Below are positions 1 to 64,000 of a stretch of 64,000 nucleotides of DNA, piece after piece; the first letter of the stretch is position 1; every line of letters starts with the position of its first letter. The position numbers and the translations under genes are program-made. This DNA is from Ancylothrix sp. D3o (GTDB lineage: Bacteria; Cyanobacteriota; Cyanobacteriia; Cyanobacteriales; Oscillatoriaceae): the NCBI RefSeq assembly GCF_025370775.1, contig NZ_JAMXEX010000001.1, forward strand, positions 1 through 64,000. The letters run 5' to 3'. The notes below the pieces were generated by a model that was not told the DNA's origin, made no database searches, and worked only from the letters and a program-made list of their open reading frames with translations.

Positions 1-620
1 CCACCGAGGATACCGGCTACTCCCATCATGTGGAAGGGGTTCAGCGTCCAGTTATGGAAGCCTTGGAAGAACAGCAAGAAGCGGAAGATCGAGGCCACGC
101 CGAAGCTGGGGGCAAAGAACCAACCGGACTGTCCCAAGGGGTACAACAAGAACACGCTGACGAACACGGCAATCGGGCCGGTGAAGGCGATGGCGTTATA
201 AGGACGAATTCCGACCAAACGAGCGATTTCAATTTGACGTAGGCAGAAGCCGATCAAACCGAAGGCACCGTGTAGGGCGACAAATGTCCACAACCCACCA
301 AGCTGACACCAGCGGGAGAAATCGCCTTGTGCTTCAGGGCCCCACAAGAACACCAATGAGTGGCCGAGGCTGTTGGGCGGGGTGGAGACGGCTACGGTTA
401 GGAAGTTGCAGCCTTCCAAATAGGAGGAGGCTAAACCGTGCGTGTACCAGGAAGTGACAAAGGTGGTGCCGGTGAGCCAGCCGCCGACGGCCAAGTAGGC
501 GCAGGGGAAAAGCAGCAGGCCAGACCAGCCGATAAATACGAAGCGATCACGCTTTAACCAGTCATCGAGGGCGTCAAAGATGCCTCTTTGGGCTGGGGCG
601 CGTCCGACTGCAATGGTCAT
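1..620 (-). CDS. psbD: Photosystem II D2 protein, 5' part (cut by window start)
   Basis: D2 is one of the two reaction-centre core subunits of photosystem II in the thylakoid membrane; it binds the special-pair chlorophylls, the QA plastoquinone and the non-haem iron. The minus strand from 620 reads [13 protein letters not shown] followed by the characteristic D2 sequence ([20 protein letters not shown], the [19 protein letters not shown] loop, and the [15 protein letters not shown] segment near the edge). About 206 of roughly 352 codons are present; the rest lies left of the window. The ATG at 618-620 is preceded by a TGGAG ribosome-binding site. In cyanobacteria psbC usually follows and overlaps psbD, so it is expected just outside. 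Identification is certain from sequence; transcription from the promoter marked at 744-773 is inferred. Confidence 0.97.
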
Positions 621-743
621 TCCGAGAATCTCCAGATTTATATAAGTACGGGGGGTTGACAGTCTCGCCTGAATGCGTCTTGCTGCTTAGCAGAAAATCT
701 GCCTTCTGGCGAGGTATCTTTACGTTTCTTTACCGTGCCTCTC

Positions 744-773
744 ATTATAGGGGTAAGTTTTCTAATTTTCCAA
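744..773 (-). promoter_or_regulatory. Predicted sigma-70-type promoter of psbD
   Basis: On the minus strand a TTGGAA box (768-773) lies 18 bp upstream of a perfect TATAAT box (744-749). Transcription would start near 737, giving a leader of roughly 115-120 nt before the psbD ATG. Inferred from box match and spacing only. Confidence 0.5.
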
Positions 774-935
774 CCCCCCTGATGAAATTTCTTAACAATA
801 TGGGAACGGGGGATGCCACTATGGACACGGGCAAGACACGCGGAGGCGGCAGAGCTAACTATGAGGGATGAATTATGAACGATGAAGTCCTGACATACTA
901 TAGAAAAAGGTTCTCCTGTGGAAATTTAATGGCCC

Positions 936-1208
936 ATGTTTACAATTGATATTTCTTTAAAGATGACTCCGATGCCGGCGTCCATCCAACGCAAAAACCA
1001 AGAAGATGCTGAGGCTGCTTACCAGCAAGTGTTAGAGGCGATGCGTACCGGCCAGCCGGATCTGCTGGAACTTACCTGCGAACAAGTCCCTAATAAACGA
1101 GTCACTCTCCGCAGCAGTGAAATTAATGCTGTCCAGATTTATCAAAAACCTGGGACTTCGGCTGCTTCTGGCAGAGCTCCTGGTTTCGCGGGTATTTTGT
1201 CAGAATGA
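936..1208 (+). CDS. Conserved small cyanobacterial protein of unknown function
   Basis: A 90-residue acidic/polar protein with no membrane segment or recognisable catalytic motif; I do not recognise the family. Its middle part (about residues 20-70) looks folded and helical followed by strands, and the C-terminus is rich in small residues. Its stop codon overlaps the start of the following ABC ATPase in an ATGA arrangement (1205-1208), which points to translational coupling and a shared mRNA. An in-frame ATG at codon 10 or 13 could also be the start. The context suggests an accessory role for the adjacent ATPase, but nothing in the sequence proves this. Confidence 0.7.
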   Translation: MFTIDISLKMTPMPASIQRKNQEDAEAAYQQVLEAMRTGQPDLLELTCEQVPNKRVTLRSSEINAVQIYQKPGTSAASGRAPGFAGILSE

Positions 1209-1888
1209 GCGATGCGCTTGCAAACGGGCCGGCCCCGGCAATTTCAGTACGGGAGCTTTGCTTTAGTTGGCCCAAGGGAGAACAAGTCTTAAAATCCTGC
1301 TCTCTGGAGGTTCCTAAAGGCGAGTTCTGGATGCTTTTGGGTACCAATGGCAGCGGCAAGTCTACTTTACTGCGATTGTTGGCCGGTTTGTTGCAGCCAA
1401 ATTCAGGCGAGATTAGGGTTGAGGGCCAGATGGGGTTTGTTTTTCAAAACCCAGACCACCAGCTTGTTATGCCTACTGTTGGGGCTGATGTGGCTTTTGG
1501 TTTGGTCGAAGAAAAATTGTCTTTTGGGCAGGTCAAAACTAGAGTCCGCGAGGCTTTAGCGGCGGTTAACCTTGAGATGTTGGAACGCCGGCCTATTTAT
1601 GCTCTTTCTGGCGGCCAAAAACAGCGGGTTGCTATTGCCGGTGCGATTGCGCGGCATTGTGAAGTTTTGTTGCTGGATGAACCAACGGCTTTGCTTGACC
1701 CTGACTCTCAGCTTGATTTAGTGGCGCAAGTTCGTTCGTTGGTGAAAAGTCGCGCTATAACGGCTTTGTGGGTGACTCACCGGCTCGATGAATTAAATTA
1801 TTGTGATGGGGCGTTTTTGCTCGAACAAGGTGAACTTGCGGACAAAGGCGATCCAGAACGCTTAAAAGGCCGGCTTCTCGCTCTCTAG
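1205..1888 (+). CDS. ABC transporter ATP-binding protein, ECF/CbiO-like
   Basis: A 227-residue stand-alone nucleotide-binding subunit. Visible motifs in order: Walker A GTNGSGKST (about residues 47-55), Q-loop at FQNPDHQLV, the ABC signature LSGGQKQR (about 138-145), Walker B VLLLDEPTALLD (about 157-168) and the switch histidine in WVTHRLDEL. The FQNPDHQLVMPTV stretch and short length resemble the CbiO/EcfA ATPases of energy-coupling-factor importers for metals and vitamins. No permease (EcfT) or substrate-binding S component is next to it, so the substrate is unknown and it may serve membrane partners encoded elsewhere. The start overlaps the upstream small gene by 4 bases. Confidence 0.9.
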   Translation: MSDALANGPAPAISVRELCFSWPKGEQVLKSCSLEVPKGEFWMLLGTNGSGKSTLLRLLAGLLQPNSGEIRVEGQMGFVFQNPDHQLVMPTVGADVAFGLVEEKLSFGQVKTRVREALAAVNLEMLERRPIYALSGGQKQRVAIAGAIARHCEVLLLDEPTALLDPDSQLDLVAQVRSLVKSRAITALWVTHRLDELNYCDGAFLLEQGELADKGDPERLKGRLLAL

Positions 1889-1900
1889 GCTATTGCTCTG

Positions 1901-1969
1901 CCCACCGGCCCCAACTGGCCCCAACCGGCCCCAACTGGCCCGCACCAAGACTCATAGTGGGCCGGTGGG
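1901..1969. repeat. GC-rich hairpin with internal 20-bp tandem repeat
   Basis: Perfect 11-bp inverted arms (1901-1911 and 1959-1969, CCCACCGGCCC / GGGCCGGTGGG) enclose nearly two copies of a 20-bp unit (CCGGCCCCAACTGGCCCCAA, from 1905 and again from 1925). It lies directly after the ABC ATPase stop codon, so it may end that transcript, but no T-run follows; a dispersed cyanobacterial repeat is equally likely. Confidence 0.6.
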
Positions 1970-2070
1970 TAGATCGCTCGCTCCAAGAATTGGACAGGCA
2001 AATCGTGCGAAAATAAAGCTATCGAGTATAATCCTGAATACATTTACTATTCTTTACATAGCGACAGACT

Positions 2071-4104
2071 TTGCTGGCCCTACTAAAACGAATCAGAGAA
2101 ATTATCGATGGTTGGTGGTCGGAGTCCACCCTCCGCACGCGCTTGCTGGCTGCGGCGACTCTGGTGTTCTCCTTGGTGATGAGTGGCCTAACGTTCTGGG
2201 CGGTCAACACAATTGAGTATGATGCTCGCTTGAATGATACTCGCTTTGGCAGCGATTTAGGCTTGCTCCTTGCCGCAAATGTGGCCCCTCTCATTGGTGA
2301 AAATAATCGCGCTGAAGTTGCTAAGTTTTCCCACCGTTTTTATAGCAGCACTTCTAGTGTTCGCTATATGCTTTATGCCGATGAAGATGGAGATATTTAT
2401 TTAGGAATTCCTTTTTCTGAGTCGGAGGTTCAAACTTCTTTAACGATTCGCCGGCGCATACAATTACCAGAAAATTATTCGGCTTCTTCGGAATTGCCTT
2501 TAGTCCGCCAACACCACACTCCTGACGGAGAAGTGACGGATATTTTTGTGCCGTTAACCCATGAGGGGAAATATTTGGGTGTCTTGGCTGTAGGGATTAA
2601 TCCGAATATAACTTTAGGACGCTATTCTCATCTGACAAGAGATTTTACGATAGCGGTGTTTGTTTCAATTTGGGTGGTGGCAATTTTGGGTGGGGTTTTT
2701 AATGCTTTAACTATTACAAAACCGATTCGGGAATTGTTGGTTGGGGTAAAAAATATTACGGCAGGAAATTTTAATCAGCGAATTGATTTGCCTTTGGGTG
2801 GCGAGTTGGGTGAGTTGATTGTTAGTTTTAATGAAATGGCGGAACGGCTCGAAAGTTATGAAGAGCAAAATATTGAGGAATTAACGGCAGAAAAGGCGAA
2901 GTTAGAAACGTTGGTTTCGACGATTGCTGATGGTGCTGTTTTGATTGATACGAATTTGCAGGTGATTTTGGTTAATCCTACGGCGCGGCGAATTTTTGGC
3001 TGGGAAGGCAGAAATGTGGTAGGAGAAAATGTGCTACATCATTTGCCGGTGCAGGTGCAAGTTGAACTGACAAGGCCGCTTTATCAAACGGCAAGAGGCG
3101 AGAGAGAGGGCGGTGAGTTTCGGGTGACTTTATTAGAGCCGGCTAATCGGACGGTTCGGATTTTAATTACGACGGTTCTTGACCAATATCGTGAGAGTAT
3201 AAAAGGCATTGCGATGACGGTGCAAGATATTACTCGTGAGGTGGAGTTGAATGAGGCAAAAAGTCAGTTTATTAGTAATGTTTCCCATGAGTTAAGAACG
3301 CCGTTGTTTAATATTAAGTCTTTTATTGAAACGCTGCATGAGTATGGGGAAGATTTGACGGAGGAACAGCGGAGGGAGTTTTTAGAGACGGCGAATAATG
3401 AAACGGATCGTTTGACAAGGTTGGTGAATGATGTTTTGGATTTGTCGAAGTTAGAGTCGTGTCGGATTTATCATTTGGAAGCGGTGGATATCGCGCAGCC
3501 AATTGAGCAAACTTTGCGAACTTATCAACTGAATTGTCGGGATAAGGGTATTGAGTTAGGCCATGAAATTGAAGCGGATTTGCCGCCGGTTTTGGGGCAT
3601 TATGATTTGTTGTTACAGGTTTTTGCTAATTTAGTTGGCAATGCTTTGAAGTTTACGGAGTCTGGCGGACGGGTGGTTTTGAGGGCTTATTTGTTGGAGG
3701 CAAAACAGCTTTCTGGGAATAGGTTTAATGGGGAAGGTGAGTCATTTAGTTTGCTTGATCATAGTAATAAAAATGGCGATCATACGGCTTCACCTTCTGT
3801 GGTTCGGATTGAAGTTTCGGATACTGGTATTGGTATTGATCCTGAAGATCAGGCGGCGATTTTTGATCGGTTTTTCCGGGTAGAAAATCGGGTGCATACT
3901 TTGGAAGGTACGGGTTTGGGTTTGTCGATTGTTCGCAATATTATTGAAAAGCACCAAACTGCTGTAAATTTGGTGAGTGAGGTGGGGGTGGGAACGACTT
4001 TTTGGTTTGATTTGAGTGTTTATCAGGAGACGCAGGGGCCGGTTATTCCTCTTGAGATGCCGGTGGAAAAGGAAACAATTGCTTTGAGTGCTGGGGGTAT
4101 TTAA
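2071..4104 (+). CDS. nblS: NblS/Hik33-type membrane sensor histidine kinase
   Basis: NblS (Hik33, DspA) is the conserved cyanobacterial kinase controlling high-light, cold, osmotic and nutrient-stress responses, including phycobilisome degradation. Domains in this 677-residue protein: TM1 about 22-46, a periplasmic sensor region with the family segment RFGSDLGLLLAANVAPLI (59-76), TM2 about 192-213, HAMP about 214-265, PAS about 275-390, the DHp segment SNVSHELRTPL with phospho-acceptor His406, and the ATPase with N box NLVGNALKF, DTGIGI and GTGLGLS motifs. The start at 2071 is TTG; it is chosen because translation from it matches the expected N-terminus just before TM1, and no suitable in-frame ATG lies upstream of TM1. 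It is monocistronic here. Its response regulator (RpaB in other species) is not in the window. Confidence 0.93.
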   Translation: MLALLKRIREIIDGWWSESTLRTRLLAAATLVFSLVMSGLTFWAVNTIEYDARLNDTRFGSDLGLLLAANVAPLIGENNRAEVAKFSHRFYSSTSSVRYMLYADEDGDIYLGIPFSESEVQTSLTIRRRIQLPENYSASSELPLVRQHHTPDGEVTDIFVPLTHEGKYLGVLAVGINPNITLGRYSHLTRDFTIAVFVSIWVVAILGGVFNALTITKPIRELLVGVKNITAGNFNQRIDLPLGGELGELIVSFNEMAERLESYEEQNIEELTAEKAKLETLVSTIADGAVLIDTNLQVILVNPTARRIFGWEGRNVVGENVLHHLPVQVQVELTRPLYQTARGEREGGEFRVTLLEPANRTVRILITTVLDQYRESIKGIAMTVQDITREVELNEAKSQFISNVSHELRTPLFNIKSFIETLHEYGEDLTEEQRREFLETANNETDRLTRLVNDVLDLSKLESCRIYHLEAVDIAQPIEQTLRTYQLNCRDKGIELGHEIEADLPPVLGHYDLLLQVFANLVGNALKFTESGGRVVLRAYLLEAKQLSGNRFNGEGESFSLLDHSNKNGDHTASPSVVRIEVSDTGIGIDPEDQAAIFDRFFRVENRVHTLEGTGLGLSIVRNIIEKHQTAVNLVSEVGVGTTFWFDLSVYQETQGPVIPLEMPVEKETIALSAGGI

Positions 4105-4192
4105 GGTGAGTGCCGGCCTGGGGTAGGGGCGGGTTCATCAATATCTTTAATTCGTACCAGGGATCTAGGTTAACCGGCCCCTACTACTAAAA

Positions 4193-5578
4193 TTAGTGGG
4201 GGTAATTTTTTGTTTTGACATATTGCGCCACCACCGGATTTAAACTAAAAAATGTGCTTTGTTCCATGTCTTTTTTCTCTACTAAAAATCGCCTTCCGAG
4301 GGATTGTATGCCATTTATTAAGTCAGAGGTAGAGATGTGGTTTTTGTTTAATATTTGTGATAGGGCAAGGGGTTCTGTTTCATTAGCTAGGTGAAGTATG
4401 AGGGATTGCTCTTGGGCTGTTAATCGCTGAAGTTGTTGGTATAAATGATTTTGCAATGATTCATCTAAAATGGTTGGGTCATATTTCAAAAAATCAGCGA
4501 CTCTCCCGCTAAATAATTCTCTAATCAGGGTAGCGGTTATATTTAACCATTGAGGGTTTCCTTGATAAATATTAATAAGGGTTTCCCAGCTTTCTTGATC
4601 TAATAACTGATGGGAGTTTAAAATGTCTTTGGCGGCTATGCCTAAACTTCCTAAAATTAAGCTGTTAAAGGGATAACTTTCTTTTTCTAATTGGGCAATT
4701 TCTCTTGGTTTTTCGGAACTAATTAAGAGTAATGAGCTATTATGAGGAACTTGGGCGATTAGTTTGAAAAATAGGGGATAATCTTCATATCCTGTTTTAT
4801 ATTCTCCTGCAAGTTGTCCGCTATTGAAAAGTGCCTGTAGATCATCAAGGATAATTAAGCATGGGTGTTTTCGCAGGTAGTCGAGGGTTTGGGAAATTTT
4901 GGTTTCGATGTTTTGGGGTATTTCTGATGAGCCGGTGAAGATTTTTAGGAGGTTGGTGAGGGTTGTTTCTAGGTTTGGGGAAAACCGGAGACTGCGATAA
5001 ATGATGTAATTAAATTCGGTTTTTATTCTGTCTATTAGGCGGATGGCTAGGGTGGTTTTTCCTATGCCACTTATTCCTAGAAGGGCGATGAGGCGTGTTT
5101 GTTTCTGTGTGATAAAGTTTTCTAGGGTTCCGAGTTCTGATGTGCGATTATAGAAGTTGAAGATTTCGGGTGCGTCGCCTAAGTCGATGTGGGGTTGAGT
5201 TGGGGTTTGTTGAGGTTGTAGGGGAGGAGTGCGCGATGGATCTTCAGATGTGAAAATATTAATATTATTGAATGTTGAATTATTTTGACAAACTCCTGAA
5301 ATTGCTGGCGAAAAATTATTATTTTTTAGACTCTTAAATATAGCTTTAAAGTTTGACTTAGTAACTTTTTCGCCTAATGCTGATGAGAGAGTATTCCATA
5401 ATTCATGTCCGACATTTTTAACATGACTTTCACTAAAGCCATTTTCTTTGGCAATTTCTGGGTAAGTTTGACCTTGGATAGTACCTTTGAGGACAGTTTT
5501 TTGTAAATGCTCTAGTTTCTTGCCGGTTTTGGCATAAACCAAAGCTTCGGCTTGTTTTAATACTTCCTCGATATCCAT
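4193..5578 (-). CDS. NB-ARC STAND ATPase with vMAP-type N-terminal HTH domain
   Basis: A 461-residue signal-transduction ATPase. Residues 1-85 (KTGKKLEHLQKTVLKGTIQG, then TYPEIAKENGFSESHVKNVG) match the vWA-MoxR-associated N-terminal helix-turn-helix seen in cyanobacterial STAND proteins. An NB-ARC ATPase follows: Walker A GISGIGKT (168-175) and Walker B LIILDD (241-246), then about 200 residues of ARC/winged-helix type. The WD40, TPR or effector module that usually follows in such proteins is absent, so this is a short form, either complete with HTH output or in need of partners. It is transcribed divergently from the AAA cassette across a repeat-bearing 200-bp region. The sequence supports DNA binding and nucleotide switching; a regulatory or defence role is inferred from family and context. 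Confidence 0.85.
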   Translation of the reverse strand: MDIEEVLKQAEALVYAKTGKKLEHLQKTVLKGTIQGQTYPEIAKENGFSESHVKNVGHELWNTLSSALGEKVTKSNFKAIFKSLKNNNFSPAISGVCQNNSTFNNINIFTSEDPSRTPPLQPQQTPTQPHIDLGDAPEIFNFYNRTSELGTLENFITQKQTRLIALLGISGIGKTTLAIRLIDRIKTEFNYIIYRSLRFSPNLETTLTNLLKIFTGSSEIPQNIETKISQTLDYLRKHPCLIILDDLQALFNSGQLAGEYKTGYEDYPLFFKLIAQVPHNSSLLLISSEKPREIAQLEKESYPFNSLILGSLGIAAKDILNSHQLLDQESWETLINIYQGNPQWLNITATLIRELFSGRVADFLKYDPTILDESLQNHLYQQLQRLTAQEQSLILHLANETEPLALSQILNKNHISTSDLINGIQSLGRRFLVEKKDMEQSTFFSLNPVVAQYVKTKNYPH

Positions 5579-5618
5579 AAGTTAAGAAGTTAATGCTTAA
5601 TTAAAATTGATTATATCC

Positions 5619-5689
5619 TACTTTTTATACTTTTCATACTTTTCGTACTTTCATTGGGTGACTATTTTTCGTACTTTTCAGACTTTACG
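5619..5689. promoter_or_regulatory. Array of 9-bp TACTTTTCR repeats in the divergent promoter region
   Basis: TAC-TTTT units begin at 5619, 5628, 5637 and 5646, exactly 9 bp apart. Two more (TACTTTTCA at 5672, GACTTTACG at 5681) are again 9 bp apart, and a variant starts at 5660. The array sits between the divergent NB-ARC gene and AAA cassette. A regular array here looks like an operator, possibly for the HTH domain of the NB-ARC protein; alternatively it is a short tandem repeat without function. Confidence 0.5.
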
Positions 5690-5777
5690 CTAGAGATAGT
5701 TACTTCTAAGATAAAGTGATGCCTTGTTATCAATAAGTCCTAGCGATGGGGTAAGCCAGCCGGCAAAGCATGAAACC

Positions 5778-6677
5778 ATGAAATATGAAATAGTCAAGGA
5801 CAAAAAAGACTCAAGCAGCAAAGAGCCGGCAAGTAGCCTGAGCGAGACACCTCAGTGGAGATTAGATGAAATTGCCTTGTCAAAAAGTACCCTTGAGCAA
5901 ATTGAGGAGATGATTGCTTATGTAAAAAATCGGGATAAGTTATTGGTGGAATGGGAGTTCAATCGGTTTCTGAAAACGGGTAATGGTTTAAGCATCAATT
6001 TTTTTGGCCCACCGGGTACTGGTAAAAGCATTACCGCCGAAGCGATTGCCCAAAAATTAGGGATGAGTATCATTAAAGTTAACTATGGAGAGTTAGAATC
6101 TGAATTAGTGGGTGGAACCTCAAAAAATCTCTCAAAGGTTTTTCAAGAAGCGGAAAAAAGCGGTAGTTTATTATTCTTTGATGAAGCGGATGCTGTATTA
6201 AGCAAAAGAATTTCAAATTTATCGCAAGCTGCCGATCATGGGGTTAATTCAGCAAAAAGCACTCTATTAACGCTGATAGATAAATTTAATGGGGTGATTA
6301 TTTTTGCAACTAACCTATTTGAAAACTACGATGAGGCTTTTTTACGGAGGATCATATTTAATGTTGAGTTTCCTGTGCCAGATATGGAAATGAGGACTCA
6401 ACTGTGGGAGTTTCATTTATCTAAAAAGATTCCCAAAAATATCAGTTACGAGAGAGCGGCGGAAATCAGCGAGGGTTTATGTGGCGGTGATATTAGAAAT
6501 ATCACGATTAAACTGGGTCTAAAATTGTTAGTTGGGAAAACCAACGTTGTTGATGAAGCTCTCATCACCGAAGAAATCAACAAATACAAAACTATCAAAC
6601 TGCGTCACAAAAAAATTAATTTAGCAGATGCAGTTTTGGTAGAAGAGGAAAAAACTTCACATTTAGAGGAGCAATAA
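5778..6677 (+). CDS. AAA-family ATPase, first gene of an uncharacterised cassette
   Basis: A classic-clade AAA ATPase of about 299 residues. An upstream TTG (5724) would add 18 residues, but ATG at 5778 is the likelier start. From that ATG, Walker A GPPGTGKS is at 77-84, a pore-loop-like segment YGELESELVGGTSKNLSKVF follows, Walker B FFDEAD is at 133-138, sensor 1 is FATN, and the second-region-of-homology segment ends in FLRRI with candidate arginine fingers. A C-terminal helical lid follows. The first about 60 residues are charged and carry no protease or membrane domain, so it is a motor without its own effector. The stop is 3 bp from the next start, so the three downstream ORFs probably form one operon. 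Function is unknown; remodelling of the two small partner proteins is the simplest inference. Confidence 0.85.
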   Translation: MKYEIVKDKKDSSSKEPASSLSETPQWRLDEIALSKSTLEQIEEMIAYVKNRDKLLVEWEFNRFLKTGNGLSINFFGPPGTGKSITAEAIAQKLGMSIIKVNYGELESELVGGTSKNLSKVFQEAEKSGSLLFFDEADAVLSKRISNLSQAADHGVNSAKSTLLTLIDKFNGVIIFATNLFENYDEAFLRRIIFNVEFPVPDMEMRTQLWEFHLSKKIPKNISYERAAEISEGLCGGDIRNITIKLGLKLLVGKTNVVDEALITEEINKYKTIKLRHKKINLADAVLVEEEKTSHLEEQ

Positions 6678-6680
6678 ATT

Positions 6681-7043
6681 ATGCCTTTCGATCCTATCAG
6701 TTGGATTATTATTTTTGCCATAGGTTTTGGGGGTGGAAGTGCTATTAATTATGATTGGAACAGAATTATGGAGGATATTAAAGCTTGGGCTAACCGTGTA
6801 GTGGGGGATATCCTAGATACAATTAATAAAGCTCTGGAGGTTGCTTCAGATGCCATTGTTTATTTACTCAAGGAGAAAAACCGCTATTACAAGCAAGTAG
6901 AAGTTTATGTGATGAACATAAACACCAATAATGTGAAAATAGTCATAGAGAAGGAAATAATAGAATATTCAGAAATTCCTGAAGAAATACGACAAGAACT
7001 AGAGCAAAAGATGAAAATAAAATTGATGAAGATGAAAACTTAA
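6681..7043 (+). CDS. Small protein with N-terminal membrane helix, AAA-cassette partner
   Basis: A 120-residue protein starting with a hydrophobic segment (about residues 6-22, SWIIIFAIGFGGGSAINY), followed by an amphipathic helical stretch (about 30-70, possible coiled coil) and a C-terminal strand-rich part ending in SEIPEEIRQELEQKMKIKL. The C-terminal 50-60 residues resemble the end of the protein encoded at 7153-7560. The start lies 3 bp after the AAA ATPase stop. I recognise no family. The reading is a membrane-anchored partner or substrate of the AAA ATPase; this is inference from gene order. Confidence 0.7.
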   Translation: MPFDPISWIIIFAIGFGGGSAINYDWNRIMEDIKAWANRVVGDILDTINKALEVASDAIVYLLKEKNRYYKQVEVYVMNINTNNVKIVIEKEIIEYSEIPEEIRQELEQKMKIKLMKMKT

Positions 7044-7113
7044 ACTTTAAAGGGAAACCCCTATACCCTGCTTCAAACAATCAAAATTTTACCCTTAAAG
7101 TTTTGATTGTTTG
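7043..7113 (+). promoter_or_regulatory. Two mutually exclusive inverted repeats between cassette genes
   Basis: A perfect 13-bp inverted repeat (CAAACAATCAAAA, 7074-7086, with its complement at 7101-7113) has a 14-nt loop. A second pair (AACTTTAAAGGG at 7043-7054 with CCCTTAAAGTT at 7092-7102, one bulged A) interleaves with it, so an RNA could form one or the other, or a pseudoknot. No T-run follows. This could adjust expression of the third gene relative to the second. Confidence 0.45.
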
Positions 7114-7152
7114 GCATACTTGATAATTTTAAATCTTGAGGTTAATTTGGCA

Positions 7153-7560
7153 ATGTCAATCCATGAAGAAGAAAATTTAGGATTTAAGTTTAATAGATTA
7201 GTTAACACTCTCAAAAAGATTCGCTCTAAAATATTAGAAGCATTCCAAGATAATGACAGTGATATTAGCAGTTTCAATAGTATAAAGGGAGAAATTTTAG
7301 ATTTTGATTTACTGGAGGATGATATTAAAAATATCTATAAAAAAAATGGAGAAGATGGAAACTCGGTATTAGGAAGCCGTCTAGTTATTGATAAAAATAA
7401 AGATTTGATAGAAATTGAGATTTATAGCCAAAAAGGAGAGAAAAGCTTTGTCAATACTGTGACGGCTAAAATCAAGCGCGTGATAAATATTCCCCCTGAT
7501 ATCCTTGCAGAACTTAAAACTGAGGGGAGGGTTGAATTAAGTTTGAAGTTGGATGATTGA
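7153..7560 (+). CDS. Small soluble protein, third gene of the AAA cassette
   Basis: About 135 residues from the ATG at 7153 (a TTG at 7111 would add 14 residues but lies inside the inverted repeat). The N-terminal part is helical and charged (MSIHEEENLGFKFNRLVNTL); the C-terminal about 60 residues are strand-like and end in INIPPDILAELKTEGRVELS. That C-terminal part resembles the end of the preceding membrane protein: IEIEIY/VEVYVM, then IPPDILAEL/IPEEIRQEL. No signal peptide, no membrane helix, no recognised family. A paired role with the membrane protein under control of the AAA ATPase is inferred. Confidence 0.65.
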   Translation: MSIHEEENLGFKFNRLVNTLKKIRSKILEAFQDNDSDISSFNSIKGEILDFDLLEDDIKNIYKKNGEDGNSVLGSRLVIDKNKDLIEIEIYSQKGEKSFVNTVTAKIKRVINIPPDILAELKTEGRVELSLKLDD

Positions 7561-7592
7561 TGAGACGGATCTACCTTCAGCAACTCATAAAA

Positions 7593-7691
7593 TCATTGGT
7601 AATCCAAATCTAAAAACCACTCTAACAACTTTCACATCTCATCGGGTGGAAGTTGCCAAATCGCATTTTATATCTGTTCAACAGTCCACAT
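7593..7691 (-). pseudogene. Decayed antitoxin fragment (internal stops)
   Basis: The minus strand from 7691 reads MWTVEQI, stop, NAIWQLPPDEM, stop, KLLEWFLDLDYQ, stop. The pattern TVEQIE-A-I-QLPPDEMRKLLEWFLDLDYQ is typical of small cyanobacterial antitoxins of PIN- or ParE-type toxins. Two in-frame stops and loss of the C-terminal half show decay. Confidence 0.55.
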
Positions 7692-7747
7692 CTGTTGTCC
7701 TAAATTACACTTGACTTAATTGATTTTATTATAAAACTAAGGAAAAG

Positions 7748-7837
7748 TCATCGGGTTAAACTACTTACCAAGTAACATAGTTTATTTGGCTGACTATCCC
7801 ACCAAATAAAAGTATGAGTATCCAATAATAATTTCAT
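7748..7837 (-). pseudogene. Truncated PIN-domain (VapC-like) toxin remnant
   Basis: The minus strand from 7837 encodes MKLLLDTHTFIWWDSQPNKL and then diverges to a stop at 7748 (29 codons). LLLDTHTFIWW is the hallmark N-terminus of the PIN toxins paired with Phd-type antitoxins, carrying the first catalytic Asp. Its ATG overlaps the antitoxin stop in an ATGA junction (7834-7837), the normal coupling in such operons. The remaining about 100 residues, with the other acidic residues, are gone, so it cannot be an active RNase. Confidence 0.75.
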
Positions 7838-8076
7838 GCACCGGCTGTCCAAAACTCTTCTGGTAATGGTTCATCAAAATCATTAGTTGTCAATATTTCT
7901 CCCTGGTGTAATCCAGCTATTCGAGGAGATTTTTTTTGGGAAATAGGAACTAGACGAGCCAGAGCGTTATTACCATCTGTTAGTAAAATCTCTGTTCCTT
8001 CATCAACAAGGTTTACCAATTCTTGCAGACTCATTTGTGCTACACTAATATCTACTGTTTTTTGCACTGCTGTCAT
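7834..8076 (-). CDS. Phd/YefM-type antitoxin, toxin partner destroyed
   Basis: An 80-residue protein (MTAVQKTVDISVAQMSLQEL...) with the Phd/YefM fold pattern: an N-terminal DNA-binding part (about 1-50; GTEILLTDGNNALARLVPI) and a C-terminal toxin-binding tail with acidic residues and EEFW. Proteins of this type neutralise a PIN toxin encoded immediately downstream and repress their own operon. Here the downstream toxin is only a 29-codon stump (7748-7837), so the antitoxin is orphaned, yet its own frame is intact. It may persist through selection against related toxins elsewhere, or simply be recently orphaned. Confidence 0.85.
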   Translation of the reverse strand: MTAVQKTVDISVAQMSLQELVNLVDEGTEILLTDGNNALARLVPISQKKSPRIAGLHQGEILTTNDFDEPLPEEFWTAGA

Positions 8077-8249
8077 AATTAATTGGCTTAATTTGCGAGG
8101 GTTTTGGTAGAAATTATATCTACCTATTTAAGTGTATCATATAATCGAAAATATTGCAAAATTTGATTGTCATTATCTGTCCAAAATACGGTTCTCTTTA
8201 TCTTCCCTAAAGCGCGATAGCCCCTCTCTTCCCATCCAAAAATAATCCG

Positions 8250-8693
8250 TCAACTTCTCAAATTATCCAATACTATAACCGTCAACTCTGGTAAAGAAGG
8301 CAACCACGCATCATTTGTCAAAAAAAACGAAGCACCCTCACAGATAGCTGTAGCCATTTGAATAGAATCTGGTGAGCGCAAATTGTAAGTTGCTCTCAAT
8401 TGTGCTGCTTTTTCAGCAATATCTGGAGTTAATTCAACAACTGTTAAACTTTCTTGATTGAGCAATATTTCTCGATATTCTTGAGCCAATATAGTGTTTC
8501 TCTGTCGCAGGGGATGTACTAGCACCTCTACAAGCGTTACTGTTGATGTCACTATCCTAAAATCACCGCGTTCAAAGGCTCTAAAGAAAAACCGCATCAT
8601 TTCTATATACTTGGGGTTTTTCTCCATAAAGTAAATCAAAGGCGCGGTGTCTAATCCCACTATTTTTCCCTGTAGCTGAGCTATCCATTCCAT
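8250..8693 (-). CDS. PIN-domain toxin (VapC-like RNase)
   Basis: A 147-residue PIN-domain protein. The conserved acidic residues for metal-dependent RNA cleavage are visible: Asp15 (GLDTAPLIYF), Glu56 (TLVEVLVHP), Asp109 (SPDSIQMATA) and Asp128 (FFLTNDAW). Such toxins cut tRNA, rRNA or mRNA when freed from the antitoxin. The ATG at 8693 lies 13 bp inside the end of the upstream antitoxin gene, the usual translationally coupled arrangement. It is the only apparently intact toxin in this cluster; the others are remnants. Confidence 0.88.
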   Translation of the reverse strand: MEWIAQLQGKIVGLDTAPLIYFMEKNPKYIEMMRFFFRAFERGDFRIVTSTVTLVEVLVHPLRQRNTILAQEYREILLNQESLTVVELTPDIAEKAAQLRATYNLRSPDSIQMATAICEGASFFLTNDAWLPSLPELTVIVLDNLRS

Positions 8694-8911
8694 GAATTTC
8701 GCTCCTGATTCACATATTCTTGAGCATCAATCCCATTCCAAATTTCCTCACCCAACCCTTCTAATTCTAAAATACTCCGCTTGGGTTTAGATTGAAAACG
8801 GTGACGAACATATACTAATAATTCTGAGATGAGTCGCAGTTGCTCATCTGGTGGAAGTTTTAGAACCTGAGTCAATGCGGCGCTGTAAGTAGACATAGAT
8901 TTTTCATTCAT
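8681..8911 (-). CDS. Antitoxin of the PIN toxin
   Basis: A small protein of about 76 residues, starting at ATG 8911 (MNEKSMSTYS) or at ATG 8896 (MSTYSAALTQVLKLPPDEQL); an upstream in-frame extension to 8965 looks untranslated. The LPPDEQLRLISELLVYVRHR helix and acidic C-terminus with EEIWNGIDAQEYVNQER match cyanobacterial antitoxins that bind PIN toxins through their C-terminal tail. It overlaps the toxin start by 13 bp. Its identity rests on this pairing and on helix pattern rather than on a strong motif. Confidence 0.75.
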   Translation of the reverse strand: MNEKSMSTYSAALTQVLKLPPDEQLRLISELLVYVRHRFQSKPKRSILELEGLGEEIWNGIDAQEYVNQERNSWNG

Positions 8912-8986
8912 ATTTTTGGGCTGAGTATTATTATAGCAATTTAGGAGCGAGGAAAATAGGATCACCTTTATCTTCCCAAAATGGGA

Positions 8987-9120
8987 TTAAACGTGACCAG
9001 GCAAATCCAACAACGCAATTAATAAAGCTTGATTCATCAGCAATAATAATGCTTGATCACTCTTGCTGATGAACCCTCCATAGGTTCTATTCGAGCATCA
9101 TAGACTTCTCCCCGTTTCAT
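8987..9120 (-). pseudogene. MazF/PemK-type toxin remnant with internal deletion
   Basis: The minus strand from 9120 reads MKRGEVYDARIEPMEGS, the standard N-terminus of MazF-type mRNA interferases, then runs into a stop at 9037. In another frame, 9037-8987 reads MNQALLIALLDLPGHV and a stop, resembling the C-terminal helix of the same family. About 70 central residues are missing. An 11-bp inverted repeat (9033-9043 and 9063-9073) sits at the junction. The N-terminal match is strong; the C-terminal one is tentative. Confidence 0.65.
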
Positions 9121-9319
9121 ATTCAGATTCCCCAAATTTCAACGCTTCCCAACTTGCTACCGCAAACTCAGCCTCCATCTGTATCACTTGCGCTTGATAC
9201 TCATAATCTTGTGACATTTCAATCTGTGCGGCTTCAATTTCTGCTTGTTTGAGTGCTTCTAGCTCATCTAAAAGTTCCGCCGGTATAGTTATTGTTGTGC
9301 TGACTGTTTGATTTTTCAT
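9098..9319 (-). CDS. MazE-like/ribbon-helix-helix antitoxin, orphaned
   Basis: A 73-residue protein from ATG 9319 (an upstream in-frame ATG at 9334 adds 5 residues). It starts MKNQTVSTTITIPAELLDEL, a strand-helix pattern suggesting ribbon-helix-helix DNA binding, followed by a long acidic helix (about 20-60) ending ALKFGESEYETGRSL. Its 3' end overlaps the MazF-like remnant by 23 bp, as in coupled antitoxin-toxin pairs. Because the toxin is broken, this antitoxin has no local target. Confidence 0.7.
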   Translation of the reverse strand: MKNQTVSTTITIPAELLDELEALKQAEIEAAQIEMSQDYEYQAQVIQMEAEFAVASWEALKFGESEYETGRSL

Positions 9320-9516
9320 AATGATTTTCTGCATTCTTTACCAGATTTAAACATTGTTTAATTATGCCAGATAATCTGACATTTGGCAAAGCCTGAGCGC
9401 CCTTTTGTTTAACAAATATGATGACTTTTGAGTGAATTCAATTACACTAAAATCCATTGATTGAATCCCAACAGAAAAAATTACCTGGCTCCGTAAATTC
9501 GGTCTCCTAATAAAAA

Positions 9517-9879
9517 TCACCGGCTCACTAAAACCACCACCACACTAATCAACAGCAATCCTAACAAACTCAACAAACCGCTGTTTCTCTCCAACCACAA
9601 CCGCAACTGCTGAGAGGGTTTAATAACCGGCCTTTGTTGCAGTCTATTCTTTTCTTGGGAAATATCATCGTACAGAGTGCAAGTTTCAGCGTAGGGACGC
9701 TGGGGAAAGGTGCAGGTATCATCATGGTGGTAGGTGCAACTCTCACAAAGAAACTTACCGGCAACCGAACGATACAACGGAATCCCCGGATGGCCAAAGG
9801 CTTTGAGCTCAGTACGGCAATGGGGACAGGTAATAGTACCGGGTTTTATGGGTTGATTACACTTAGGACAGTTCGGCAT
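9517..9879 (-). CDS. Zinc-ribbon membrane protein
   Basis: A 120-residue protein. The N-terminal zinc ribbon has CPKC (residues 4-7) and CPHC (18-21), and a second cysteine set, CESC (about 45-48) with further Cys and His in YHHDDTCTFP and AETCTLYDD, suggests another metal site. A single C-terminal helix (about 101-118, GLLSLLGLLLISVVVVLV) anchors it, with most of the protein cytosolic. Family members are common in cyanobacteria but have no known function. Confidence 0.75.
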   Translation of the reverse strand: MPNCPKCNQPIKPGTITCPHCRTELKAFGHPGIPLYRSVAGKFLCESCTYHHDDTCTFPQRPYAETCTLYDDISQEKNRLQQRPVIKPSQQLRLWLERNSGLLSLLGLLLISVVVVLVSR

Positions 9880-9975
9880 TTGCTAATGGGGAGTTTTTGA
9901 TATTTTGACAAAATAGAGTGGGAAGCTGGAAATCTACTGGCCGGCTTTTTTAATAAATGTAGGGGATGACAGAGC

Positions 9976-10299
9976 ATGGATAGTAATGATTTGCTCAGGC
10001 AGCTTGTTATGATTGGCATCGGAACGACTTCGCTGGTGGCCGAAAAAATCCGCCAAGTCAGCGAGGAGTGGGTAAAAGATGGTAATCTCAACCCAGAACA
10101 AGCAAAAAAGTTTGCTGATGATTTGATGCAGCAGCTTAAGTCTGAGCAGGGAAGCTGGGAAACACAAGTGCAGCGACATCTCAAAAATGTTTTGCAAGAT
10201 ATGGGAGTCCCTCGTCAGTCAGAAATGGATGAGTTGCGGGGCCGGCTTGATCGCTTAGAGCGTCAGATACGAGATTTGGAAAATAAACTCTGGCGTTAA
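9976..10299 (+). CDS. Phasin-family-like coiled-coil protein
   Basis: A 107-residue helical protein with an amphipathic N-terminus (LLRQLVMIGIGTTSLVAEKI), a central helix and a C-terminal heptad coiled coil (MDELRGRLDRLERQIRDLEN, about 81-104). This layout matches the cyanobacterial phasin-family proteins, relatives of polyhydroxyalkanoate-granule surface proteins. No PHA synthase lies nearby, so the granule role is an assumption from the family. Start ATG 9976 has a purine-rich AGGGGA upstream. Confidence 0.75.
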   Translation: MDSNDLLRQLVMIGIGTTSLVAEKIRQVSEEWVKDGNLNPEQAKKFADDLMQQLKSEQGSWETQVQRHLKNVLQDMGVPRQSEMDELRGRLDRLERQIRDLENKLWR

Positions 10300-10397
10300 G
10301 TTGAGAGTGGGTAAATTTTGCGTTCAGGCGCAATAATCTGGCATTAAACTTAAGGTTGTAGTTTTAGGGATTTTTCACAATTAAGGGAGGATTGGTT

Positions 10398-10961
10398 TTG
10401 CGAGAAATTATAATTACCTTCAGCGTGATGGTGGTTTGTTTTCTGGTACTTGTGGTGGCCCAATTCACCGGCAACGGTTCTGAGGCTGTGGCTGCAAGTC
10501 TTAAATCAACCGAAACGCCAGTGGTTGTGACAACACCGAGTAAGGATGATCCCATTGCTCAATTTTTGCTTGCTCAGTCGCCAAGCGCGACTACTGAAAA
10601 GAATTCGGAGAATAAAAAAGTGGAAACAACGCCTTCAGGATTGAAATATGTTGATATTGAACAAGGAACCGGCGCCGAACCAAAAGCCGGTCAAACCGTA
10701 GTTGTACACTACACCGGCACTCTCGAAGATGGAACAAAATTTGATAGTTCCCGCGACCGAGGCCAGCCTTTTTCTTTTAAAATTGGCGTGGGTCAAGTAA
10801 TTAAAGGTTGGGATGAAGGTGTCCTCTCGATGCGTGTTGGTGGAAAGCGTGAGTTAATTATTCCGGCTGAATTAGGATATGGTTCGCGGGGTGCCGGTGG
10901 TGTTATTCCTCCTAATGCAACTTTAAAATTTGATGTCGAATTGCTGAAAATTGGCAGTTAA
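10398..10961 (+). CDS. FKBP-type peptidyl-prolyl cis-trans isomerase, membrane or lumen targeted
   Basis: The protein catalyses proline isomerisation during folding. The first helix (about residues 3-22) is a signal or anchor sequence, followed by a low-complexity linker and a complete FKBP domain (about 75-187) with VVVHYTGTLEDGTKFDSS, GVGQVIKGWDEG and GYGSRGAGGVIPPNA motifs. It is probably periplasmic or in the thylakoid lumen. Start: GGAGG at 10386-10390 is only 1 nt from an in-frame TTG at 10392 but 7 nt from TTG at 10398, so 10398 is preferred. Either way the gene uses a rare TTG start. Confidence 0.92.
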   Translation: MREIIITFSVMVVCFLVLVVAQFTGNGSEAVAASLKSTETPVVVTTPSKDDPIAQFLLAQSPSATTEKNSENKKVETTPSGLKYVDIEQGTGAEPKAGQTVVVHYTGTLEDGTKFDSSRDRGQPFSFKIGVGQVIKGWDEGVLSMRVGGKRELIIPAELGYGSRGAGGVIPPNATLKFDVELLKIGS

Positions 10962-10969
10962 TTTTTGCT

Positions 10970-11008
10970 AGGTTGGGTCTATCCCCAACCTCCAATTTTA
11001 GGTTTTTT
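10970..11008 (+). terminator. Hairpin between convergent FKBP and dnaB genes
   Basis: AGGTTGGG (10970-10977) pairs with CCCAACCT (10984-10991) and is followed within about 12 nt by a TTTTTT run. It lies 8 bp after the FKBP stop and just before the end of dnaB. Confidence 0.5.
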
Positions 11009-11014
11009 GGGTAT

Positions 11015-12787
11015 TTAATGCCGGCCTGGAACTGCCAGGTTTCGGAATCGGGTAAATTGCGGGTCAAATAACAGTTTAATGGTGCCGGTGGGGCCGTTTC
11101 TGTGTTTGGCAATATTGATTTCTGCTATGCCTCGGTCGGGTGTATCCGGGTTATAATATTCATCTCGATAAAGCATAATTACTAAATCCGCGTCTTGTTC
11201 AATACTATTGTGAACAATTATATTATTTGCTACAAAATTATGCAGACCAGGAACAGTTAAATCGTACACTTCCTCCTCCCCACAGTATTCTATTGAAACT
11301 ACCTCATCCCAATAAACCTCGCTATCGGTAAGAGTTGGTAAACACAAATGTTGCCCTGGTTTTAATTCATCAAGTCTTTTCCATCCATGAATTGTGAGAA
11401 ATTTGTGATTGCCGGTGGCTGTAATTTTTCTCCCTAATCTAGTTTTTAAATTAAACACCGGCTTAATTCCTGTCGAAAAGGCATTGCTAACAATTGCCCT
11501 TTCTAATTTCATAGTAGATTCATTTAATGCCCAAACAGCAAAACCAACTTTTCCTATTAATTCCCTAATTGCTACATTAACACCGCTATCTGCTAAAGTC
11601 ACCAAAGTGTCACCGGTTAAACATCCACTTTCTCTTAAATCTGATAACATTGGGCGTTTATTCGTGCGAGCCTCTACCCCCCGACTCAACTGCGATAAAG
11701 TCATCACCGGCACATTTAACTCTCTCGCTAAACCCTTCAAAGACCGCGTAATTCTTGATAACTCTTGCACTCGGTTATCCGGGTTTGCACCTTCCATTAA
11801 TTGCAAATAATCAATTAAAACCAACCCTAAAACTCCCCCATTTTCCGCTTGCAGCCGGCGGGCTTGAGAACGCATTTCTGTCACGGTAATATTCGCCGTA
11901 TCATCAATAAAAATTGGCAACTCCGTTAACGTTCCAATCGCATCGCTGAGGGGTTCCCATTCATTTTGACTAATTCTGCCGGTTCGCAAACGATTACTTT
12001 CAATACTTGCCTCCGAAGCAAGCATCCGTTGCACCAATTGCTCTTTCGACATTTCCAAACTAAAAACCGCCACCGGCAACCTATGAATCGCCGCAATACT
12101 ATAAGCAATACCGATAGCAAAAGCCGTTTTTCCCATCGCCGGCCGGCCCGCCACAATAATTAAATCAGAACGCTGAAACCCGCCGGTAATCGCATCCAAA
12201 TCATAAAAATTACAAGGCAAACCAGGCAAAGCCACCCCTTGATTACGATTTTCAATATCCTGAAAAGTCGAAATCAAAGTCTGCGAAATTGAAACCAACC
12301 CCCCCTTCGGACGCACCTGCGTCACATCAAAAACTGTTTGCTCAGCCTTATCTAATAAAGTTGGCAACTCCGTCGCCGTATCATATCCTAACTGGACAAT
12401 CTCATTCCCAGCCCCAATCAACTTACGCCTTAAAAACTTATCAACAACTAACCCTGCATATTGGTCAATATTAACCGCCGATACCGTCCGCTCCACCAAC
12501 TGCAATAACTTACTTTGTCCCCCAACCTTCTCCAGCAAATTGCGGTCAGCCAACCAAGCCGTTACCGTTAAAAAATCCGTAGGCCGGTGCTTGCTGTGCA
12601 GATCAATCGTTGCCTTATAAATCGTTTGATGAGCAATCAGCGAAAACATCTCAGGGCGGAGAGTTTCTGCAATCCGCGATAGTGCTTCAGGGTCAAGCAA
12701 AATTCCGCCCAAAATAGACTCTTCTGCCTCAATATTTTGGGGAGGAAGACGATTACCACTGCCTTGAAAGTTAGCTGATTCAACCAT
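11015..12787 (-). CDS. dnaB: Replicative DNA helicase DnaB containing a mini-intein
   Basis: DnaB is the hexameric 5'-3' helicase at the replication fork. The 590-residue precursor has the DnaB N-terminal domain (about 15-120), Walker A GRPAMGKT (214-221), the ATPase core and the C-terminal segment SIEQDADLVIMLYRDEYYNP. An intein occupies residues 389-527. Removing it joins ...DLRESG to SIEQDADLV..., a normal DnaB of 451 residues. The insertion point is the same conserved site used by the well-known cyanobacterial DnaB inteins. Without splicing the ATPase core would be split, so splicing must be active. It converges with the FKBP gene; rplI follows 110 bp upstream on the same strand. Confidence 0.97.
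   Translation of the reverse strand: MVESANFQGSGNRLPPQNIEAEESILGGILLDPEALSRIAETLRPEMFSLIAHQTIYKATIDLHSKHRPTDFLTVTAWLADRNLLEKVGGQSKLLQLVERTVSAVNIDQYAGLVVDKFLRRKLIGAGNEIVQLGYDTATELPTLLDKAEQTVFDVTQVRPKGGLVSISQTLISTFQDIENRNQGVALPGLPCNFYDLDAITGGFQRSDLIIVAGRPAMGKTAFAIGIAYSIAAIHRLPVAVFSLEMSKEQLVQRMLASEASIESNRLRTGRISQNEWEPLSDAIGTLTELPIFIDDTANITVTEMRSQARRLQAENGGVLGLVLIDYLQLMEGANPDNRVQELSRITRSLKGLARELNVPVMTLSQLSRGVEARTNKRPMLSDLRESGCLTGDTLVTLADSGVNVAIRELIGKVGFAVWALNESTMKLERAIVSNAFSTGIKPVFNLKTRLGRKITATGNHKFLTIHGWKRLDELKPGQHLCLPTLTDSEVYWDEVVSIEYCGEEEVYDLTVPGLHNFVANNIIVHNSIEQDADLVIMLYRDEYYNPDTPDRGIAEINIAKHRNGPTGTIKLLFDPQFTRFRNLAVPGRH
11207..11623 (-). other. DnaB mini-intein (139 residues, no homing endonuclease)
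   Basis: Starts with Cys1 (CLTGDTLVTL, block A), has a block B TATGNHKFLT with the TxxH histidine, block F VYDLTVPGLHNFVANN and ends IIVHN before a +1 serine. All residues needed for Cys-type splicing (Cys1, block B His, penultimate His138, Asn139, Ser+1) are present. The region between blocks B and F is only about 40 residues, with no LAGLIDADG motif, so the homing endonuclease has been lost. Confidence 0.95.
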
Positions 12788-12897
12788 TTTAAAATTTTAG
12801 CAGCTATTTTCTTTTATCATCAGCAGATCCCATCCTGTAGATTTTAGATTTCAGATTGGCATCCAATCCAAAATCCAAAACCCACATCGGAAATTTT

Positions 12898-13356
12898 TTA
12901 CAAAGCCGCCACAACAATTTCCACCACTGCGGTAACGTCTTGGTGCAATTTAACCTCTGCTTTGTAAGTTCCCAACTTACGGATATCTGGCAGAGTAATT
13001 CCGCGCCGGTCTACTTCTTGAGTGGTAGAAGCCAAAATCAAATCAGCCACTTCTTGAGTCGTCACAGTGCCGAAAATTGCATCGCCTTCACCCACTTGCT
13101 TATTAATCGTAAAACGACCGGCTGCTTCGAGAGCGGCTTTGCGAGTTTCCGCCTGTTGCTTTTCTTCCAAAAGCCGCTGACGTTCTTTTTCGCGCCGGCG
13201 TTCAACTTGTTTAAGAATGCCAGGGGTAGTCAAGACTGCCATTTTTTGGGGCAGTAAATAATTGCGAGCATATCCAGGGGCAACTTCCACAAGGTCGCCA
13301 TTACTACCCAGTTTTTTTACATCTTGGGTTAAAACTAATTGAATCCGTTTAGACAT
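12898..13356 (-). CDS. rplI: 50S ribosomal protein L9
   Basis: A 152-residue protein of normal length. The N-terminal 23S rRNA-binding domain ([20 protein letters not shown], then [13 protein letters not shown]) is followed by the long charged connecting helix (about 50-80) and a C-terminal domain with the [14 protein letters not shown] motif. It lies upstream of dnaB on the same strand, an order common in cyanobacteria and other bacteria. Confidence 0.97.
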
Positions 13357-13580
13357 GATTTTTTCCCGTTGTCAACAGCGCCGCTCGGTCGATTCGAGGC
13401 GTTTAAACACAAACCAAAACATCATATCATAGCTGATTTGGCTTTGAGCCGGCAAGTAGGCAGAGTTCGGGACTTCAGGGGACACCCACCAAGTTAGAAA
13501 CCGGGTTTGTGAGGAAATATCTGCTGGAAACTCAGACAATATTCTCATAAAGCCAGTTTCTTTGCGCTTGTCCTCTGAGG

Positions 13581-14360
13581 CTAAAACTGCTCTTTGAGAC
13601 CCCGTAACCGGCTGAAGGTTTGCACTTCAGAGGAGGCTTTGACAGCGTTTTGCAACCCAGGCTCATCCCAACGTAAAAAAGGATTCGTTTGCTTTTCTAA
13701 CCCCAAAACAGAAGGAATTGTAGCTTCATCCCTGCTACGCGCTTGTTTAACCTGCTCAAAACGCTCTTTTAATTGCGGGTTGGCAGTATCCACAGTCAGC
13801 GCAAATCGCAAATTATTAAGCGTGTATTCGTGGGCACACCAAACCCGCGTGTTATCCGGTAAAGCTCGTAATCTACTCAAAGAATCAACCATTTGGGCCG
13901 GTGTACCCTCAAACAACCGGCCACAACCCCCCGCAAATATCGTATCCCCACAAAATAAATCCCCCATCTCCTCACCGGCCAGCGGCGGAAAATAATAAGC
14001 AATATGAGCCTTTGTGTGTCCCGGCACAAAAAACACTCTCGCCGTGCGGCCCGCAAACTCAACAAAATCGCCTTCTTGCAAAAACACCTGCTGGCCCGGA
14101 ATGCGTCCTCGATCCTCCGCCCCACCATACACCCGCACCAGAGGAAAATGCTGCATTAACTCCGCATTCCCGCCAACGTGATCACTGTGATGGTGAGTAT
14201 TAAAAATCGCCACCAACTCTGCACCCAAACTTTTTAACTGCTCAAGCACAGAAGATGCAACCGCCGGATCAACCACAGCCGCGATATTTTCCTGGCTGTC
14301 GTAGAGTAAAAATATATAGTTGTTAGAAAGTGCAGCCAGCCGGTAAATTTCCATTGTCAT
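13581..14360 (-). CDS. gloB: Hydroxyacylglutathione hydrolase (glyoxalase II)
   Basis: A metallo-beta-lactamase-fold enzyme hydrolysing S-lactoylglutathione to lactate and glutathione in methylglyoxal detoxification. The binuclear metal motif is [12 protein letters not shown]; further ligands are in [33 protein letters not shown] and [14 protein letters not shown], and the C-terminal glutathione-binding helices are present. The start is ATG 14360 ([15 protein letters not shown]), with AAAGGA just upstream; this gives 259 residues, close to the family norm. An in-frame extension to 14405 is unlikely to be translated. Confidence 0.93.
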
Positions 14361-14430
14361 TTGTCCTTTGTACGAATGTGTTTTTTTTCCAATGACCAAT
14401 GCCAACGAGCCCCTCTGCCTGCCCTGACCA

Positions 14431-14661
14431 ATGACACTTGACCCCTATTGTCTTATGTTACGAAACCTATCAAATAAATCCAACCTTAACCTCGATGCAC
14501 TGGCTCATCGCATTCTTACCCAAGAGCGAATTACCACTCAAGAGCATCTGGAAATTACCTCAGCCTTGCTCAGAGACTACCAACTCACTACGGAGATGCG
14601 CCAAGACCTTAACTTGATTTTTGAGCAAATTCAAGAAAAACGTATTTCGATAGTGGACTAA
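14431..14661 (+). CDS. Small helical protein of unknown function
   Basis: A protein of 76 residues, or 68 from ATG 14455 ([20 protein letters not shown]). It is all-helical and charged, without membrane segment or known motif; the sequence [20 protein letters not shown] looks like a conserved two-helix unit. It lies 15 bp upstream of a glycosyltransferase gene on the same strand and may share its mRNA. Confidence 0.6.
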
Positions 14662-14676
14662 AAACCTAAAAATGTA

Positions 14677-16050
14677 ATGAAAATTCTTCATGGCAGCAGT
14701 TGGTATTTGCCTGATACCTCTGGCGGCGTTGAGGTTTATATTGAGGAATTAGTAAAAAACTTGCGAGATTTGGGCATTTCTAGCACCGTCGCCGCCGCCC
14801 GCAAGACAACCGAACCAGACAACTACACCTATAACGGTACGGACGTTTACCGTTATCCCTGCAACCCTGAAACGGCAAGCATTGCAGAATATCAAGAACA
14901 AATCCCGCCAAAAGATTTTGAGTATTTCGCTGATTGGATAAACCGGCAAAAAGCCGATATCTATCACCAGCACTCTTGGCGATTTGGTTGTGGTGTCCAA
15001 CACTTGCGGCTGGCGCACCGGCTGGGTTTACCCTCTATTGTCACTATCCACCTGTCAGAAGCCGTTTGTTTACGCGGTACGATGATGCGAAACGGAGAGA
15101 CGGTTTGTGATGGACGTATTGATGAAACACTCTGCGGACGCTGTGTAGGAGTGCCGCCACGAGTCCCCGATTGGGCAATTGGGGCGTTAAGTAATTTACC
15201 TGCCCAATCTTCAAGCTTAGAAACTTATCTGCTGAACTCTCCCGAAGTCCGGCTGCGCCAGCTTGGCAGGGCCATCGGCATTCCGGGCCGCGTCAAAGCG
15301 CACCGGCACAAGCTTTTGGAAATGGCAGCTTTAGCAGATCGGATTATAGCGGTTTGTGAATGGCTTTATGAGGCGCTGTTAATTAATGGCGTTCCTGAGA
15401 AAAAAGTAGTGTTATGCCGGCAGGGTGTGGCTTCTAATATTGGTGGGGAATTGTTAAAAATTGAGAAGCGGGTATCGCCTATCGAAAAGCCTTTGCGGGT
15501 GGGTTTTTTGGGCCGGTGGCACGAAACCAAGGGGGCTGAGGTTTTGGTGGAGGCTGTACGGCGGTTGCCTGGTGATGTCAACATCGAACTGACTTTACAC
15601 GGGATGGTACACGGAGAAAGTGACCGTTTAGCCCGCGACCGAGCGCTGGCTATTTCGCAGACAGACTCGCGCATCCGGGTGGCGGAAAAGTTATCTCGCC
15701 TTGAGGTGACACCGGCATTGATGAATTTTGATGTGTTGGCGGTGCCTTCGCAGTGTTTGGAAACCGGCCCGTTGGTGGTGCTCGAAGCGTTTAAACTGGG
15801 GGTGCCGGTGCTGGGTTCCGATATTGGCGGAATTGCTGAGTTGGTAAGGCATGGGGTAAATGGTTTGTTGGTTCCTGCTTTGGATGTGCAAGCTTGGGCT
15901 GATGCTTTGGCTGATTTGGCCCGGAATCGCTTAATGGTGGTGGGGTTGGGTGAGAATATTCACCACATCCCGGTGCGAACGATGGAAGATGTGGCGGCAG
16001 AAATGGCAGCAATTTATCGAGAGGTTGTTAGCCGGCAACAGGGGAATTAA
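14677..16050 (+). CDS. Family 4 glycosyltransferase (GT-B fold)
   Basis: A 457-residue retaining glycosyltransferase. The N-terminal acceptor domain begins MKILHGSSWYLPDTSGGVEV with the GG loop typical of GT4. A cysteine-rich insert (VCLRGTMMRNGETVCDG with CGRC, about 127-155) may bind metal and is found in a subset of these enzymes. The C-terminal nucleotide-sugar domain starts near VGFLGRWHETKGAEVL and has the E-x7-E region ETGPLVVLEAF followed by GVPVLGSDIGGIAELV. The substrate cannot be told from sequence. With the next glycosyltransferase, the ABC exporter and a GT10 enzyme it suggests assembly of a surface polysaccharide or glycolipid. Confidence 0.9.
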   Translation: MKILHGSSWYLPDTSGGVEVYIEELVKNLRDLGISSTVAAARKTTEPDNYTYNGTDVYRYPCNPETASIAEYQEQIPPKDFEYFADWINRQKADIYHQHSWRFGCGVQHLRLAHRLGLPSIVTIHLSEAVCLRGTMMRNGETVCDGRIDETLCGRCVGVPPRVPDWAIGALSNLPAQSSSLETYLLNSPEVRLRQLGRAIGIPGRVKAHRHKLLEMAALADRIIAVCEWLYEALLINGVPEKKVVLCRQGVASNIGGELLKIEKRVSPIEKPLRVGFLGRWHETKGAEVLVEAVRRLPGDVNIELTLHGMVHGESDRLARDRALAISQTDSRIRVAEKLSRLEVTPALMNFDVLAVPSQCLETGPLVVLEAFKLGVPVLGSDIGGIAELVRHGVNGLLVPALDVQAWADALADLARNRLMVVGLGENIHHIPVRTMEDVAAEMAAIYREVVSRQQGN

Positions 16051-16057
16051 TTTTTTT

Positions 16058-16080
16058 AACCGCAGATGTATCGCAGACAA
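16058..16080. repeat. Dispersed AACCGCAGAT intergenic repeat
   Basis: AACCGCAGATGTATCGCAGA in the spacer between the two glycosyltransferases. Related sequences occur at 17481-17605, 21054-21096, 40342-40399 and 45781-45831, always between genes. Confidence 0.6.
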
Positions 16081-16109
16081 AATGCCGGTTTCACTTAAAC
16101 AAATGACAA

Positions 16110-17291
16110 ATGAAAAATGAAAAAGGAAAACGACTAAAAATTTCGATTTTGTCGCCTACTTTGTGTAAAGGCGGAGTAGACCGGGCTTATGTTTTGGGTC
16201 AAGCTTTACAAAAATTGAATTTTGATGTAGAAATTCTGGGGTTTTTGTTTGGGGGTAAAATTTATCCTGAACCGCCGCCAACGCTGGAAGTTAAGGCTGT
16301 GCAGGCTTCGGGCTTGCCGCAGGTGTTGAGGTATGGGGCAGAAATTTTAAATAAAATAGAGGGAGATATTATTTATGCAGTTAAGCCAAAACCTACGAGT
16401 TTTGGGGTAGGTTTGTGCGGGAAAATGTTGGGGAAGCGGCCTATTATTTTAGATATTGATGATTGGGAGTTAAGTTGGTGTGGAGGGGATGAGGGGCGTT
16501 ACCGGCCAAGTTTGAAACAATTGGCTAGAGATATTTTCAAAAAAGATGGGGCGTTGCGGGATGTGTCTCATCCTGTTTATTTGCGGTGGATGGAAAAGCT
16601 GGTAAAACAAGCGGATGCGGTGACGGTGGATACGAGTTTTTTGCAACAGCGTTTTGGGGGTGTTTATGTGCCGAATGGGAAAGATACTTGTTTGTTTAAT
16701 CCAGAGCATTTTGATGCTGAGGCAAGTCGAATTCGCTATGGTTTGGCTGGGTTGCGGGTGTTGATGTTTCCGGGGGCTCCTCGTCCTCATAAGGGACTGG
16801 AGGATGTTTTGATGGCTCTTGACCGGCTTAATCATCCCGATTATAAATTGATAATTGTCGGCGAAAATCCGTATGATAACTACGACGAAATTTTGATTTC
16901 TCGCTGGGGTCGCTGGATCGTAAAGTTACCTGCGGTGCCGGTGGTAGAAATGCCTGCGGTGGTGGCGGCGGCGCACGTTGTGGTTGTCCCCCAACGCGAT
17001 GAATTGACGGCGGTGGCGCAATTTCCGATTAAACTCTCTGAGGGGATGGCAATGGCGAAGCCGGTTTTGGCAACTCGTGTGGGGGATATTCCGGCAATTT
17101 TAGGGGAGACTGGTTTTTTGGTGGATGCCGGCCGGCCTGACCAAATTGCTGCGACGCTGGAGGCGATTTTTCAGGATTTAGAACAGGCTAATCTGCGGGG
17201 TGCGATGGCAAGAGCGCGTTGTATTGAGAGCTATAGTCTTGATGCGATGGCGGAGATTTTATCTGGGGTGCTGCGTTCGGTTCTGTTATAG
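16110..17291 (+). CDS. Family 4 glycosyltransferase
   Basis: A 393-residue GT-B glycosyltransferase. The N-terminal domain starts with a nucleotide-fold strand and a glycine-containing loop (ISILSPTLCKGGVDRAYVLG). The C-terminal domain has MFPGAPRPHKGLEDVL, then the donor-binding segment PIKLSEGMAMAKPVLATRVG with GDIPAIL, in which the catalytic-region glutamate (SEGMA) is present. IILDIDDWELSW in the N-terminal half is typical of a cyanobacterial subset. It is encoded 59 bp after the previous glycosyltransferase, so the two are probably co-transcribed. Acceptor and sugar unknown. Confidence 0.88.
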   Translation: MKNEKGKRLKISILSPTLCKGGVDRAYVLGQALQKLNFDVEILGFLFGGKIYPEPPPTLEVKAVQASGLPQVLRYGAEILNKIEGDIIYAVKPKPTSFGVGLCGKMLGKRPIILDIDDWELSWCGGDEGRYRPSLKQLARDIFKKDGALRDVSHPVYLRWMEKLVKQADAVTVDTSFLQQRFGGVYVPNGKDTCLFNPEHFDAEASRIRYGLAGLRVLMFPGAPRPHKGLEDVLMALDRLNHPDYKLIIVGENPYDNYDEILISRWGRWIVKLPAVPVVEMPAVVAAAHVVVVPQRDELTAVAQFPIKLSEGMAMAKPVLATRVGDIPAILGETGFLVDAGRPDQIAATLEAIFQDLEQANLRGAMARARCIESYSLDAMAEILSGVLRSVLL

Positions 17292-17731
17292 TTGATTTTT
17301 GGATATTACATGAGGGTTAATGCTAAAAGTATTTGGGTTTTTGGGTATGGGGTCGTCACCCCGCAGCGGCCCCTATAAAGGGTGGTTTTTTGCTAGGATT
17401 GTGTTAATAATTAGAAAAAATTTTCGGGTTTTCCAAGTTTTAAAAATTAGAGAATTTCTGAGAAGGAAAGCTTTTAATTTAATCGCAAATGTCTAGCACC
17501 GGCGATGCCTGCCCCACAGATTAACGCAGATAAAATTTTGCATATATCGGGGTGTCAATTATCTAAAATATAACTGAGCTTTGTTAATCTGCGGTTAAAT
17601 TAAACTAACCATAATCACTGACAAAACTTATTTGATTATCATGCCAGTTTTATCGGCAAATTTTTTGACCGGCTCTGTGTCTGTATCGATTCCTTTACCA
17701 CCGACCCCTTGTCCACAATTGGGATGGCTCT
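17292..17731. other. Gene-free spacer holding dispersed repeats
   Basis: This 440-bp spacer has no plausible gene. At 17481-17537 and 17581-17605 it carries copies of the CGCAGATTAACGCAG / CTGCGGTTAA repeat family in opposite orientations, so the two ends could pair. An ATGCCTGCCCCACAG segment (17514-17528) matches another dispersed repeat seen near 19945-20006. The promoter of the ABC exporter should lie in the last 100 bp, but I see no convincing boxes. Confidence 0.5.
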
Positions 17732-19735
17732 ATGTTTACTAATAAGCTAATTCTCAAATTCGCTCAATACTATCCTGGGAAAATTTTTTTAACGATTGCT
17801 CTTGGCTTTTCGGGAGCATTATTTAATGGGGTGAGCACGACTTTAATTGTGCCGGTTATTTTAAGTTTGCTAAATCAAACGGTAGATTTAAAAGAGGCTC
17901 CGCCGATTATCAAGTTTTTGTTAATGCCGTTTGTCGGTGTCCCCGCTGACTACCGGATCACGGTGATGGCTATTTCGATTGTGTTGGCGATTAGTTTTAA
18001 AAATTTGGCCGGTTATGGCAGTACCTTACTCTCAGTTTCTTTGACAAGAAATTTAACGGCAGATTTACGCGAAGCTGGTTTAAAATTGCTTTTAGATGTA
18101 GATTTAGATTTTTATTCTAAAATGAAAGTCGGTGATTTAATTAACCGGCTTGGTGCAGAGGTGGGACGCACTGCTAATGCAATTAGTACGACTATTCAAC
18201 TGATTATCACAGCAATTACGGTATTTGTTTTTATTGGCTTATTGGTGGCAATTTCTTGGGAGTTGACGCTGGTTTCTTCCCTGTTATTATCCTTTGTGGC
18301 TTTAGTTAATCAGTTTGCAATTAGCCGCTCAAAATATTTTGGCAAACTGCTTTCAGAAGCTTCTAAAGCTTATTCTGTTCGCGTCTTAGAAACTCTCAGC
18401 GGTATCCGGTTGGTGAAATCCACGAGTAATGAAGAACGCGAATATGAACAAATCAAACAATTAATCCGCGAACGGGAAAAGGCAGATTTTCAATCAGAAG
18501 CAAATTATGCTGCTATTTCGCCTTTAACAGAAGTCAGCAGTATTATTGCTTTGTTATTAATTGTGTTTTTAGGACGGACTTTTTTTGCCGAGCAAATGCA
18601 ATCTATTTCAACGGTTTTGTTAACTTATTTATTAGTTCTGTTTCGGTTATTACCGCAAATTTCTCAACTCAATAGTGCCCGCAGTCACCTTGCTAATACC
18701 TCCGCCAGCGTTGAAGTTGTTAATGATTTTTTGCGGCGGGATAATAAGCATTTTATGGTAAATGGCAGACTTCCCTATAGTGGTTTAAAAGAAGCCATAC
18801 ATTTTAAAGATATTTCCTTTTCTTATCCCGATCATGCAGAAATTGTCCTCAGTGATATTAATTTATATTTGCCGCGAGGAACAACTTTAGCTCTGGTGGG
18901 AGGAACCGGCTCCGGCAAAACTACTTTAGCAGATTTGTTACCCCGATTTTATGACCCTACTAGGGGTTCTATTTTAATTGATGGCCGTGATTTGCGAGAA
19001 TTTGATCTCAAAACTTTACGCCAATCAATGGGAATTGTTAGCCAACATACTTTTTTATTTAATGATACGGTTCGCAATAATATTGCCTATGCGCGTCCCG
19101 AAGCAACCGAAGAAGAAATTATGGAAGCTGCAAATCGCGCTAATGCTTATGAGTTTATTGTAGATTTGCCCGAAGGATTTAATACTGTGATTGGTGATCG
19201 CGGCGACCGGCTTTCTGGTGGCGAACGTCAGCGAATTGCTATTGCGCGAGCTTTGTTACAAAATCCAGAAATTTTAATTTTAGATGAAGCTACAAGTGCT
19301 TTAGATACTGTTTCCGAAAGGTTGGTACAATTAGCCTTAGAAGAATTAAGCCGAAATCGTACAACTTTGGTGATTGCTCACCGGCTTTCTACTGTTCAAA
19401 AAGCTGATCAAATAGCGGTGTTAAAAAAAGGCCGAGTTGTAGAATTAGGTTCCCATGAAGAACTTTTACGCAAAAAAGGTGGCGATTATGCGCGGTTATA
19501 TTCGATGCAGTTTTTGCAGCAAGTCACGCGCGATGAAGCTTTGTTTCGCGCTTCTTATGAAATTAGAAGCCGGTTAAATCCGATGATGGGTTTTCTCAGA
19601 TTGCTGGCTGATGATATGGTAGATTCTCAAGAAGAGCGAGATGAATTAGTCAAAGAGTCTTCTGTTTCAGCTTCTCGCATTTTAGAAATTTTAGAAGAAA
19701 TTGAAGATTATGTACGCTTGCGCCGGGGTTCTTAA
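17732..19735 (+). CDS. ABC exporter (fused permease-ATPase) with C-terminal histidine-kinase-like domain
   Basis: A 667-residue half-transporter of the lipid/polysaccharide exporter type (related to MsbA and to HepA of heterocyst envelope synthesis). It has six membrane helices in about residues 18-315, then an ATPase: Walker A GGTGSGKTT, Q-loop GIVSQHTFLF, signature LSGGERQR, Walker B ILILDEATSALD, switch His in VIAHRLSTV. The tail, residues 607-667, is unusual: ASYEIRSRLNPMMGFLRLLA and a second helix ending RILEILEEIEDYV copies the dimerisation domain of histidine kinases. The phospho-accepting His is Tyr609 and the following Pro is Arg, so it cannot be phosphorylated there. Context with glycosyltransferases suggests export of a glycolipid or glycan precursor. 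Confidence 0.9.
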   Translation: MFTNKLILKFAQYYPGKIFLTIALGFSGALFNGVSTTLIVPVILSLLNQTVDLKEAPPIIKFLLMPFVGVPADYRITVMAISIVLAISFKNLAGYGSTLLSVSLTRNLTADLREAGLKLLLDVDLDFYSKMKVGDLINRLGAEVGRTANAISTTIQLIITAITVFVFIGLLVAISWELTLVSSLLLSFVALVNQFAISRSKYFGKLLSEASKAYSVRVLETLSGIRLVKSTSNEEREYEQIKQLIREREKADFQSEANYAAISPLTEVSSIIALLLIVFLGRTFFAEQMQSISTVLLTYLLVLFRLLPQISQLNSARSHLANTSASVEVVNDFLRRDNKHFMVNGRLPYSGLKEAIHFKDISFSYPDHAEIVLSDINLYLPRGTTLALVGGTGSGKTTLADLLPRFYDPTRGSILIDGRDLREFDLKTLRQSMGIVSQHTFLFNDTVRNNIAYARPEATEEEIMEAANRANAYEFIVDLPEGFNTVIGDRGDRLSGGERQRIAIARALLQNPEILILDEATSALDTVSERLVQLALEELSRNRTTLVIAHRLSTVQKADQIAVLKKGRVVELGSHEELLRKKGGDYARLYSMQFLQQVTRDEALFRASYEIRSRLNPMMGFLRLLADDMVDSQEERDELVKESSVSASRILEILEEIEDYVRLRRGS

Positions 19736-19830
19736 ATGATAGGCGGATCAAATTTATTTAGGGTCTTTTTTTTGGGTTTGATAGTTTAGGATGAGCTAAG
19801 TAAGTCAACTTAATTAAACTCTATATGTAA

Positions 19831-19907
19831 TGTAGGTAGGGTAGAGGAACGAAACCCAACACTCTCGACGCTTTGATGGGTATCGCTTACGCTCTACCCA
19901 TCCTACA
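19831..19907. repeat. Imperfect palindromic intergenic repeat
   Basis: TGTAGGTAGGGTAGAG (19831-19846) pairs with the complement of 19892-19907 at 14 of 16 positions; the loop contains GAACGAAACCCAACA. This is the form of a hairpin repeat scattered through many cyanobacterial genomes. Confidence 0.65.
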
Positions 19908-19944
19908 AATAATTAAGTGCTTCTACTTAAGAGTTTTTTAACTG

Positions 19945-20006
19945 TAAGGCAGGCAGGATGCCCGCCCCACAAATCTAAGGCAGGCAGGATGCTCGCCCCA
20001 CAGATT
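19945..20006. repeat. 31-bp direct tandem repeat, two copies
   Basis: TAAGGCAGGCAGGATGCCCG... at 19945-19975 is repeated at 19976-20006 with few differences. The same GGCAGGATGCCTGC-type core recurs at 40360-40380, so it belongs to a dispersed family. Confidence 0.65.
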
Positions 20007-20018
20007 TTTGTTTGTTTT

Positions 20019-21023
20019 TTAGATTGATTGATTTTTTATTATTTGATTGGAGAGCCAGTTTAAGAGATTAAGTTCGTGTAAAATAACTTGTCTTGCTTCA
20101 GCAATAGCCGGTAGAGATTCGCGCCATAAATCAGGGCTGGCAATGGCTTCTTTAATAAAATTAATGCCGTTTTTATCTAAGCTAGGCAGACGTAGAAAAC
20201 TGCCGGCTGGTAAGAGCTTATCTGCGGCTGGCCCGCCATAATAAATAGGCAAACACCAAGCAAGTAAAGCATCCCATAATTTCTCTGTTACATACCAAGA
20301 ATTGCCGGCATAATTTTCTATTGCTAAATTGTAATAATACGGTGCCATCGCGTGCCACTTATTACTGAGAGCGCCATTACTTTTTGCCCAAACCGGCAAA
20401 TTTCGACCATACAAATCAAAATTTAATTCTTGTTCTTGGGCAGTTTTTAGAAAATCCAAACGTTGCCGGTGATTGTTGCTGCGATCTATCCCTGATGTAA
20501 TCCACGAACAAGCTTTAACTTTTTCAGGAGCCGGCATTTCATTGAGTTCTCTAAAAGAGTTACCATGATACCAAATAGCCGGCATATAATCGGGAATAGG
20601 CGCTAAATCATCCGGCGCATAAACATAACCACAATAGTCTTTTGACACCTGATAATTTATCTTATAAATCTCCACATATTCATCTAAAGGAGGTTCGCGC
20701 CATAAAGAAATAATCCGCTCCTTGGGAACGCCGCGAAACAAAGGTAAAATTATTTCATCTCGGCTGGGTGCCGGTTTCCACCCTTGAGTTAAAAAAGACT
20801 TTAAACGTTGCTTTTTTGTAGGCGGATAAAGTTGAGGAAATTCAAAATTATATAAAACTAAAAAATCCGGTTTTTCAGCATTGGCTATCATTTGAACATT
20901 TCCCCACCGGCCAAAATTACCCGGTGTTTGATGCCATAACCAATCACTTTGAGCACGGGCGAGGGGTTCATTTTGACCTAAGGTAACGTAACTTGTCACC
21001 ATGCCGGCAATTTTTGCTTCCAT
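20019..21023 (-). CDS. Family 10 (fucosyltransferase-like) glycosyltransferase
   Basis: About 334 residues from ATG 21023 (an in-frame extension to 21047 is less likely). The C-terminal half holds the alpha-1,3-fucosyltransferase signature: NLAIENYAGNSWYVTEKLWD, then ALLAWCLPIYYGGP, which forms the GDP-sugar site; KACSWITSGIDRSNNHRQRL lies before it as the other donor-binding segment. The N-terminal half is the variable acceptor domain. The likely reaction is transfer of fucose or a similar sugar to a surface glycan. It is convergent with the ABC exporter and completes the glycan locus. Confidence 0.85.
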   Translation of the reverse strand: MEAKIAGMVTSYVTLGQNEPLARAQSDWLWHQTPGNFGRWGNVQMIANAEKPDFLVLYNFEFPQLYPPTKKQRLKSFLTQGWKPAPSRDEIILPLFRGVPKERIISLWREPPLDEYVEIYKINYQVSKDYCGYVYAPDDLAPIPDYMPAIWYHGNSFRELNEMPAPEKVKACSWITSGIDRSNNHRQRLDFLKTAQEQELNFDLYGRNLPVWAKSNGALSNKWHAMAPYYYNLAIENYAGNSWYVTEKLWDALLAWCLPIYYGGPAADKLLPAGSFLRLPSLDKNGINFIKEAIASPDLWRESLPAIAEARQVILHELNLLNWLSNQIIKNQSI

Positions 21024-21053
21024 ACCAACTCTGATTAAAACAAGCAACCTATT

Positions 21054-21096
21054 TGTGGGGCAGGCATCGACGCTGCTTTACATCTGCGGTTAAAAA
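21054..21096. repeat. Dispersed intergenic repeat (CTGCGGTTAA orientation)
   Basis: A GGGGCAGGCATCGACGCTGC segment followed by CATCTGCGGTTAAAAA, an inverted copy of the AACCGCAGATG family. Confidence 0.6.
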
Positions 21097-21244
21097 ATAA
21101 CACCCTATCCAAAAAGCTAAAAAACCTCACAAAAGACTGATAAAAATCTGATGTAATTTGATCAATCCTCACCCCGTCTTAACAAATATAAGAAATTTAA
21201 AAAACGCAGAGATTTTTTTCTCTGCGTTTGTCAAAAATCTATAT

Positions 21245-21625
21245 TTAGCGCATTGAATCGAGGTCGAGAGCTTCTGATCCACCGCGTTCGAGTTCTGCTA
21301 AAACTCGGCCTAATTGTGACCACACTAAACGGGCGACTAAAAGGGTGAGTGCGACTGAAACAAAATAGGCGAATTTACCAGGAATTCCAAAAACTTGTAA
21401 CCCAGAAGCTAGAAAAACTGCAATCCCTCCAGAAATGCCTAAAAATGGCGTTAAAAGTTGAGCGCCTTGGAGGTTTTTTAGGGTTTGAGTTGAGCGGTTT
21501 TTTGACCATTCTTGCACCAATTGACGCAGGGTTTTGTCAAAGGCTGCACCGGCTGCTATACCGGCCAGCAAACTCGCTACAAATAAAAAATACGGGGGTT
21601 CTGGGATGTAATAGTAGTAGTACAC
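21245..21625 (-). CDS. Small integral membrane protein of unknown function
   Basis: A 126-residue protein starting at GTG 21625, chosen because AGGAG lies 7 nt upstream. It begins with a run of five tyrosines (YYYYYIPEPPYF) and has three hydrophobic segments (about 12-32, 57-80, 85-103), a basic loop (RQLVQEWSKNRSTQTLKN) and an acidic C-terminus. I do not recognise a characterised family. It lies 45 bp downstream of the ABC1 kinase gene on the same strand and may be co-expressed with it. Confidence 0.7.
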   Translation of the reverse strand: MYYYYYIPEPPYFLFVASLLAGIAAGAAFDKTLRQLVQEWSKNRSTQTLKNLQGAQLLTPFLGISGGIAVFLASGLQVFGIPGKFAYFVSVALTLLVARLVWSQLGRVLAELERGGSEALDLDSMR

Positions 21626-21670
21626 GAATTGACTCCTGGGTGTTGTGAAAAAATAGGGGCTTTGCCTAAT

Positions 21671-23404
21671 TTAAGAACGGGAAAATGCCGGTAAAATTGC
21701 TGCCGCACCTTCGCTGCCAAATTCTGCTAACGCAACCAAGGCTGCATTAAAGATGCGGTTAGGTTGTAAATCCTCTTTAACAAGGTTCCACAAACGCCGC
21801 ACTTCTTCGGTGTGGAGGCGCTCATCTTCGGTGAGGGCTACCAGCAATTTATGACGGAGAAATTTGCCTTCCTCGGAGAGCAAATACTGCAAGCCTAACT
21901 GGGCTGTTGGCAGCAGATCAAAGCTTTTATCAGCGCGGGCAATGGCAATCAGGTTCTCTAGGCGTTCCCATTGGAATTTACCATTTTTAAACAACACTTC
22001 TATTAACCGGCGTCTTAATTGCGCTGATTCGCCGGTCAGCAAGCGTCTTGCTACATAAGGATAGGCGATTTCTACAATTTTGAAGTCAGGATTTAAGGTC
22101 AGGGCTAAGCCTTCTTGTGTCACCAAAGAACGGATAATTAAGGCAAATTTGGCCGGCACTCGGAAGGGGTAATCATACATTAATTCGCTGAATCGGTCGG
22201 TGATAGTTTTAAAATTGAAGTTGCCGACGCTTTCTCCTATTATGTCCCCTAAGACTGTTTCTAAAGCCGGCACAATTGGCCAAATATCGGTTTCTGGTGT
22301 TAAAAATCCGAGCTTGACAAAATCTTCAGCAAGTGCTATGTAATTCTTGTCAATTAAATGCACGACAGAATCGACTAGAGTTTCTTTGGTGTTTTCTTCT
22401 AGTTGATCCATCATCCCAAAATCTATATAAGCCAGTCGTCCATCAGGCATGGCAAACAAGTTTCCGGGGTGAGGATCGGCGTGGAAAAATCCAAATTCTA
22501 GGAGTTGTTGTAAGCCGGATTCTACTCCTATTCTTACTAGGGTGTCGCTATCAAGACCGGCAGCTTTAACTTGAACTGTATCTGTTAGTTTAAAGCCGTT
22601 AATCCACTCTAGGGTTAAAACGCTATTCGTGCTATAACGCCAGTAAATATCAGGGACTTTTATTTGGGGGCTGTTGCTGAAATTGACGGCAAATTTTTCG
22701 GCGTTTCTTCCTTCGTTTATATAGTCGATTTCTTCAAAAAGTTTGATGCCAAATTCATCGACAATTAGGGTGAGGTCGTGTCCTAAATTCAGCGGTAGCC
22801 AGGGTGCTATCCAACCGGCAGCCCAACGCATTAAATAAAGATCCAACGTAATAATAGGTCTTAAGTTCGGTCGCTGAACTTTTACTGCTACATCTTCGCC
22901 GGTGTGCAGTTTGGCTTTGTACACTTGCCCTAATGATGCTGCTGCTACCGGATTTTCTGAAATTTCGCTGTAGAGTTCTCTGGCCGGCTTGCCTAGTTGG
23001 CTTTCGATGATCCGAAAAGCGATTTCGTTGGGAAATGGCGGTAGGCTGTCTTGTAGCTTCACCAGTTCTTCGAGAAAGTCTTTGCGGATTAAGTCGGGTC
23101 TTGTAGACAATGCTTGACCGACTTTGATGGCTGTCGGGCCGAGGGCGGTTAAAATTTTTCTTAGTTGTTCGGCTCTTTGCGATTTGTGTTCGCTTTGTTG
23201 GTGTTGTCGGCTGTCTTGCCACATCCCTAATACAAAGCCGGTGAAGAACCAAAAGATTTTGATAGCTCGCCCGATGACTTTCCAAGGACGGAAGCGGTAA
23301 TACCGGCGTATTGCTTCCGCATCGTATTTTTTTGTCGCTCCTAAGTTATCTTGGGTGCGTGTTCTGAATGTCTGCTGAGCCATGCTGTTATTTGCCGTTT
23401 TCAT
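21671..23404 (-). CDS. ABC1/UbiB (AarF) family atypical kinase
   Basis: A 577-residue protein of the ABC1 family, which supports quinone, tocopherol and other prenyl-lipid metabolism in plastids and cyanobacteria. The family-specific KxGQ motif is present (IKVGQALSTRPD), as are the alanine-rich nucleotide loop AAASLGQVYKAKL, the ATP-binding lysine (EDVAVKVQRPNL), catalytic loop FFHADPHPGNLF and metal-binding AYIDFGMM. A hydrophobic segment (about 50-65) lies near the N-terminus. Cyanobacteria usually have several paralogs, so the exact substrate cannot be assigned. Confidence 0.93.
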   Translation of the reverse strand: MKTANNSMAQQTFRTRTQDNLGATKKYDAEAIRRYYRFRPWKVIGRAIKIFWFFTGFVLGMWQDSRQHQQSEHKSQRAEQLRKILTALGPTAIKVGQALSTRPDLIRKDFLEELVKLQDSLPPFPNEIAFRIIESQLGKPARELYSEISENPVAAASLGQVYKAKLHTGEDVAVKVQRPNLRPIITLDLYLMRWAAGWIAPWLPLNLGHDLTLIVDEFGIKLFEEIDYINEGRNAEKFAVNFSNSPQIKVPDIYWRYSTNSVLTLEWINGFKLTDTVQVKAAGLDSDTLVRIGVESGLQQLLEFGFFHADPHPGNLFAMPDGRLAYIDFGMMDQLEENTKETLVDSVVHLIDKNYIALAEDFVKLGFLTPETDIWPIVPALETVLGDIIGESVGNFNFKTITDRFSELMYDYPFRVPAKFALIIRSLVTQEGLALTLNPDFKIVEIAYPYVARRLLTGESAQLRRRLIEVLFKNGKFQWERLENLIAIARADKSFDLLPTAQLGLQYLLSEEGKFLRHKLLVALTEDERLHTEEVRRLWNLVKEDLQPNRIFNAALVALAEFGSEGAAAILPAFSRS

Positions 23405-23532
23405 TTATGTAGTTTTCCCAAGCCCGGAGGGGTACGTCTCTACTTACCACAGATATTTTTATCTTTTTGTTAACTCTAGTATATAAAAGTACAAATACTT
23501 ACGCACTCCCCTTGCAAAAAAATACCCCTGCC

Positions 23533-26232
23533 ATGCCTGTAAACAACGCAAGATCAACAAAAACTGTATTTCACTCTCCGCTGACAAAATGTAAAGAATT
23601 ATTAATCCCTATGATTTTATTGTTGTGGCCGGCAGGTGTGACCGCCCAAATTATCCCTGATGCAAGCTTGGGAAGAGAAAATTCTACGGTAAGAGGAAAT
23701 GTTGAATTTAACGGTCAAGTTATCAACCGCATCGATGGCGGTGCTTTGCGGGGGATAAATTTATTCCATAGTTTTGAGCAATTTAATGTCGGTGAGGGGA
23801 CAGGTGTTTATTTCTCTAACCCCAGCAATGTTGAGAATATTTTTACACGAGTCACCGGCTCTTCTGTCTCCAATATTTTCGGCACTCTGGGAGTGTTGGG
23901 CAATGCTAATTTATTTTTGCTTAACCCGAATGGTGTTGTTTTTGGCCCAAATGCGCGTTTAGATGTGCGGGGCTCTTTTTTAGCAACCACCGCAGAGAGT
24001 TTTAATTTTGCTGATGGGGCGCAGTTTGGGGCAAAAGCAAGCGAAACTGAACCGATTTTAACTGTGAGTGTGCCGGTGGGGTTGGGTTTGGGGTCAAATT
24101 CTGCACCTATTCGGGTTGAGGGTTCGCAGTTAGAGGTGCCTGCGGGGCAAAAAATTTCTCTGGTTGGGGGAAATATTGTTATCGAAGGTGGCAAACTGGC
24201 AACCCCAGGAGGAACTATTGAACTTGGTTCTGGGGATATTCTGCTATCAAATAATGCGGTTTTAAATACCAGTGGTAGCGGTGGGGGTGGAATTCAATTG
24301 CAAGGAAACCAAATAAATATTACCGGCAAATCACAACTTTTAGCAAATACGCTTGGGGAAAATTCAGGCGTCGGTATTAATATTGGTGCTAATCAATTAA
24401 GTGTTTCGGCGGGAGGGTTTTTATCTTCTTCTACTTTTGGCGCGGGTGCGGCTGGGAATATTAATATTAATGCGGATACGGTGGAAATTGTCGGCGCTGG
24501 TACCAGCGATGTTATCGGCAAATTGTTATCGGGAACTTTTAACCCCCTCACCGATGAGTCAAATGGCTTATTTACCCTGAGTTTAGGTGCTGGAAAGGCG
24601 GGAGAAATTAATATTAATAGCCGCATTTTTACTGTGCGAGATGGGGCTGTTTTATTGTCTGTAGCTTTGGCCACTGGTTCGGGGGGAGATATGAATTTTA
24701 ATGCTAGTGAATCAATGTCTGTGTTGCGAAGTTCGTTAATTAATAATGGGACGGCGGGAATTGGTAAATCTGGCAATATTTTTATTAATACTCGCAATTT
24801 AACAGCAAATGATGGGGGTGTGATTACTACTTCGCCGGCACCAACGGCAACGGGAACTGGTGGTAGTTTGACGGTGAATGCAACTGAGTCTGTGGAACTT
24901 AATGGTGTGCCGGTTGGCTATCCTGTGCCGGGGGGGTTGTTTACAACGACTCTGGGGGCGGCAAATGCAGGCGAGTTAATTGTAAATACGCGCAGGTTGA
25001 GGGTGCTTAATGGGACGCAAATTTCGGCGGCGGCTTCGGGGGCCGGTCAAAGTGGCGATTTGACAGTGAATGCTGAGGATATAGAATTGGGGGGAATTTC
25101 GGAGGATGGCCGGTGGTTGGGGGGGTTGTTTACGTCGTCTTCGCTTTTGATTGTGGCCGGTCAGCGGGGCAATGCGGCGGCGGGAAATTTGGCGGTAAAT
25201 ACGCAACGTTTGATGGTGCGGGATGGGGCGCAAGTTTCGGCGGCAACGGGGGGAAAGGGTTCTGCCGGTTCGCTGAGGGTGAATGCTTCGGAGTTTTTGG
25301 AAATCAGCGGTTTTGGGGTTTCTAATAATACTGGGTTAGAAAGTTTGGGTTTGACTAATGAAGTGCGCGAGGGGAGGGTTCGTAGTTCTATTTCTGCTTT
25401 TACGAGTGGGGAGGGGACGGCGGGTGATTTGGTTTTGAAAACGTCTGAGTTAATTGTGCGAAATCAAGGTCAAATTCAGGTTAGTGGATCGGGTACAGGA
25501 AATGCTGGAAATTTGCAAATTGAGGCGGGGAGAATTCGCTTAGATAATGGGTTTTTGACGGCGGCTACTGCGTCGGGTGAGGGGGGTAATATTCGGCTTC
25601 TCACGCAGCAGTTACAGTTACGCCAAAATAGTCAAATTTCTACGGAGGCTGAGGGGTCTGGGAATGGGGGGAATATTACGATTGATGCGGATACGGTTAC
25701 TTCTTTGGAAAATAGCGATATTGTGGCGAATGCTTTTCAAGGTAGGGGGGGTAATATTTTGATTAATACGCAGGGGGTTTTTTTGTCGCCTGATAGTTTG
25801 ATTACTGCTTCTTCTCAGCGGGGTATTAGTGGGGTGGTGGAGATTAAAACGCCTGATACTCAGTTGGAAAATACGCTTACTCCTTTATCGGGTGAGTTTG
25901 TTTCTTCTGAGCAGTTGGTGGCAAATAGTTGTATTTCTCGGCGAAATGAACAACGGGGGAGTTTTACTGTTTCTGGTACTGGTGGGGTGCCGGTGACTCC
26001 TTTTGATCGGATAAATGGCCGGTTTGATGTTTTAGGGGTTGAGGAATTTTATGGTGAGGTTTCTATGAGTGATAGCCGGTTAAGTTTGCCGGCTTTGGGT
26101 TGGCAGTTTGGTGATCCTATTCAGGAGGCTCAGGGTTTGGTTAAAACTGCTGATGGTCGGGTTTTATTGGGTGTTTTGGCTCAAAATGGGGGTGTGTCGG
26201 TGAGGGATGTTTTTTGTGTTGAAAGTAGGTAA
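23533..26232 (+). CDS. Two-partner-secretion exoprotein, filamentous-haemagglutinin N-terminal domain
   Basis: About 899 residues from ATG 23533; the open frame extends upstream to a TTG at 23467 but the signal peptide (LLIPMILLLWPAGVTAQ) fits the ATG. The TPS domain follows directly (about residues 40-170: GGALRGINLFHSFEQFNVGE, SNIFGTLGVLGNANLFLLNP, NPNGVVFGP), the part recognised by a TpsB outer-membrane pore. The rest is a repetitive beta-helix with many GNINI, GDLTVNAE and ISA units. Two cysteines near the end (NSCISRR and VFCVESR) may form a disulfide. No TpsB gene is nearby. The next gene, a CHAT protein, starts 25 bp downstream, so the two probably form an operon. Confidence 0.9.
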   Translation: MPVNNARSTKTVFHSPLTKCKELLIPMILLLWPAGVTAQIIPDASLGRENSTVRGNVEFNGQVINRIDGGALRGINLFHSFEQFNVGEGTGVYFSNPSNVENIFTRVTGSSVSNIFGTLGVLGNANLFLLNPNGVVFGPNARLDVRGSFLATTAESFNFADGAQFGAKASETEPILTVSVPVGLGLGSNSAPIRVEGSQLEVPAGQKISLVGGNIVIEGGKLATPGGTIELGSGDILLSNNAVLNTSGSGGGGIQLQGNQINITGKSQLLANTLGENSGVGINIGANQLSVSAGGFLSSSTFGAGAAGNININADTVEIVGAGTSDVIGKLLSGTFNPLTDESNGLFTLSLGAGKAGEININSRIFTVRDGAVLLSVALATGSGGDMNFNASESMSVLRSSLINNGTAGIGKSGNIFINTRNLTANDGGVITTSPAPTATGTGGSLTVNATESVELNGVPVGYPVPGGLFTTTLGAANAGELIVNTRRLRVLNGTQISAAASGAGQSGDLTVNAEDIELGGISEDGRWLGGLFTSSSLLIVAGQRGNAAAGNLAVNTQRLMVRDGAQVSAATGGKGSAGSLRVNASEFLEISGFGVSNNTGLESLGLTNEVREGRVRSSISAFTSGEGTAGDLVLKTSELIVRNQGQIQVSGSGTGNAGNLQIEAGRIRLDNGFLTAATASGEGGNIRLLTQQLQLRQNSQISTEAEGSGNGGNITIDADTVTSLENSDIVANAFQGRGGNILINTQGVFLSPDSLITASSQRGISGVVEIKTPDTQLENTLTPLSGEFVSSEQLVANSCISRRNEQRGSFTVSGTGGVPVTPFDRINGRFDVLGVEEFYGEVSMSDSRLSLPALGWQFGDPIQEAQGLVKTADGRVLLGVLAQNGGVSVRDVFCVESR

Positions 26233-26257
26233 ATTTTAGGGTTATTAAAGGGAAGTG

Positions 26258-28822
26258 ATGGATAAGTTTTTTATCAAAAAATGGCGGAAATTTGCGTTTT
26301 TTTTAGCAAATGGTTTTAGATTTTGGCGGCGGGTGGTTTATTTAAGCAAATTGAGGTTTTATAAGGTTGCGATTGTTTTGTTCTTTGTGGGGTTTTTGGG
26401 TGTTTTGGCGATGGAAGTGCCTGCGAACAGTCAAGAGGTGCCGGTTTTGATTCGCCAAGGGGTTGATTTTTATGAGAAGGGAGATTATTTAGAGGCGATT
26501 TCTGTTTGGAAACAGGCGCTTTCTGGTAATAGTTTGCCGGCTAAGGAGGCGGCGGTTATTTATCGGAATTTGGGGATGGCTTACCGGCAGGTGGGTCAGT
26601 TATCGGAGGCGATTAAAGTTTGGGATTTGGCGGCTGATTTTTATCAAAAATCGGAAAATTCGGATGGGATTTTATTAGCAAAGATTAGAATTGAGCAAGG
26701 ACAAACTTATAGTGATTTGGGACAATATCGCAGGGCAATTGAGTTGTTAAAAACGGCTCTTGATTTGGCTTCTAATGATAAATTTACGCGGGCTGCGGCG
26801 CTTGGGGCGTTGGGAAATGCTTTTTCGGGGGCGGGTGATTATGATAGGGCTATTGAGCGTTACCAAGAAGGATTAAAACTGGCGCGGGAATTGAATCAAA
26901 AAGTTTATGTTTCTACGCTTTTAAATAATGTGGGTAATTTGTATATAAAGCGTGCGGAAAGATATGCAATTCAAGCGAATTCTGCGAGATTAGAAGGGGA
27001 TGATAAAGAAGAGGAAAATTTGAAAAAATTAGCTAAAAATGATCGGCTTTCGGCAGCGGATGTTTTTGAAGTTAATCTGCTAGAAAGTTCGGCGGTTGGG
27101 GGTTTTTCTGAGGTGCGGGCGCTGCTTGGTTATAACAATTTTTTGCAAAAAATTGAGGAACCAGATCCTAATATTTTAGAGCGAAATATTAACAAGGTTT
27201 TGGGAATTTTAAGGTCTTTGCCGGCTTCTAGGGATAAGGCTTTTGGGTTGATTGAGATAGGAAATCAAATGAGCTATGGGGGAAAGGTTTTTTCTCTTGA
27301 GGCTTTGGAGATTTTAAACGAGGCAATTCAGGTATCAAGAAATATTGCTGATCGGCGGGCAGAATCTTTTGCTTTGGGAGAATTAGGAAAGCTTTATGAA
27401 ACGGCAAAAAATGATCAAAAAGCAATGGAATTTACCCGTTTGGCGCAGTTGGCGGCGCAGGAAGTGAGGGCGGCTGAAAGTCTCTATTTATGGCAGTGGC
27501 AAGGGGCGCGTTTGTTGCGAAAAAATGGGGAGTTTTTGGCGGCAAAAGTGGGTTTTGAGGAGGCTATTGCTACGTTAGAAAGTATTAGGGGTGATTTGGT
27601 TGCGGCTAATAAGGAATTGCAGTTTGATTTTCGAGATTCGGTTGAGCCGGTTTATCGTCAGTATATTGATTTGTTGTTGAGTTCAGAAATTAATTTACCA
27701 ACAAATAATCAACAAAATATTCGCAAGGCTTTGGATGTTTTGGATTTGCTGAAGTTGGCGGAGTTGCAAAACTTTTTTGGCGATGAGTGTGTGGAGGTGG
27801 CACAAGATACGGTGAAAAAAGATGGCCGGTTAGTGGATAAATCGGCGGCGATTGTTTATTCGGTAATTTTGCCTAATCAGACTTATCTGATTTTGGAATT
27901 AGCGGATGGAAGGCTAAAAAATTTTACAGTGCTGGTGAAAGAAGAGGAGATAAAAGAGGAAATTAATGCTTTGCGGAGTTTGTTGGAAAGGCGGAGTACG
28001 AATGAATATTTAACACAATCTCAAAAAGTTTATGAGTTGTTAATTCGCCCTCTTGAGGTTGATTTGATTGCGGTAAAACCGAAGACTTTGGTTTTTGTAA
28101 ATGATGGGGTTTTGCGGCAGGTTCCTATGGCGGCGCTGCATGATGGGGAAAGGTTTTTTATTGAGAAATATGCGATTTCTACAACTGCTAGTTTAAGTTT
28201 GACGGCTTCTTTACCGCTGGAACGTCAAAATTTAGAGGCTTTGATGGCTGGATTAACGGTTGCCAAACCGCCTTTTTCTGCGTTGAGTAATGTGGAGGCT
28301 GAGGTTAATGGGGTAGAGAAGATTTTGGGGGGAAAAAGTATTTTGGATAAGGATTTTACGCTGGCAAATTTAGAGAATGCGTTGGCGGAAGGTGTTTATC
28401 CTATTGTGCATTTGGCTACGCATGGAAAGTTTGGGGTGGATACGGAAAGTACGTTTTTGTTGGCTTATGATACGCGAATTTCTGTGGAGGAAATTGACCG
28501 TTTATTGCGGGTGAATTTGCGGCAGCCGGTGCAGTTATTAACTTTAAGTGCTTGTCAAACGGCGGCGGGTGATAATCGTTCGGCTTTGGGTATTGCGGGG
28601 GTGGCGGTGCGTGCGGGGGTGAAAAGTGCTTTGGCTTCTTTGTGGTATATTAATGATGCGTCAACTGTACCGCTGATTGAGGAGTTTTATCGTCAATTGC
28701 GGCAACCAGAGATTACTAAGGCGGAGGCTCTGCGGAGAGCGCAATTAATGTTAATTAAAAATGAAGATTATGCTCATCCGGCGGTTTGGTCTCCTTTTAT
28801 TGTCATTGGCAATTGGTTATAG
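26258..28822 (+). CDS. TPR-CHAT domain protein (caspase-like)
   Basis: About 854 residues. ATG 26258 is preferred over the adjacent GTG 26255 because AAGGGAAG is better spaced from it. An N-terminal membrane or signal segment (about 36-56) is followed by TPR repeats (about 60-400) and a C-terminal CHAT domain (about 560-854). The caspase-clan dyad is visible: His722 in HLATHGKFG and Cys766 in TLSACQTAAG. CHAT proteins cut specific partners in other bacteria. It is encoded directly after a secreted haemagglutinin and before a CHASE2 cyclase and DUF928 protein. Processing or quality control of the exoprotein is a reasonable but unproven role. Confidence 0.9.
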   Translation: MDKFFIKKWRKFAFFLANGFRFWRRVVYLSKLRFYKVAIVLFFVGFLGVLAMEVPANSQEVPVLIRQGVDFYEKGDYLEAISVWKQALSGNSLPAKEAAVIYRNLGMAYRQVGQLSEAIKVWDLAADFYQKSENSDGILLAKIRIEQGQTYSDLGQYRRAIELLKTALDLASNDKFTRAAALGALGNAFSGAGDYDRAIERYQEGLKLARELNQKVYVSTLLNNVGNLYIKRAERYAIQANSARLEGDDKEEENLKKLAKNDRLSAADVFEVNLLESSAVGGFSEVRALLGYNNFLQKIEEPDPNILERNINKVLGILRSLPASRDKAFGLIEIGNQMSYGGKVFSLEALEILNEAIQVSRNIADRRAESFALGELGKLYETAKNDQKAMEFTRLAQLAAQEVRAAESLYLWQWQGARLLRKNGEFLAAKVGFEEAIATLESIRGDLVAANKELQFDFRDSVEPVYRQYIDLLLSSEINLPTNNQQNIRKALDVLDLLKLAELQNFFGDECVEVAQDTVKKDGRLVDKSAAIVYSVILPNQTYLILELADGRLKNFTVLVKEEEIKEEINALRSLLERRSTNEYLTQSQKVYELLIRPLEVDLIAVKPKTLVFVNDGVLRQVPMAALHDGERFFIEKYAISTTASLSLTASLPLERQNLEALMAGLTVAKPPFSALSNVEAEVNGVEKILGGKSILDKDFTLANLENALAEGVYPIVHLATHGKFGVDTESTFLLAYDTRISVEEIDRLLRVNLRQPVQLLTLSACQTAAGDNRSALGIAGVAVRAGVKSALASLWYINDASTVPLIEEFYRQLRQPEITKAEALRRAQLMLIKNEDYAHPAVWSPFIVIGNWL

Positions 28823-28994
28823 TTCTTTTTTTGTTAGAAATCAGAGGGATTTTGATTAGGGCAAAATTATCTCTTACTGAACGCTGTTTAACCCCTACTC
28901 TTTAGCGTTTGAGAAAAATTTTAGTTGGTAAAACGTCCCTACAATTTAAGATGAAAAGCCAACCGCTTAAAGCATATAGCAATGGGGTTAAGGG

Positions 28995-30884
28995 ATGGTT
29001 TGGGCAAAGCTGAAACAACAAATTTGGCAATGGCGGGGGGTGTGGCTGACGACTCCTGTGGTGGGGGGGGTGTTGCTGGCGGTGCGGTTGACTGGCTGGT
29101 TGCAGCCTTTGGAATGGATGGCTTTGGATCTGTTTTTTCGCTTGCGTCCTCCTGAGTCTAGGGATGAGAAAATTGTGATTGTGGGGATTGAGGAGTCGGA
29201 TTTACAAAAATATGGCTGGCCGGTTTCTGATGAAAATTTGGCGCAATTGATTGATAAGGTGAGGAAACAAAAGCCGGTGGCGATTGGTTTAGATTTGTAT
29301 CGGGATATGCCGGTTAAATCTGGTTATGAAGAATTGGTAAGGGTTTTTAAATCGACTCCTAATTTAATTGGTATTGAAAAAAAAGTTGGGGATAAATATA
29401 GTTCGGCGGTTGCGGCTTCGCCGGTTTTGAAAGAACTCGGTCAAGTTGGGGTTAATGATGTGGTGGTTGATAATGATGGTAAATTGCGTCGGGGGTTGCT
29501 TTTTTTAGATACGGCTGATGGCGAATCTTTGCCGAGTTTGGGTTTGATGTTGGCGATGATTTATTTACAAGGAAAAAATGTTTCTCCTGATCCTAATTCG
29601 GTTAATTTGAAGTTTAATAAGGCGGAGTTTGTGCCTTTTGAAAGCAACGATGGGGCGTATGTTAAGGCGGATGCTGGGGGATATCAAATTTTGTTGAATT
29701 ATCGGGGGCCGGCGCGGACTTTTTTTCATGTTTCTATGCAAGAGGTGATGGAAAATCGGCTTCCTCAAGATTTTTTTAAGAATAAAGTTGTTTTTATTGG
29801 CCCGACGGCAACGAGTTTAAAAGATTATTTTTATACGCCTTTTAGTACGCCTCAACAAACGGCTGGGGTGGAAGTTCAAGCAACTTTAACTAGCCAAATT
29901 ATTAACGCTGCTTTGCAAAATCGTCCGCTGATTAAAGTGTGGGATGACAAGCTGGAAATTTTCTGGCTTTATTTGTGGTGTGGGGTGGGTTCTGGGATTA
30001 GTTGGGTGGTGGGTTCGCGGCGCTGGACTGTGTTGGTGGTGGTGGTGGCAAAGGTTAAGGTTGTTGGTATTTGTTATGTGGCTTTTTTGGCTGGGTGGTG
30101 GCTTCCTGTGGTGCCCCCGGTTCTTTCTTTATTGAGTTCTTTTGCGATTATTAATAGCTATTTGGCTTATCTTGAACGCCAAGACCGCTACACGGTTATG
30201 AATTTATTTGGTCGTCATGTTTCTCCAAAAATTGCTGAGGCAATTTGGCGCGAACGTGATCAAATTCTTAAACAAGGCCGGTTATCTGGCCGCAAAGTTA
30301 CGGCGACTGTTTTATTTACTGATATTAAAAATTTTAGCAGTATTGCTGAAAATTTGGAGCCGGAAAAGTTAATGTGTTGGCTTAATGAATATATGGAAGA
30401 AATGGCGGGTTTGGTTTTAGAAAAGGGGGGAGTCGTTGATAAGTTTATTGGCGATTCTGTGATGGCGGTTTTTGGGGTGCCTTTTGCTCGCACCACGCCA
30501 GATGGAGTTGCTTCGGATGCTGTGGCGGCGGTGAGTTGTGCTTTGGAAATGGCTTCAAAATTGCGCTTGCTTAATCAGTATTGGCAAAAAAAAGGAGACC
30601 CGACGATAGCGATGCGGGTTGGTATTTGCACCGGCCCGGTGGTTATTGGCAGTTTGGGTAGTCGAGAACGAGAAGATTATACGGTAATTGGGGATAGTGT
30701 AAATATTGCTGCTCGGTTAGAAAGTTTTGATAAATCTATTGATGGGGGAATTTGTCGGATTTTAATTAGTGAAGAAACTTATGTTCATATCAAAGATAAA
30801 TTTGCCACGCGATATTTAGGCTCAGAATTGCTGAAAGGTCGCAAAAAGCCGGTTGATATTTATCATGTTATGCTCGAAAAATAA
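28995..30884 (+). CDS. CHASE2-domain adenylate/guanylate cyclase
   Basis: A 629-residue membrane cyclase. TM1 is about residues 19-45, followed by an extracytoplasmic CHASE2 sensor (about 45-310), three close membrane helices (about 325-400), and a class III cyclase domain (about 430-620). Catalytic features are present: metal-binding Asp in LFTDIKNFSS and in DKFIGDSVMAVFG, the Lys of VDKFIGD for purine binding, and Asn/Arg of DSVNIAARLES for the transition state. It should make cAMP from ATP; the choice of cAMP or cGMP is not certain from motifs. It follows the CHAT gene after 172 bp on the same strand, a neighbourhood seen in other filamentous cyanobacteria. Confidence 0.92.
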   Translation: MVWAKLKQQIWQWRGVWLTTPVVGGVLLAVRLTGWLQPLEWMALDLFFRLRPPESRDEKIVIVGIEESDLQKYGWPVSDENLAQLIDKVRKQKPVAIGLDLYRDMPVKSGYEELVRVFKSTPNLIGIEKKVGDKYSSAVAASPVLKELGQVGVNDVVVDNDGKLRRGLLFLDTADGESLPSLGLMLAMIYLQGKNVSPDPNSVNLKFNKAEFVPFESNDGAYVKADAGGYQILLNYRGPARTFFHVSMQEVMENRLPQDFFKNKVVFIGPTATSLKDYFYTPFSTPQQTAGVEVQATLTSQIINAALQNRPLIKVWDDKLEIFWLYLWCGVGSGISWVVGSRRWTVLVVVVAKVKVVGICYVAFLAGWWLPVVPPVLSLLSSFAIINSYLAYLERQDRYTVMNLFGRHVSPKIAEAIWRERDQILKQGRLSGRKVTATVLFTDIKNFSSIAENLEPEKLMCWLNEYMEEMAGLVLEKGGVVDKFIGDSVMAVFGVPFARTTPDGVASDAVAAVSCALEMASKLRLLNQYWQKKGDPTIAMRVGICTGPVVIGSLGSREREDYTVIGDSVNIAARLESFDKSIDGGICRILISEETYVHIKDKFATRYLGSELLKGRKKPVDIYHVMLEK

Positions 30885-31158
30885 TCATAAAAGTTTTGTG
30901 ACGAATTTTAATAAGATTGGCTGGCTGCTTACTAGAGCATTTTGGATAAAGTAGGCTGAGAAAGGGGATTTTTATGATTATTTGGCTTTTTTTATGGATT
31001 TTTGACCAAAAAAGTATTTGGCAGTGAGGGAAAGTTGAGTTATAATAGCAACAAAATTATTAAATTTGTGACAGTCTGCCAAGCTATTAAATAAATTTCG
31101 GCTGTGGTACAAGGCAGAACAAAAAAGCAAAAAATTGGAATCTGGAGTTAAAAGCATC

Positions 31159-31932
31159 GTGAATTTCCGCCGAATAACAACAATCTTGACCGGCACAACA
31201 TCGCTGCTATTAATGCAGTTAATGGCGGCTATCAATTCTCCGCAAAATTCCCTATTTAGCGGCAATTTTCTGGGTGAATTAACATCACCAGCACAGGCCG
31301 GTCAAACGGCAATGACCTACAGACCGCCGAACCGAGGAGCACCGCGCAGCACTCAAGGCACCGGCTCGCGGGGATGTCCTGATGCGGGGCCGGTGGGGTT
31401 GAGCTTGCTGGCCCCTAATGACCACACCGGCCTGACGGCAGCCGGTCATCCCGCGTTTTTTTGGTATTTGTCCGACGTGCCGGCTGCACCGCTTGAGTTT
31501 GCTTTGGTTCAGCCTGGGGTGGCCAAACCGCTTTTCGTTAAACAAATGCAGCCAAAACAAGCGGGTATTGTGCAAATAGAAATGCCCAAAGAATTGCCAG
31601 AGTTGGTAGCAGGGCAAAAATATAAATGGTCAGTTAGCATTATTTGCAATGCCAATCGCCGCTCTGCGGATGTGTTTGCTCACTCTTGGATCGAGCGGGT
31701 TTCACCGGCACCGGAAGTGATGGCAAAATTAGCCACCGCAACATCTGAGCAAGACAAAGCCGAAATTTATGCCAGTGCCGGTTTGTGGTACGATGCCCTA
31801 GAAACGACTTATAAACTATCAGCAACTAAGCCAAACCATCCAGCTTTTATGAACAGTTTAATTACCCTTTTAGAGCAAGGCGGATTGCAACAAGAAGCCG
31901 CCAAAGAACGGCAGAGAATGGCAATGCAATAA
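31159..31932 (+). CDS. DUF928 secreted protein
   Basis: About 257 residues from GTG 31159; the frame is open from TTG 31135. The N-terminus has a signal peptide (RRITTILTGTTSLLLMQLMA). The mature protein has an NRGAPRSTQGTGSRGC segment, a strand-rich central domain and a helical C-terminal part (AEIYASAGLWYDALETTYKL), which is the pattern of DUF928. Family members are periplasmic or cell-surface proteins commonly encoded beside CHAT and haemagglutinin genes in cyanobacteria. Function unknown. Confidence 0.85.
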   Translation: MNFRRITTILTGTTSLLLMQLMAAINSPQNSLFSGNFLGELTSPAQAGQTAMTYRPPNRGAPRSTQGTGSRGCPDAGPVGLSLLAPNDHTGLTAAGHPAFFWYLSDVPAAPLEFALVQPGVAKPLFVKQMQPKQAGIVQIEMPKELPELVAGQKYKWSVSIICNANRRSADVFAHSWIERVSPAPEVMAKLATATSEQDKAEIYASAGLWYDALETTYKLSATKPNHPAFMNSLITLLEQGGLQQEAAKERQRMAMQ

Positions 31933-31937
31933 CCAAA

Positions 31938-31974
31938 CTTCCCTTCCCCCTCTCCTAGTAAAAAGGAAGGGAAG
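31938..31974. terminator. Bidirectional hairpin between convergent genes
   Basis: CTTCCCTTCC (31938-31947) pairs perfectly with GGAAGGGAAG (31965-31974). It lies between the DUF928 gene and the convergent S4 gene, where a shared terminator is expected. Confidence 0.6.
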
Positions 31975-31987
31975 AATTGAAAATTTA

Positions 31988-32212
31988 TTACTCAATAAAA
32001 TAGCCCCATCGCTCTAATTCCACTTCATAAGTTTTGCCTTGAAATGTCACTAAATCACCAGAAATTAATTGCCGGCCTCTCCGAGTTTCAAGGAGGCCAT
32101 TAACTTTCACTTGTCCGCCTTGAACGACTAATTTGGCTTGGCCGCCGGTGGGGACGGCACCCACCCATTTTAAAAATTGTCCGAGTCTAATGGTTTGATT
32201 TTCTTCGTTCAT
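31988..32212 (-). CDS. S4-domain RNA-binding protein (YbcJ-like)
   Basis: A 74-residue protein from ATG 32212 (MNEENQTIRLGQFLKWVG; an in-frame ATG 12 bp upstream is possible). It is a single S4 fold: LGQFLKWVGAVPTGGQAKLV, then GGQVKVNGLLETRRGRQLIS and GDLVTF. Stand-alone S4 proteins of this length bind structured RNA, probably rRNA. Confidence 0.88.
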   Translation of the reverse strand: MNEENQTIRLGQFLKWVGAVPTGGQAKLVVQGGQVKVNGLLETRRGRQLISGDLVTFQGKTYEVELERWGYFIE

Positions 32213-32901
32213 AATTTGTGGCAAGATAACTGTAATTTAATGTATCTTAAACAATGAGAGAAATCCCCAACCGTAAGGGCAATCTCAGCGGTAATTTTGG
32301 CGGCGCAAGCTTAGAGAATTCGTCTTGCCAAACTCCCAAGCAAAAATTATTCTAAAATCTAAAATCTAAACTCTAAACTATAATCTTATTATTGACGTTT
32401 TCATAAAAATCGTTGAAAATTTATGATTAAACCCAAGCGCTCACCCAGCCCTTTGCTTCAAAAAGGCATCCCCTCGTCAGAGGAGCAACTGAGCGCCGGT
32501 TAAAGAATGCCTGAGCAAAGCCAGAATGTCCGGTTTTTTGAGATTTTCTGAGGTTTGATGAAATGAAGAAAAATTTTACAGGAGTTTTCTGTATTTTTTT
32601 TAAAAAAAACCTAACTTTCTGGTGACAATTTTGCCAACTATGAATCACCATAAAAAAAAAGCCATCGCCGTGCCGGTTCACTTAGGCAAGCAAAAATCAA
32701 CCCACAACTCACAACCAAGAGCCTCTCACTTTGGCATCAAACCCAAAGAAACCTCTCCCCCCTACCCACCTCCCCTCTTAGGGACGGGAGGTAGGGGGGT
32801 TAGTCTCGTCATTGCTGAGATGCTCCCCTCACAACCAGCCACACATTGTATGAAAAAGAACTGCCTACAAAGTCGCCATCAAGTTCGTCAGGGGAAAAAC
32901 A
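32213..32901. other. Gene-free spacer with repeats
   Basis: About 690 bp without a plausible gene; the short open frames in it have no coding character. It contains short AAAATCT-type heptamer repeats (32347-32372) and a C/G-rich hairpin (32751-32801, TCCCCCCTACCCACCTCCC against GGGAGGTAGGGGGG). Neither resembles a tRNA or a riboswitch I know. The promoter of the HD gene should lie at its right end. Confidence 0.5.
32751..32801. repeat. C/G-rich intergenic hairpin
   Basis: A CCCCCCTACCCACCTCCC arm and a GGGAGGTAGGGGGG arm around an 11-12 nt loop. Such poly-C/poly-G hairpins are common cyanobacterial interspersed repeats; it is about 100 bp upstream of a start codon, so a terminator role is unlikely. 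Confidence 0.55.
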
Positions 32902-33876
32902 ATGTTTAATCTTATTCAATTAAAAATCGACAGCCTTATTCGCCCTTTACAAACCGGCTATCGCCAAACATTCGGCAACCAAAACCCCGCCTATGCTGAT
33001 CTCATCGCTTGCATTGCCAACATAGCCCTAGAAAATATTGCTAAAACCGATGCACTTTATCACAACATCGACCATACAATTCTTGTCACCCTCGTAGGAC
33101 AAGAAATTTTAAGAGGCAAACAAATTAAAGAAGGTAACGTATCCCCGGAAGATTGGGTGCATTGCATAATAGCTTGGTTGTGCCATGATATCGGCTATGT
33201 AAAAGGCGTTTGCCGGTGCGACAAACCCGCAGAAAGACTCTATCAAACCGGCACAAATAAAGACATGATTTCTGTCCCAACTTCCGCCACCGATGCCAGC
33301 CTCACAGCCTATCATATAGACAGAGGAAAACTATTTGTCCAACAATATTTAAGCAATTGCCAACTCATCGATATTAACGTCATCCAGCGCAACATTGAAC
33401 ATACCCGTTTCCCCGTTCCCCCAGGCGAAACCCACAAAGATACTGTCACTTATCCGGGGTTAGTTCGCGCCGCAGACTTAATCGGACAATTGAGCGATCC
33501 TGAATATTTACAAAAACTTCCCGCCTTATTTTATGAATTTGAAGAAACCGGCACCAATAAACACCTGGGATACAAAAATCCAGGCGACTTAAGAGCCGGC
33601 TTTCCAAAATTTTATTGGAACGTCGTTTATCAATATATTGAAGCAGCATTGCCTTATTTAGAACAAACCCCAGAAGGCAGAAAAATCCTCGATAGTTTAA
33701 CCACAAATATCAGCACCGTAGAAGCTGAAACCCTTCCAGCTAAAGAACCCCAAGACAAAACAGTGATTTCCCTAGAATTAAAAAATGCTGCCGACATTGC
33801 AGACATTGAATTAATTTACAAGGCGATTCCTCCGCTTTACAAGCCCACCCAAAGGACGCAACTTAAAGCGCCCTAA
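32902..33876 (+). CDS. HD-domain metal-dependent phosphohydrolase
   Basis: A 324-residue protein with the HD-superfamily metal sites: NIDHTILVTLVGQEI (first His), LCHDIGYVKG (His-Asp pair), TAYHIDRGKLFVQQYL and NIEHTRFPVP (further His), and RAADLIGQL (late Asp). This set fits a phosphohydrolase or a cyclic-nucleotide phosphodiesterase-like enzyme; the substrate is unknown. No signal or membrane segment. The isochorismatase-like gene follows 59 bp downstream and could be in the same operon. Confidence 0.85.
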   Translation: MFNLIQLKIDSLIRPLQTGYRQTFGNQNPAYADLIACIANIALENIAKTDALYHNIDHTILVTLVGQEILRGKQIKEGNVSPEDWVHCIIAWLCHDIGYVKGVCRCDKPAERLYQTGTNKDMISVPTSATDASLTAYHIDRGKLFVQQYLSNCQLIDINVIQRNIEHTRFPVPPGETHKDTVTYPGLVRAADLIGQLSDPEYLQKLPALFYEFEETGTNKHLGYKNPGDLRAGFPKFYWNVVYQYIEAALPYLEQTPEGRKILDSLTTNISTVEAETLPAKEPQDKTVISLELKNAADIADIELIYKAIPPLYKPTQRTQLKAP

Positions 33877-33935
33877 TTTTTTGTAAAAACAACGGTTAAA
33901 ACCAACTTTAATTACCCAAAACCTCCACCTCTTAT

Positions 33936-34979
33936 ATGACGTCTATCCCCCTCTCAATACCTCCCCACTTTCACCCCAAAAAAGTCTCTGAAGTTTGGAG
34001 AGTTCCCTACCAACAACGCGCCGCCGAAGCCCGCAACTGGGCAAGACAAAACAACATCCAACCGGCAGCCAAAGATCAAACCAAAATTTGCCTTTTAGCC
34101 ATCGATGTGCAGAACACATTTTGCCTGCATGATTTTGAATTATTTGTAGGCGGAAAAACCGGCACCGGCGCCATAGAAGACAACATCCGCCTCTGTGAAT
34201 TTATTTACCGCAACTTAGGCATCATCACCAGCATAGCCCCCACCCTAGACACCCACAGCGCCCTGCAAATTTTCCATCCCATTTTTTGGGTAAACCAAAG
34301 CGGAGAACACCCCACCCCCAGCGCCACCAACATCACCCTAGAAGACGTAAAAACCGGCCAGTGGAAAGTTAACCCAAACCTGGCAGCAAGCCTCACCAAC
34401 GGAGATTATCAACGCCTGGAAAAACACGCTTTTCACTATGTTAAAAAACTCAGTGACGAAGGCAAATATCCCCTCACAGTTTGGCCTTATCACTCTATGT
34501 TAGGCGGCATCGGACACGCCTTAGTTTCTGCCGTAGAAGAAGCAATATTTTTTCATAGCATTGCCCGCCATACCCAAACTTTTTTTGAAATCAAAGGCAA
34601 CAATCCCTTAACAGAAAATTATTCAGTTTTAAGACCCGAAGTTTTAGATAGCCACGACGGCGAACCCATCGATCAAAAAAATACAAAATTGATTCATAAA
34701 TTGCTGGAATTTGATAAAATTGTGATTGCCGGTCAAGCAAAAAGTCATTGCGTGGCTTGGACAATTGACGATTTACTAACAGAAATCCTTGCCATTGATG
34801 CCAACTTAACCAAAAAAGTTTATTTATTAGAAGATTGCACCTCGCCGGTTGTCGTTCCAGGCATTATTGATTTTACAGAACAAGCAGATGCAGCATTTAC
34901 ACGCTTTGCTGATGCCGGTATGCACTTGGTTTCCTCCACCCAACCCCTCGAAACTTGGCCGGATATTTCTATTTATTAA
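33936..34979 (+). CDS. Isochorismatase-family cysteine hydrolase
   Basis: A 347-residue protein, longer than the usual about 200 residues of the family. The fold's catalytic Asp is in [11 protein letters not shown] (about residue 55) and the nucleophilic Cys is in [20 protein letters not shown] (about 271), followed by [11 protein letters not shown] large insertion (about 85-230) separates the first strands from the rest and contains [18 protein letters not shown] and [15 protein letters not shown]. Family enzymes hydrolyse isochorismate, nicotinamide or related amides; the insertion prevents a specific assignment. Confidence 0.85.
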
Positions 34980-35388
34980 AATTCCATCTAAGCGCCCCAA
35001 AAAGTTGAGCGCCAGCAATAAAAATCCGATGCCGGCCTTAAAAACACGAGCCTTGTTGCCCTTTCACCTACCCCACAGAGTGCCGGTGCTTGCCCAACTG
35101 TGCTATCACAGAAATAACACAGGCGCACGTCCTTGGCGTCGGCGCCAAAAACTCACGGTCAAAGACGATCTGCAATAAGGGTCTTATGGGTGCGAGATCC
35201 TTCTGGGGGGCACACACATCCGCCCAATCGCTGGAAAACTAAATTATATTTTTAGCGCGTTAATATATGCTCAGGAATTGCCGGTAAAACGCCAGATTCT
35301 TCTAGCATTAAATTTTTAACCGGCCTCTACCCCTCCGGTTTTTCTCGCACATTCTAAATGCCCCGCAGTTCATGGAGGTTTAATAATT
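34980..35388. other. Spacer without recognised genes
   Basis: About 410 bp. I see no coding frame with a family resemblance, no tRNA and no known riboswitch. Short complementary runs occur (TGTGCTATCACAG at 35100-35112, GGCGTCGGCGCC at 35135-35146), so a small RNA cannot be excluded. The last bases contain GGAGG, the ribosome-binding site of the following cyclase. Confidence 0.4.
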
Positions 35389-37038
35389 ATGGCAGAGCTA
35401 AATCTGCGCGTACAGTTAGAAGGAAATATAGAAAAAACCGTTACAGTAGATGGAGATGAATTTACAATGGGGCGCTCTCCCCAATGCCATTTACATTTAC
35501 CCTACGGTTCCATTTCTCGATGCCATGCTCGCTTTGTAAAAACTGAAAACGGAAGCTGGCTTATTGAAGATTTGGGAAGCAAAAATGGCACAAAATTAAA
35601 CGAGCTACCCGTAATATCACCTTCCTTAATTAAACACGGCGATCTTATTAACTTAGGCAATATTAATCTAACTATTCTTTTAAATCCACCCCAAAATTTG
35701 CAGGCAGTAATGAACGTTCGCCCGCAAATCAAAACAAACCCTTTAGCCACAACTCTCGGCCCCGGCATGACGATTTTACGAAATGCCAAAGACCTGCAAA
35801 AACAATGGATTGATGCCGATGCCGGCGGCGATAACATCAGAACAAAAGAAAAAGCAATTGGCCGTTTAAAAGACCTCGTAGATATCGCCAAAGGATTAAA
35901 CTATGCCGAATCTATCGAAGCCATTTTTTCTCAAGTTCAAAAAGTCGTCTTCCGCGAACTCAGCAGCATCGACCGGCTCGCCCTATTAATCGACATCACC
36001 GGCACCGGAAAACTCGAACTTTTAAACTGCGCCACCCGCGACGCAGCCCAACAACATCACCTCCCCGCCAATGGCACCTGGATCAGTCGAAGTATTTGTC
36101 AAAAAGTCTTTGCCGAAAAACTCGCCATCCAAACCGCCGACGCCCAAATGGATAAGCGCTTTGAACATGAATTAAGCATCATTGCAAACAACATTCATAG
36201 CGCAATGGCAGTACCCTTGTGGGATGAAACAAAAGTCGTCGGAGTTCTCTATGCAGATGCCCATCTTTCCTTTAGTAATTGGACAGAAGGCGGCGAAGAC
36301 GACCTTAGTTTTTTCTCCACCTTAGCAAACTTAGTAGCCTCCAGCGTTCAGCGTTGGTTACTCACTCGCAAACTCCGAAGCGAAGAAACAATTCGTCACC
36401 GATTAGAGCGCTATCACTCCCCCGGAGTTGTGCAACAAATGATGGCCGAAGGAGCCTTACAAGCCGGTCGCATTGCCCCAAAAGAAGAAGACCTCAGCAT
36501 CTTATTTGCAGATATTGTAGGATTTACAGCCCTTTCTGAACGCTTAAGTCCTGCCGAAATTGCCGAATTACTCAATGATTTTTTTGAAGAAATGCTCCAA
36601 GAAGTTTTTGCAGCCGGTGGCACCCTTGATAAATTTATTGGTGACTGCATCATGGCATTTTTTGGCGCCCCAGAACCCCAACAAGATCACGCAGATCGCG
36701 CCGTCGCCGCCGCCAAAGGAATGCTCGACCGGCTCTCCTATCTTAACGCCAACAATCTCCTCCGAGAACCCCTACAATTACGCATCGCAATTAATAGCGG
36801 TAAAGCCGTTGTTGGTGATGTAGGTAGTCAATCTCGCGTCGATTATACCGTCTTAGGAGCCACCATTAATCAAGCCTCACGCATGGAAGCCATTTGTCCT
36901 CCCGGTGAATGCGTAATCAGCGAAACAACCTATAGCTTATTGCAATCCCCCCAAGACTTTTTGCTCATGGATGAATACCGTTTTAAAGGCATTGACAGGC
37001 CGGTTTTAGTGTACCAAACAAAACGCAATTTTTCCTAA
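35389..37038 (+). CDS. FHA-GAF adenylate/guanylate cyclase
   Basis: A 549-residue soluble cyclase. The FHA domain (about 5-100) has the phosphothreonine-binding motifs TMGRSPQCHL, SISRCHARF and SKNGTKLNEL. A GAF domain follows (about 180-325), then a class III cyclase (about 365-545) with metal-binding Asp in LFADIVGFTAL and DKFIGDCIMAFFG, and the Asn/Arg region GATINQASRMEAI. All catalytic positions I can check are present. FHA suggests control by Ser/Thr phosphorylation, GAF by a small ligand. A strong GGAGG lies 11-15 bases before ATG. It is the second class III cyclase in the window. Confidence 0.93.
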   Translation: MAELNLRVQLEGNIEKTVTVDGDEFTMGRSPQCHLHLPYGSISRCHARFVKTENGSWLIEDLGSKNGTKLNELPVISPSLIKHGDLINLGNINLTILLNPPQNLQAVMNVRPQIKTNPLATTLGPGMTILRNAKDLQKQWIDADAGGDNIRTKEKAIGRLKDLVDIAKGLNYAESIEAIFSQVQKVVFRELSSIDRLALLIDITGTGKLELLNCATRDAAQQHHLPANGTWISRSICQKVFAEKLAIQTADAQMDKRFEHELSIIANNIHSAMAVPLWDETKVVGVLYADAHLSFSNWTEGGEDDLSFFSTLANLVASSVQRWLLTRKLRSEETIRHRLERYHSPGVVQQMMAEGALQAGRIAPKEEDLSILFADIVGFTALSERLSPAEIAELLNDFFEEMLQEVFAAGGTLDKFIGDCIMAFFGAPEPQQDHADRAVAAAKGMLDRLSYLNANNLLREPLQLRIAINSGKAVVGDVGSQSRVDYTVLGATINQASRMEAICPPGECVISETTYSLLQSPQDFLLMDEYRFKGIDRPVLVYQTKRNFS

Positions 37039-37214
37039 AAAAATCTCCACATTATAAAACAAACCCGCTTTCTTGGCCAATTTATTTAACCAAAGCAGCC
37101 CATTATATCGCTATTGAGCTATAAAAGCAGCCCACCTTTTCAAAACTTAATAAAATCCTTGTTGAGTAAAGATTTTTTACAGTTTTCCCCCAAGGGTCTG
37201 TTCAAGAAGCGCGA

Positions 37215-37236
37215 ATAGCTATAACTTAATAGCTAT
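37215..37236. promoter_or_regulatory. Paired ATAGCTAT palindromes upstream of acsF
   Basis: The 8-bp palindrome ATAGCTAT occurs at 37215-37222 and 37229-37236, 14 bp from start to start and 23 bp before the acsF start codon. Two equally oriented palindromes so close to the start look like a regulator site or a leader structure. By sequence only. Confidence 0.4.
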
Positions 37237-37258
37237 AGAGTTTAGGAAACCTTAGACG

Positions 37259-38332
37259 ATGGTTACATCTGCCCCAAAACCTCAGCTGGATCTATCTCAA
37301 GCCAAGACAAAAGCAATTAAGGAAAACATTCTTACGCCCCGGTTTTACACCACAGACTTTGAAAAAACGGCAAAGCTAGATTTATCTTCGCAAGAGACAG
37401 AGTTTGAGGTGATGCTCAACGAAATGCGAGCCGACTACAACCGGCACCATTTTATCCGCGATGACAGCTTTGAAGGCTCCTGGGATCATATTACCGGCGA
37501 AGCGCGACAAGCATTTATCGATTACCTTGAGAGATCCTGCGTTTCTGAGTTTTCCGGCTTTTTGCTTTTCAAAGAATTATCTCGCAAACTCAAAGATCAA
37601 AATCCCTCCCTCTCCGAAATGTTTAGCTTAATGGCGCGAGATGAAGCCCGCCACGCTGGATTTCTCAATAAAGCAATGTCAGATTTTGGCTGTACGATGG
37701 ATTTAGCCTTCTTGACAAAAAATCGAGTTTATACATTTTTCCCTATTGAATGGGTGCTTTATACCGTTTATCTGTCAGAAAAAATTGGTTATTGGCGTTA
37801 TATCATTATTTATCGCCATTTAGAAAAACATCCAGAAAATCAATTTTATCCCCTGTTCAACTACTTTGAAAGCTGGTGTCAGGATGAAAACCGGCATGGA
37901 GATATTTTTAAAGTCTTATTGCGTTCCCAAACCAAACTTTGGCAAACTTGGCAATCGCGTTTATGGAGCCGGTTTTTCTTGCTAACCGTCTTTGCCACCC
38001 ATACACTAACCGTACACGAACGCTCGAAATTTTATGAAATATTAGGACTCGATCCCACCGAGTTTGATGCAGAAGTAATTCGTAAAACCAACGAAACAGC
38101 AGCGCGTGCTTTTCCCTCCGTTCTCGACACAGAAAATCCAGAGTTTTTTGAACGCTTACACCGCTGTTCGGATTTGAATTTGCAAATGGCTGAAATTGAG
38201 AGCAGTTCTCAACCGAAGTGGATTAAAAAATTGCGGAAATTGCCCTTACAATTGTCCATCGGCGGCCATCTTTTGCGGATTTATTTACTTAAAGGAATTG
38301 ATGCCGAAGCCATGCGGGAAACCGTGCGCTAA
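37259..38332 (+). CDS. acsF: Mg-protoporphyrin IX monomethyl ester (oxidative) cyclase
   Basis: AcsF (also chlE/chlA in some cyanobacteria) is the di-iron, oxygen-dependent enzyme that forms the fifth ring of chlorophyll from Mg-protoporphyrin IX monomethyl ester. The 357-residue length is standard. The iron-binding motifs are visible: ARDEARHAGFLNKA (about residues 135-148), CQDENRHGDIF (about 208-218), and an earlier Glu in FSGFLLFKELSRKL. The N-terminus RFYTTDFEKTAKLDLSSQE is diagnostic. The gene stands alone with a repeat-bearing leader; many cyanobacteria have a second paralog for low oxygen, not seen here. Confidence 0.97.
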   Translation: MVTSAPKPQLDLSQAKTKAIKENILTPRFYTTDFEKTAKLDLSSQETEFEVMLNEMRADYNRHHFIRDDSFEGSWDHITGEARQAFIDYLERSCVSEFSGFLLFKELSRKLKDQNPSLSEMFSLMARDEARHAGFLNKAMSDFGCTMDLAFLTKNRVYTFFPIEWVLYTVYLSEKIGYWRYIIIYRHLEKHPENQFYPLFNYFESWCQDENRHGDIFKVLLRSQTKLWQTWQSRLWSRFFLLTVFATHTLTVHERSKFYEILGLDPTEFDAEVIRKTNETAARAFPSVLDTENPEFFERLHRCSDLNLQMAEIESSSQPKWIKKLRKLPLQLSIGGHLLRIYLLKGIDAEAMRETVR

Positions 38333-38342
38333 AAGAAAATTT

Positions 38343-38377
38343 AAGGCGATCATTCTGACGAGTAGAGTGATCGCTTT
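38343..38377. terminator. Hairpin after acsF
   Basis: AAGGCGATCATTCT (38343-38356) pairs with AGAGTGATCGCTTT (38364-38377) at 12 of 14 positions. It begins 11 bp after the acsF stop, between convergent genes, with no long T-run. Confidence 0.55.
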
Positions 38378-38431
38378 AGAACCAATGTAAAAAAACGTCT
38401 TTGATAAACCGGCCCCCCTACGGGTTATTGC

Positions 38432-38785
38432 TTAACCAAACGTCGAACCATTCCAACCCCACATCGAGCCTTTAGCATCAGCAAACTCAATATAAATACG
38501 ATTTGCCGGTACTCCCAAAACTCGATTAATTTCTTGACAAAAATCTTGGCTCATCGTCTTTGTTTGCGCCCCACTCATCGAACCAACACTTTTAATTTCG
38601 ATATAACAAACCGGCTCAACTGTGCCGGCAAAAGTCATCGCTACCTCTGGCTCAAAAGCCGTCATCACATAAGATTCCGGTTTGCCGGTGTGTTTAGCAA
38701 GTTTTGCAGAAAGACTTTTTAGCAATTGCTCAACTGTGGATTTTTCGGGTGTAGAAACCGAAGTTTTAACTTTAATTAATGGCAT
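38432..38785 (-). CDS. MIF/phenylpyruvate-tautomerase-related protein
   Basis: A 117-residue protein of the tautomerase superfamily: it begins MPLIKVKTSV, giving the catalytic Pro2 after Met removal. VCYIEIKSVGSMSGAQTKTM and VPANRIYIEFADAKGSMWGW match the MIF-like (macrophage migration inhibitory factor) subfamily found in cyanobacteria. It probably tautomerises phenylpyruvate-like enols; the physiological substrate is unknown. Confidence 0.9.
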   Translation of the reverse strand: MPLIKVKTSVSTPEKSTVEQLLKSLSAKLAKHTGKPESYVMTAFEPEVAMTFAGTVEPVCYIEIKSVGSMSGAQTKTMSQDFCQEINRVLGVPANRIYIEFADAKGSMWGWNGSTFG

Positions 38786-38853
38786 AAAATTTTCCCTTTT
38801 AATTCACAGCAAAAAAAATAAACAGCCGGTGGGCATTTGCCCACCCAACGGCT

Positions 38854-39336
38854 TTAGCCGCCATAATTCCAGCCGGTGCTTTCTAACAACAAAGCCTCAC
38901 CTTCTCGATGAACACCGGCCCCCACAACTTCGCCTACAAACACCGTATGATCACCATGTTCTACTGAACCAATCACACGACATTCTACATAACCCAAAGT
39001 ATCAGAAATAATCGGGCAGCCTGTTTCCTTACCCAAATAAAAATCCACATCCTCAAACTTATTGCCGGCGCGACGCAAAGGCTTAAAAAACTTCTGCGCC
39101 AAATCTTTTTGGCCGGCCTCCAAAACCGACAAAGCAAACACCCCACTACTTTTAATCATCGCGTGGGAAGTCGAATCATTTTTAACACAATTCACCACCA
39201 AAGGCGGCGTAAAAGATCCTTGCATTACCCAGCTAGCCGTAAAGCCATTAACCTCATCCCCATCTTTCACCCCGCAGATATACAAACCGTGCGGAATTTT
39301 CCGTAACATCGTCTTTTTCGCTTGTTCGTCCAGCAT
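38854..39336 (-). CDS. Flavin reductase domain protein
   Basis: About 160 residues from ATG 39336 (MLDEQAKKTMLRKIPHGLYI); an in-frame ATG at 39372 would add 12 residues. The FMN-binding flavin-reductase-like fold is seen in KIPHGLYICGVKDGDEVNGF, TASWVMQGSFTPPLVVNCV, SGVFALSVLEAGQKDLAQKF and HGDHTVFVGEVVGAGVHREG. It resembles the C-terminal flavin reductase domain of cyanobacterial flavodiiron proteins. Probably NAD(P)H:flavin oxidoreductase or a flavin-binding protein. Confidence 0.88.
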   Translation of the reverse strand: MLDEQAKKTMLRKIPHGLYICGVKDGDEVNGFTASWVMQGSFTPPLVVNCVKNDSTSHAMIKSSGVFALSVLEAGQKDLAQKFFKPLRRAGNKFEDVDFYLGKETGCPIISDTLGYVECRVIGSVEHGDHTVFVGEVVGAGVHREGEALLLESTGWNYGG

Positions 39337-39424
39337 GAGATCGCTACACTTCCCTCTAAAATTTCCGCTCATTTTATCATAAACTTTAACAAATTTCTCA
39401 AGTTGCTACTCAGCGTTTTCGAGT

Positions 39425-40246
39425 TCAGCTTTGGCCGTCAGAAATCGAGCGAAATAAATGGCTATGTTCAGGATGATATAAACGCGACCTCGCTGTTTGA
39501 TGATATTGCGACGCAGCCAAAGCCGGACTAATAATATAAAGCGTCGTGCGGACTAAATTTTCTTGCTTTGTATGTTGTGCCATTTCGTGAAGAGGAATTA
39601 ACCATATTTTCTCATCCGGCCAACCCAAACGAAAACAAACCGCCACCGGCGTATCTGAGGGATAATATCGCATCAATTTTTCTTGTGCTTGTTCCAGATG
39701 GCGAGCACTTAAATATAAACATAAACTTGCTTTGATTGCTGCTAAATTTGCTAAATCTTCCGAGTCTGGAATGCCGGTGCGACCAGAGACTCGCGATAAA
39801 ATAATAGTTTGAACTAAGCCAGGTACAGTTAACTCAACCTTTAGCGCTGCTGCTGCTGCTTGAAAAGCGCTAATGCCAGGGATTACCTCAAACGTAATTT
39901 CTGCGTTTATGAGGGCTTGTATTTGTTCGCTCATCGCACTGTAAAGGCTTAAATCTCCTGAATGTAAGCGCACCACAGATTTACCTTGTCGCACTCTTTC
40001 TACCATCAGCGGCACAATTTCTTCGAGGGTTTTGTCAGCGGTTGGGATAATTTCTGCATCCGCACGCACGCCGACTAAAATTTGCTGGGGTACTAATGAA
40101 TCGGCAAATATAATTACATCAGCTTTTGCTAATATTTTCTGGGCTTTTACGGTTAATAAGTCAGGATCACCAGGGCCGGCACCTACTATGTAAACAGCCG
40201 GTGTTAAGAAATTTGTAGGCTGAGGGTTTAAAGAGTTTATATCCAT
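39425..40246 (-). CDS. cobM: Precorrin-4 C11-methyltransferase
   Basis: A 273-residue SAM-dependent methylase of cobalamin (corrin-ring) synthesis. The Cob/Cbi methyltransferase signature is at the start of the domain (VYIVGAGPGDPDLLTVKAQK), followed by VVRLHSGDLSLYSAMSEQ and EVIPGISAFQAAAAAL. The segment GLVQTIILSRVSGRTGIPDS is characteristic of the C11 enzyme (CobM/CbiF). Whether the substrate is precorrin-4 or cobalt-precorrin-4 depends on the pathway used. No other cob genes are adjacent. Confidence 0.92.
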   Translation of the reverse strand: MDINSLNPQPTNFLTPAVYIVGAGPGDPDLLTVKAQKILAKADVIIFADSLVPQQILVGVRADAEIIPTADKTLEEIVPLMVERVRQGKSVVRLHSGDLSLYSAMSEQIQALINAEITFEVIPGISAFQAAAAALKVELTVPGLVQTIILSRVSGRTGIPDSEDLANLAAIKASLCLYLSARHLEQAQEKLMRYYPSDTPVAVCFRLGWPDEKIWLIPLHEMAQHTKQENLVRTTLYIISPALAASQYHQTARSRLYHPEHSHLFRSISDGQS

Positions 40247-40341
40247 AATTATTTTTGGGAAAAACCGCTTTATTTTAACATAATTGGGGATTTAAAGGCT
40301 GGGTTTTTGAGGGTTTACTGTAGTTTTTATGGGGGGATTTT

Positions 40342-40399
40342 TTAACCGCAGATGTATAGCAGGCAAGATGCCTGCTCCACTACAGATGAACGCGGATAG
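40342..40399. repeat. Dispersed intergenic repeat
   Basis: TTAACCGCAGATGTATAGCA is followed by a GGCAAGATGCCTGCTCC segment and an inverted GATGAACGCGGATAG end. It combines the two repeat types seen at 16058, 17481 and 19945. Confidence 0.6.
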
Positions 40400-40400
40400 G

Positions 40401-40655
40401 TTATTTGTGGGGAGCATGGTTTATACAAGGATTTTTTTGTTGGGCCAATTTTTTATTCCAATATTTAATTTGTTGTGCCAATAAATAGAAAATATATTGA
40501 ATAAGTTTTATTTTTTGCGAATATTTTTCTGAATTAACTGTTAAAGTTAATGCCACAACGGTTGCTTTGCCAAGCTTATCTGACAGCCAACAATATATCG
40601 TCGAGCCTATCCAAGCAGCAAATCCCAGCCCTATTGTTTTATTCAGTAACCCCAA
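40401..40655 (-). CDS. Possible small membrane protein
   Basis: An 84-residue open frame beginning MGLLNKTIGLGFAAWIGSTI with one or two hydrophobic segments (about 7-24 and 53-66) and a basic C-terminus. It has no recognised family, and its end abuts a dispersed repeat. The Lys- and Tyr-rich composition is plausible for a small protein, but this could also be chance. Confidence 0.3.
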   Translation of the reverse strand: MGLLNKTIGLGFAAWIGSTIYCWLSDKLGKATVVALTLTVNSEKYSQKIKLIQYIFYLLAQQIKYWNKKLAQQKNPCINHAPHK

Positions 40656-41107
40656 TAACCAGCAGCAAGTGGAATTCTAGGGCAGTTTTGAAGGGTTGGC
40701 CAACAATGGCACCTTGATTCGTGCTCTTTGACACCGGCTTTGATAATTTCATCATTTGGGCCGGTGCCAGTCTTGACGGCGGCTACAAGAATGTTAATAA
40801 TCGGTAACAAATCTTAAACCCACGACAAGGGCGTTAACAGAATTGGTATCCCTTGCCAAGCTGTAATGGTTTCGTGCAAGCTGTGCCGCTGGAGAGCCTT
40901 TGTATTCAAGCAAAAACAGGCAGTCACCCACCCTAAACCATAAACACCCAACAAGTATTATTACTTAGGACACAACCATAACTGTACTTTGGAATTCTTC
41001 ACAAATGGAAAGGCTGTGATAGTATCTGGATGGTTTAAGGCGGCTTGAGGCTGCCGATTGGCTTGAGCCTTGTGGTGGTGGAGGAGAAACCAGGAGTGCC
41101 AGAACGA
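40656..41107. other. Long leader or spacer before the Gfo/Idh/MocA gene
   Basis: About 450 bp without a credible gene. The pairs ACAAGGG (40837-40843) / CCCTTGC (40850-40856) and CAAGCTGTAATGG... / GCAAGCTGTGCCG (40857-40890) could fold. The fragment CTGTAATGGTTTCG resembles the start of tmRNA, but the rest of a tmRNA is not there. A structured leader RNA is possible. Confidence 0.35.
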
Positions 41108-42175
41108 ATGTCAGTAGGATATTCCAATATTTCTATGCCTAGATCCCAACCAGAACCCATTCGCATTGGCGTCATTGGGGTAGGAAACATGGGACAACAT
41201 CACACCCGCGTCCTTAGCTTGCTAAAAGATGTCGAATTGGTGGGAGTGTCCGATATCAATGTTGAGCGGGGTTTAGATACCGCCAGCAAATACCGAATCC
41301 GCTTTTTTGAAGATTACCGGGACTTGCTGCCGCGTGTCGATGCCGTCTGTATTGCAGTTCCCACAAAACTGCATCACCCGGTCGGTCTGACCTGTTTACA
41401 GGCGGGGGTCAATGTTTTGATCGAAAAACCGATTGCCGCAAGTATTGCCGAGGCTGAATCGCTGGTGAATGCGGCGGCTGAGTCGGGGTGTATTTTGCAG
41501 GTGGGACACATTGAGCGGTTTAACCCAGCCTTCCAAGAACTCAGCAAAGTGCTGAACACTGAAGAATTACTGGCAGTGGAAGCACACCGAATGAGTCCTT
41601 ATTCCAATCGCGCCAATGATGTGTCGGTGGTCTTGGATTTAATGATCCACGATATTGACCTGCTATTGGAAGTGGTTGGTGCGCCGGTGATTAAATTAAC
41701 CGCCAGTGGCAGTCGTGCTTCTGGAAGCGGCTATTTAGATTATGTCACCGCGACTCTGGGCTTTTCTAATGGGATTGTTGGTACTTTAACTGCCAGCAAA
41801 GTCACTCACCGTAAATTGCGGCGGATTGTGGCCCACTGCAAAAATTCTTTGACGGAGGCTGATTTTCTCAATAACGAAATTTTGATACACCGGCAAACAA
41901 CCGCCAATTACATGACCGACTACGGCCAAGTGCTTTATCGTCAAGACGGTTTGATTGAAAAGGTTTATACCAGCAACATCGAACCCCTACACGCCGAATT
42001 AGAACATTTTGTTAACTGTGTACGCGGTGGCAAAAAACCTTCGGTGGGAGGCGAACAAGCTCTTAAGGCTTTACGTTTAGCTAGTTTGATTGAGCAAATG
42101 GCTCTCGATGGTCAAGTTTGGCACTCCCCATCGGGTTCTCATGCTTTGAATACAGCCTCAGTGCCGGTAGCCTAA
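41108..42175 (+). CDS. Gfo/Idh/MocA-family oxidoreductase
   Basis: About 355 residues from ATG 41108; a GGAGGAG lies about 20 bp upstream, the frame is open to TTG 41045, and ATG 41135 is a further option. It is an NAD(P)-dependent sugar or polyol dehydrogenase-like protein: Rossmann motif IGVIGVGNMGQHHTRVL, the EKPIA motif (VLIEKPIAASIAEAE) and the C-terminal domain with VLDLMIHDIDLLLEVVG. The HDID motif gives the probable catalytic His. Substrate unknown; such enzymes often make UDP-sugars for surface glycans. Confidence 0.9.
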   Translation: MSVGYSNISMPRSQPEPIRIGVIGVGNMGQHHTRVLSLLKDVELVGVSDINVERGLDTASKYRIRFFEDYRDLLPRVDAVCIAVPTKLHHPVGLTCLQAGVNVLIEKPIAASIAEAESLVNAAAESGCILQVGHIERFNPAFQELSKVLNTEELLAVEAHRMSPYSNRANDVSVVLDLMIHDIDLLLEVVGAPVIKLTASGSRASGSGYLDYVTATLGFSNGIVGTLTASKVTHRKLRRIVAHCKNSLTEADFLNNEILIHRQTTANYMTDYGQVLYRQDGLIEKVYTSNIEPLHAELEHFVNCVRGGKKPSVGGEQALKALRLASLIEQMALDGQVWHSPSGSHALNTASVPVA

Positions 42176-42230
42176 TCTGTAGGGCGATGCTCTGCCGACC
42201 GGCCTTTTCGGCTATCGGCCACCGGCAACC

Positions 42231-43181
42231 CTACTGAGCCAGTGCATCTGCGATAGGTTGCGCTACTTTTTCGTTGCCTTTACTGCTGAGGTGGATGTGG
42301 TCGCGGTAAAGGTTTTTAGGCTGCTCGATTGCATTAAAAATCGGCAAAAAATCAATGTAGGGAATGTTTTCTGCCTTGGTTAATTCCTCAAGTCGCCGAC
42401 GGGCTATTTTTTCATACTCTTGTGGCCCAAGATCGCCGGTTTCCCTTAATAAGGGTGTCATTCCTACCAAAAAAACTTTGTTTTGGCTCTTGACAATTTC
42501 GTTAATTTGGTGTAAAGAGGCCAGGTTTCGTCCTACGCGGTCGCCGGTTTCTGCTTGGATGGCTTGGAGGGCTTTTGAGGGGGCCGGTTTAGGCAAAAGA
42601 TAGCGCGTAAATAACTCAACGAGGGCCAAGGGCGGTTTGCGGTCAGGGTAGTTGAGGTCATGGCCCACCGGCTCGCTTGTGGGGGCGGTGGCAAATAAAT
42701 CATCGGTATTGATCAGCAAAACCACAGCCTCAGCGCCAAAAATGCCGAATTCTTGTAAATAGGCAAGTTGATTTCTGGGCCCCCAGGAATTAGCAGAAGC
42801 GTTGAGAACTTCGACAGGTTGGGGGTTGGGGGTTGTTTGGAGGCGTTCTACCAATAGCCGCTCAATGAGGGCAGAGAGAATTTGGTTTTGATCTGTCCAC
42901 CAACTGCCATTAGCCACAGAATCACCCAGGAGTAAAATTCGCTTAGTATTGGCCGGTGGGATAGGGGAGATCGGCTGGCTCCGCATTGAATATTGGTTAA
43001 TAGAAATTTGATTGCCAAAGCGTTTAACTTTTTGGTTCGGGCTCAGCAGGTAGCCGATACGCGGATGGGGAATGTAGAGCAGGGGGTTTCCCAGACCAAA
43101 GATGAGCCTGCCTGCTAGTTCGAGGCTCAGCAAAAGGCTGCTGAGGAGGGTTACAAACACCAAGACGAGAGATAGTTTCAT
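42231..43181 (-). CDS. SGNH/GDSL-family hydrolase, membrane-anchored
   Basis: A 316-residue protein with an N-terminal signal/anchor helix (LVLVFVTLLSSLLLSLELAG). The esterase motifs are present: block I GDSVANGSWW with the nucleophile Ser, block III-like ASANSWGPRNQLAYL with Asn, and block V YRDHIHLSSKGNEKVA with catalytic Asp and His. It acts outside the cytoplasm, probably as a deacetylase or esterase on envelope lipid or polysaccharide. Confidence 0.88.
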   Translation of the reverse strand: MKLSLVLVFVTLLSSLLLSLELAGRLIFGLGNPLLYIPHPRIGYLLSPNQKVKRFGNQISINQYSMRSQPISPIPPANTKRILLLGDSVANGSWWTDQNQILSALIERLLVERLQTTPNPQPVEVLNASANSWGPRNQLAYLQEFGIFGAEAVVLLINTDDLFATAPTSEPVGHDLNYPDRKPPLALVELFTRYLLPKPAPSKALQAIQAETGDRVGRNLASLHQINEIVKSQNKVFLVGMTPLLRETGDLGPQEYEKIARRRLEELTKAENIPYIDFLPIFNAIEQPKNLYRDHIHLSSKGNEKVAQPIADALAQ

Positions 43182-43320
43182 TGATTGAGGGAATTCTACG
43201 GGGGTGGCGTTTTGGTTGTTGTGTTTGTGGTAGGGGAGGTTGCCGGCTATATTACTTTAAGGTGTTTTATATGCCTGTGTTTTTTTGTGTGACTGGTAGC
43301 CCGCGTCCGAAGGGTAGATT

Positions 43321-44166
43321 GTGGACTTAATTGAAATTTTTAAAACAGCGAACCCGATTATAGGTGTTGTTCATTTGATGCCCCTGCCAACTTCGCCCCG
43401 TTGGGGTGGCAGTTTGCGGGCTGTTCTCGACCGAGCACAGCAAGAGGCGACTGCTTTGGCTTCTGGGGGTGTGAATGGCATCATTGTTGAGAATTTTTTT
43501 GATGCTCCGTTTACGAAGGGGTCGGTCGATCCGGCGGTGGTGAGTGCGATGACGCTGATCGTCGGGGAGTTGATGAATTTGGTTACGGTGCCGGTGGGGA
43601 TTAATGTTTTGCGGAATGATGCCAAAAGTGCTTTGGCCATTGCTTCTTGTGTGGGGGCAAAGTTTATCCGCGTTAATGTTTTAACCGGCATCATGGCTAC
43701 GGATCAAGGGTTAATAGAAGGTCAAGCCCACGAGTTGATGCGTTACCGCCGCGAGTTGGGCAGTGATGTAAAGATTTTGGCGGATGTTTTGGTTAAACAC
43801 GCTCGTCCGCTGGGTAGCCCGAATTTAACAACGGCTGTACAAGAAACAATTGAGCGAGGTTTGGCGGATGGGGTAATTTTGTCGGGTTGGGCCACCGGCT
43901 CGCCTCCGACTTTGGAAGATTTGGAGTTGGCGACGGCGGCGGCTGATGGTGTGCCGGTGTTTATTGGCAGTGGCGCAAGTTGGGAAAATATCTCGACGCT
44001 GATGCAGGCGGCTGATGGGGTGATTGTTTCTTCTTCGCTGAAACGTCATGGCAAAATTGACCAGGCTATTGATCCCATTCGGGTTAGTCAGTTTGTGGAG
44101 GCGACACGCCGTTATGTTGCTTCTAAGCCGGTGAGTGTGCAGACAAAAGCTCTGCCGGTGTTGTAG
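43321..44166 (+). CDS. btpA: BtpA-family protein, photosystem I biogenesis
   Basis: A 281-residue TIM-barrel protein starting at GTG 43321. The family pattern is clear: NPIIGVVHLMPLPTSPRWGG, GGVNGIIVENFFDAPF, PVGINVLRNDAKSALAIA and FIRVNVLTGIMATDQGLIEG. BtpA was found in Synechocystis as a thylakoid-associated protein needed for stable photosystem I reaction-centre proteins, especially in the cold. Homologs in non-photosynthetic organisms (SgcQ) show that the fold is probably enzymatic; the reaction is unknown. Confidence 0.94.
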   Translation: MDLIEIFKTANPIIGVVHLMPLPTSPRWGGSLRAVLDRAQQEATALASGGVNGIIVENFFDAPFTKGSVDPAVVSAMTLIVGELMNLVTVPVGINVLRNDAKSALAIASCVGAKFIRVNVLTGIMATDQGLIEGQAHELMRYRRELGSDVKILADVLVKHARPLGSPNLTTAVQETIERGLADGVILSGWATGSPPTLEDLELATAAADGVPVFIGSGASWENISTLMQAADGVIVSSSLKRHGKIDQAIDPIRVSQFVEATRRYVASKPVSVQTKALPVL

Positions 44167-44403
44167 GCTTGGCTACGCCCACCGGCCTTTTAATGGTGGG
44201 CAAAATTTTTCAAAGTTTGAATCTAATATCCAGAATTCAATGCTGAGCTTTGCCCCGCATACGTCGTCATTTTTAATTTGCAAACGATAGAATCAAAACG
44301 AGATTGGTTAGTTGTCACCGGCACTGTCACACCGGCCCGGTTACAAACAACCAACGACAACTTAAAATCTAAAATCTAAAATCGTTAAATCTAAAAAAGG
44401 GTT

Positions 44404-45366
44404 ATGGCTCGCAAACGTTCTACTCCTTGGATTCACCGCAGGTCTCGGTTGCTTATGGCTGGGATTGCTGTTGCGGGGGCTTTGGAAACTGCTTTTTTGA
44501 CGGTGGTTGAGTTTGCTGGTAAGGCGAGTGCGGTTTGTCCAACCAGCGGTTGTGAGCAGGTGCTTACGAGTCCTTATGCAAAGATATTTGGTGTACCGCT
44601 GACTTTGTTTGGTTTTTTGGCTTATGCGACGATGGCCGGTTTGGCGGCGGCGCCTTTGGCTGTGAATCAGTCAACTAATAAGGATTTACGCCTTAAGTTA
44701 GAAAATACCACTTGGCCGCTGATGTTTATTCTTGCTACGGCAATGGTGGTTTTCAGCGGTTATTTGATGTATATTTTGGCGTTTAATATTAAGGCGTTTT
44801 GTCCTTATTGTTTGGCTTCGGCTTTGTTTTCTTTGTCTCTGTTTGTTCTGAGTTTGGTTGGGCGAGATTGGGATGATATTGGTCAGCTATTTTTTAATGG
44901 CGTGATTGTGGCGATGGTGACGATAATTGCGGCGTTGGGAGTCTATGCTAATGCTAATAATGTCATTTCACCGAATACGGCCAATGCTCCGAATGCAGCG
45001 CCGGGTAAGGGAGAAGCGCCAGCGGTGACGACGGTTTCGGGTGAGTCAGAAATTGCCCTTGCTCGTCATCTAACCCAAGTAGGAGCGAAGGAATACGGGG
45101 CTTTTTGGTGTCCGCATTGTTATGATCAAAAGCAATTGTTTGGTAAAGAAGCTTCGGCTTTGTTGGATTATGTGGAGTGTGACCAAGAGGGCAAAAAATC
45201 TCGGACTAAAATGTGTGTAGATGCGGGAATTAAGGGTTATCCAAGTTGGGAAATTAAAGGCCAAATTTTGCAAGGGGTACAATCTCTTGAAAAGTTGGCA
45301 GATATTTCTGGATACACCGGCCCGCGTAATTTCAAAAACAATCTGGGCATTCAAACGGCTCCTTAA
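44404..45366 (+). CDS. VKOR-thioredoxin fusion protein
   Basis: A 320-residue disulfide-forming enzyme that passes electrons from substrate cysteines to quinone across the membrane. The N-terminal vitamin K epoxide reductase part has about five membrane helices in residues 15-190, with the loop cysteines VCPTSGCEQVL and the active-site pair FCPYCLAS. A linker (about 190-215) leads to a thioredoxin-like domain with FWCPHCYDQKQLF (active site CPHC). The domain order and spacing match the cyanobacterial VKOR whose structure is known. It is needed for folding of lumenal and periplasmic proteins and photosystem II assembly. Confidence 0.95.
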   Translation: MARKRSTPWIHRRSRLLMAGIAVAGALETAFLTVVEFAGKASAVCPTSGCEQVLTSPYAKIFGVPLTLFGFLAYATMAGLAAAPLAVNQSTNKDLRLKLENTTWPLMFILATAMVVFSGYLMYILAFNIKAFCPYCLASALFSLSLFVLSLVGRDWDDIGQLFFNGVIVAMVTIIAALGVYANANNVISPNTANAPNAAPGKGEAPAVTTVSGESEIALARHLTQVGAKEYGAFWCPHCYDQKQLFGKEASALLDYVECDQEGKKSRTKMCVDAGIKGYPSWEIKGQILQGVQSLEKLADISGYTGPRNFKNNLGIQTAP

Positions 45367-45385
45367 AGGCTAAATCCACAACAAA

Positions 45386-45403
45386 GTCCGCCTTTTGGCG
45401 GAC
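45386..45403 (+). terminator. Hairpin after the VKOR gene
   Basis: GTCCGCC (45386-45392) pairs with GGCGGAC (45397-45403) over a TTTT loop, 19 bp after the stop. The T-rich tail is weak. Confidence 0.5.
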
Positions 45404-45457
45404 GGCGTTTTCAAAACAGCAAGATAAGATTTTTTTGGAAAGGAGGATAAAAAGATT

Positions 45458-45766
45458 ATGGCTAAAGTTAATACGACTGAATCGGTGGAAGCGTTGGCTG
45501 CGGAAATTGGGGAAAATGTTTATATCGATATTGCCAAATGGCATTTGTATTTGCGGGAGGCTCATTTGCATACGGTTTTGGCTCAGCAGCTTTTTCCTCT
45601 GTTAGAAAAGAATGGGGTGAATGAGGATGAGGTTTTGCGTATTTTGCAGGGGACTATTGTTAAGTTGGGTGGGGGAAAAAGGGAGCTTCCTCTGTCTGAT
45701 TTGGTGCCGGTGCAAGCTCAAGTTCAGTTGATGGATGTTTTGGAAGAGTTTCAGCGGAATATGTAG
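45458..45766 (+). CDS. DUF3181 protein
   Basis: A 102-residue cyanobacterial protein with the DUF3181 pattern (NVYIDIAKWHLYLREAHLHT, LPLSDLVPVQAQVQLMDVLE). It is soluble and mixed alpha/beta and present in nearly all cyanobacteria; function unknown. GGAAAGGAGG lies 11-20 nt before the ATG, a strong ribosome-binding site that suggests good expression. Confidence 0.88.
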   Translation: MAKVNTTESVEALAAEIGENVYIDIAKWHLYLREAHLHTVLAQQLFPLLEKNGVNEDEVLRILQGTIVKLGGGKRELPLSDLVPVQAQVQLMDVLEEFQRNM

Positions 45767-45780
45767 TTGGGGATTTTTTT

Positions 45781-45831
45781 AACCGCAGATAAACGCAGAT
45801 AAACGCAGATAAATGCGATTATCTGTGGTTA
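45781..45831. repeat. AACCGCAGATAA hairpin between convergent genes
   Basis: AACCGCAGATAA with three tandem ACGCAGATAA-like units, ending in an inverted TTATCTGTGGTT (45820-45831). The ends pair, so it may work as a bidirectional terminator for the DUF3181 and murJ genes; it belongs to the dispersed repeat family. Confidence 0.6.
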
Positions 45832-45842
45832 GTTTTTATGGG

Positions 45843-47450
45843 TTATCTGTTGAGTTTTTGGCGAATACGGGCCACGAAAATATCAACTTCGGGTAATTTT
45901 AGCTGGGTGGCGAGGAGGGCAAAAATGGCTAAACCGGCCCCTCCGGCTAGGCAAAGTTGGATAAGTTGAATTAGTAATCCTTCGGTTCCTAGGAGTTTTT
46001 GGGTTGCTAATAGTGCTCCCCAGGTGACTCCTCCGCAGACAAAACTTGCGCCGGTGAGGGTTAAAAGCGGCCATCCCCAGTCTTGCCAGGGTAAGCCGTT
46101 GAGTTTACGGTTTAGGTAAAACAAGAGCATGATCATTGAGATGGCGTTGACTCCGACGGTGGCTAAGACTAAGCCTGGGGCGGCAAAGTATTTAACTAGA
46201 ATGTAGTCGAGTACAACGTTGATGAAGATGTTTATGATGCTGATCCGAAAGGGGGTTTCGCCGTCGCCTAGGGCGTAAAAAACTCGCACTAATACGTCTC
46301 TTCCCAAATAGACGAACATTCCGACTGAGTAGGCGATGAGGACGGGGGCGACAAAGTTTGAGGCGTTTTGGTTAAAGGCACCGCGTTCGTAGATGACTCG
46401 GACGATGGGATAGGCAAGGGCGATCATTATAGCACTGAGGGGCAACATTGTCAAGCCGGTGAGGATTAGTCCTTGACGAATGCGGTTTTTAAGTTCGGGC
46501 CAGTCTTGGGGGTCGGTGAGGCGGGAGAAGATGGGGAGCATGGGGACGAGCAGGACGTTGGAGATGATGCCGAGGGGGGTTTGGATGAGGAGGCCGGCGT
46601 ATCCAAGGGCTGCGGCGGCTTGGGGGATGAAGGAGGCAAACCAAAGGTCTGTGTAGACGTTGATTTGCAGCATTCCAGAGGAGAAGGTGGCGGGGCCAAG
46701 GATTTTGAGGATGTCGCTGACTCCGGGTTGGTTGAAGTTGAAGCGCAGGCGGAGGGTGCCAAGACCGGCCCGCCATTGGGCAATGACTTGAACTAGCCAT
46801 TGGAGGATGGCACCGGCCAAGGTTCCCCAAGCAAGGACGAGTCCGCCGAGGAGGGCGTATTGGGGTTGGGTGATGTTCGGGCCCAGGTGGACGGTGAGCC
46901 CGATCAAACCAAGGATGAGGGTGAGGCTGGAGAAGAGGGGGCTGATGGAGGGTAGCCAGTATTGATCGGCGGCGTTGAGGGTGCCGAAGCCTATGCCGAT
47001 GAGGGCGGCGAGTACGGCCATTGGGGCCATGATCCGGAATTGTTGGATGGCGATGTCGCGGATGATTTGGCCTTCGGGGGTTCTGGTGAGGCCGGGGGCT
47101 ACGAGGTCGGTGGCGGGTGCGGCAAATATTATGAGGAGGATGGTGACGATCAGGAGGATGCCGCCGACTAGGGTGGTGATGGTTTCGACGAGGGGGGCGG
47201 CGTCTTCTTTTTTGCGTTTGGCGAGGACGCTGACGATGGCGCTGTGGAAGGGGCCGTTAATTCCGCCCAAGAGGACGAAGAGGAAGCCGGGGATGACGTA
47301 GGCGTAGTTGTAGGCGTCTACGGCGGCGCCGACTCCGAAGGCTGCGGCTATGGCTTGTTGCCTGATGAGGCCGAAAATTTTGCTGATGAGGGTGGCGGCG
47401 GCGACGATGCCGGCGATGTTGATGAGGGAACGGGTTTTAGGTTTTGTCAC
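45843..47450 (-). CDS. murJ: Lipid II flippase MurJ
   Basis: A 535-residue protein with about 14 membrane helices, transporting lipid-linked peptidoglycan precursor across the membrane. It starts at GTG 47450. Family motifs: ISKIFGLIRQQAIAAAFGVG, AYVIPGFLFVLLGGINGPFH and FVYLGRDVLVRVFYALGDGE, with the conserved Arg residues of the central cavity visible in the first. It is divergent from sfsA with 45 bp between starts, so the promoters overlap. Confidence 0.95.
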   Translation of the reverse strand: MTKPKTRSLINIAGIVAAATLISKIFGLIRQQAIAAAFGVGAAVDAYNYAYVIPGFLFVLLGGINGPFHSAIVSVLAKRKKEDAAPLVETITTLVGGILLIVTILLIIFAAPATDLVAPGLTRTPEGQIIRDIAIQQFRIMAPMAVLAALIGIGFGTLNAADQYWLPSISPLFSSLTLILGLIGLTVHLGPNITQPQYALLGGLVLAWGTLAGAILQWLVQVIAQWRAGLGTLRLRFNFNQPGVSDILKILGPATFSSGMLQINVYTDLWFASFIPQAAAALGYAGLLIQTPLGIISNVLLVPMLPIFSRLTDPQDWPELKNRIRQGLILTGLTMLPLSAIMIALAYPIVRVIYERGAFNQNASNFVAPVLIAYSVGMFVYLGRDVLVRVFYALGDGETPFRISIINIFINVVLDYILVKYFAAPGLVLATVGVNAISMIMLLFYLNRKLNGLPWQDWGWPLLTLTGASFVCGGVTWGALLATQKLLGTEGLLIQLIQLCLAGGAGLAIFALLATQLKLPEVDIFVARIRQKLNR

Positions 47451-47495
47451 TGATGGTTGAGAATAGTTAGGGCTACCGTTGTTTATTTAAGCTTA

Positions 47496-48221
47496 ATGAT
47501 GAAGTTTGTTTACAAGTATCCGCCTTTGTTGTCGGGGATTTTGATTCGCCGGTATAAGCGGTTTTTTGCGGAGGTGGAGTTGGAGAGTGGGGAGGTTGTG
47601 ACGGCACATTGTGCGAACACCGGCCCGATGACGGGGGTTTGTGTGCCTGGGGCGCGGGTTTGTGTTTCTTGCTCGGATAATCCTAAGCGGAAGTTGGCTT
47701 ATACTTGGGAGTTGATTGATTTGGGGAAAAGTCAGCCGGTTTGGGTGGGTGTGAATACGGGTTTGCCGAATCGGGTTATTAAGTTGGCGCTTGAGGAAAA
47801 GTTTTTTCCTGAGTTGGGGTTTTATTCGCAGGTTAAGGGGGAGGTTCCGTATGGGGTGGATAAGAAGAGTAGGGTAGATTTTTTGTTGTTAGGAAATGAT
47901 GTGGATCGGCCTATTTATTTGGAGGTGAAGAATACGACTTTATCTGAGGGTAATTTGGCTTTGTTTCCTGATACTGTGACGGAAAGGGGTCAAAAACATT
48001 TGCGGGAGTTGATGGCTTTGTTGCCGCATTCGCGGGGGGTGATGTTGTATTTTATTAATCGGGGAGATTGTACGGAGTTTTCGCCGGGGGATGCGTTTGA
48101 TCGGGTTTATGGGGAGTTGTTGAGGGAGGGGATTAAGAGGGGTTTGGAGGTTTTGCCGTGCCGGTTTGATGTGTCTCCAGAAGGAGTTAAGTTTTTGGGT
48201 TTGGCGCGGTTGGTTGTTTGA
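47496..48221 (+). CDS. sfsA: SfsA-family DNA/RNA nuclease
   Basis: About 241 residues from ATG 47496, directly followed by a second ATG; the open frame extends upstream to TTG 47457, but MMKFVYKYPPLLSGILIRRY is the normal N-terminus. Motifs: AHCANTGPMTGVCVPGARV, RVDFLLL, IYLEVKNTTL and FPDTVTERGQKHLRELM, the last two with nuclease-type acidic and basic residues. SfsA was named for effects on sugar fermentation in E. coli and is now described as a nuclease; its role in cyanobacteria is unknown. Confidence 0.93.
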   Translation: MMKFVYKYPPLLSGILIRRYKRFFAEVELESGEVVTAHCANTGPMTGVCVPGARVCVSCSDNPKRKLAYTWELIDLGKSQPVWVGVNTGLPNRVIKLALEEKFFPELGFYSQVKGEVPYGVDKKSRVDFLLLGNDVDRPIYLEVKNTTLSEGNLALFPDTVTERGQKHLRELMALLPHSRGVMLYFINRGDCTEFSPGDAFDRVYGELLREGIKRGLEVLPCRFDVSPEGVKFLGLARLVV

Positions 48222-48228
48222 GGTTTGG

Positions 48229-48276
48229 TACGGATTAAACCACCGATTAAACCACCGATTAAACCACCGATTAAAA
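48229..48276. repeat. 12-bp tandem repeat CACCGATTAAAC, four units
   Basis: Units at 48229, 48241, 48253 and 48265; the first and last are imperfect. The last unit continues into CACCGATTAAAATCGGTG (48265-48282), a 7-bp-arm hairpin. It lies directly after the sfsA stop. Confidence 0.75.
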
Positions 48277-48295
48277 TCGGTGTCTACAAGAAGAA

Positions 48296-48312
48296 AACCC
48301 CCTCCGGGGGTT
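48296..48312 (+). terminator. Hairpin downstream of sfsA
   Basis: AACCCCC (48296-48302) pairs with GGGGGTT (48306-48312) over a 3-nt loop, about 75 bp after sfsA. No strong T-run follows. Confidence 0.5.
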
Positions 48313-48393
48313 ATAAAGGTTTAAGTGTTGGGAAGGTTTGAAAATTTTATTGAAAATTTCAAGGTGGATTTTAAGCGTTTGATGGTGGGTAGT

Positions 48394-48531
48394 TTATTGT
48401 TGAAATTGGGCGAGTAACCAAGAACCGGCTTTTCCATGATTTTGTTGGCGGCTGCGTTGTAATGCTTCTTCTAGGATGGAAATTTATAAACCGGGTAAGA
48501 CTTGCGATTGAGTGATTTTTCGACTGCCTCC
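48394..48531 (-). pseudogene. C-terminal remnant of a Uma2-family (DUF820) nuclease
   Basis: The minus strand from 48531 reads TQSQVLPGL, stop, ISILEEALQRSRQQNHGKAG and then SWLLAQFQQ and a natural stop at 48394. The SQVLPGLEISILEEALQRSR pattern is the usual end of cyanobacterial Uma2-like endonucleases, with a nonsense change where Glu is expected. The N-terminal nuclease domain is missing. Confidence 0.5.
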
Positions 48532-48848
48532 TTTTTATACAATCTTGTTGAGCAATGGTTTGAAATCGCGCACGCGCATAATTTTCATGGCGTTGATGTT
48601 AGCTAGGCCAAACATATTGAAACAGGAGATCACCGCAGGGAAATTCGATAAGTTTGGACTGTTTACTGCTATTCCTCGGACTTCGGTATAAGTTTCATAT
48701 CTGTATATATGCCTGCGACGCAACTAACAGATCATGTTGCCTGCACTACTTCCCCAAACTTAAACCAACAACAGCTATGTTTTTGCGCCTACTACGCGCC
48801 GCCTGAAAAAAAAATAGGTGTGAGCGTAGCAGAACAAATATAAACCTT

Positions 48849-50546
48849 TTACCTCGCAGGAGGAGCAACTAATTTCCTCTGCACAAACTCTCGATTTTGC
48901 AGCGCTTGCGGGTGAGATGGGTTCAGTTTCAAAGCTTCATTCAAAGCCAGCAAAGAATCTGGATATTTTTCCAAAAATCTTAAAGCTATTCCTTTACCGG
49001 CCCAAAAATCAGCATTTTTCCCATCAATTTTAAGGGCGCGATTGTAAGTCGTCACCGCTTCTTCATAACGTTTTAAAGACATCAAAGCCAAGCCTCGATT
49101 GTAACAAGCTTGAGCCAAATTTGGATTAATTCCAAGAGCGCGATCTGCGGCTTCAATCGCACTTTCATAACGCTGTAACCGCCACAAAGCAGCACTTTGA
49201 TTCACCCACAAATCAGCCAATGTTGGAGAGTCGCCCACATTCGCATCACCCCTAAGTCCGCGTTCGTAAGCCGCCACCGCATCTTCATGCTGCCCCAAAG
49301 TTGTTAAAATTCTACCTTGATTAAACCAAGCTTTAGAAGAATTTGGATTAATAGCAATTGCCTGCTGACTTGATGCCAAAGCATCTTGATACCGGCCTAA
49401 ACGCCACAAAATACCACTGCGGTTACTCCACGCATCTGCATAATTTGCCTCTAAACCAATTGCCCGGTTAGCAGACGCCAACGCCTCCTCAAAATTGCCT
49501 AGGCCGGTCTGTGCTGTTCCCCGTTGATTCCAAGCATAAGCTAACCCGAACTCTCCCCATTTTCCATCTCCTTCTTGAATGGATTTATCACAAGCTTCTA
49601 AAGCTTCTTTGTACATATTTAGCCGGTTTAAAGTCGCGCATTGATTCACCAAAGCCAGAGAATATTTAGGATTAACTTTCAGAGCCCATTGATAAGAATT
49701 TGCAGCATCAGGATGCCGGCCAATAATTCCTAAAAGAATTCCATGTTGTGTCCAAGCATCAGCATTTTTAGGCTCAATTGCCAACGCCCTGTCATAAGCT
49801 GTTATTGCTTCTTCATACCGCATCAATTTTGTTAGAATTTGCGCTCGATTAAGCCAAGCAATTGCCGCTGTACCAGTTCCCCAATTTGCATTAATTTGGA
49901 GCGCCCGATCACAAGCATCCAAAGCCTCATAAGATTTGCCTTGCTGCCAGAGTACAACACACTGACCGGCAAAAGCCAAAGAGTAATCAGGTTTTAGCTG
50001 AATCGCCCAATCATACGCCACCAAAGCTTCGCTAAATTTTCCTAATTTTGCTAAGGCTTCCCCTCGATAATACCAAGCTGCCGGCGGGCTATTTTTTCCC
50101 CAATTCGCATCAGACTTTAGTGCTGTTTCGCAAGTTTGCACAGCATCATTATGTTTACCCAATTCTGATAGCGCCTGACACCGATTTGTTAATACTTGAG
50201 AGTTGGCCGGTTGCAAACGCAAAGACCGGTCATAAGACGCCACCGCTTCTTCATACTGACGCTGCACCAGCAGCACATCCCCCCGCTCAGACCACAAGGC
50301 CGGATCATTAGGATTCAAACCCAACGCTTGATCGCAAGCTTTCAACGCTTCTTCATATTTTCCTGTGGCTGCCAAACTTCCACACAAATCAGCCCAGTAT
50401 TTAAAATCTTGCACCTTTTCGGCAGCCATTAACTTAGCACATTGCCCGCCAAAAGTCAAGCCAAAAATTGAGAAATAAACAATAAAATTATGCCCAATTT
50501 TTATGGACAATGGGTGGCTTTTACTGACAACTTTGTTGTTTTCCAT
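48849..50546 (-). CDS. Secreted or membrane TPR-repeat protein
   Basis: About 565 residues from ATG 50546 (MENNKVVSKSH), which lies within the last codons of the upstream pentapeptide gene (26-bp overlap), so the two are translationally linked. A hydrophobic segment (about 20-35, HNFIVYFSIFGLTFGGQC) may be a signal peptide or anchor. The rest is about 13-14 TPR units of 34-40 residues with the W-x-x-RG and A-x-x-x-YD-R-A-x-x-x-x-P pattern, an extended scaffold for protein binding. It ends the minus-strand run that starts with injection-system baseplate genes; whether it belongs functionally to that system is unknown. Confidence 0.85.
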   Translation of the reverse strand: MENNKVVSKSHPLSIKIGHNFIVYFSIFGLTFGGQCAKLMAAEKVQDFKYWADLCGSLAATGKYEEALKACDQALGLNPNDPALWSERGDVLLVQRQYEEAVASYDRSLRLQPANSQVLTNRCQALSELGKHNDAVQTCETALKSDANWGKNSPPAAWYYRGEALAKLGKFSEALVAYDWAIQLKPDYSLAFAGQCVVLWQQGKSYEALDACDRALQINANWGTGTAAIAWLNRAQILTKLMRYEEAITAYDRALAIEPKNADAWTQHGILLGIIGRHPDAANSYQWALKVNPKYSLALVNQCATLNRLNMYKEALEACDKSIQEGDGKWGEFGLAYAWNQRGTAQTGLGNFEEALASANRAIGLEANYADAWSNRSGILWRLGRYQDALASSQQAIAINPNSSKAWFNQGRILTTLGQHEDAVAAYERGLRGDANVGDSPTLADLWVNQSAALWRLQRYESAIEAADRALGINPNLAQACYNRGLALMSLKRYEEAVTTYNRALKIDGKNADFWAGKGIALRFLEKYPDSLLALNEALKLNPSHPQALQNREFVQRKLVAPPAR

Positions 50547-51882
50547 CGGGCATAATTGCTCCACACAAGTTAACTTTGCTTAGATCAGCGCCTTCTAAAT
50601 TAGCACCCTTGAGATTGGCTCCACTTAAATTCGCCCACTCCAAGATTGCCCCTTGCAAATTCGCATCTCTCAAGTCCGCATTAAACAAATTTGCTTCCCG
50701 TAAATTTGCTTCTTTCAGATTAACACCGGCCAAACTTGCATTACTCAGCCTAGCACGTTTCAGGCTAGATCCTTGCAAATTTGCACCCTCCAAATCAGCG
50801 CCGGTTAAATCCCTCTCTTCTACTTCTTTATTCACAATTTCCCAGACTAATCGCCACTTACTTTCTAATAAAACTTTCTCTCCTAATTTGGCATTTTTCA
50901 GATTAGCATTCTTTAAATTAGCACCTTCCAAATTGACATTTTTAAGTTCAGCACCGGCCAAATCTACCCCAGCCAAAGAAGCACCCCTCAAATCAGCATA
51001 AAGCAGACTCGCATTTGTCAAATTGCTACCGCTTAAATTCGCTCCCCGCAAGTCCACAATAAACAGGTAAGCTGATTCTAGTTTCACCCTTTGCAAATTT
51101 GCTTTTTGTAAATCCAAACTTTGTAAACTTGCCCCACTTAAATTTGCCCCCACCATTGTTTCACCGGCAGCACCTTTGTTGACAAGTTGCCACACCGGCT
51201 GACCTTTGCTATCGAGTTTTGTTGCATCGTCTATAGTCGTGCCTTTTAAATTTGTCCGAAATAAATTCGCTGCTTCTAAATTTGCACCTTTTAAATTCGA
51301 CCCTTCCAAACTTCCGCCTTCCAAGTTCGCACTTTTTAAAATTGCTTTTTCCAAATCGGCATTTTTTATTTGGGCATTTTTCAAATTTGCTTCCGACAAA
51401 TCCGCCTCTTTTAAATTGGCATTTTCTGGGTTCGCCCCTTCTAAAATTGCTTGCTTAAGAGTGGCTTTTTCCAAATTTGCATTGGTTAAATTGGCATTTG
51501 TCAACCCCGACTCATTCAGCTTGGCATTTTTCAAATTCGCCCGAAATAAATTTGCTCCTTTTAAATTTGCTCCTTCCAAATTTGCTCCTTCCAAATTTGC
51601 CCCTTCCAATTTGGCATCCCCCAAATCGGCATCAGTTAAATCTGCCCCTTTCAAATTTGCACCGCGAAGCTCAACACCGGCCAGCCTCGCCCCCCGTAAA
51701 TTACACTCGGCACACTGTCCTGTTTTTTCTAACTGTTCTAGTTGTCGCTGACTGGCAGCGCGTGTGGGTGTTGGCAAATACAAACATCCCAAAAATAGCA
51801 GAATTCCTAGCCAAATTTTGACCGGAAAACCGGCCTTTTTAACTAAATAATTTATCCCCCAAAAAATACCGATCATCATCAT
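50521..51882 (-). CDS. Secreted pentapeptide-repeat protein
   Basis: A 453-residue protein with an N-terminal signal peptide (about 15-42, VKIWLGILLFLGCLYLPTPT followed by RA-AS) and then long arrays of A(N/D)LxG pentapeptides (GANLKGADLTDADLGDAKLE). The arrays are interrupted at two places (about residues 205-235 and 320-345) by LVNKGAAGE- and IVNKEVEER-like loops, each preceded by a K-W/G-Q-x-VW segment. Pentapeptide repeats form a right-handed beta-helix. The export signal suggests the periplasm, lumen or outside. It is encoded 61 bp downstream of the Ig-like membrane protein in the injection-system run. Confidence 0.88.
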   Translation of the reverse strand: MMMIGIFWGINYLVKKAGFPVKIWLGILLFLGCLYLPTPTRAASQRQLEQLEKTGQCAECNLRGARLAGVELRGANLKGADLTDADLGDAKLEGANLEGANLEGANLKGANLFRANLKNAKLNESGLTNANLTNANLEKATLKQAILEGANPENANLKEADLSEANLKNAQIKNADLEKAILKSANLEGGSLEGSNLKGANLEAANLFRTNLKGTTIDDATKLDSKGQPVWQLVNKGAAGETMVGANLSGASLQSLDLQKANLQRVKLESAYLFIVDLRGANLSGSNLTNASLLYADLRGASLAGVDLAGAELKNVNLEGANLKNANLKNAKLGEKVLLESKWRLVWEIVNKEVEERDLTGADLEGANLQGSSLKRARLSNASLAGVNLKEANLREANLFNADLRDANLQGAILEWANLSGANLKGANLEGADLSKVNLCGAIMPDGKQQSCQ

Positions 51883-51943
51883 ATTATTTACCCTCCATCG
51901 CTTCTTTTTCTCCCCTTTTTTGGCATCAGCCCGGTTTAGAACA

Positions 51944-54900
51944 TCAATTCACTTGTGGCGATAATTCTGCCGGTTCGAGAGGCACATCTGGCGGTGGTTT
52001 AATCGCACCATCACCGGCACCGGCCCCATCAGCACCGGCACCGGCACCGGCCCCATCTTTCCCTGAAGCCGCCCCATCACCGCCGGCCCCATCTTTCCCT
52101 GAAGCCGCCCCATCTTTCCCTGAAGTAGCCCCATCTTTTGGTGGAGCCGGAGGAGGAGGTGGCGGTGGAGCCAATCTTTCAATAATCACCGATCTTTTAA
52201 TTTCTTTGCCCTCCTCATTTGTAACTTGAAGAGTCAGCGTTTCCGTCCCCGCTTCTGGACTGATTGGGTAAGCCACCTGCCCCTGTGCCAGCACACTACC
52301 AGGAGAGGGTACCAGTTCCACTTTTATATTTTTGCTGCCTTGAACTTGCCAAGAAAAAATAATAAAACGCTCCTTATTTGTTGCCAAATCAACAATATAT
52401 TTAGGCGGAGCCGGTTTGCCATTAATATTAAATTCCGTAATTTCTGTAACAACCGCAGCGGCGGTAACTTTGATTTTTTCTGTTTTTTGAGATTCTAATT
52501 TTTCGGGTAAATTTTGCTGTTGTATCACCGTTAGCTCAAAAATATACTCTCCGGCTTGAGTCGCGTTTGTTGGCACATTTTGGCACACTAAAGTTTCCGA
52601 TTCAACCTCCTGTGCGGAAGTTTCATTTGTGGCCGGTGGAACAACACAATAAGGTTGCAGTTCCGCCGGTGTACCATTACTAAAGTCATAGCGTTTTAAA
52701 GGGCTAATGACCGAGTTATCCGGGGCGCGACCAATCAAAGTTAATTCTTTAATTTGTTTGGGATTAGCAACTTTCCAATTTAAAAGCACAGAATTACTGC
52801 TTGTGGCCGGCGGTTGAGAGGCTGGATCACTAGGAGTAGCGGTGGAAGCTACTGCTTCTTGGTAAGCCGGTTGTGTAGAGGCAAATTCGAGAATTTTTGC
52901 CCCAGGAAGCGGTAAAATTTTTAGGGTATTAGTTTTAACTATTTCGGAAGGAACCCCACTGCTGGTTTTGGGAATAACCGCTAATTCAAACACATAATCA
53001 CCGGGGCTAGTTGCGCCCGTTGGAATTTTCTGGCAAAGCAAAACCGGCAACTCTCCTGTGACTTGGTTTGTAAGGCAATAGCCTTTAAGTTCTGGGGGGA
53101 TACCTTGACTGAAATCGTAGCGTTTTAAAGGGCTATTAACTGAGTTATCAGGAGCGCGACCAATCAAAGTTAATTCTTTAAGTTCCGAAACATTAATTAC
53201 TTTCCAATTAAGGAGAATGCTGCCGGTTTGTGGCGTTATATTAGGAGTTTGAGTATTAGGAAGAGAAGCAGTTAAGGATAAACCGGCCCCTAAACTTAAA
53301 GGCATAGATGTCAATGAAACTCCCCCTCCTTCTTTATACACTGGTTGGTCGGATGAAAATTCGACAATTTTGGGTAGCGGGGTAGCAGAAATTGTAATCG
53401 TATTTGTTTTCAGACTGAGTACCTGCGGCGAGTTATCTCTGGCAAAAAAAGGCCGTTGTGTTTGTTTAGGAGTAACCGTAAGCTCAAAAATATAATTGCC
53501 GGCAGCGCGAGCATCTGTCCAGACATTTTGACACAGCAAAACAGTCGTGCCGGTTTCTTTTTTTGTCTGGCAAAAATTTTGCAGAGACGGGGGAAAATTG
53601 GCGCTCAAATCATAATTAAAGGGGCCACTGATAACTTTTCCTTCGGGAGATAAACCGATAATTTTTAAAGATTGAATTTTATCTGGGTTAGCGATTTTCC
53701 AATTCAAGCGAATTCTGTCACCTACAAATTCTTGGTAAAAGCTGCGTTCAGGGGAAAAATCAAGTAGTTTTGGAGTTCTGGGGGGGCGAGTTAACAACCA
53801 AAAAATCAGAAAAATCACTGAGGCGATGCTGCCGGTGATGGCAAGAACAAGCAGCAAAAATTGCCACCAGGGGCGAGGTTCCCACATCAAAGATCCTTGA
53901 AACCGGTTTAGGGTTAGGGGTAATTGCTGTTTGTCTTCTAGCTCGATAATAAAGTTAAATAACTGCCCAGAAAATGGCCGCCATCTTTTAGTGGGTTTTA
54001 CTTGTAAACCTACTAGGGATTCTTGGGATAAACCTAGGTGGATATAATCAGGGGCAAAGGTATAAGAGCAGGTTTGTTCTTCCTCAGTGTTCTTGGCTTG
54101 CAGTTGGATAGAGCGGGGAGTATTTCCTAAGTTTTGAAAACGCAATTCATAGAGGCCGGGTTTATTTTTTACTTTGCCTTGGAGGGTGACTAATTCCACA
54201 TTTAGTAAATAGGTAGGCAAAATTTCTAGGTGAACAAGATCAAGCAGAATTAAATCGGGATGGTTGGTGGAGTGGAGGCGGACTGTGGGGGCATAAATTC
54301 CTGCTGGTGTATTTAGAGGCGGGTTAAACATCAGCAATATTTGGTTTTGTTCGCCTGGGTTGAGTTCCAGCGAGCCGGTTGAGGCAAAAAGTCCTTCTAG
54401 GGGCAAATTTTCTGGATAAATAACAGTTAACCAGCTATCAGGAACGTCCGAGCAGCTTAAATAAAATCGGTCAACGCGATCAGAACGGTTATGAACAAAT
54501 GCTTGTAATTGAAGTTGAGAACCTGGTTGCAAGCGAGCCGGTGCGACAGAATTTGTGGCCGGTTGTAGGCTAAAAGTTGGGTCTGTTGCGGTGCGCGTTT
54601 CTTCAATAAAAGGCATAACCACAACCCGACCCCTGCGATCAATAGGAGTATCTTCCGGGTAGTGTTTTGGGGCATCAATTTTGAGTAAATAATCGTAGGT
54701 GTCGCTTGGTGTTTCTAGGGGGACTTCAAATTGCAAAACTACTTCTGTACTTTGGTAGCGGTTTAACCCAACCCGTTCACCGGGCGACAAACACCACTGC
54801 GCCACCTCACAGCTTTCGTCAATAAAAATATCAATTAGGGCACTGCGGTCGCCTTGATTAGTAATAGTAATGCTAATTTCAAAAACGCTGCCGGCCATCA

Positions 54901-55021
54901 CATTTATGTCGCCAGAAGGGTTAAGAATTATCGCTAAAGGGTTCGCCAGAGTCCCCAAACGGTCGTTTTCTTGATAGCCATTGTGAGGAGATGCACTTAA
55001 ACTAAAATTTTGAACTGCCAT
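51944..55021 (-). CDS. Large single-pass membrane protein with Ig-like domains and proline/GKDGA tail
   Basis: A 1025-residue protein without signal peptide. Residues 30-375 form Ig/NEW3-like beta domains (ISITITNQGDRSALIDIFID; HNRSDRVDRFYLSCSDVPDS; FQNLGNTPRSIQLQAKN). One membrane helix follows (386-410, WQFLLLVLAITGSIASVIFL). Beyond it are three related about 130-residue beta repeats, each with a KELTLIGRAPDNSV- or KIIGLSPEGKVIS-like segment, an LLCQ/LVCQN cysteine and an AGDYVFEL-like end, then a fourth, divergent one. The C-terminus is low complexity: seven consecutive prolines, then GKDGA/GAG repeats. The N-terminal domain type recurs in the proteins at 55304 and 60973. Position in a contractile-injection locus suggests a membrane anchor or gate; that is inference. 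Confidence 0.82.
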   Translation of the reverse strand: MAVQNFSLSASPHNGYQENDRLGTLANPLAIILNPSGDINVMAGSVFEISITITNQGDRSALIDIFIDESCEVAQWCLSPGERVGLNRYQSTEVVLQFEVPLETPSDTYDYLLKIDAPKHYPEDTPIDRRGRVVVMPFIEETRTATDPTFSLQPATNSVAPARLQPGSQLQLQAFVHNRSDRVDRFYLSCSDVPDSWLTVIYPENLPLEGLFASTGSLELNPGEQNQILLMFNPPLNTPAGIYAPTVRLHSTNHPDLILLDLVHLEILPTYLLNVELVTLQGKVKNKPGLYELRFQNLGNTPRSIQLQAKNTEEEQTCSYTFAPDYIHLGLSQESLVGLQVKPTKRWRPFSGQLFNFIIELEDKQQLPLTLNRFQGSLMWEPRPWWQFLLLVLAITGSIASVIFLIFWLLTRPPRTPKLLDFSPERSFYQEFVGDRIRLNWKIANPDKIQSLKIIGLSPEGKVISGPFNYDLSANFPPSLQNFCQTKKETGTTVLLCQNVWTDARAAGNYIFELTVTPKQTQRPFFARDNSPQVLSLKTNTITISATPLPKIVEFSSDQPVYKEGGGVSLTSMPLSLGAGLSLTASLPNTQTPNITPQTGSILLNWKVINVSELKELTLIGRAPDNSVNSPLKRYDFSQGIPPELKGYCLTNQVTGELPVLLCQKIPTGATSPGDYVFELAVIPKTSSGVPSEIVKTNTLKILPLPGAKILEFASTQPAYQEAVASTATPSDPASQPPATSSNSVLLNWKVANPKQIKELTLIGRAPDNSVISPLKRYDFSNGTPAELQPYCVVPPATNETSAQEVESETLVCQNVPTNATQAGEYIFELTVIQQQNLPEKLESQKTEKIKVTAAAVVTEITEFNINGKPAPPKYIVDLATNKERFIIFSWQVQGSKNIKVELVPSPGSVLAQGQVAYPISPEAGTETLTLQVTNEEGKEIKRSVIIERLAPPPPPPPAPPKDGATSGKDGAASGKDGAGGDGAASGKDGAGAGAGADGAGAGDGAIKPPPDVPLEPAELSPQVN

Positions 55022-55303
55022 AATTAATAACTCTTTTTTTTTAAGTTTGTCATTAGTCCAAAGTATCCCCTTTTTGAGGGTGGTGTGAGGCGATTTTGGT
55101 TTTCATGTCATTTGACATTTGAAGGTTGGATTTTTTAGCAAAGTAGGGGCAGATTTTTGAATAATGTTGCTTAGGGGCATACATGGCGTAAACCATACCC
55201 TCCTCTACTAGCCCCCACCCCCAACTAAAACTAGAAATTAGGGTTTTTAAGTTGTAAAAAACAGCAAAACTTGGTAGGAGGTAAAAAATCAGTTTTGGCA
55301 ACG

Positions 55304-57514
55304 TTAAGGCCGGTCACAGCCCCCTTGTGAGATACGTTCGGACTTGTTTACGCGCACTTGAGTATCATCACTTCCACTGGCTATTAAAACATATTTTTTC
55401 GTAAGTCTGATATCGGTACTGTTAATTTTTTTGCCATCAAATGATTTGATGACTTCTTTGCTCTTGGGGCTGCTGAGCCGGCCATCAGAGCCTAAGTACC
55501 ACAGTAAAACCCGCCCGTCATCGCCACCACTAGCCAGATAACAACCGTTAGGGCTAAGAGCTACCGTTCGCACAGCTTGCCCACCGTGACCCCCAGACCA
55601 CTCATCGAGAGGTTTACATTTTGTTGGATTCGTAAAACATTTTTCCATATCCCATAAAGTAATGTAACCTTGGTTATCAGAAGTCACCATCAAATTAGGC
55701 TTTGATTCGGCAATATCAATGCTAAAAATGTAGTCATTTTGACTGCCTTGCCTGGGGTAAGGAATTGACTGTAATTTATCTTCTACCCAATTCCAAACCG
55801 CCAACTGATTATACCGGCCTCCTATCACCAGATTACTATCATCTTTTCCCGCCAATTTTAACGCATAAACCGCGAAACCCAGTTGTTTTTTCTTGGCCGG
55901 TTGCTTACTTGATACTTCCCCACGCTGTTCTGGAGTTTGGCGAATAATCGAACCCGAATCAGAAGGAGGAGGGGGAGAATCTTCTAAAAGTTTCCATTGC
56001 AAAACCATACCGCTGCCATGACCACTAAACAAAAAACGTGAGCCTTGGGTGAAATCTAAACTCATCACTCGGTCATCTTTCTCGTAGAAAAAAGATTGCT
56101 TAAATATGGCATCGTCTCCTAACAAATCCCATAAATAAATCGCCCCATTTTCTAAACCCCCTGCAACTTGATCATTATTAACAGGTTTGTGACGGATGAC
56201 TCGCACCGCTTTATCGACTTTTTCTATTACGCCAATTTCTGGGTTAATCAAGGAGGAAAAGAAGCCCTCAATCTTCCACCGCCTTGTGGTTTGATCGCTT
56301 GACGAACTAATCAGCGACCGTCCGAAGCCATTAAACTGCACCGAAGTAACAGCATCTTGATGCCCATACCTGGTATTGTCAGGGTTCAGCCAAGAAGCCC
56401 ACCAAGCCAGCCACAGGATGCCGAGCGTACCGAGGGCTAAAAACCAATTAGGCAGAACCGGCTTCACCTTTAATTCCAAAGTTTGGTTGCTATTGCGCGT
56501 TTCTACCCGCTGGTCTGACCAAACCGTTTGCACTTCCAGCAGTAGTTTTTGTTCTCTGGCCACCCAAGGCCGTCTTTTCTGAGCTTTTAATAACAACTCA
56601 CCAGTTTCGTCTGCTTCTAATTCTGCCGTGTTTTGCTCCAGTTCTAAATTGCATTTGTATTCCTCATCGGCCTCGATTTTCACACTTACCGACTGACGTA
56701 AATTGCTGGAATTTTTCAAAGAAATGAGATAAGTCACAGGGTCAGACCGCCAAAATGCCCAGGATGTTTTATTCGGGAGAGACTGTTTTTTAGGCTGACA
56801 AATTGTTTCCAGAAACCCAATTGCTCGCACTTCCAACCGGCCCGAAGTTTCAGAAGAGGGGCCGTTATTTTGACTTGCTTTAATTGTAAACAAATAAATT
56901 TGACTCACACTTTTATTGCTGGCCGCCGGCTGACAGACAAAGCTCGTTTGCACTCGTTTTCCGGCAGGAATTTGTAACGATTGCTCAATCCCACCCACAA
57001 GCCAAGCGGGATCTAAACCAACAAAGCTGAGAGTTACCAAAGCATTTAACTGGCTGGGGTTGTGCGCCACCACCGGCATCTCTACTTGATCCCCCGGATA
57101 AACATTAAATTCCCCCGTCGGCAAACTCAATTTCACAGCCGGCATAGTGTTGCCTTGCTCGACAACTACACGGATCGGAACTCGGTCTTCGTCGCGTAGT
57201 TCCATCGAAAAAACCCGCACCGTAACACTAAGTAAACCGACAAATCCCGGTATCGGCGTATCGATAATGCTGACATGAAAATCCGTTACATCACCGGTCG
57301 GTTTTTTGCTGCTAACGTTAGGAGAAATTTTGTACCAATCATGGGTTATATCTTCATCAGCACCGGCAGCCAATAGTTCTACTTGAAAGCTGGCAAACCC
57401 CGGACTGTCGTTAATCACATTTACATCAAAAGATGCTGGTACACCTCCAGGTTTCAACCTCACTTCTTTTGTCGAAACAGTAGTTAGAATTAAGTTTTCA
57501 GCCATTGCTTTCAT
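55304..57514 (-). CDS. Ig-like membrane protein with C-terminal WD40 repeats
   Basis: A 736-residue protein (ATG 57505 three codons in is an alternative start). Residues 10-350 are three Ig/NEW3-like beta domains (FDVNVINDSPGFASFQVELL; PGDQVEMPVVAHNPSQLNAL; YLISLKNSSNLRQSVSVKIE). One membrane helix follows (355-375, NWFLALGTLGILWLAWWASW), then WD40 repeats from 382 to the end (GHQDAVTSVQFNGFGRSLIS; GGHGGQAVRTVALSPNGCYL with ASGGDDGRVLLW; ASGSDDTQVRV). It shares the N-terminal architecture of the protein at 51944 but has a propeller in place of the beta repeats on the other side. It is probably co-transcribed with the injection-system genes. An anchoring or docking function is inferred. Confidence 0.83.
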   Translation of the reverse strand: MKAMAENLILTTVSTKEVRLKPGGVPASFDVNVINDSPGFASFQVELLAAGADEDITHDWYKISPNVSSKKPTGDVTDFHVSIIDTPIPGFVGLLSVTVRVFSMELRDEDRVPIRVVVEQGNTMPAVKLSLPTGEFNVYPGDQVEMPVVAHNPSQLNALVTLSFVGLDPAWLVGGIEQSLQIPAGKRVQTSFVCQPAASNKSVSQIYLFTIKASQNNGPSSETSGRLEVRAIGFLETICQPKKQSLPNKTSWAFWRSDPVTYLISLKNSSNLRQSVSVKIEADEEYKCNLELEQNTAELEADETGELLLKAQKRRPWVAREQKLLLEVQTVWSDQRVETRNSNQTLELKVKPVLPNWFLALGTLGILWLAWWASWLNPDNTRYGHQDAVTSVQFNGFGRSLISSSSDQTTRRWKIEGFFSSLINPEIGVIEKVDKAVRVIRHKPVNNDQVAGGLENGAIYLWDLLGDDAIFKQSFFYEKDDRVMSLDFTQGSRFLFSGHGSGMVLQWKLLEDSPPPPSDSGSIIRQTPEQRGEVSSKQPAKKKQLGFAVYALKLAGKDDSNLVIGGRYNQLAVWNWVEDKLQSIPYPRQGSQNDYIFSIDIAESKPNLMVTSDNQGYITLWDMEKCFTNPTKCKPLDEWSGGHGGQAVRTVALSPNGCYLASGGDDGRVLLWYLGSDGRLSSPKSKEVIKSFDGKKINSTDIRLTKKYVLIASGSDDTQVRVNKSERISQGGCDRP

Positions 57515-57613
57515 TTATTTTAACTAGGTAATCATTAATACTTTATTGGTTCTTTGCTTGAAAAAATAGCTAAAGCTTAACTACATACAAATTTTCATTT
57601 TTCTACCTCCTAA

Positions 57614-59437
57614 CTACAGGTTTAAAAAATCTTTCATCCGCTGCTGCATCCACCACAAAGGATTTTGATTAAAGCTGTCCTGAGAGTCTAAAAAACCGAC
57701 CTCTTCAAGCCACTGTTTCCGCCTCTCTAACTCTGATTGGTAATCCTTTAATTTGTAAGCAATTTCTCCAGCTAGTTCGGAATTTTCCTGCAAAAACACT
57801 TGGAATTTTTCGCGGCTGACAGCAAAAAGCAGTGTATCTTCAAAAGCCCTCAACGTTTCAGCCCAAGGAATCCCCAACAATAGAGACAAATCTCCAAAAA
57901 ATTCACCCACCGATTTTTTCCTTAAACTTTCGTTATTTTTTCCTTCATAAACCTCTACCGAACCTGACAAAATCATATAAAAAGTATCTCCGGGGTCATT
58001 TTCTCTAAACAAAAACTCTCCCACCGACAACGGTTTCTTAAAGCCGATGTCAATCAGTCTTTGGATTTGCAAATCTGTAAACCCTTCAAAGCAAGTCACT
58101 TTCCGTAAAAAAGCTGCCAAATTGACTGAATTTTTGCTGGCGACTTTGCTGCGTATTTGCTTAGAATACAAGAGCAACTGCTGCAAGTGGTGATCGTGTG
58201 TCGGAGATAGTCTGTTAGCTTTTTGTAACTTCTCGCTATCTTTACGCACCTGGGCGAGTTGTTGTTTCATACTTTCTTCTCGACCAACAATTGCTACAGC
58301 CATCTGCTGAAAAATTCGCGCTAGGTTTCCCAGTTCATCATTGCGTTTAGCAACCCTATCCAGCGAGTCGGGGTTAAAGCTTTCAGCCTCAATTTCCGCC
58401 ACCGCTCCTGAGAGGCGCAAAACCGGCACTAAAAGCCATCTCGAAATCAATACACCGGCAACCGTCGCCACCCCCACTGCTACCAAGCACATTAAAATTG
58501 TGTAGTTGGTGCTGGAGTGAATTTCTCCCATAAAATCTTCCTTGGGCACCACCACAACCACCAACCAATCTAAATTAAATGATTGCCCCCAAGGAATCAC
58601 CCTAACAAACCAATGAGGGCCAGGGCAACCAGCTTTATTGCGAAACTCTAATTGCTGGGATTTTTTAATATCTTTCAAATTGCCAACCCCTGCCAAACAA
58701 TTGAGCATTTCTTGAGTGGCCTTATTGTTTTGCTGAGAAGTTTCGACCAGCATTCCCGACCGTTCTACAATAAAACTAAACCCTGATTCACTAACTGTAA
58801 CTGTCTCAAGAAACGAGCGAATTTTTGACAGATTCACCTCTATCGCACCTACGCCCCTACGCTGATTGCTGCTGTCATATAAAGGCACGCTTAAAGTCAG
58901 CATTGGCTTTTGAGAGGTAGAGTCTCGCTGAATTTTCCATAGGGATTTATCGGCACTGACTGCTACTTTATACCAGCTTTCATTTTGGGGCTTAAAATCA
59001 GGATTGTTGGCATTTTCTACCCGCTCCCACTTCCCCTTTGAGCTTCTTTGAATACTGACAAATTCCCCCGTCTCACTGGCAAATTTAATTTGGCTCACCG
59101 ACTCCCAAATTGGCATCTGCATTAATTGGTTTGGGTTAGCGACTGTACTGGCCGGTTCATCCCTATTCGGGCCAGCCATCAACATCATTAAAGAACCCGC
59201 CCTATCGTCCAAACTCCCGGTTGCGGCGCTGAGGTTAAGGTGATAAATGCCGGTCAGCGCTTCAAAATAAGTATTGAGGCTATGTTCAATATGCTTACCG
59301 GCGACCTCCTGCATTTGTGCGGCCATATTGCTGATGACTCGCTCCCCATTTTGAAACGAAGTATAACCCATCAGCCCCACTGTGGCGGCGATTTGTAAGG
59401 CTAATGCTGTTGGTATCACTTGGCGAATGGAAACCAT
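57614..59437 (-). CDS. Cache-HAMP sensor with cyclic-nucleotide-binding-like domain
   Basis: A 607-residue membrane sensor. TM1 is about 9-27; residues 35-305 are an extracytoplasmic double-Cache domain (DPLMMLMAGPNRDE region, ESWYKVAVSADKSLWKIQRD); TM2 is 311-336, then HAMP (337-390), a coiled coil and a CNMP-binding domain (443-560; CFEGFTDLQIQRLIDIG, VGEFLFRENDPGDTFYMILS). In the phosphate-binding cassette, EFFGDLSLLLGIPWAETLRA (512-531), the usual Arg that holds the cyclic phosphate is Trp525 and the Glu is Asp, so classical cAMP binding is doubtful. There is no kinase or cyclase output. In an injection-system locus it may report outside conditions to the particle; this is inference. Confidence 0.87.
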   Translation of the reverse strand: MVSIRQVIPTALALQIAATVGLMGYTSFQNGERVISNMAAQMQEVAGKHIEHSLNTYFEALTGIYHLNLSAATGSLDDRAGSLMMLMAGPNRDEPASTVANPNQLMQMPIWESVSQIKFASETGEFVSIQRSSKGKWERVENANNPDFKPQNESWYKVAVSADKSLWKIQRDSTSQKPMLTLSVPLYDSSNQRRGVGAIEVNLSKIRSFLETVTVSESGFSFIVERSGMLVETSQQNNKATQEMLNCLAGVGNLKDIKKSQQLEFRNKAGCPGPHWFVRVIPWGQSFNLDWLVVVVVPKEDFMGEIHSSTNYTILMCLVAVGVATVAGVLISRWLLVPVLRLSGAVAEIEAESFNPDSLDRVAKRNDELGNLARIFQQMAVAIVGREESMKQQLAQVRKDSEKLQKANRLSPTHDHHLQQLLLYSKQIRSKVASKNSVNLAAFLRKVTCFEGFTDLQIQRLIDIGFKKPLSVGEFLFRENDPGDTFYMILSGSVEVYEGKNNESLRKKSVGEFFGDLSLLLGIPWAETLRAFEDTLLFAVSREKFQVFLQENSELAGEIAYKLKDYQSELERRKQWLEEVGFLDSQDSFNQNPLWWMQQRMKDFLNL

Positions 59438-59554
59438 TTTTTTTAACCGTTTATCAATTAAATGCGATTTTTTTTCTAGCTATAAGTAGGGGCCGGTTTA
59501 TAAGATGTTAGTTTGTCTAAAAAGATGGATAAACTCCCCGATGGCGCGTTTCGT

Positions 59555-60892
59555 TCATTGTTGCTGTAGCAAAGTCATTTGATGCCTTCGCCAGGCAAAA
59601 TGCAGCAAATTCACCCCCATTTCTTGAGCGGTACGAATTGTTTCTCTTGGCAGCAAACGCTCCTCATCCAAACCCCAACCGCAGGAAAGATCGCCTAGTA
59701 CAAGCACCAATCCTCCCCAGTTGTACACTTGAACCGGCACGTCATCTACCATCGGCAATTGGCCAAACAAAAATGGCTCATTTCGTAGTGGATGATTGCG
59801 GTGCAAGGTTCCTTCACCTCCCCACCCCAATAGGTTCGCCAGATGGACAACAGGTGAGCAAATTTCGCTAATTGAGCTTTTTAACTCAATTTCTAACGCC
59901 TGGATTTCGGTTTCTATTTGCTGCCGGTAACTACTGCCATCAGTTTTTGGCACATCAAGCAGCGAGTCTTGAAGTTGGGCGTGTAAGTCTAACATTTCTC
60001 CCAATTCTGTGTTTTTTAGAGATGTTTCTATCAATACAACCCCTCCGCTTTTTAAATACTCTCGAAGCATTGTTTCTTTTTCTGTATTTTTAATTGCACT
60101 CAATTGTTCGTAGGTTAAAAAAATTAAATCACACTTTATTAATTTTTCCTGTTCCTCCGCTTCGCTTTTCCAGTTAATTTTAATTATTTCTGAGGCTGTT
60201 TGTAACCTTGGATAAAGACTGCCGGCACTTTGAAGTAAATAAGAAAGATTGGAAATAATCCGGCTATCTTCTGGTTCATTGGCGCTAGAAACCCCCACCC
60301 TTACTAATGCTGATGCCCGCCATTGAGCTTGAGGCCGGTAGCGCAAATCTAAATCATTTTTTCTAGGAAAAAATACATCTTGAGGGTTCGATAAATTTAC
60401 TTCCCCTGCGTGCAACTCAAAGCGACATACTTCTACTTCCCAATCATTAGGCGGGCTTGTTTTTTCATCTATACGAAAAGATTCTTGGACGATATCGCCA
60501 TTTTCTGATCGACGAGTTTTTTCTGGGTCAACGTAAGAAACCACCAAATAAACTGTCACCGGCTCGGATGCAGTCACCGCAGTGCTAATTCTAAATTCTA
60601 TTGGTTCGGTAACAACAATAAAATTGCCAAACATATCAATAGCAATACCGGGCTGAATTTGCACCCACCGGCCATCCCGATATTGAGGCTGAGCTATTGC
60701 TGGTGCCGGTATTAATTTCACCCCTAAATCGCAAACAATTCCGGGGTGGTTAAGAGATTGAAACTGAAGGTTTTGTCGCAGCCGGTGGTATTCGTGAGCT
60801 AGTCGCCAGCGAGACGCATCTATTAGCAGTCCATCTGTCACTTGAAGACGCTTTAAAGGTTTGATATTTGGGGGCGGCCAGTGTTTAGTCAT
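59555..60892 (-). CDS. Injection-system-associated protein with DUF4159-like C-terminus
   Basis: A 445-residue soluble protein. The N-terminal about 180 residues (LKRLQVTDGLLIDASRWRLA, then IQPGIAIDMFGNFIVVTEPI) are a beta-rich domain of the kind found in proteins of phage-tail-like loci. The middle and C-terminal part has a Rossmann-like core (CDLIFLTYEQLSAI; LREYLKSGGVVLIETS) and a late LRNEPFLFGQLPMVDDVPVQ segment, resembling DUF4159/glutamine-amidotransferase-like domains, without an obvious catalytic Cys. It lies 80 bp downstream of the tail protein gene. Possibly a baseplate-periphery or spike-associated subunit; the exact role is unknown. Confidence 0.7.
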   Translation of the reverse strand: MTKHWPPPNIKPLKRLQVTDGLLIDASRWRLAHEYHRLRQNLQFQSLNHPGIVCDLGVKLIPAPAIAQPQYRDGRWVQIQPGIAIDMFGNFIVVTEPIEFRISTAVTASEPVTVYLVVSYVDPEKTRRSENGDIVQESFRIDEKTSPPNDWEVEVCRFELHAGEVNLSNPQDVFFPRKNDLDLRYRPQAQWRASALVRVGVSSANEPEDSRIISNLSYLLQSAGSLYPRLQTASEIIKINWKSEAEEQEKLIKCDLIFLTYEQLSAIKNTEKETMLREYLKSGGVVLIETSLKNTELGEMLDLHAQLQDSLLDVPKTDGSSYRQQIETEIQALEIELKSSISEICSPVVHLANLLGWGGEGTLHRNHPLRNEPFLFGQLPMVDDVPVQVYNWGGLVLVLGDLSCGWGLDEERLLPRETIRTAQEMGVNLLHFAWRRHQMTLLQQQ

Positions 60893-60972
60893 GGTAGGGG
60901 TAGAAGTTTGGTAAAAAAAGGGTAAAAGTCAGGTTAAAAATAAGTATAATAATTGATTATTTTGTTTTTTAG

Positions 60973-62022
60973 CTATGAGGAATTATTCCGATTTTCTATA
61001 TACAATTCGTAGCTACAAAAAGCGGGTTTTTCTTGTTCGATAATTTGGCGGGCTAAATGCTCATTAATGAACCCGCCGGCAAGGGGGCGCAAACGGACAA
61101 TAAAATGATAGGGTTGCCCACCACCGATGAAAGAGTCTTGTCCGAGGAGGGTTTCTCCCATAACCAAACCTTTACTAGAAACCTCCTCAATACTGATATG
61201 CTTCTCAGTTTCTCTGAGGTTTTCGTCTAAAGGTAAACCGAGCACCAAACTTAGATAAAACCGCAAACCGCGTTTTGTACCCCGCCAGCGATAAATTTGC
61301 ATGGCGTTACGAATGAGAGTTCGCTGGAGTTCAACGCTCAATCCGGGGTAGGCCGGCCAGCCAACCCAGTAAGCCAAAAAAGGCAGCATTTTTTCGGGTG
61401 CAGTGAGCGGATCAAGATAAGCCCAAAGGACATCTAAAGTTTGCGGGGCGGGTTCAAAAGTGCGCTCAAAAATTGCCAGCAACCGGCCAATAAAATCTAC
61501 TTGGGAGTAAATTTCTGGCAAAAAATTCAAGTACAAACTGCGCGGACGGATGTAAAGATTAAAACTTGCTGCTTCCTTGAATTGAATGCCGTTTTCTTGG
61601 TTTACCGACACATAAATCATGCCTTGATAATCGAGTTGAAGGCTTTTTTGCGGCTGTAAAGATTCATCAAACTCAAAAAAGTTGGCAGGAATTTGAAAAT
61701 AAAGCACTGCTTCCATTTTGGCACCGGGAGCGATCTGGGAACCTTCCAGACGCAACCGGCACCAAGGTGAGGGAAAATCGCCCTCAACTAGGGCATTTAA
61801 TTCTAAATAACGGTTGCTCAAGTTTTCAATTTTGACAATAATTTCGCTCGGTTCTCCGGGGCGCACCAACAAATTGCAACCGGCCACATTTTCTTGTGCA
61901 GTAGCCAACGCAGAAAAAGCGGAACTACCGCTGCTTTTTCCCACCGCCACTGGCGTTGTTTCTGGGAGTTGCATCGGCGTTAATTGCAGGCGCAGAGGAA
62001 GAACATCACGAGCTTGTGTCAT
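60973..62022 (-). CDS. Phage tail protein I-like baseplate component with Ig-like N-terminus
   Basis: A 349-residue protein. Residues 45-165 form an Ig/NEW3-like domain (CNLLVRPGEPSEIIVKIENL; SPWCRLRLEGSQIAPGAKME) of the same type as in the proteins at 51944 and 55304. The C-terminal part is the tail-protein-I domain of contractile injection systems: YLNFLPEIYSQVDFIGRLLA, RTFEPAPQTLDVLWAYLDPL, LPFLAYWVGWPAYPGLSVEL and YRWRGTKRGLRFYLSLVLGL. In phage P2 and in Afp/PVC-like particles this protein joins the baseplate J protein to form the wedge. Directly downstream of the J-like gene (93 bp). Confidence 0.9.
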   Translation of the reverse strand: MTQARDVLPLRLQLTPMQLPETTPVAVGKSSGSSAFSALATAQENVAGCNLLVRPGEPSEIIVKIENLSNRYLELNALVEGDFPSPWCRLRLEGSQIAPGAKMEAVLYFQIPANFFEFDESLQPQKSLQLDYQGMIYVSVNQENGIQFKEAASFNLYIRPRSLYLNFLPEIYSQVDFIGRLLAIFERTFEPAPQTLDVLWAYLDPLTAPEKMLPFLAYWVGWPAYPGLSVELQRTLIRNAMQIYRWRGTKRGLRFYLSLVLGLPLDENLRETEKHISIEEVSSKGLVMGETLLGQDSFIGGGQPYHFIVRLRPLAGGFINEHLARQIIEQEKPAFCSYELYIENRNNSS

Positions 62023-62115
62023 TTTAGGGGATGTTGAATGGGGGATTTTTTAGGGGAATTTGTTGTTTGTCATTGGTCATTAAAAAGATAAAAAAAAGTG
62101 GTTGGGCAACGGCAA

Positions 62116-64000
62116 TTAAATCAGATTAATAGTGTGACCGGAACGCAGTTGATCGTTGCGCCAGGATACAATCAGCCCAAGGGGGCCAGGATTGATCGTG
62201 GGTTCGCGGGGCATGATTCGCTCCCATGTTGAACCCTGCCGGCGTAATTCAAATAGCTGGACGGCTCCTAAATAGCGAATGCCAGCAATTTTTTGTAAGA
62301 GGGTGATGATATCGGAAGGGTAGGCGGGACGACCAAAAGGCCAGCCGGTACCTTCTGGGCCGCCGCAGAGCGGGTTAAGGAAGCGGTAGAGGGCCACCTG
62401 AGCTTTTAAAAGAATTTCTTGGCGGGCGCTGGGGTTGTTATATTCGGGTTCTAGGGAAATTTCGGTTTGCACTGCTACGCCAACATATTCGGGTTGCCGG
62501 CAAGTTACCTGCACGCCGAGCAAGCGCCGTTCGTCGAGATATTCCTGTACTTGCTCTGTGAGTTGGGGTGAAAGGTTGAAAAAATCTGGATCAATGCCGG
62601 TACCGGCGTCGATGCCTGTGATGTTGGTTTGGGGAACTAGGAGTAATTCGACCCTACCGGCCTGCTCTTTCCGAGTGGGCGATAGGCAGAGAACGCGGGC
62701 AACGGCTCCTCTGCCGCCTTCTTTGGCGAGAGTTTCAAAGTCTTCTGAGGTGACGGCTCGATCCCTTGTCCGTAGCAGTCTCGGCACTCGGATAACGGCT
62801 TCTTCTAAGGATTCGGCATCGGCTCCGTTGCGGGCGCTGGTGTGGTTGATGACTCTGGCGACGTAAGGAACGGCAGATTTTAACATTGTAATGGTGCCGG
62901 CCTGGACGTTTCCTTTTTGGCCTCCGCCGGTGCGGTAAGCAACCATTTGAATTGTGGAGCCTCTGGGGGGGACGGCTCCGTAGTGGCGCGCATCTGCTTC
63001 TCCTGCGGCCCGCTGGTTGCTGGTGGCTGTCTGACCGGCTGTCCGCAAGCGGGTTTGCTGTTGCAGTTGACCGGGTTCGCGGATTAAGGGCCCAAATTGA
63101 ATGGTGCCGGTTAGGTCATCAATGGTGTAGTGCAGGTCTTGGGGGCCAGAACTGGCAAAGTCGCTGACTTCTTGCCACAGTTGGGGTAGTCCTCCGGGGG
63201 GTGTTACGAGCAGGCGTTCTGTGTCGCGGCGGGGTAAGAGGGGAGCGTTTTGCAGCACGAAAGTTTGCCCTGGTGTGCCGTCGCTTTCTCCTAACAGTTC
63301 GTTGCGAATTAATGTGCTTTGGGTGGCTTGTACTGTGCCGCCAATGGAGCGAACGTTTAAACCGACAATGCGGGGTGAACTGCTGTAGCTTGGTTGGTTG
63401 GGTTTGGGAGGGGTACAGGTGCAGCGCAGCCACCGGCCAACATAGGTGACAAATTGAACGACGGGCCACTGCTGGGGCAAGTGCAGGACTACATCGGCTG
63501 CTTGGAGGGGGTTGTTGTTTTGACGCTGATTATTGAAGCTAAAGCCTTTGCTGTTGTCGTCGCTTTCGCGTAGTAGTACCGGCTGCCAGGTTTGTCCGTC
63601 CCACGCTTCCCAGTGGCGGGGGGGTTGTTCGGGATTGATGCCGGTGGGGGTGGCGGCGAGGCCGGTTAAGGTTAGGGCGATGACGTTGCCTTCGCTGGGT
63701 TGGTCTGGCTCAAAGGCTAGGTAAAAGCTATTTCCTGGTTGGGGTTGTTCGTTAAAAATGGCTAGGGGTAAGCCTTGCCAGTGTCCATCGGGTTCGCGTC
63801 TCCAGGTGCCGGCCCATCGATCCCGCAGCATTTGTGGTTGGTTTTCTGCTGCGTTTTCGGCGGTGAGAAAGTGTCGGATTCTTGGGCTGGCGATTGTTAA
63901 GGGCCGGTCTGTGCTGAAAATTATTGCTTCTTCGTTTTCTGTTCTGGGAGTGGCTATTTCTGTGCCGGCTGGTATGGTGTAGGTTTCTGGTAGGGCGGCG
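62116..64000 (-). CDS. Baseplate J-like assembly protein (5' end outside window)
   Basis: The frame is open from the stop at 62116 to the window edge, at least 627 codons, with no start; an internal ATG at 63831 is not the real one because the upstream codons continue the domain (LPETYTIPAGTEIATPRTEN, then EEAIIFSTDRPLTIASPRIR). This is the putative baseplate assembly protein of contractile injection systems: VPPRGSTIQMVAYRTGGGQK, VINHTSARNGADAESLEEAV, RVPRLLRTRDRAVTSEDFET, EYLDERRLLGVQVTCRQPEY, and RFLNPLCGGPEGTGWPFGRP near the end. It forms the wedge of the baseplate with the I-like protein encoded next. Sheath, tube, hub and AAA genes should lie beyond base 64000. Confidence 0.92.
   Translation of the reverse strand, partial: AALPETYTIPAGTEIATPRTENEEAIIFSTDRPLTIASPRIRHFLTAENAAENQPQMLRDRWAGTWRREPDGHWQGLPLAIFNEQPQPGNSFYLAFEPDQPSEGNVIALTLTGLAATPTGINPEQPPRHWEAWDGQTWQPVLLRESDDNSKGFSFNNQRQNNNPLQAADVVLHLPQQWPVVQFVTYVGRWLRCTCTPPKPNQPSYSSSPRIVGLNVRSIGGTVQATQSTLIRNELLGESDGTPGQTFVLQNAPLLPRRDTERLLVTPPGGLPQLWQEVSDFASSGPQDLHYTIDDLTGTIQFGPLIREPGQLQQQTRLRTAGQTATSNQRAAGEADARHYGAVPPRGSTIQMVAYRTGGGQKGNVQAGTITMLKSAVPYVARVINHTSARNGADAESLEEAVIRVPRLLRTRDRAVTSEDFETLAKEGGRGAVARVLCLSPTRKEQAGRVELLLVPQTNITGIDAGTGIDPDFFNLSPQLTEQVQEYLDERRLLGVQVTCRQPEYVGVAVQTEISLEPEYNNPSARQEILLKAQVALYRFLNPLCGGPEGTGWPFGRPAYPSDIITLLQKIAGIRYLGAVQLFELRRQGSTWERIMPREPTINPGPLGLIVSWRNDQLRSGHTINLI

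What the first reader, a model, noticed from the sequence alone, without database searches (positions are those of the whole stretch)
51944..57514. Two candidate membrane anchors built as Ig domains - one helix - different outer module
The proteins at 51944 and 55304 share an N-terminal run of Ig/NEW3-like domains without signal peptide and one membrane helix (386-410 and 355-375). After the helix they carry beta repeats or WD40 repeats. The parallel design, beside baseplate genes, suggests a pair that ties a cytoplasmic particle to a membrane and presents a binding surface on the other side.
Basis: inference. Interest (0 to 1): 0.75.

Follow-up and report, generated by a model that had tools for sequence, protein, structure and literature searches.

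The report
Paired membrane anchors of injection machine
Two neighbouring cyanobacterial genes encode related membrane proteins that go together with one lineage of phage-tail-like injection machine and look built to hold the machine from inside the cell while showing a different domain outside; relatives in Streptomyces have been called the machine's effectors.

Summary
A (51944-55021) and B (55304-57514) each have three Ig/NEW3-like domains, no signal peptide, one helix (385-408; 356-374 in AlphaFold2 models), then Ig-type repeats or a WD40 propeller. Their N-terminal halves are homologous. In 292 cyanobacterial genomes A and B were found together in 19 and never singly: the 19 with a high-scoring TIGR02243 baseplate gene; 11 genomes with lower-scoring forms have neither. 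Cysteines after the helix are even in number (27/27 A, 21/21 B representatives; before it 13/27, 9/21), so the outer modules probably face an oxidising space and the Ig domains the cytoplasm. Relatives in Deinococcus CIS loci carry kinase and FHA domains before the Ig domains, which fits. Baseplate subunit Cis12 has a region resembling these Ig domains. The family is not unknown: Streptomyces Sco4256-4258 fit the description and are called putative toxins/effectors; cyanobacterial homologues were noted in 2023. A glycoproteome paper lists Sco4256 among membrane glycoproteins, which suits a resident membrane protein better than tube cargo. I favour docking/trigger receptors over cargo; contact with the particle is inferred, not shown. 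New variant of a known kind.

The parts
51944..55021 (-). Protein A, 1025 aa: three Ig/NEW3-like domains, one helix, Ig-type repeats with cysteine pairs, disordered tail
   Evidence: family
53933..54937 (-). A residues 29-363: Ig tandem, inferred cytoplasmic, homologous to that of B
   Evidence: strands; homology
53798..53869 (-). A residues 385-408: single membrane helix after a conserved RPWWQ-type motif
52172..53770 (-). A residues 418-950: outer beta domains with conserved cysteine pairs (C484/C497, C792/C813)
55304..57514 (-). Protein B, 736 aa: three Ig-like domains, one helix, WD40 propeller
56465..57490 (-). B residues 9-350: Ig tandem, inferred cytoplasmic
56393..56449 (-). B residues 356-374: single membrane helix
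55337..56365 (-). B residues 384-726: WD40 propeller with C626/C633 present in 41 of 41 rows
57614..59437 (-). dCache-HAMP-cNMP-binding membrane sensor between the Cis13-like gene and B; related gene in 14 of 80 named loci
59555..60892 (-). Cis13-like protein; distant from NF053767 (28.9 bits, cut-off 370); no 19-mer of KD >= 1.3 in the window protein
60973..62022 (-). Cis12-like baseplate protein (TIGR02242 domain) whose N-terminal part resembles the Ig domains of A and B by profile comparison
62116..64000 (-). Cis11 baseplate protein (TIGR02243), 725 aa, running beyond the window to contig position 64293

Best explanation
A and B are a paralogous pair of single-pass membrane proteins of one (IId-like) lineage of contractile injection system. 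Their Ig/NEW3 tandems lie in the cytoplasm and, most likely, hold the particle's baseplate through the Ig-like part of Cis12 or through Cis13; one helix crosses the cytoplasmic or thylakoid membrane; a module with disulphides on the far side (Ig repeats in A, WD40 propeller in B) is fixed to, or reads, something in the periplasm or lumen. They would dock the free particle at the membrane and pass on the trigger to fire, as proposed for CisA in Streptomyces. Shown here by computation: architecture, homology of A and B, a topology signature, co-occurrence and synteny, relatives in Deinococcus and Streptomyces CIS loci. Inferred: contact with Cis12/Cis13, docking, triggering, and which membrane.
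For: Co-occurrence: A profile in 19 of 292 genomes, B N-half in the same 19, and these are the 19 with the highest TIGR02243 scores (18 at 509 bits or more in one stretch, G066 about 453 in two); the other 11 over the cut-off reach 286 at most and have neither. Fisher p 1.7e-22 against all 30 over the cut-off, relatedness ignored. In 10 of the 18 A and that Cis11 lie on different contigs or over 1 Mb apart, in G167 and G241 on one contig, so neighbourhood alone does not explain it. Synteny: of 80 named loci (of 122), B directly before A in 62, Cis12/13 upstream in 37, typical order gp25-Cis11-Cis12-Cis13-(cache)-B-A; CisA lies after the baseplate genes too. Topology: post-helix cysteines even in 77/77 A and 60/62 B, pre-helix 34/77 and 31/62; Cis11, Cis12, Cis13 11/34, 21/34, 19/37; among representatives below 60% identity 27/27 and 21/21 against 13/27 and 9/21; C658/C733 of B both or neither in 41 of 41. 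Deinococcus relatives: kinase and FHA before the Ig domains. Cis12 N-part matches A (89.5%, E 2e-6) and B (73.7%, 2.9e-5); control A against Cis13 0.1%. SCO4256 is listed as a membrane glycoprotein (PMC6593405). A separate eCIS_core protein lies in the cluster.
Against: Casu 2023: without sco4256-4258 the tube lumen was mostly empty (~85%, n 73) where wild type was ~97% filled (n 91), and the proteins were toxic in E. coli, which fits cargo; Sco4256 was found in purified particles, though a bound anchor would be too. Charge bias at the helix is equal for A (17 rows N>C, 17 N<C) and only weakly N-in for B (22 against 9); in a first set of 20, A leaned the other way (1 against 12). The Cis12 match may be a generic fold: Pfam finds no Ig family in any of 24 Cis12, and the Cis12 of G066, which has A and B, matches the Cis12 profile only from position 95. 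39 of 80 named loci have no CIS core gene within the fetched flanks. G060 has two Cis11 over 340 bits but one A and one B. No complex could be modelled.
Confidence: 0.6

Rival explanations
1. A and B are effectors: membrane-inserting cargo loaded into the tube and delivered on firing, as published for Streptomyces Sco4256-4258.
For: Sco4256-4258 toxic in E. coli, triple mutant has mostly empty tube lumens and no stress-induced death (PMC10066040); Sco4256 in all three particle purifications and about one third of homologues with toxin/lectin-like ends (PMC10020575); the C-terminal modules vary between phyla.
Against: Neither A nor B has the eCIS_core domain, which a neighbour has at 4e-31. The pair is present in 19 of 19 high-scoring systems. 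Deinococcus relatives are about 1600 aa with kinase and FHA domains, implausible as tube cargo. SCO4256 is listed as a membrane glycoprotein. CisA expression too is toxic in E. coli, so toxicity may be a membrane-protein effect.
Confidence: 0.2
2. A and B are envelope sensors or scaffolds that regulate CIS expression or firing through other proteins without touching the particle.
For: Kinase/FHA fusion in Deinococcus; dCache-HAMP-cNMP gene beside B; a roughly 100-residue N-terminal extension in 21 of 46 A rows by crude start choice, of which 8 were tested: 7 match a winged-helix family at E < 0.01 (best clear one TrmB 4.9e-5), the eighth at 0.034, and only one passes a curated cut-off; B-A often away from CIS genes.
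Against: Ig-like part in baseplate subunit Cis12; placement after the baseplate genes in 37 of 80 loci; Sco4256 co-purifies with particles.
Confidence: 0.12
3. A and B are assembly or cargo-loading factors at the membrane.
For: The empty-lumen phenotype of the Streptomyces triple mutant would also follow from a loading defect.
Against: I know of no loading factor with this build (recalled); particles in the mutant otherwise look like wild type.
Confidence: 0.05

Closest known systems
Sco4256-4258 of Streptomyces coelicolor (PMC10020575, PMC10066040) and the S. clavuligerus CIS-locus 'hydrolase' WP_003963535.1
   Same: Ig-like N-terminal part, one helix, variable C-terminal module, in IId CIS loci; the S. 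clavuligerus protein matches the B profile at 6.8e-11 and A at 1.4e-10 over the later Ig domains and helix; the 2023 paper itself notes cyanobacterial homologues
   Different: Called toxins/effectors there; about two Ig domains instead of three in the S. clavuligerus protein; outer modules are ricin-like (Sco4257/4258), PG_binding_1 or ChW; no WD40 or Ig-repeat partner pair in the parts read. Sco4256 itself was not compared here
CisA (Sco4242), membrane protein needed for firing (PMC12237407, passages)
   Same: Single-pass with an outer C-terminal domain, encoded after the baseplate genes, proposed docking and checkpoint role
   Different: Different domains (zinc ribbons in S. clavuligerus, largely unstructured N-part, solute-binding-like end); the S. 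clavuligerus protein in that place gives no match to A or B profiles at E <= 1
Thylakoid-anchored CIS of Anabaena (PMC8894136, abstract, passages, section 10)
   Same: Cyanobacterial CIS tied to a membrane by a helix
   Different: There the anchors are the helix of Cis13 and an extension of Cis12; here Cis12 is 349 aa, the window's Cis13-like protein shows no helix, and A/B are separate proteins
FHA kinases of Deinococcus CIS loci (D. grandis, D. aquaticus, D. psychrotolerans)
   Same: Ig-helix core (A profile 1.2e-20, B 9.5e-20 for D. grandis) beside baseplate/tail genes, further repeats after the helix
   Different: Kinase and FHA domains in front; Cis12 of D. aquaticus and D. psychrotolerans carries FHA, with no Pfam Ig match

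Membership tests
Sco4256-type CIS-associated membrane proteins | Encoded by IId-lineage CIS genomes | tested here: met
   With a high-scoring TIGR02243 in 19 of 19; best-listed non-cyanobacterial Cis11 matches on plasmids are Deinococcus and Streptomyces/Streptantibioticus, 36-38%, which PMC12998442 places in IId. No tree was built
Sco4256-type CIS-associated membrane proteins | Ig/pilus-chaperone-like N-part, one helix, variable C-part | tested here: met
Sco4256-type CIS-associated membrane proteins | Sequence homology over N-part and helix | tested here: met
   With four distinct Streptomyces proteins: A profile matches 4 of 4, B 3 of 4, E 7.7e-15 to 1.5e-7; Sco4256 itself was not in any collection used
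Sco4256-type CIS-associated membrane proteins | Present in particles; toxic when expressed | not testable with these tools
   needs experiment
eCIS_core (DUF4157) effectors | eCIS_core domain PF13699 | tested here: not met
   No match in A or B at E 0.1; neighbour L003:16790-18859 matches at 4e-31
Thylakoid CIS anchors (Cis13 helix, Cis12 extension) | Helix in Cis13 | tested here: not met
   Window protein: no 19-mer with KD >= 1.3. 20 of 36 relatives do reach 1.6; I read these as buried strands, not checked
Thylakoid CIS anchors (Cis13 helix, Cis12 extension) | Cis12 extension / CIS12_fam cut-off | tested here: not met
   58.2 bits against 860; 349 aa
CisA | Sequence similarity and zinc-ribbon/solute-binding-like domains | tested here: not met
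   compared with the S. clavuligerus protein in the CisA place, not with CisA of S. coelicolor
CisA | Membrane protein required for firing | not testable with these tools
   needs experiment
WD40 repeat proteins (B) | PF00400 over cut-off | tested here: met
   74.5 bits, cut-off 27; propeller fold
NEW3 domain PF10633 (A) | PF10633 over cut-off in the window protein | tested here: inconclusive
   Not listed for the window protein; 19 of 46 relatives at E <= 0.01; fold match

The most novel reading that the evidence does not exclude
The proteins now called effectors of IId injection systems are not cargo but a membrane-receptor family: an inner Ig tandem that grips the particle, a helix, and an outer module exchanged between phyla (wall-binding and lectin modules in Streptomyces, WD40 and disulphide Ig repeats in cyanobacteria, Ig-like repeats in Deinococcus). 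The baseplate subunit Cis12 carries a matching module (Ig-like in cyanobacteria, FHA where the receptor has a kinase and FHA), so docking follows a module code and in Deinococcus may be switched by phosphorylation.
Probability: 0.4. Interest if true: 0.8.

Novelty: new variant of a known kind. Interest (0 to 1): 0.64.

Why it matters
How cytoplasmic contractile particles find and fire at their own membrane is an open question. CisA is needed for firing in S. coelicolor, but PMC12998442 reports no close CisA homologue in Roseiflexus. A and B belong to a candidate family found here in cyanobacteria, Deinococcus and Streptomyces, and they set a clear test between two readings, receptor or cargo, of proteins whose Streptomyces members are required for regulated cell death. 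A WD40 propeller with disulphides outside the cytoplasm would also be unusual (recalled; one paper search, listed nothing on it by title or abstract).

Tried and rejected
BLASTP of A against B and of each against Cis12 showed nothing useful; profile comparison was needed. The positive-inside rule was tried on 20 A / 21 B and 46 / 41 rows and is inconclusive; in the first set A leaned the other way (12 rows N<C, 1 N>C, 20-residue flanks) and B was mixed (9 N>C, 6 N<C). I first thought the 11 genomes with other TIGR02243 hits and no A/B were thylakoid CIS; one of them (G191) fell far below the CIS12/CIS13 family cut-offs and CIS12_fam passed its cut-off in 0 of 292 genomes, so I call them only 'other lineages'. 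Two of the 11 (G019, G199) have frames that match both ends of TIGR02243 (281 and 286 bits summed), so my line between the groups is by score, drawn after seeing the data. The single-sequence search missed A in G066; profiles found it. A was sought in phages (none) and B in plasmids (15 records, three covering at least 80%). The kinase reading of the third bitopic protein's front part gave no PDB match and stays a guess by eye. Fold search of A mainly lists tandem Ig proteins with low TM-scores. Some A relatives of Cis13 show hydrophobic 19-mers (20 of 36).

Rows used or dropped: one search kept 80 of 122 loci. Parity used 77 of 80 A (three of 700 aa or less left out) and 62 B (left out: the two pieces of L101 and two long minus-strand WD40 proteins in L082 and L117). 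Alignments: A1 17 of 20 and A2 18 of 21 sample homologues, A3 7, A4 46 of 80 A, A5 41 of 62 B, A6 23 of 34 Cis12 plus the window, A7 25 of 36 Cis13 plus the window. The N-terminal extension was tested in 8 of 21. The parity of the PstS-ended protein used 15 of 18 genomes: even after the helix in 13, before it in 6.

Papers: abstract, passages and section 10 of PMC8894136; passages of PMC12237407, PMC12998442, PMC12923769, PMC8213781, PMC11126660, PMC12402492, PMC5826349, PMC2000904; section 11 and passages of PMC10020575 and PMC10066040; part 1 of section 7 and passages of PMC6593405. That I know of no paper describing the WD40 or Ig-repeat pair rests on searches, in a library without most subscription papers and without preprints; Chen 2019 (Cell Rep) was not read.


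Full report
What is there. The window is the first 64 kb of a 1.0 Mb contig of an unnamed 6.57 Mb cyanobacterial genome. A and B lie near the end of a minus-strand gene series that runs into the window from beyond its right end: AAA+ ATPase, eCIS_core protein, two genes of unknown function, a pentapeptide protein, a protein with one helix and a PstS-like end, gp19-type tube protein, a gene of unknown function, CIS_tube protein, VgrG, gp25, Cis11 (TIGR02243), Cis12 (TIGR02242 domain), a Cis13-like protein, a dCache-HAMP-cNMP protein, then B and A, a pentapeptide protein and a TPR protein. A sheath gene and further tail-like genes follow on the other strand at about 85-100 kb of the contig (named by eye).

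Architecture. The relative placing of domains is not reliable (pTM 0.56 and 0.39). In B of the window the helix is only weakly hydrophobic, but the family keeps it. A and B share homologous N-terminal halves, helix included (98.5%, E 1.6e-15), so I infer a duplication followed by different outer modules.

Distribution. In an even draw of 292 genomes of the phylum, A (profile) and B (N-half) are found in the same 19 genomes, of 17 of 116 genera. These are the 19 with the highest TIGR02243 scores: 18 at 509 bits or more in one stretch and G066 with about 453 in two; in G066 a divergent Cis13-B-A row was found by profile. Eleven more genomes pass the TIGR02243 cut-off with 286 bits at most and have neither A nor B. 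Of three genomes with a second Cis11 over 340 bits, two have two A and two B (G024, G125); G060 has one of each. A third single-pass protein, with the PstS-like end, has matches above 320 bits in 18 of these 19 genomes; in G066 only a weak one. Of 80 named loci (122 found), all cyanobacterial by title, B stands directly before A on the same strand in 62, and 41 have a CIS core gene within reach; L117 too has B before A, overlapping by the crude start codon.

Topology. The strongest new evidence is the count of cysteines. After the helix it is even in 77 of 77 A and 60 of 62 B proteins; before it in 34 of 77 and 31 of 62; in Cis11, Cis12 and Cis13 in 11 of 34, 21 of 34 and 19 of 37. Reduced to representatives below 60% identity it is 27 of 27 and 21 of 21 against 13 of 27 and 9 of 21. 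In B, C626/C633 is present in 41 of 41 rows, and C658/C733 is present as a pair in 25 and absent as a pair in 16, never singly. Part of the parity in A reflects whole repeats gained or lost. In the model of A, C484 and C497 lie on neighbouring strands of a hairpin and would face each other by strand numbering (my inference, no distances were measured). Paired cysteines suggest an oxidising compartment, so periplasm or thylakoid lumen. Other evidence agrees: no signal peptide, relatives with kinase and FHA domains before the Ig domains, and a weakly winged-helix-like N-terminal extension in some A relatives. The charge rule does not decide.

Relatives outside cyanobacteria. The best-listed matches of Cis11 on plasmids outside cyanobacteria are Deinococcus and Streptomyces or Streptantibioticus. 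In Deinococcus grandis the gene after the Cis12-like one encodes 1602 residues: kinase, FHA, Ig domains and helix that match the A and B profiles (1.2e-20, 9.5e-20), then repeats. D. aquaticus and D. psychrotolerans have the same build, and there Cis12 itself begins with an FHA domain. In the S. clavuligerus CIS locus a protein annotated hydrolase has Ig domains, a helix at 223 and a PG_binding_1 match. Three more Streptomyces proteins share the build; one has a ChW repeat. Of these three, one lies beside DUF4255 and ATP-binding genes, one beside a PAAR gene, and one has no CIS gene annotated in the stretch fetched. Post-helix cysteines in the four are 2, 4, 2 and 2, pre-helix 0, 0, 1 and 1; in the three Deinococcus proteins 2, 0 and 2 after and 2, 2 and 2 before, which does not discriminate there.

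Comparison with what is known. This points to Sco4256-4258 of S. coelicolor. Vladimirov et al. describe Sco4256 as a particle component with a pilus-chaperone-like N-part and a helix, about a third of homologues having a toxin- or lectin-like end; related proteins occur in 90% of 105 Streptomyces IId systems, with homologues in IId systems of filamentous cyanobacteria and Chloroflexi, and they call it a putative toxin (PMC10020575, section 11). Casu et al. show that a triple mutant has mostly empty tubes and no stress-induced death, and call the three proteins effectors (PMC10066040, section 11). Neither paper, in the parts I read, discusses a receptor reading for them. A glycoproteome study lists SCO4256 among glycoproteins enriched from the membrane proteome, with one predicted helix and no signal peptide (PMC6593405); it reports 37 new glycoproteins, of which its authors think three very likely internal, so this is support, not proof. 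I could not compare Sco4256 itself; the link rests on the S. clavuligerus protein, its place and build.

Mechanism. I read A and B as membrane receptors for the particle. The inner Ig tandem would bind the baseplate. Cis12 in this lineage has an N-terminal part that matches Ig1 of A (89.5%, E 2e-6) and Ig2 of B (73.7%, 2.9e-5), while Cis13 does not match A (B against Cis13 was not run). The Cis12 of S. clavuligerus (222 aa), D. grandis (154 aa) and G191 match only the later part of the Cis12 profile (from 168, 203 and 162). Against this: no Pfam Ig family is found in 24 Cis12, and in G066, which has A and B, the match starts at 95. The outer module would be held by, or sense, the envelope. CisA is the working precedent. 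The main result against is the empty-tube phenotype in Streptomyces, which fits cargo or loading. The two readings make different predictions.

Weighing. What is added is the paired paralogues, the new outer modules, the topology evidence, the Cis12 match and the Deinococcus fusion.

Noticed in passing
L003:10367-12880 (contig C1:70367-72880, outside the window): Third single-pass protein of the cluster: a front part that looks kinase-like by eye (no PDB match), helix, PstS-like end; matches above 320 bits in 18 of 292 genomes, those with A and B except G066. Build recalls CisA.
   Followed up: partly
57614-59437: dCache-HAMP-cNMP-binding membrane sensor between the Cis13-like gene and B; related genes in 14 of 80 named loci, two copies in a row in L060 and L061.
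   Followed up: partly
L173:6662-7588 and L174:6734-7720: Deinococcus Cis12 proteins begin with an FHA domain while the neighbouring membrane protein has kinase and FHA domains.
   Followed up: partly
L140 (Pseudanabaena sp. ABRG5-3 plasmid ABRG53d): CIS genes of this lineage with B on a 125 kb plasmid beside nitrogen-fixation genes.
   Followed up: no
L004:10620-19080: By eye: a second, shorter sheath-like protein, a tube-like protein and a 1188-residue tape-measure-like protein next to the CIS sheath gene; perhaps a second tail module.
   Followed up: no
11015-12787: The replicative helicase DnaB appears to carry an intein-like insert (by eye; no search made).
   Followed up: no
G167:C3:3680867-3683198: The A gene of this genome appears interrupted by stops, while its B is open.
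   Followed up: no
48849-51882: Pentapeptide-repeat and TPR genes directly after A, with an N-terminal hydrophobic stretch (weak in the TPR protein); similar genes recur in a number of related loci.
   Followed up: no
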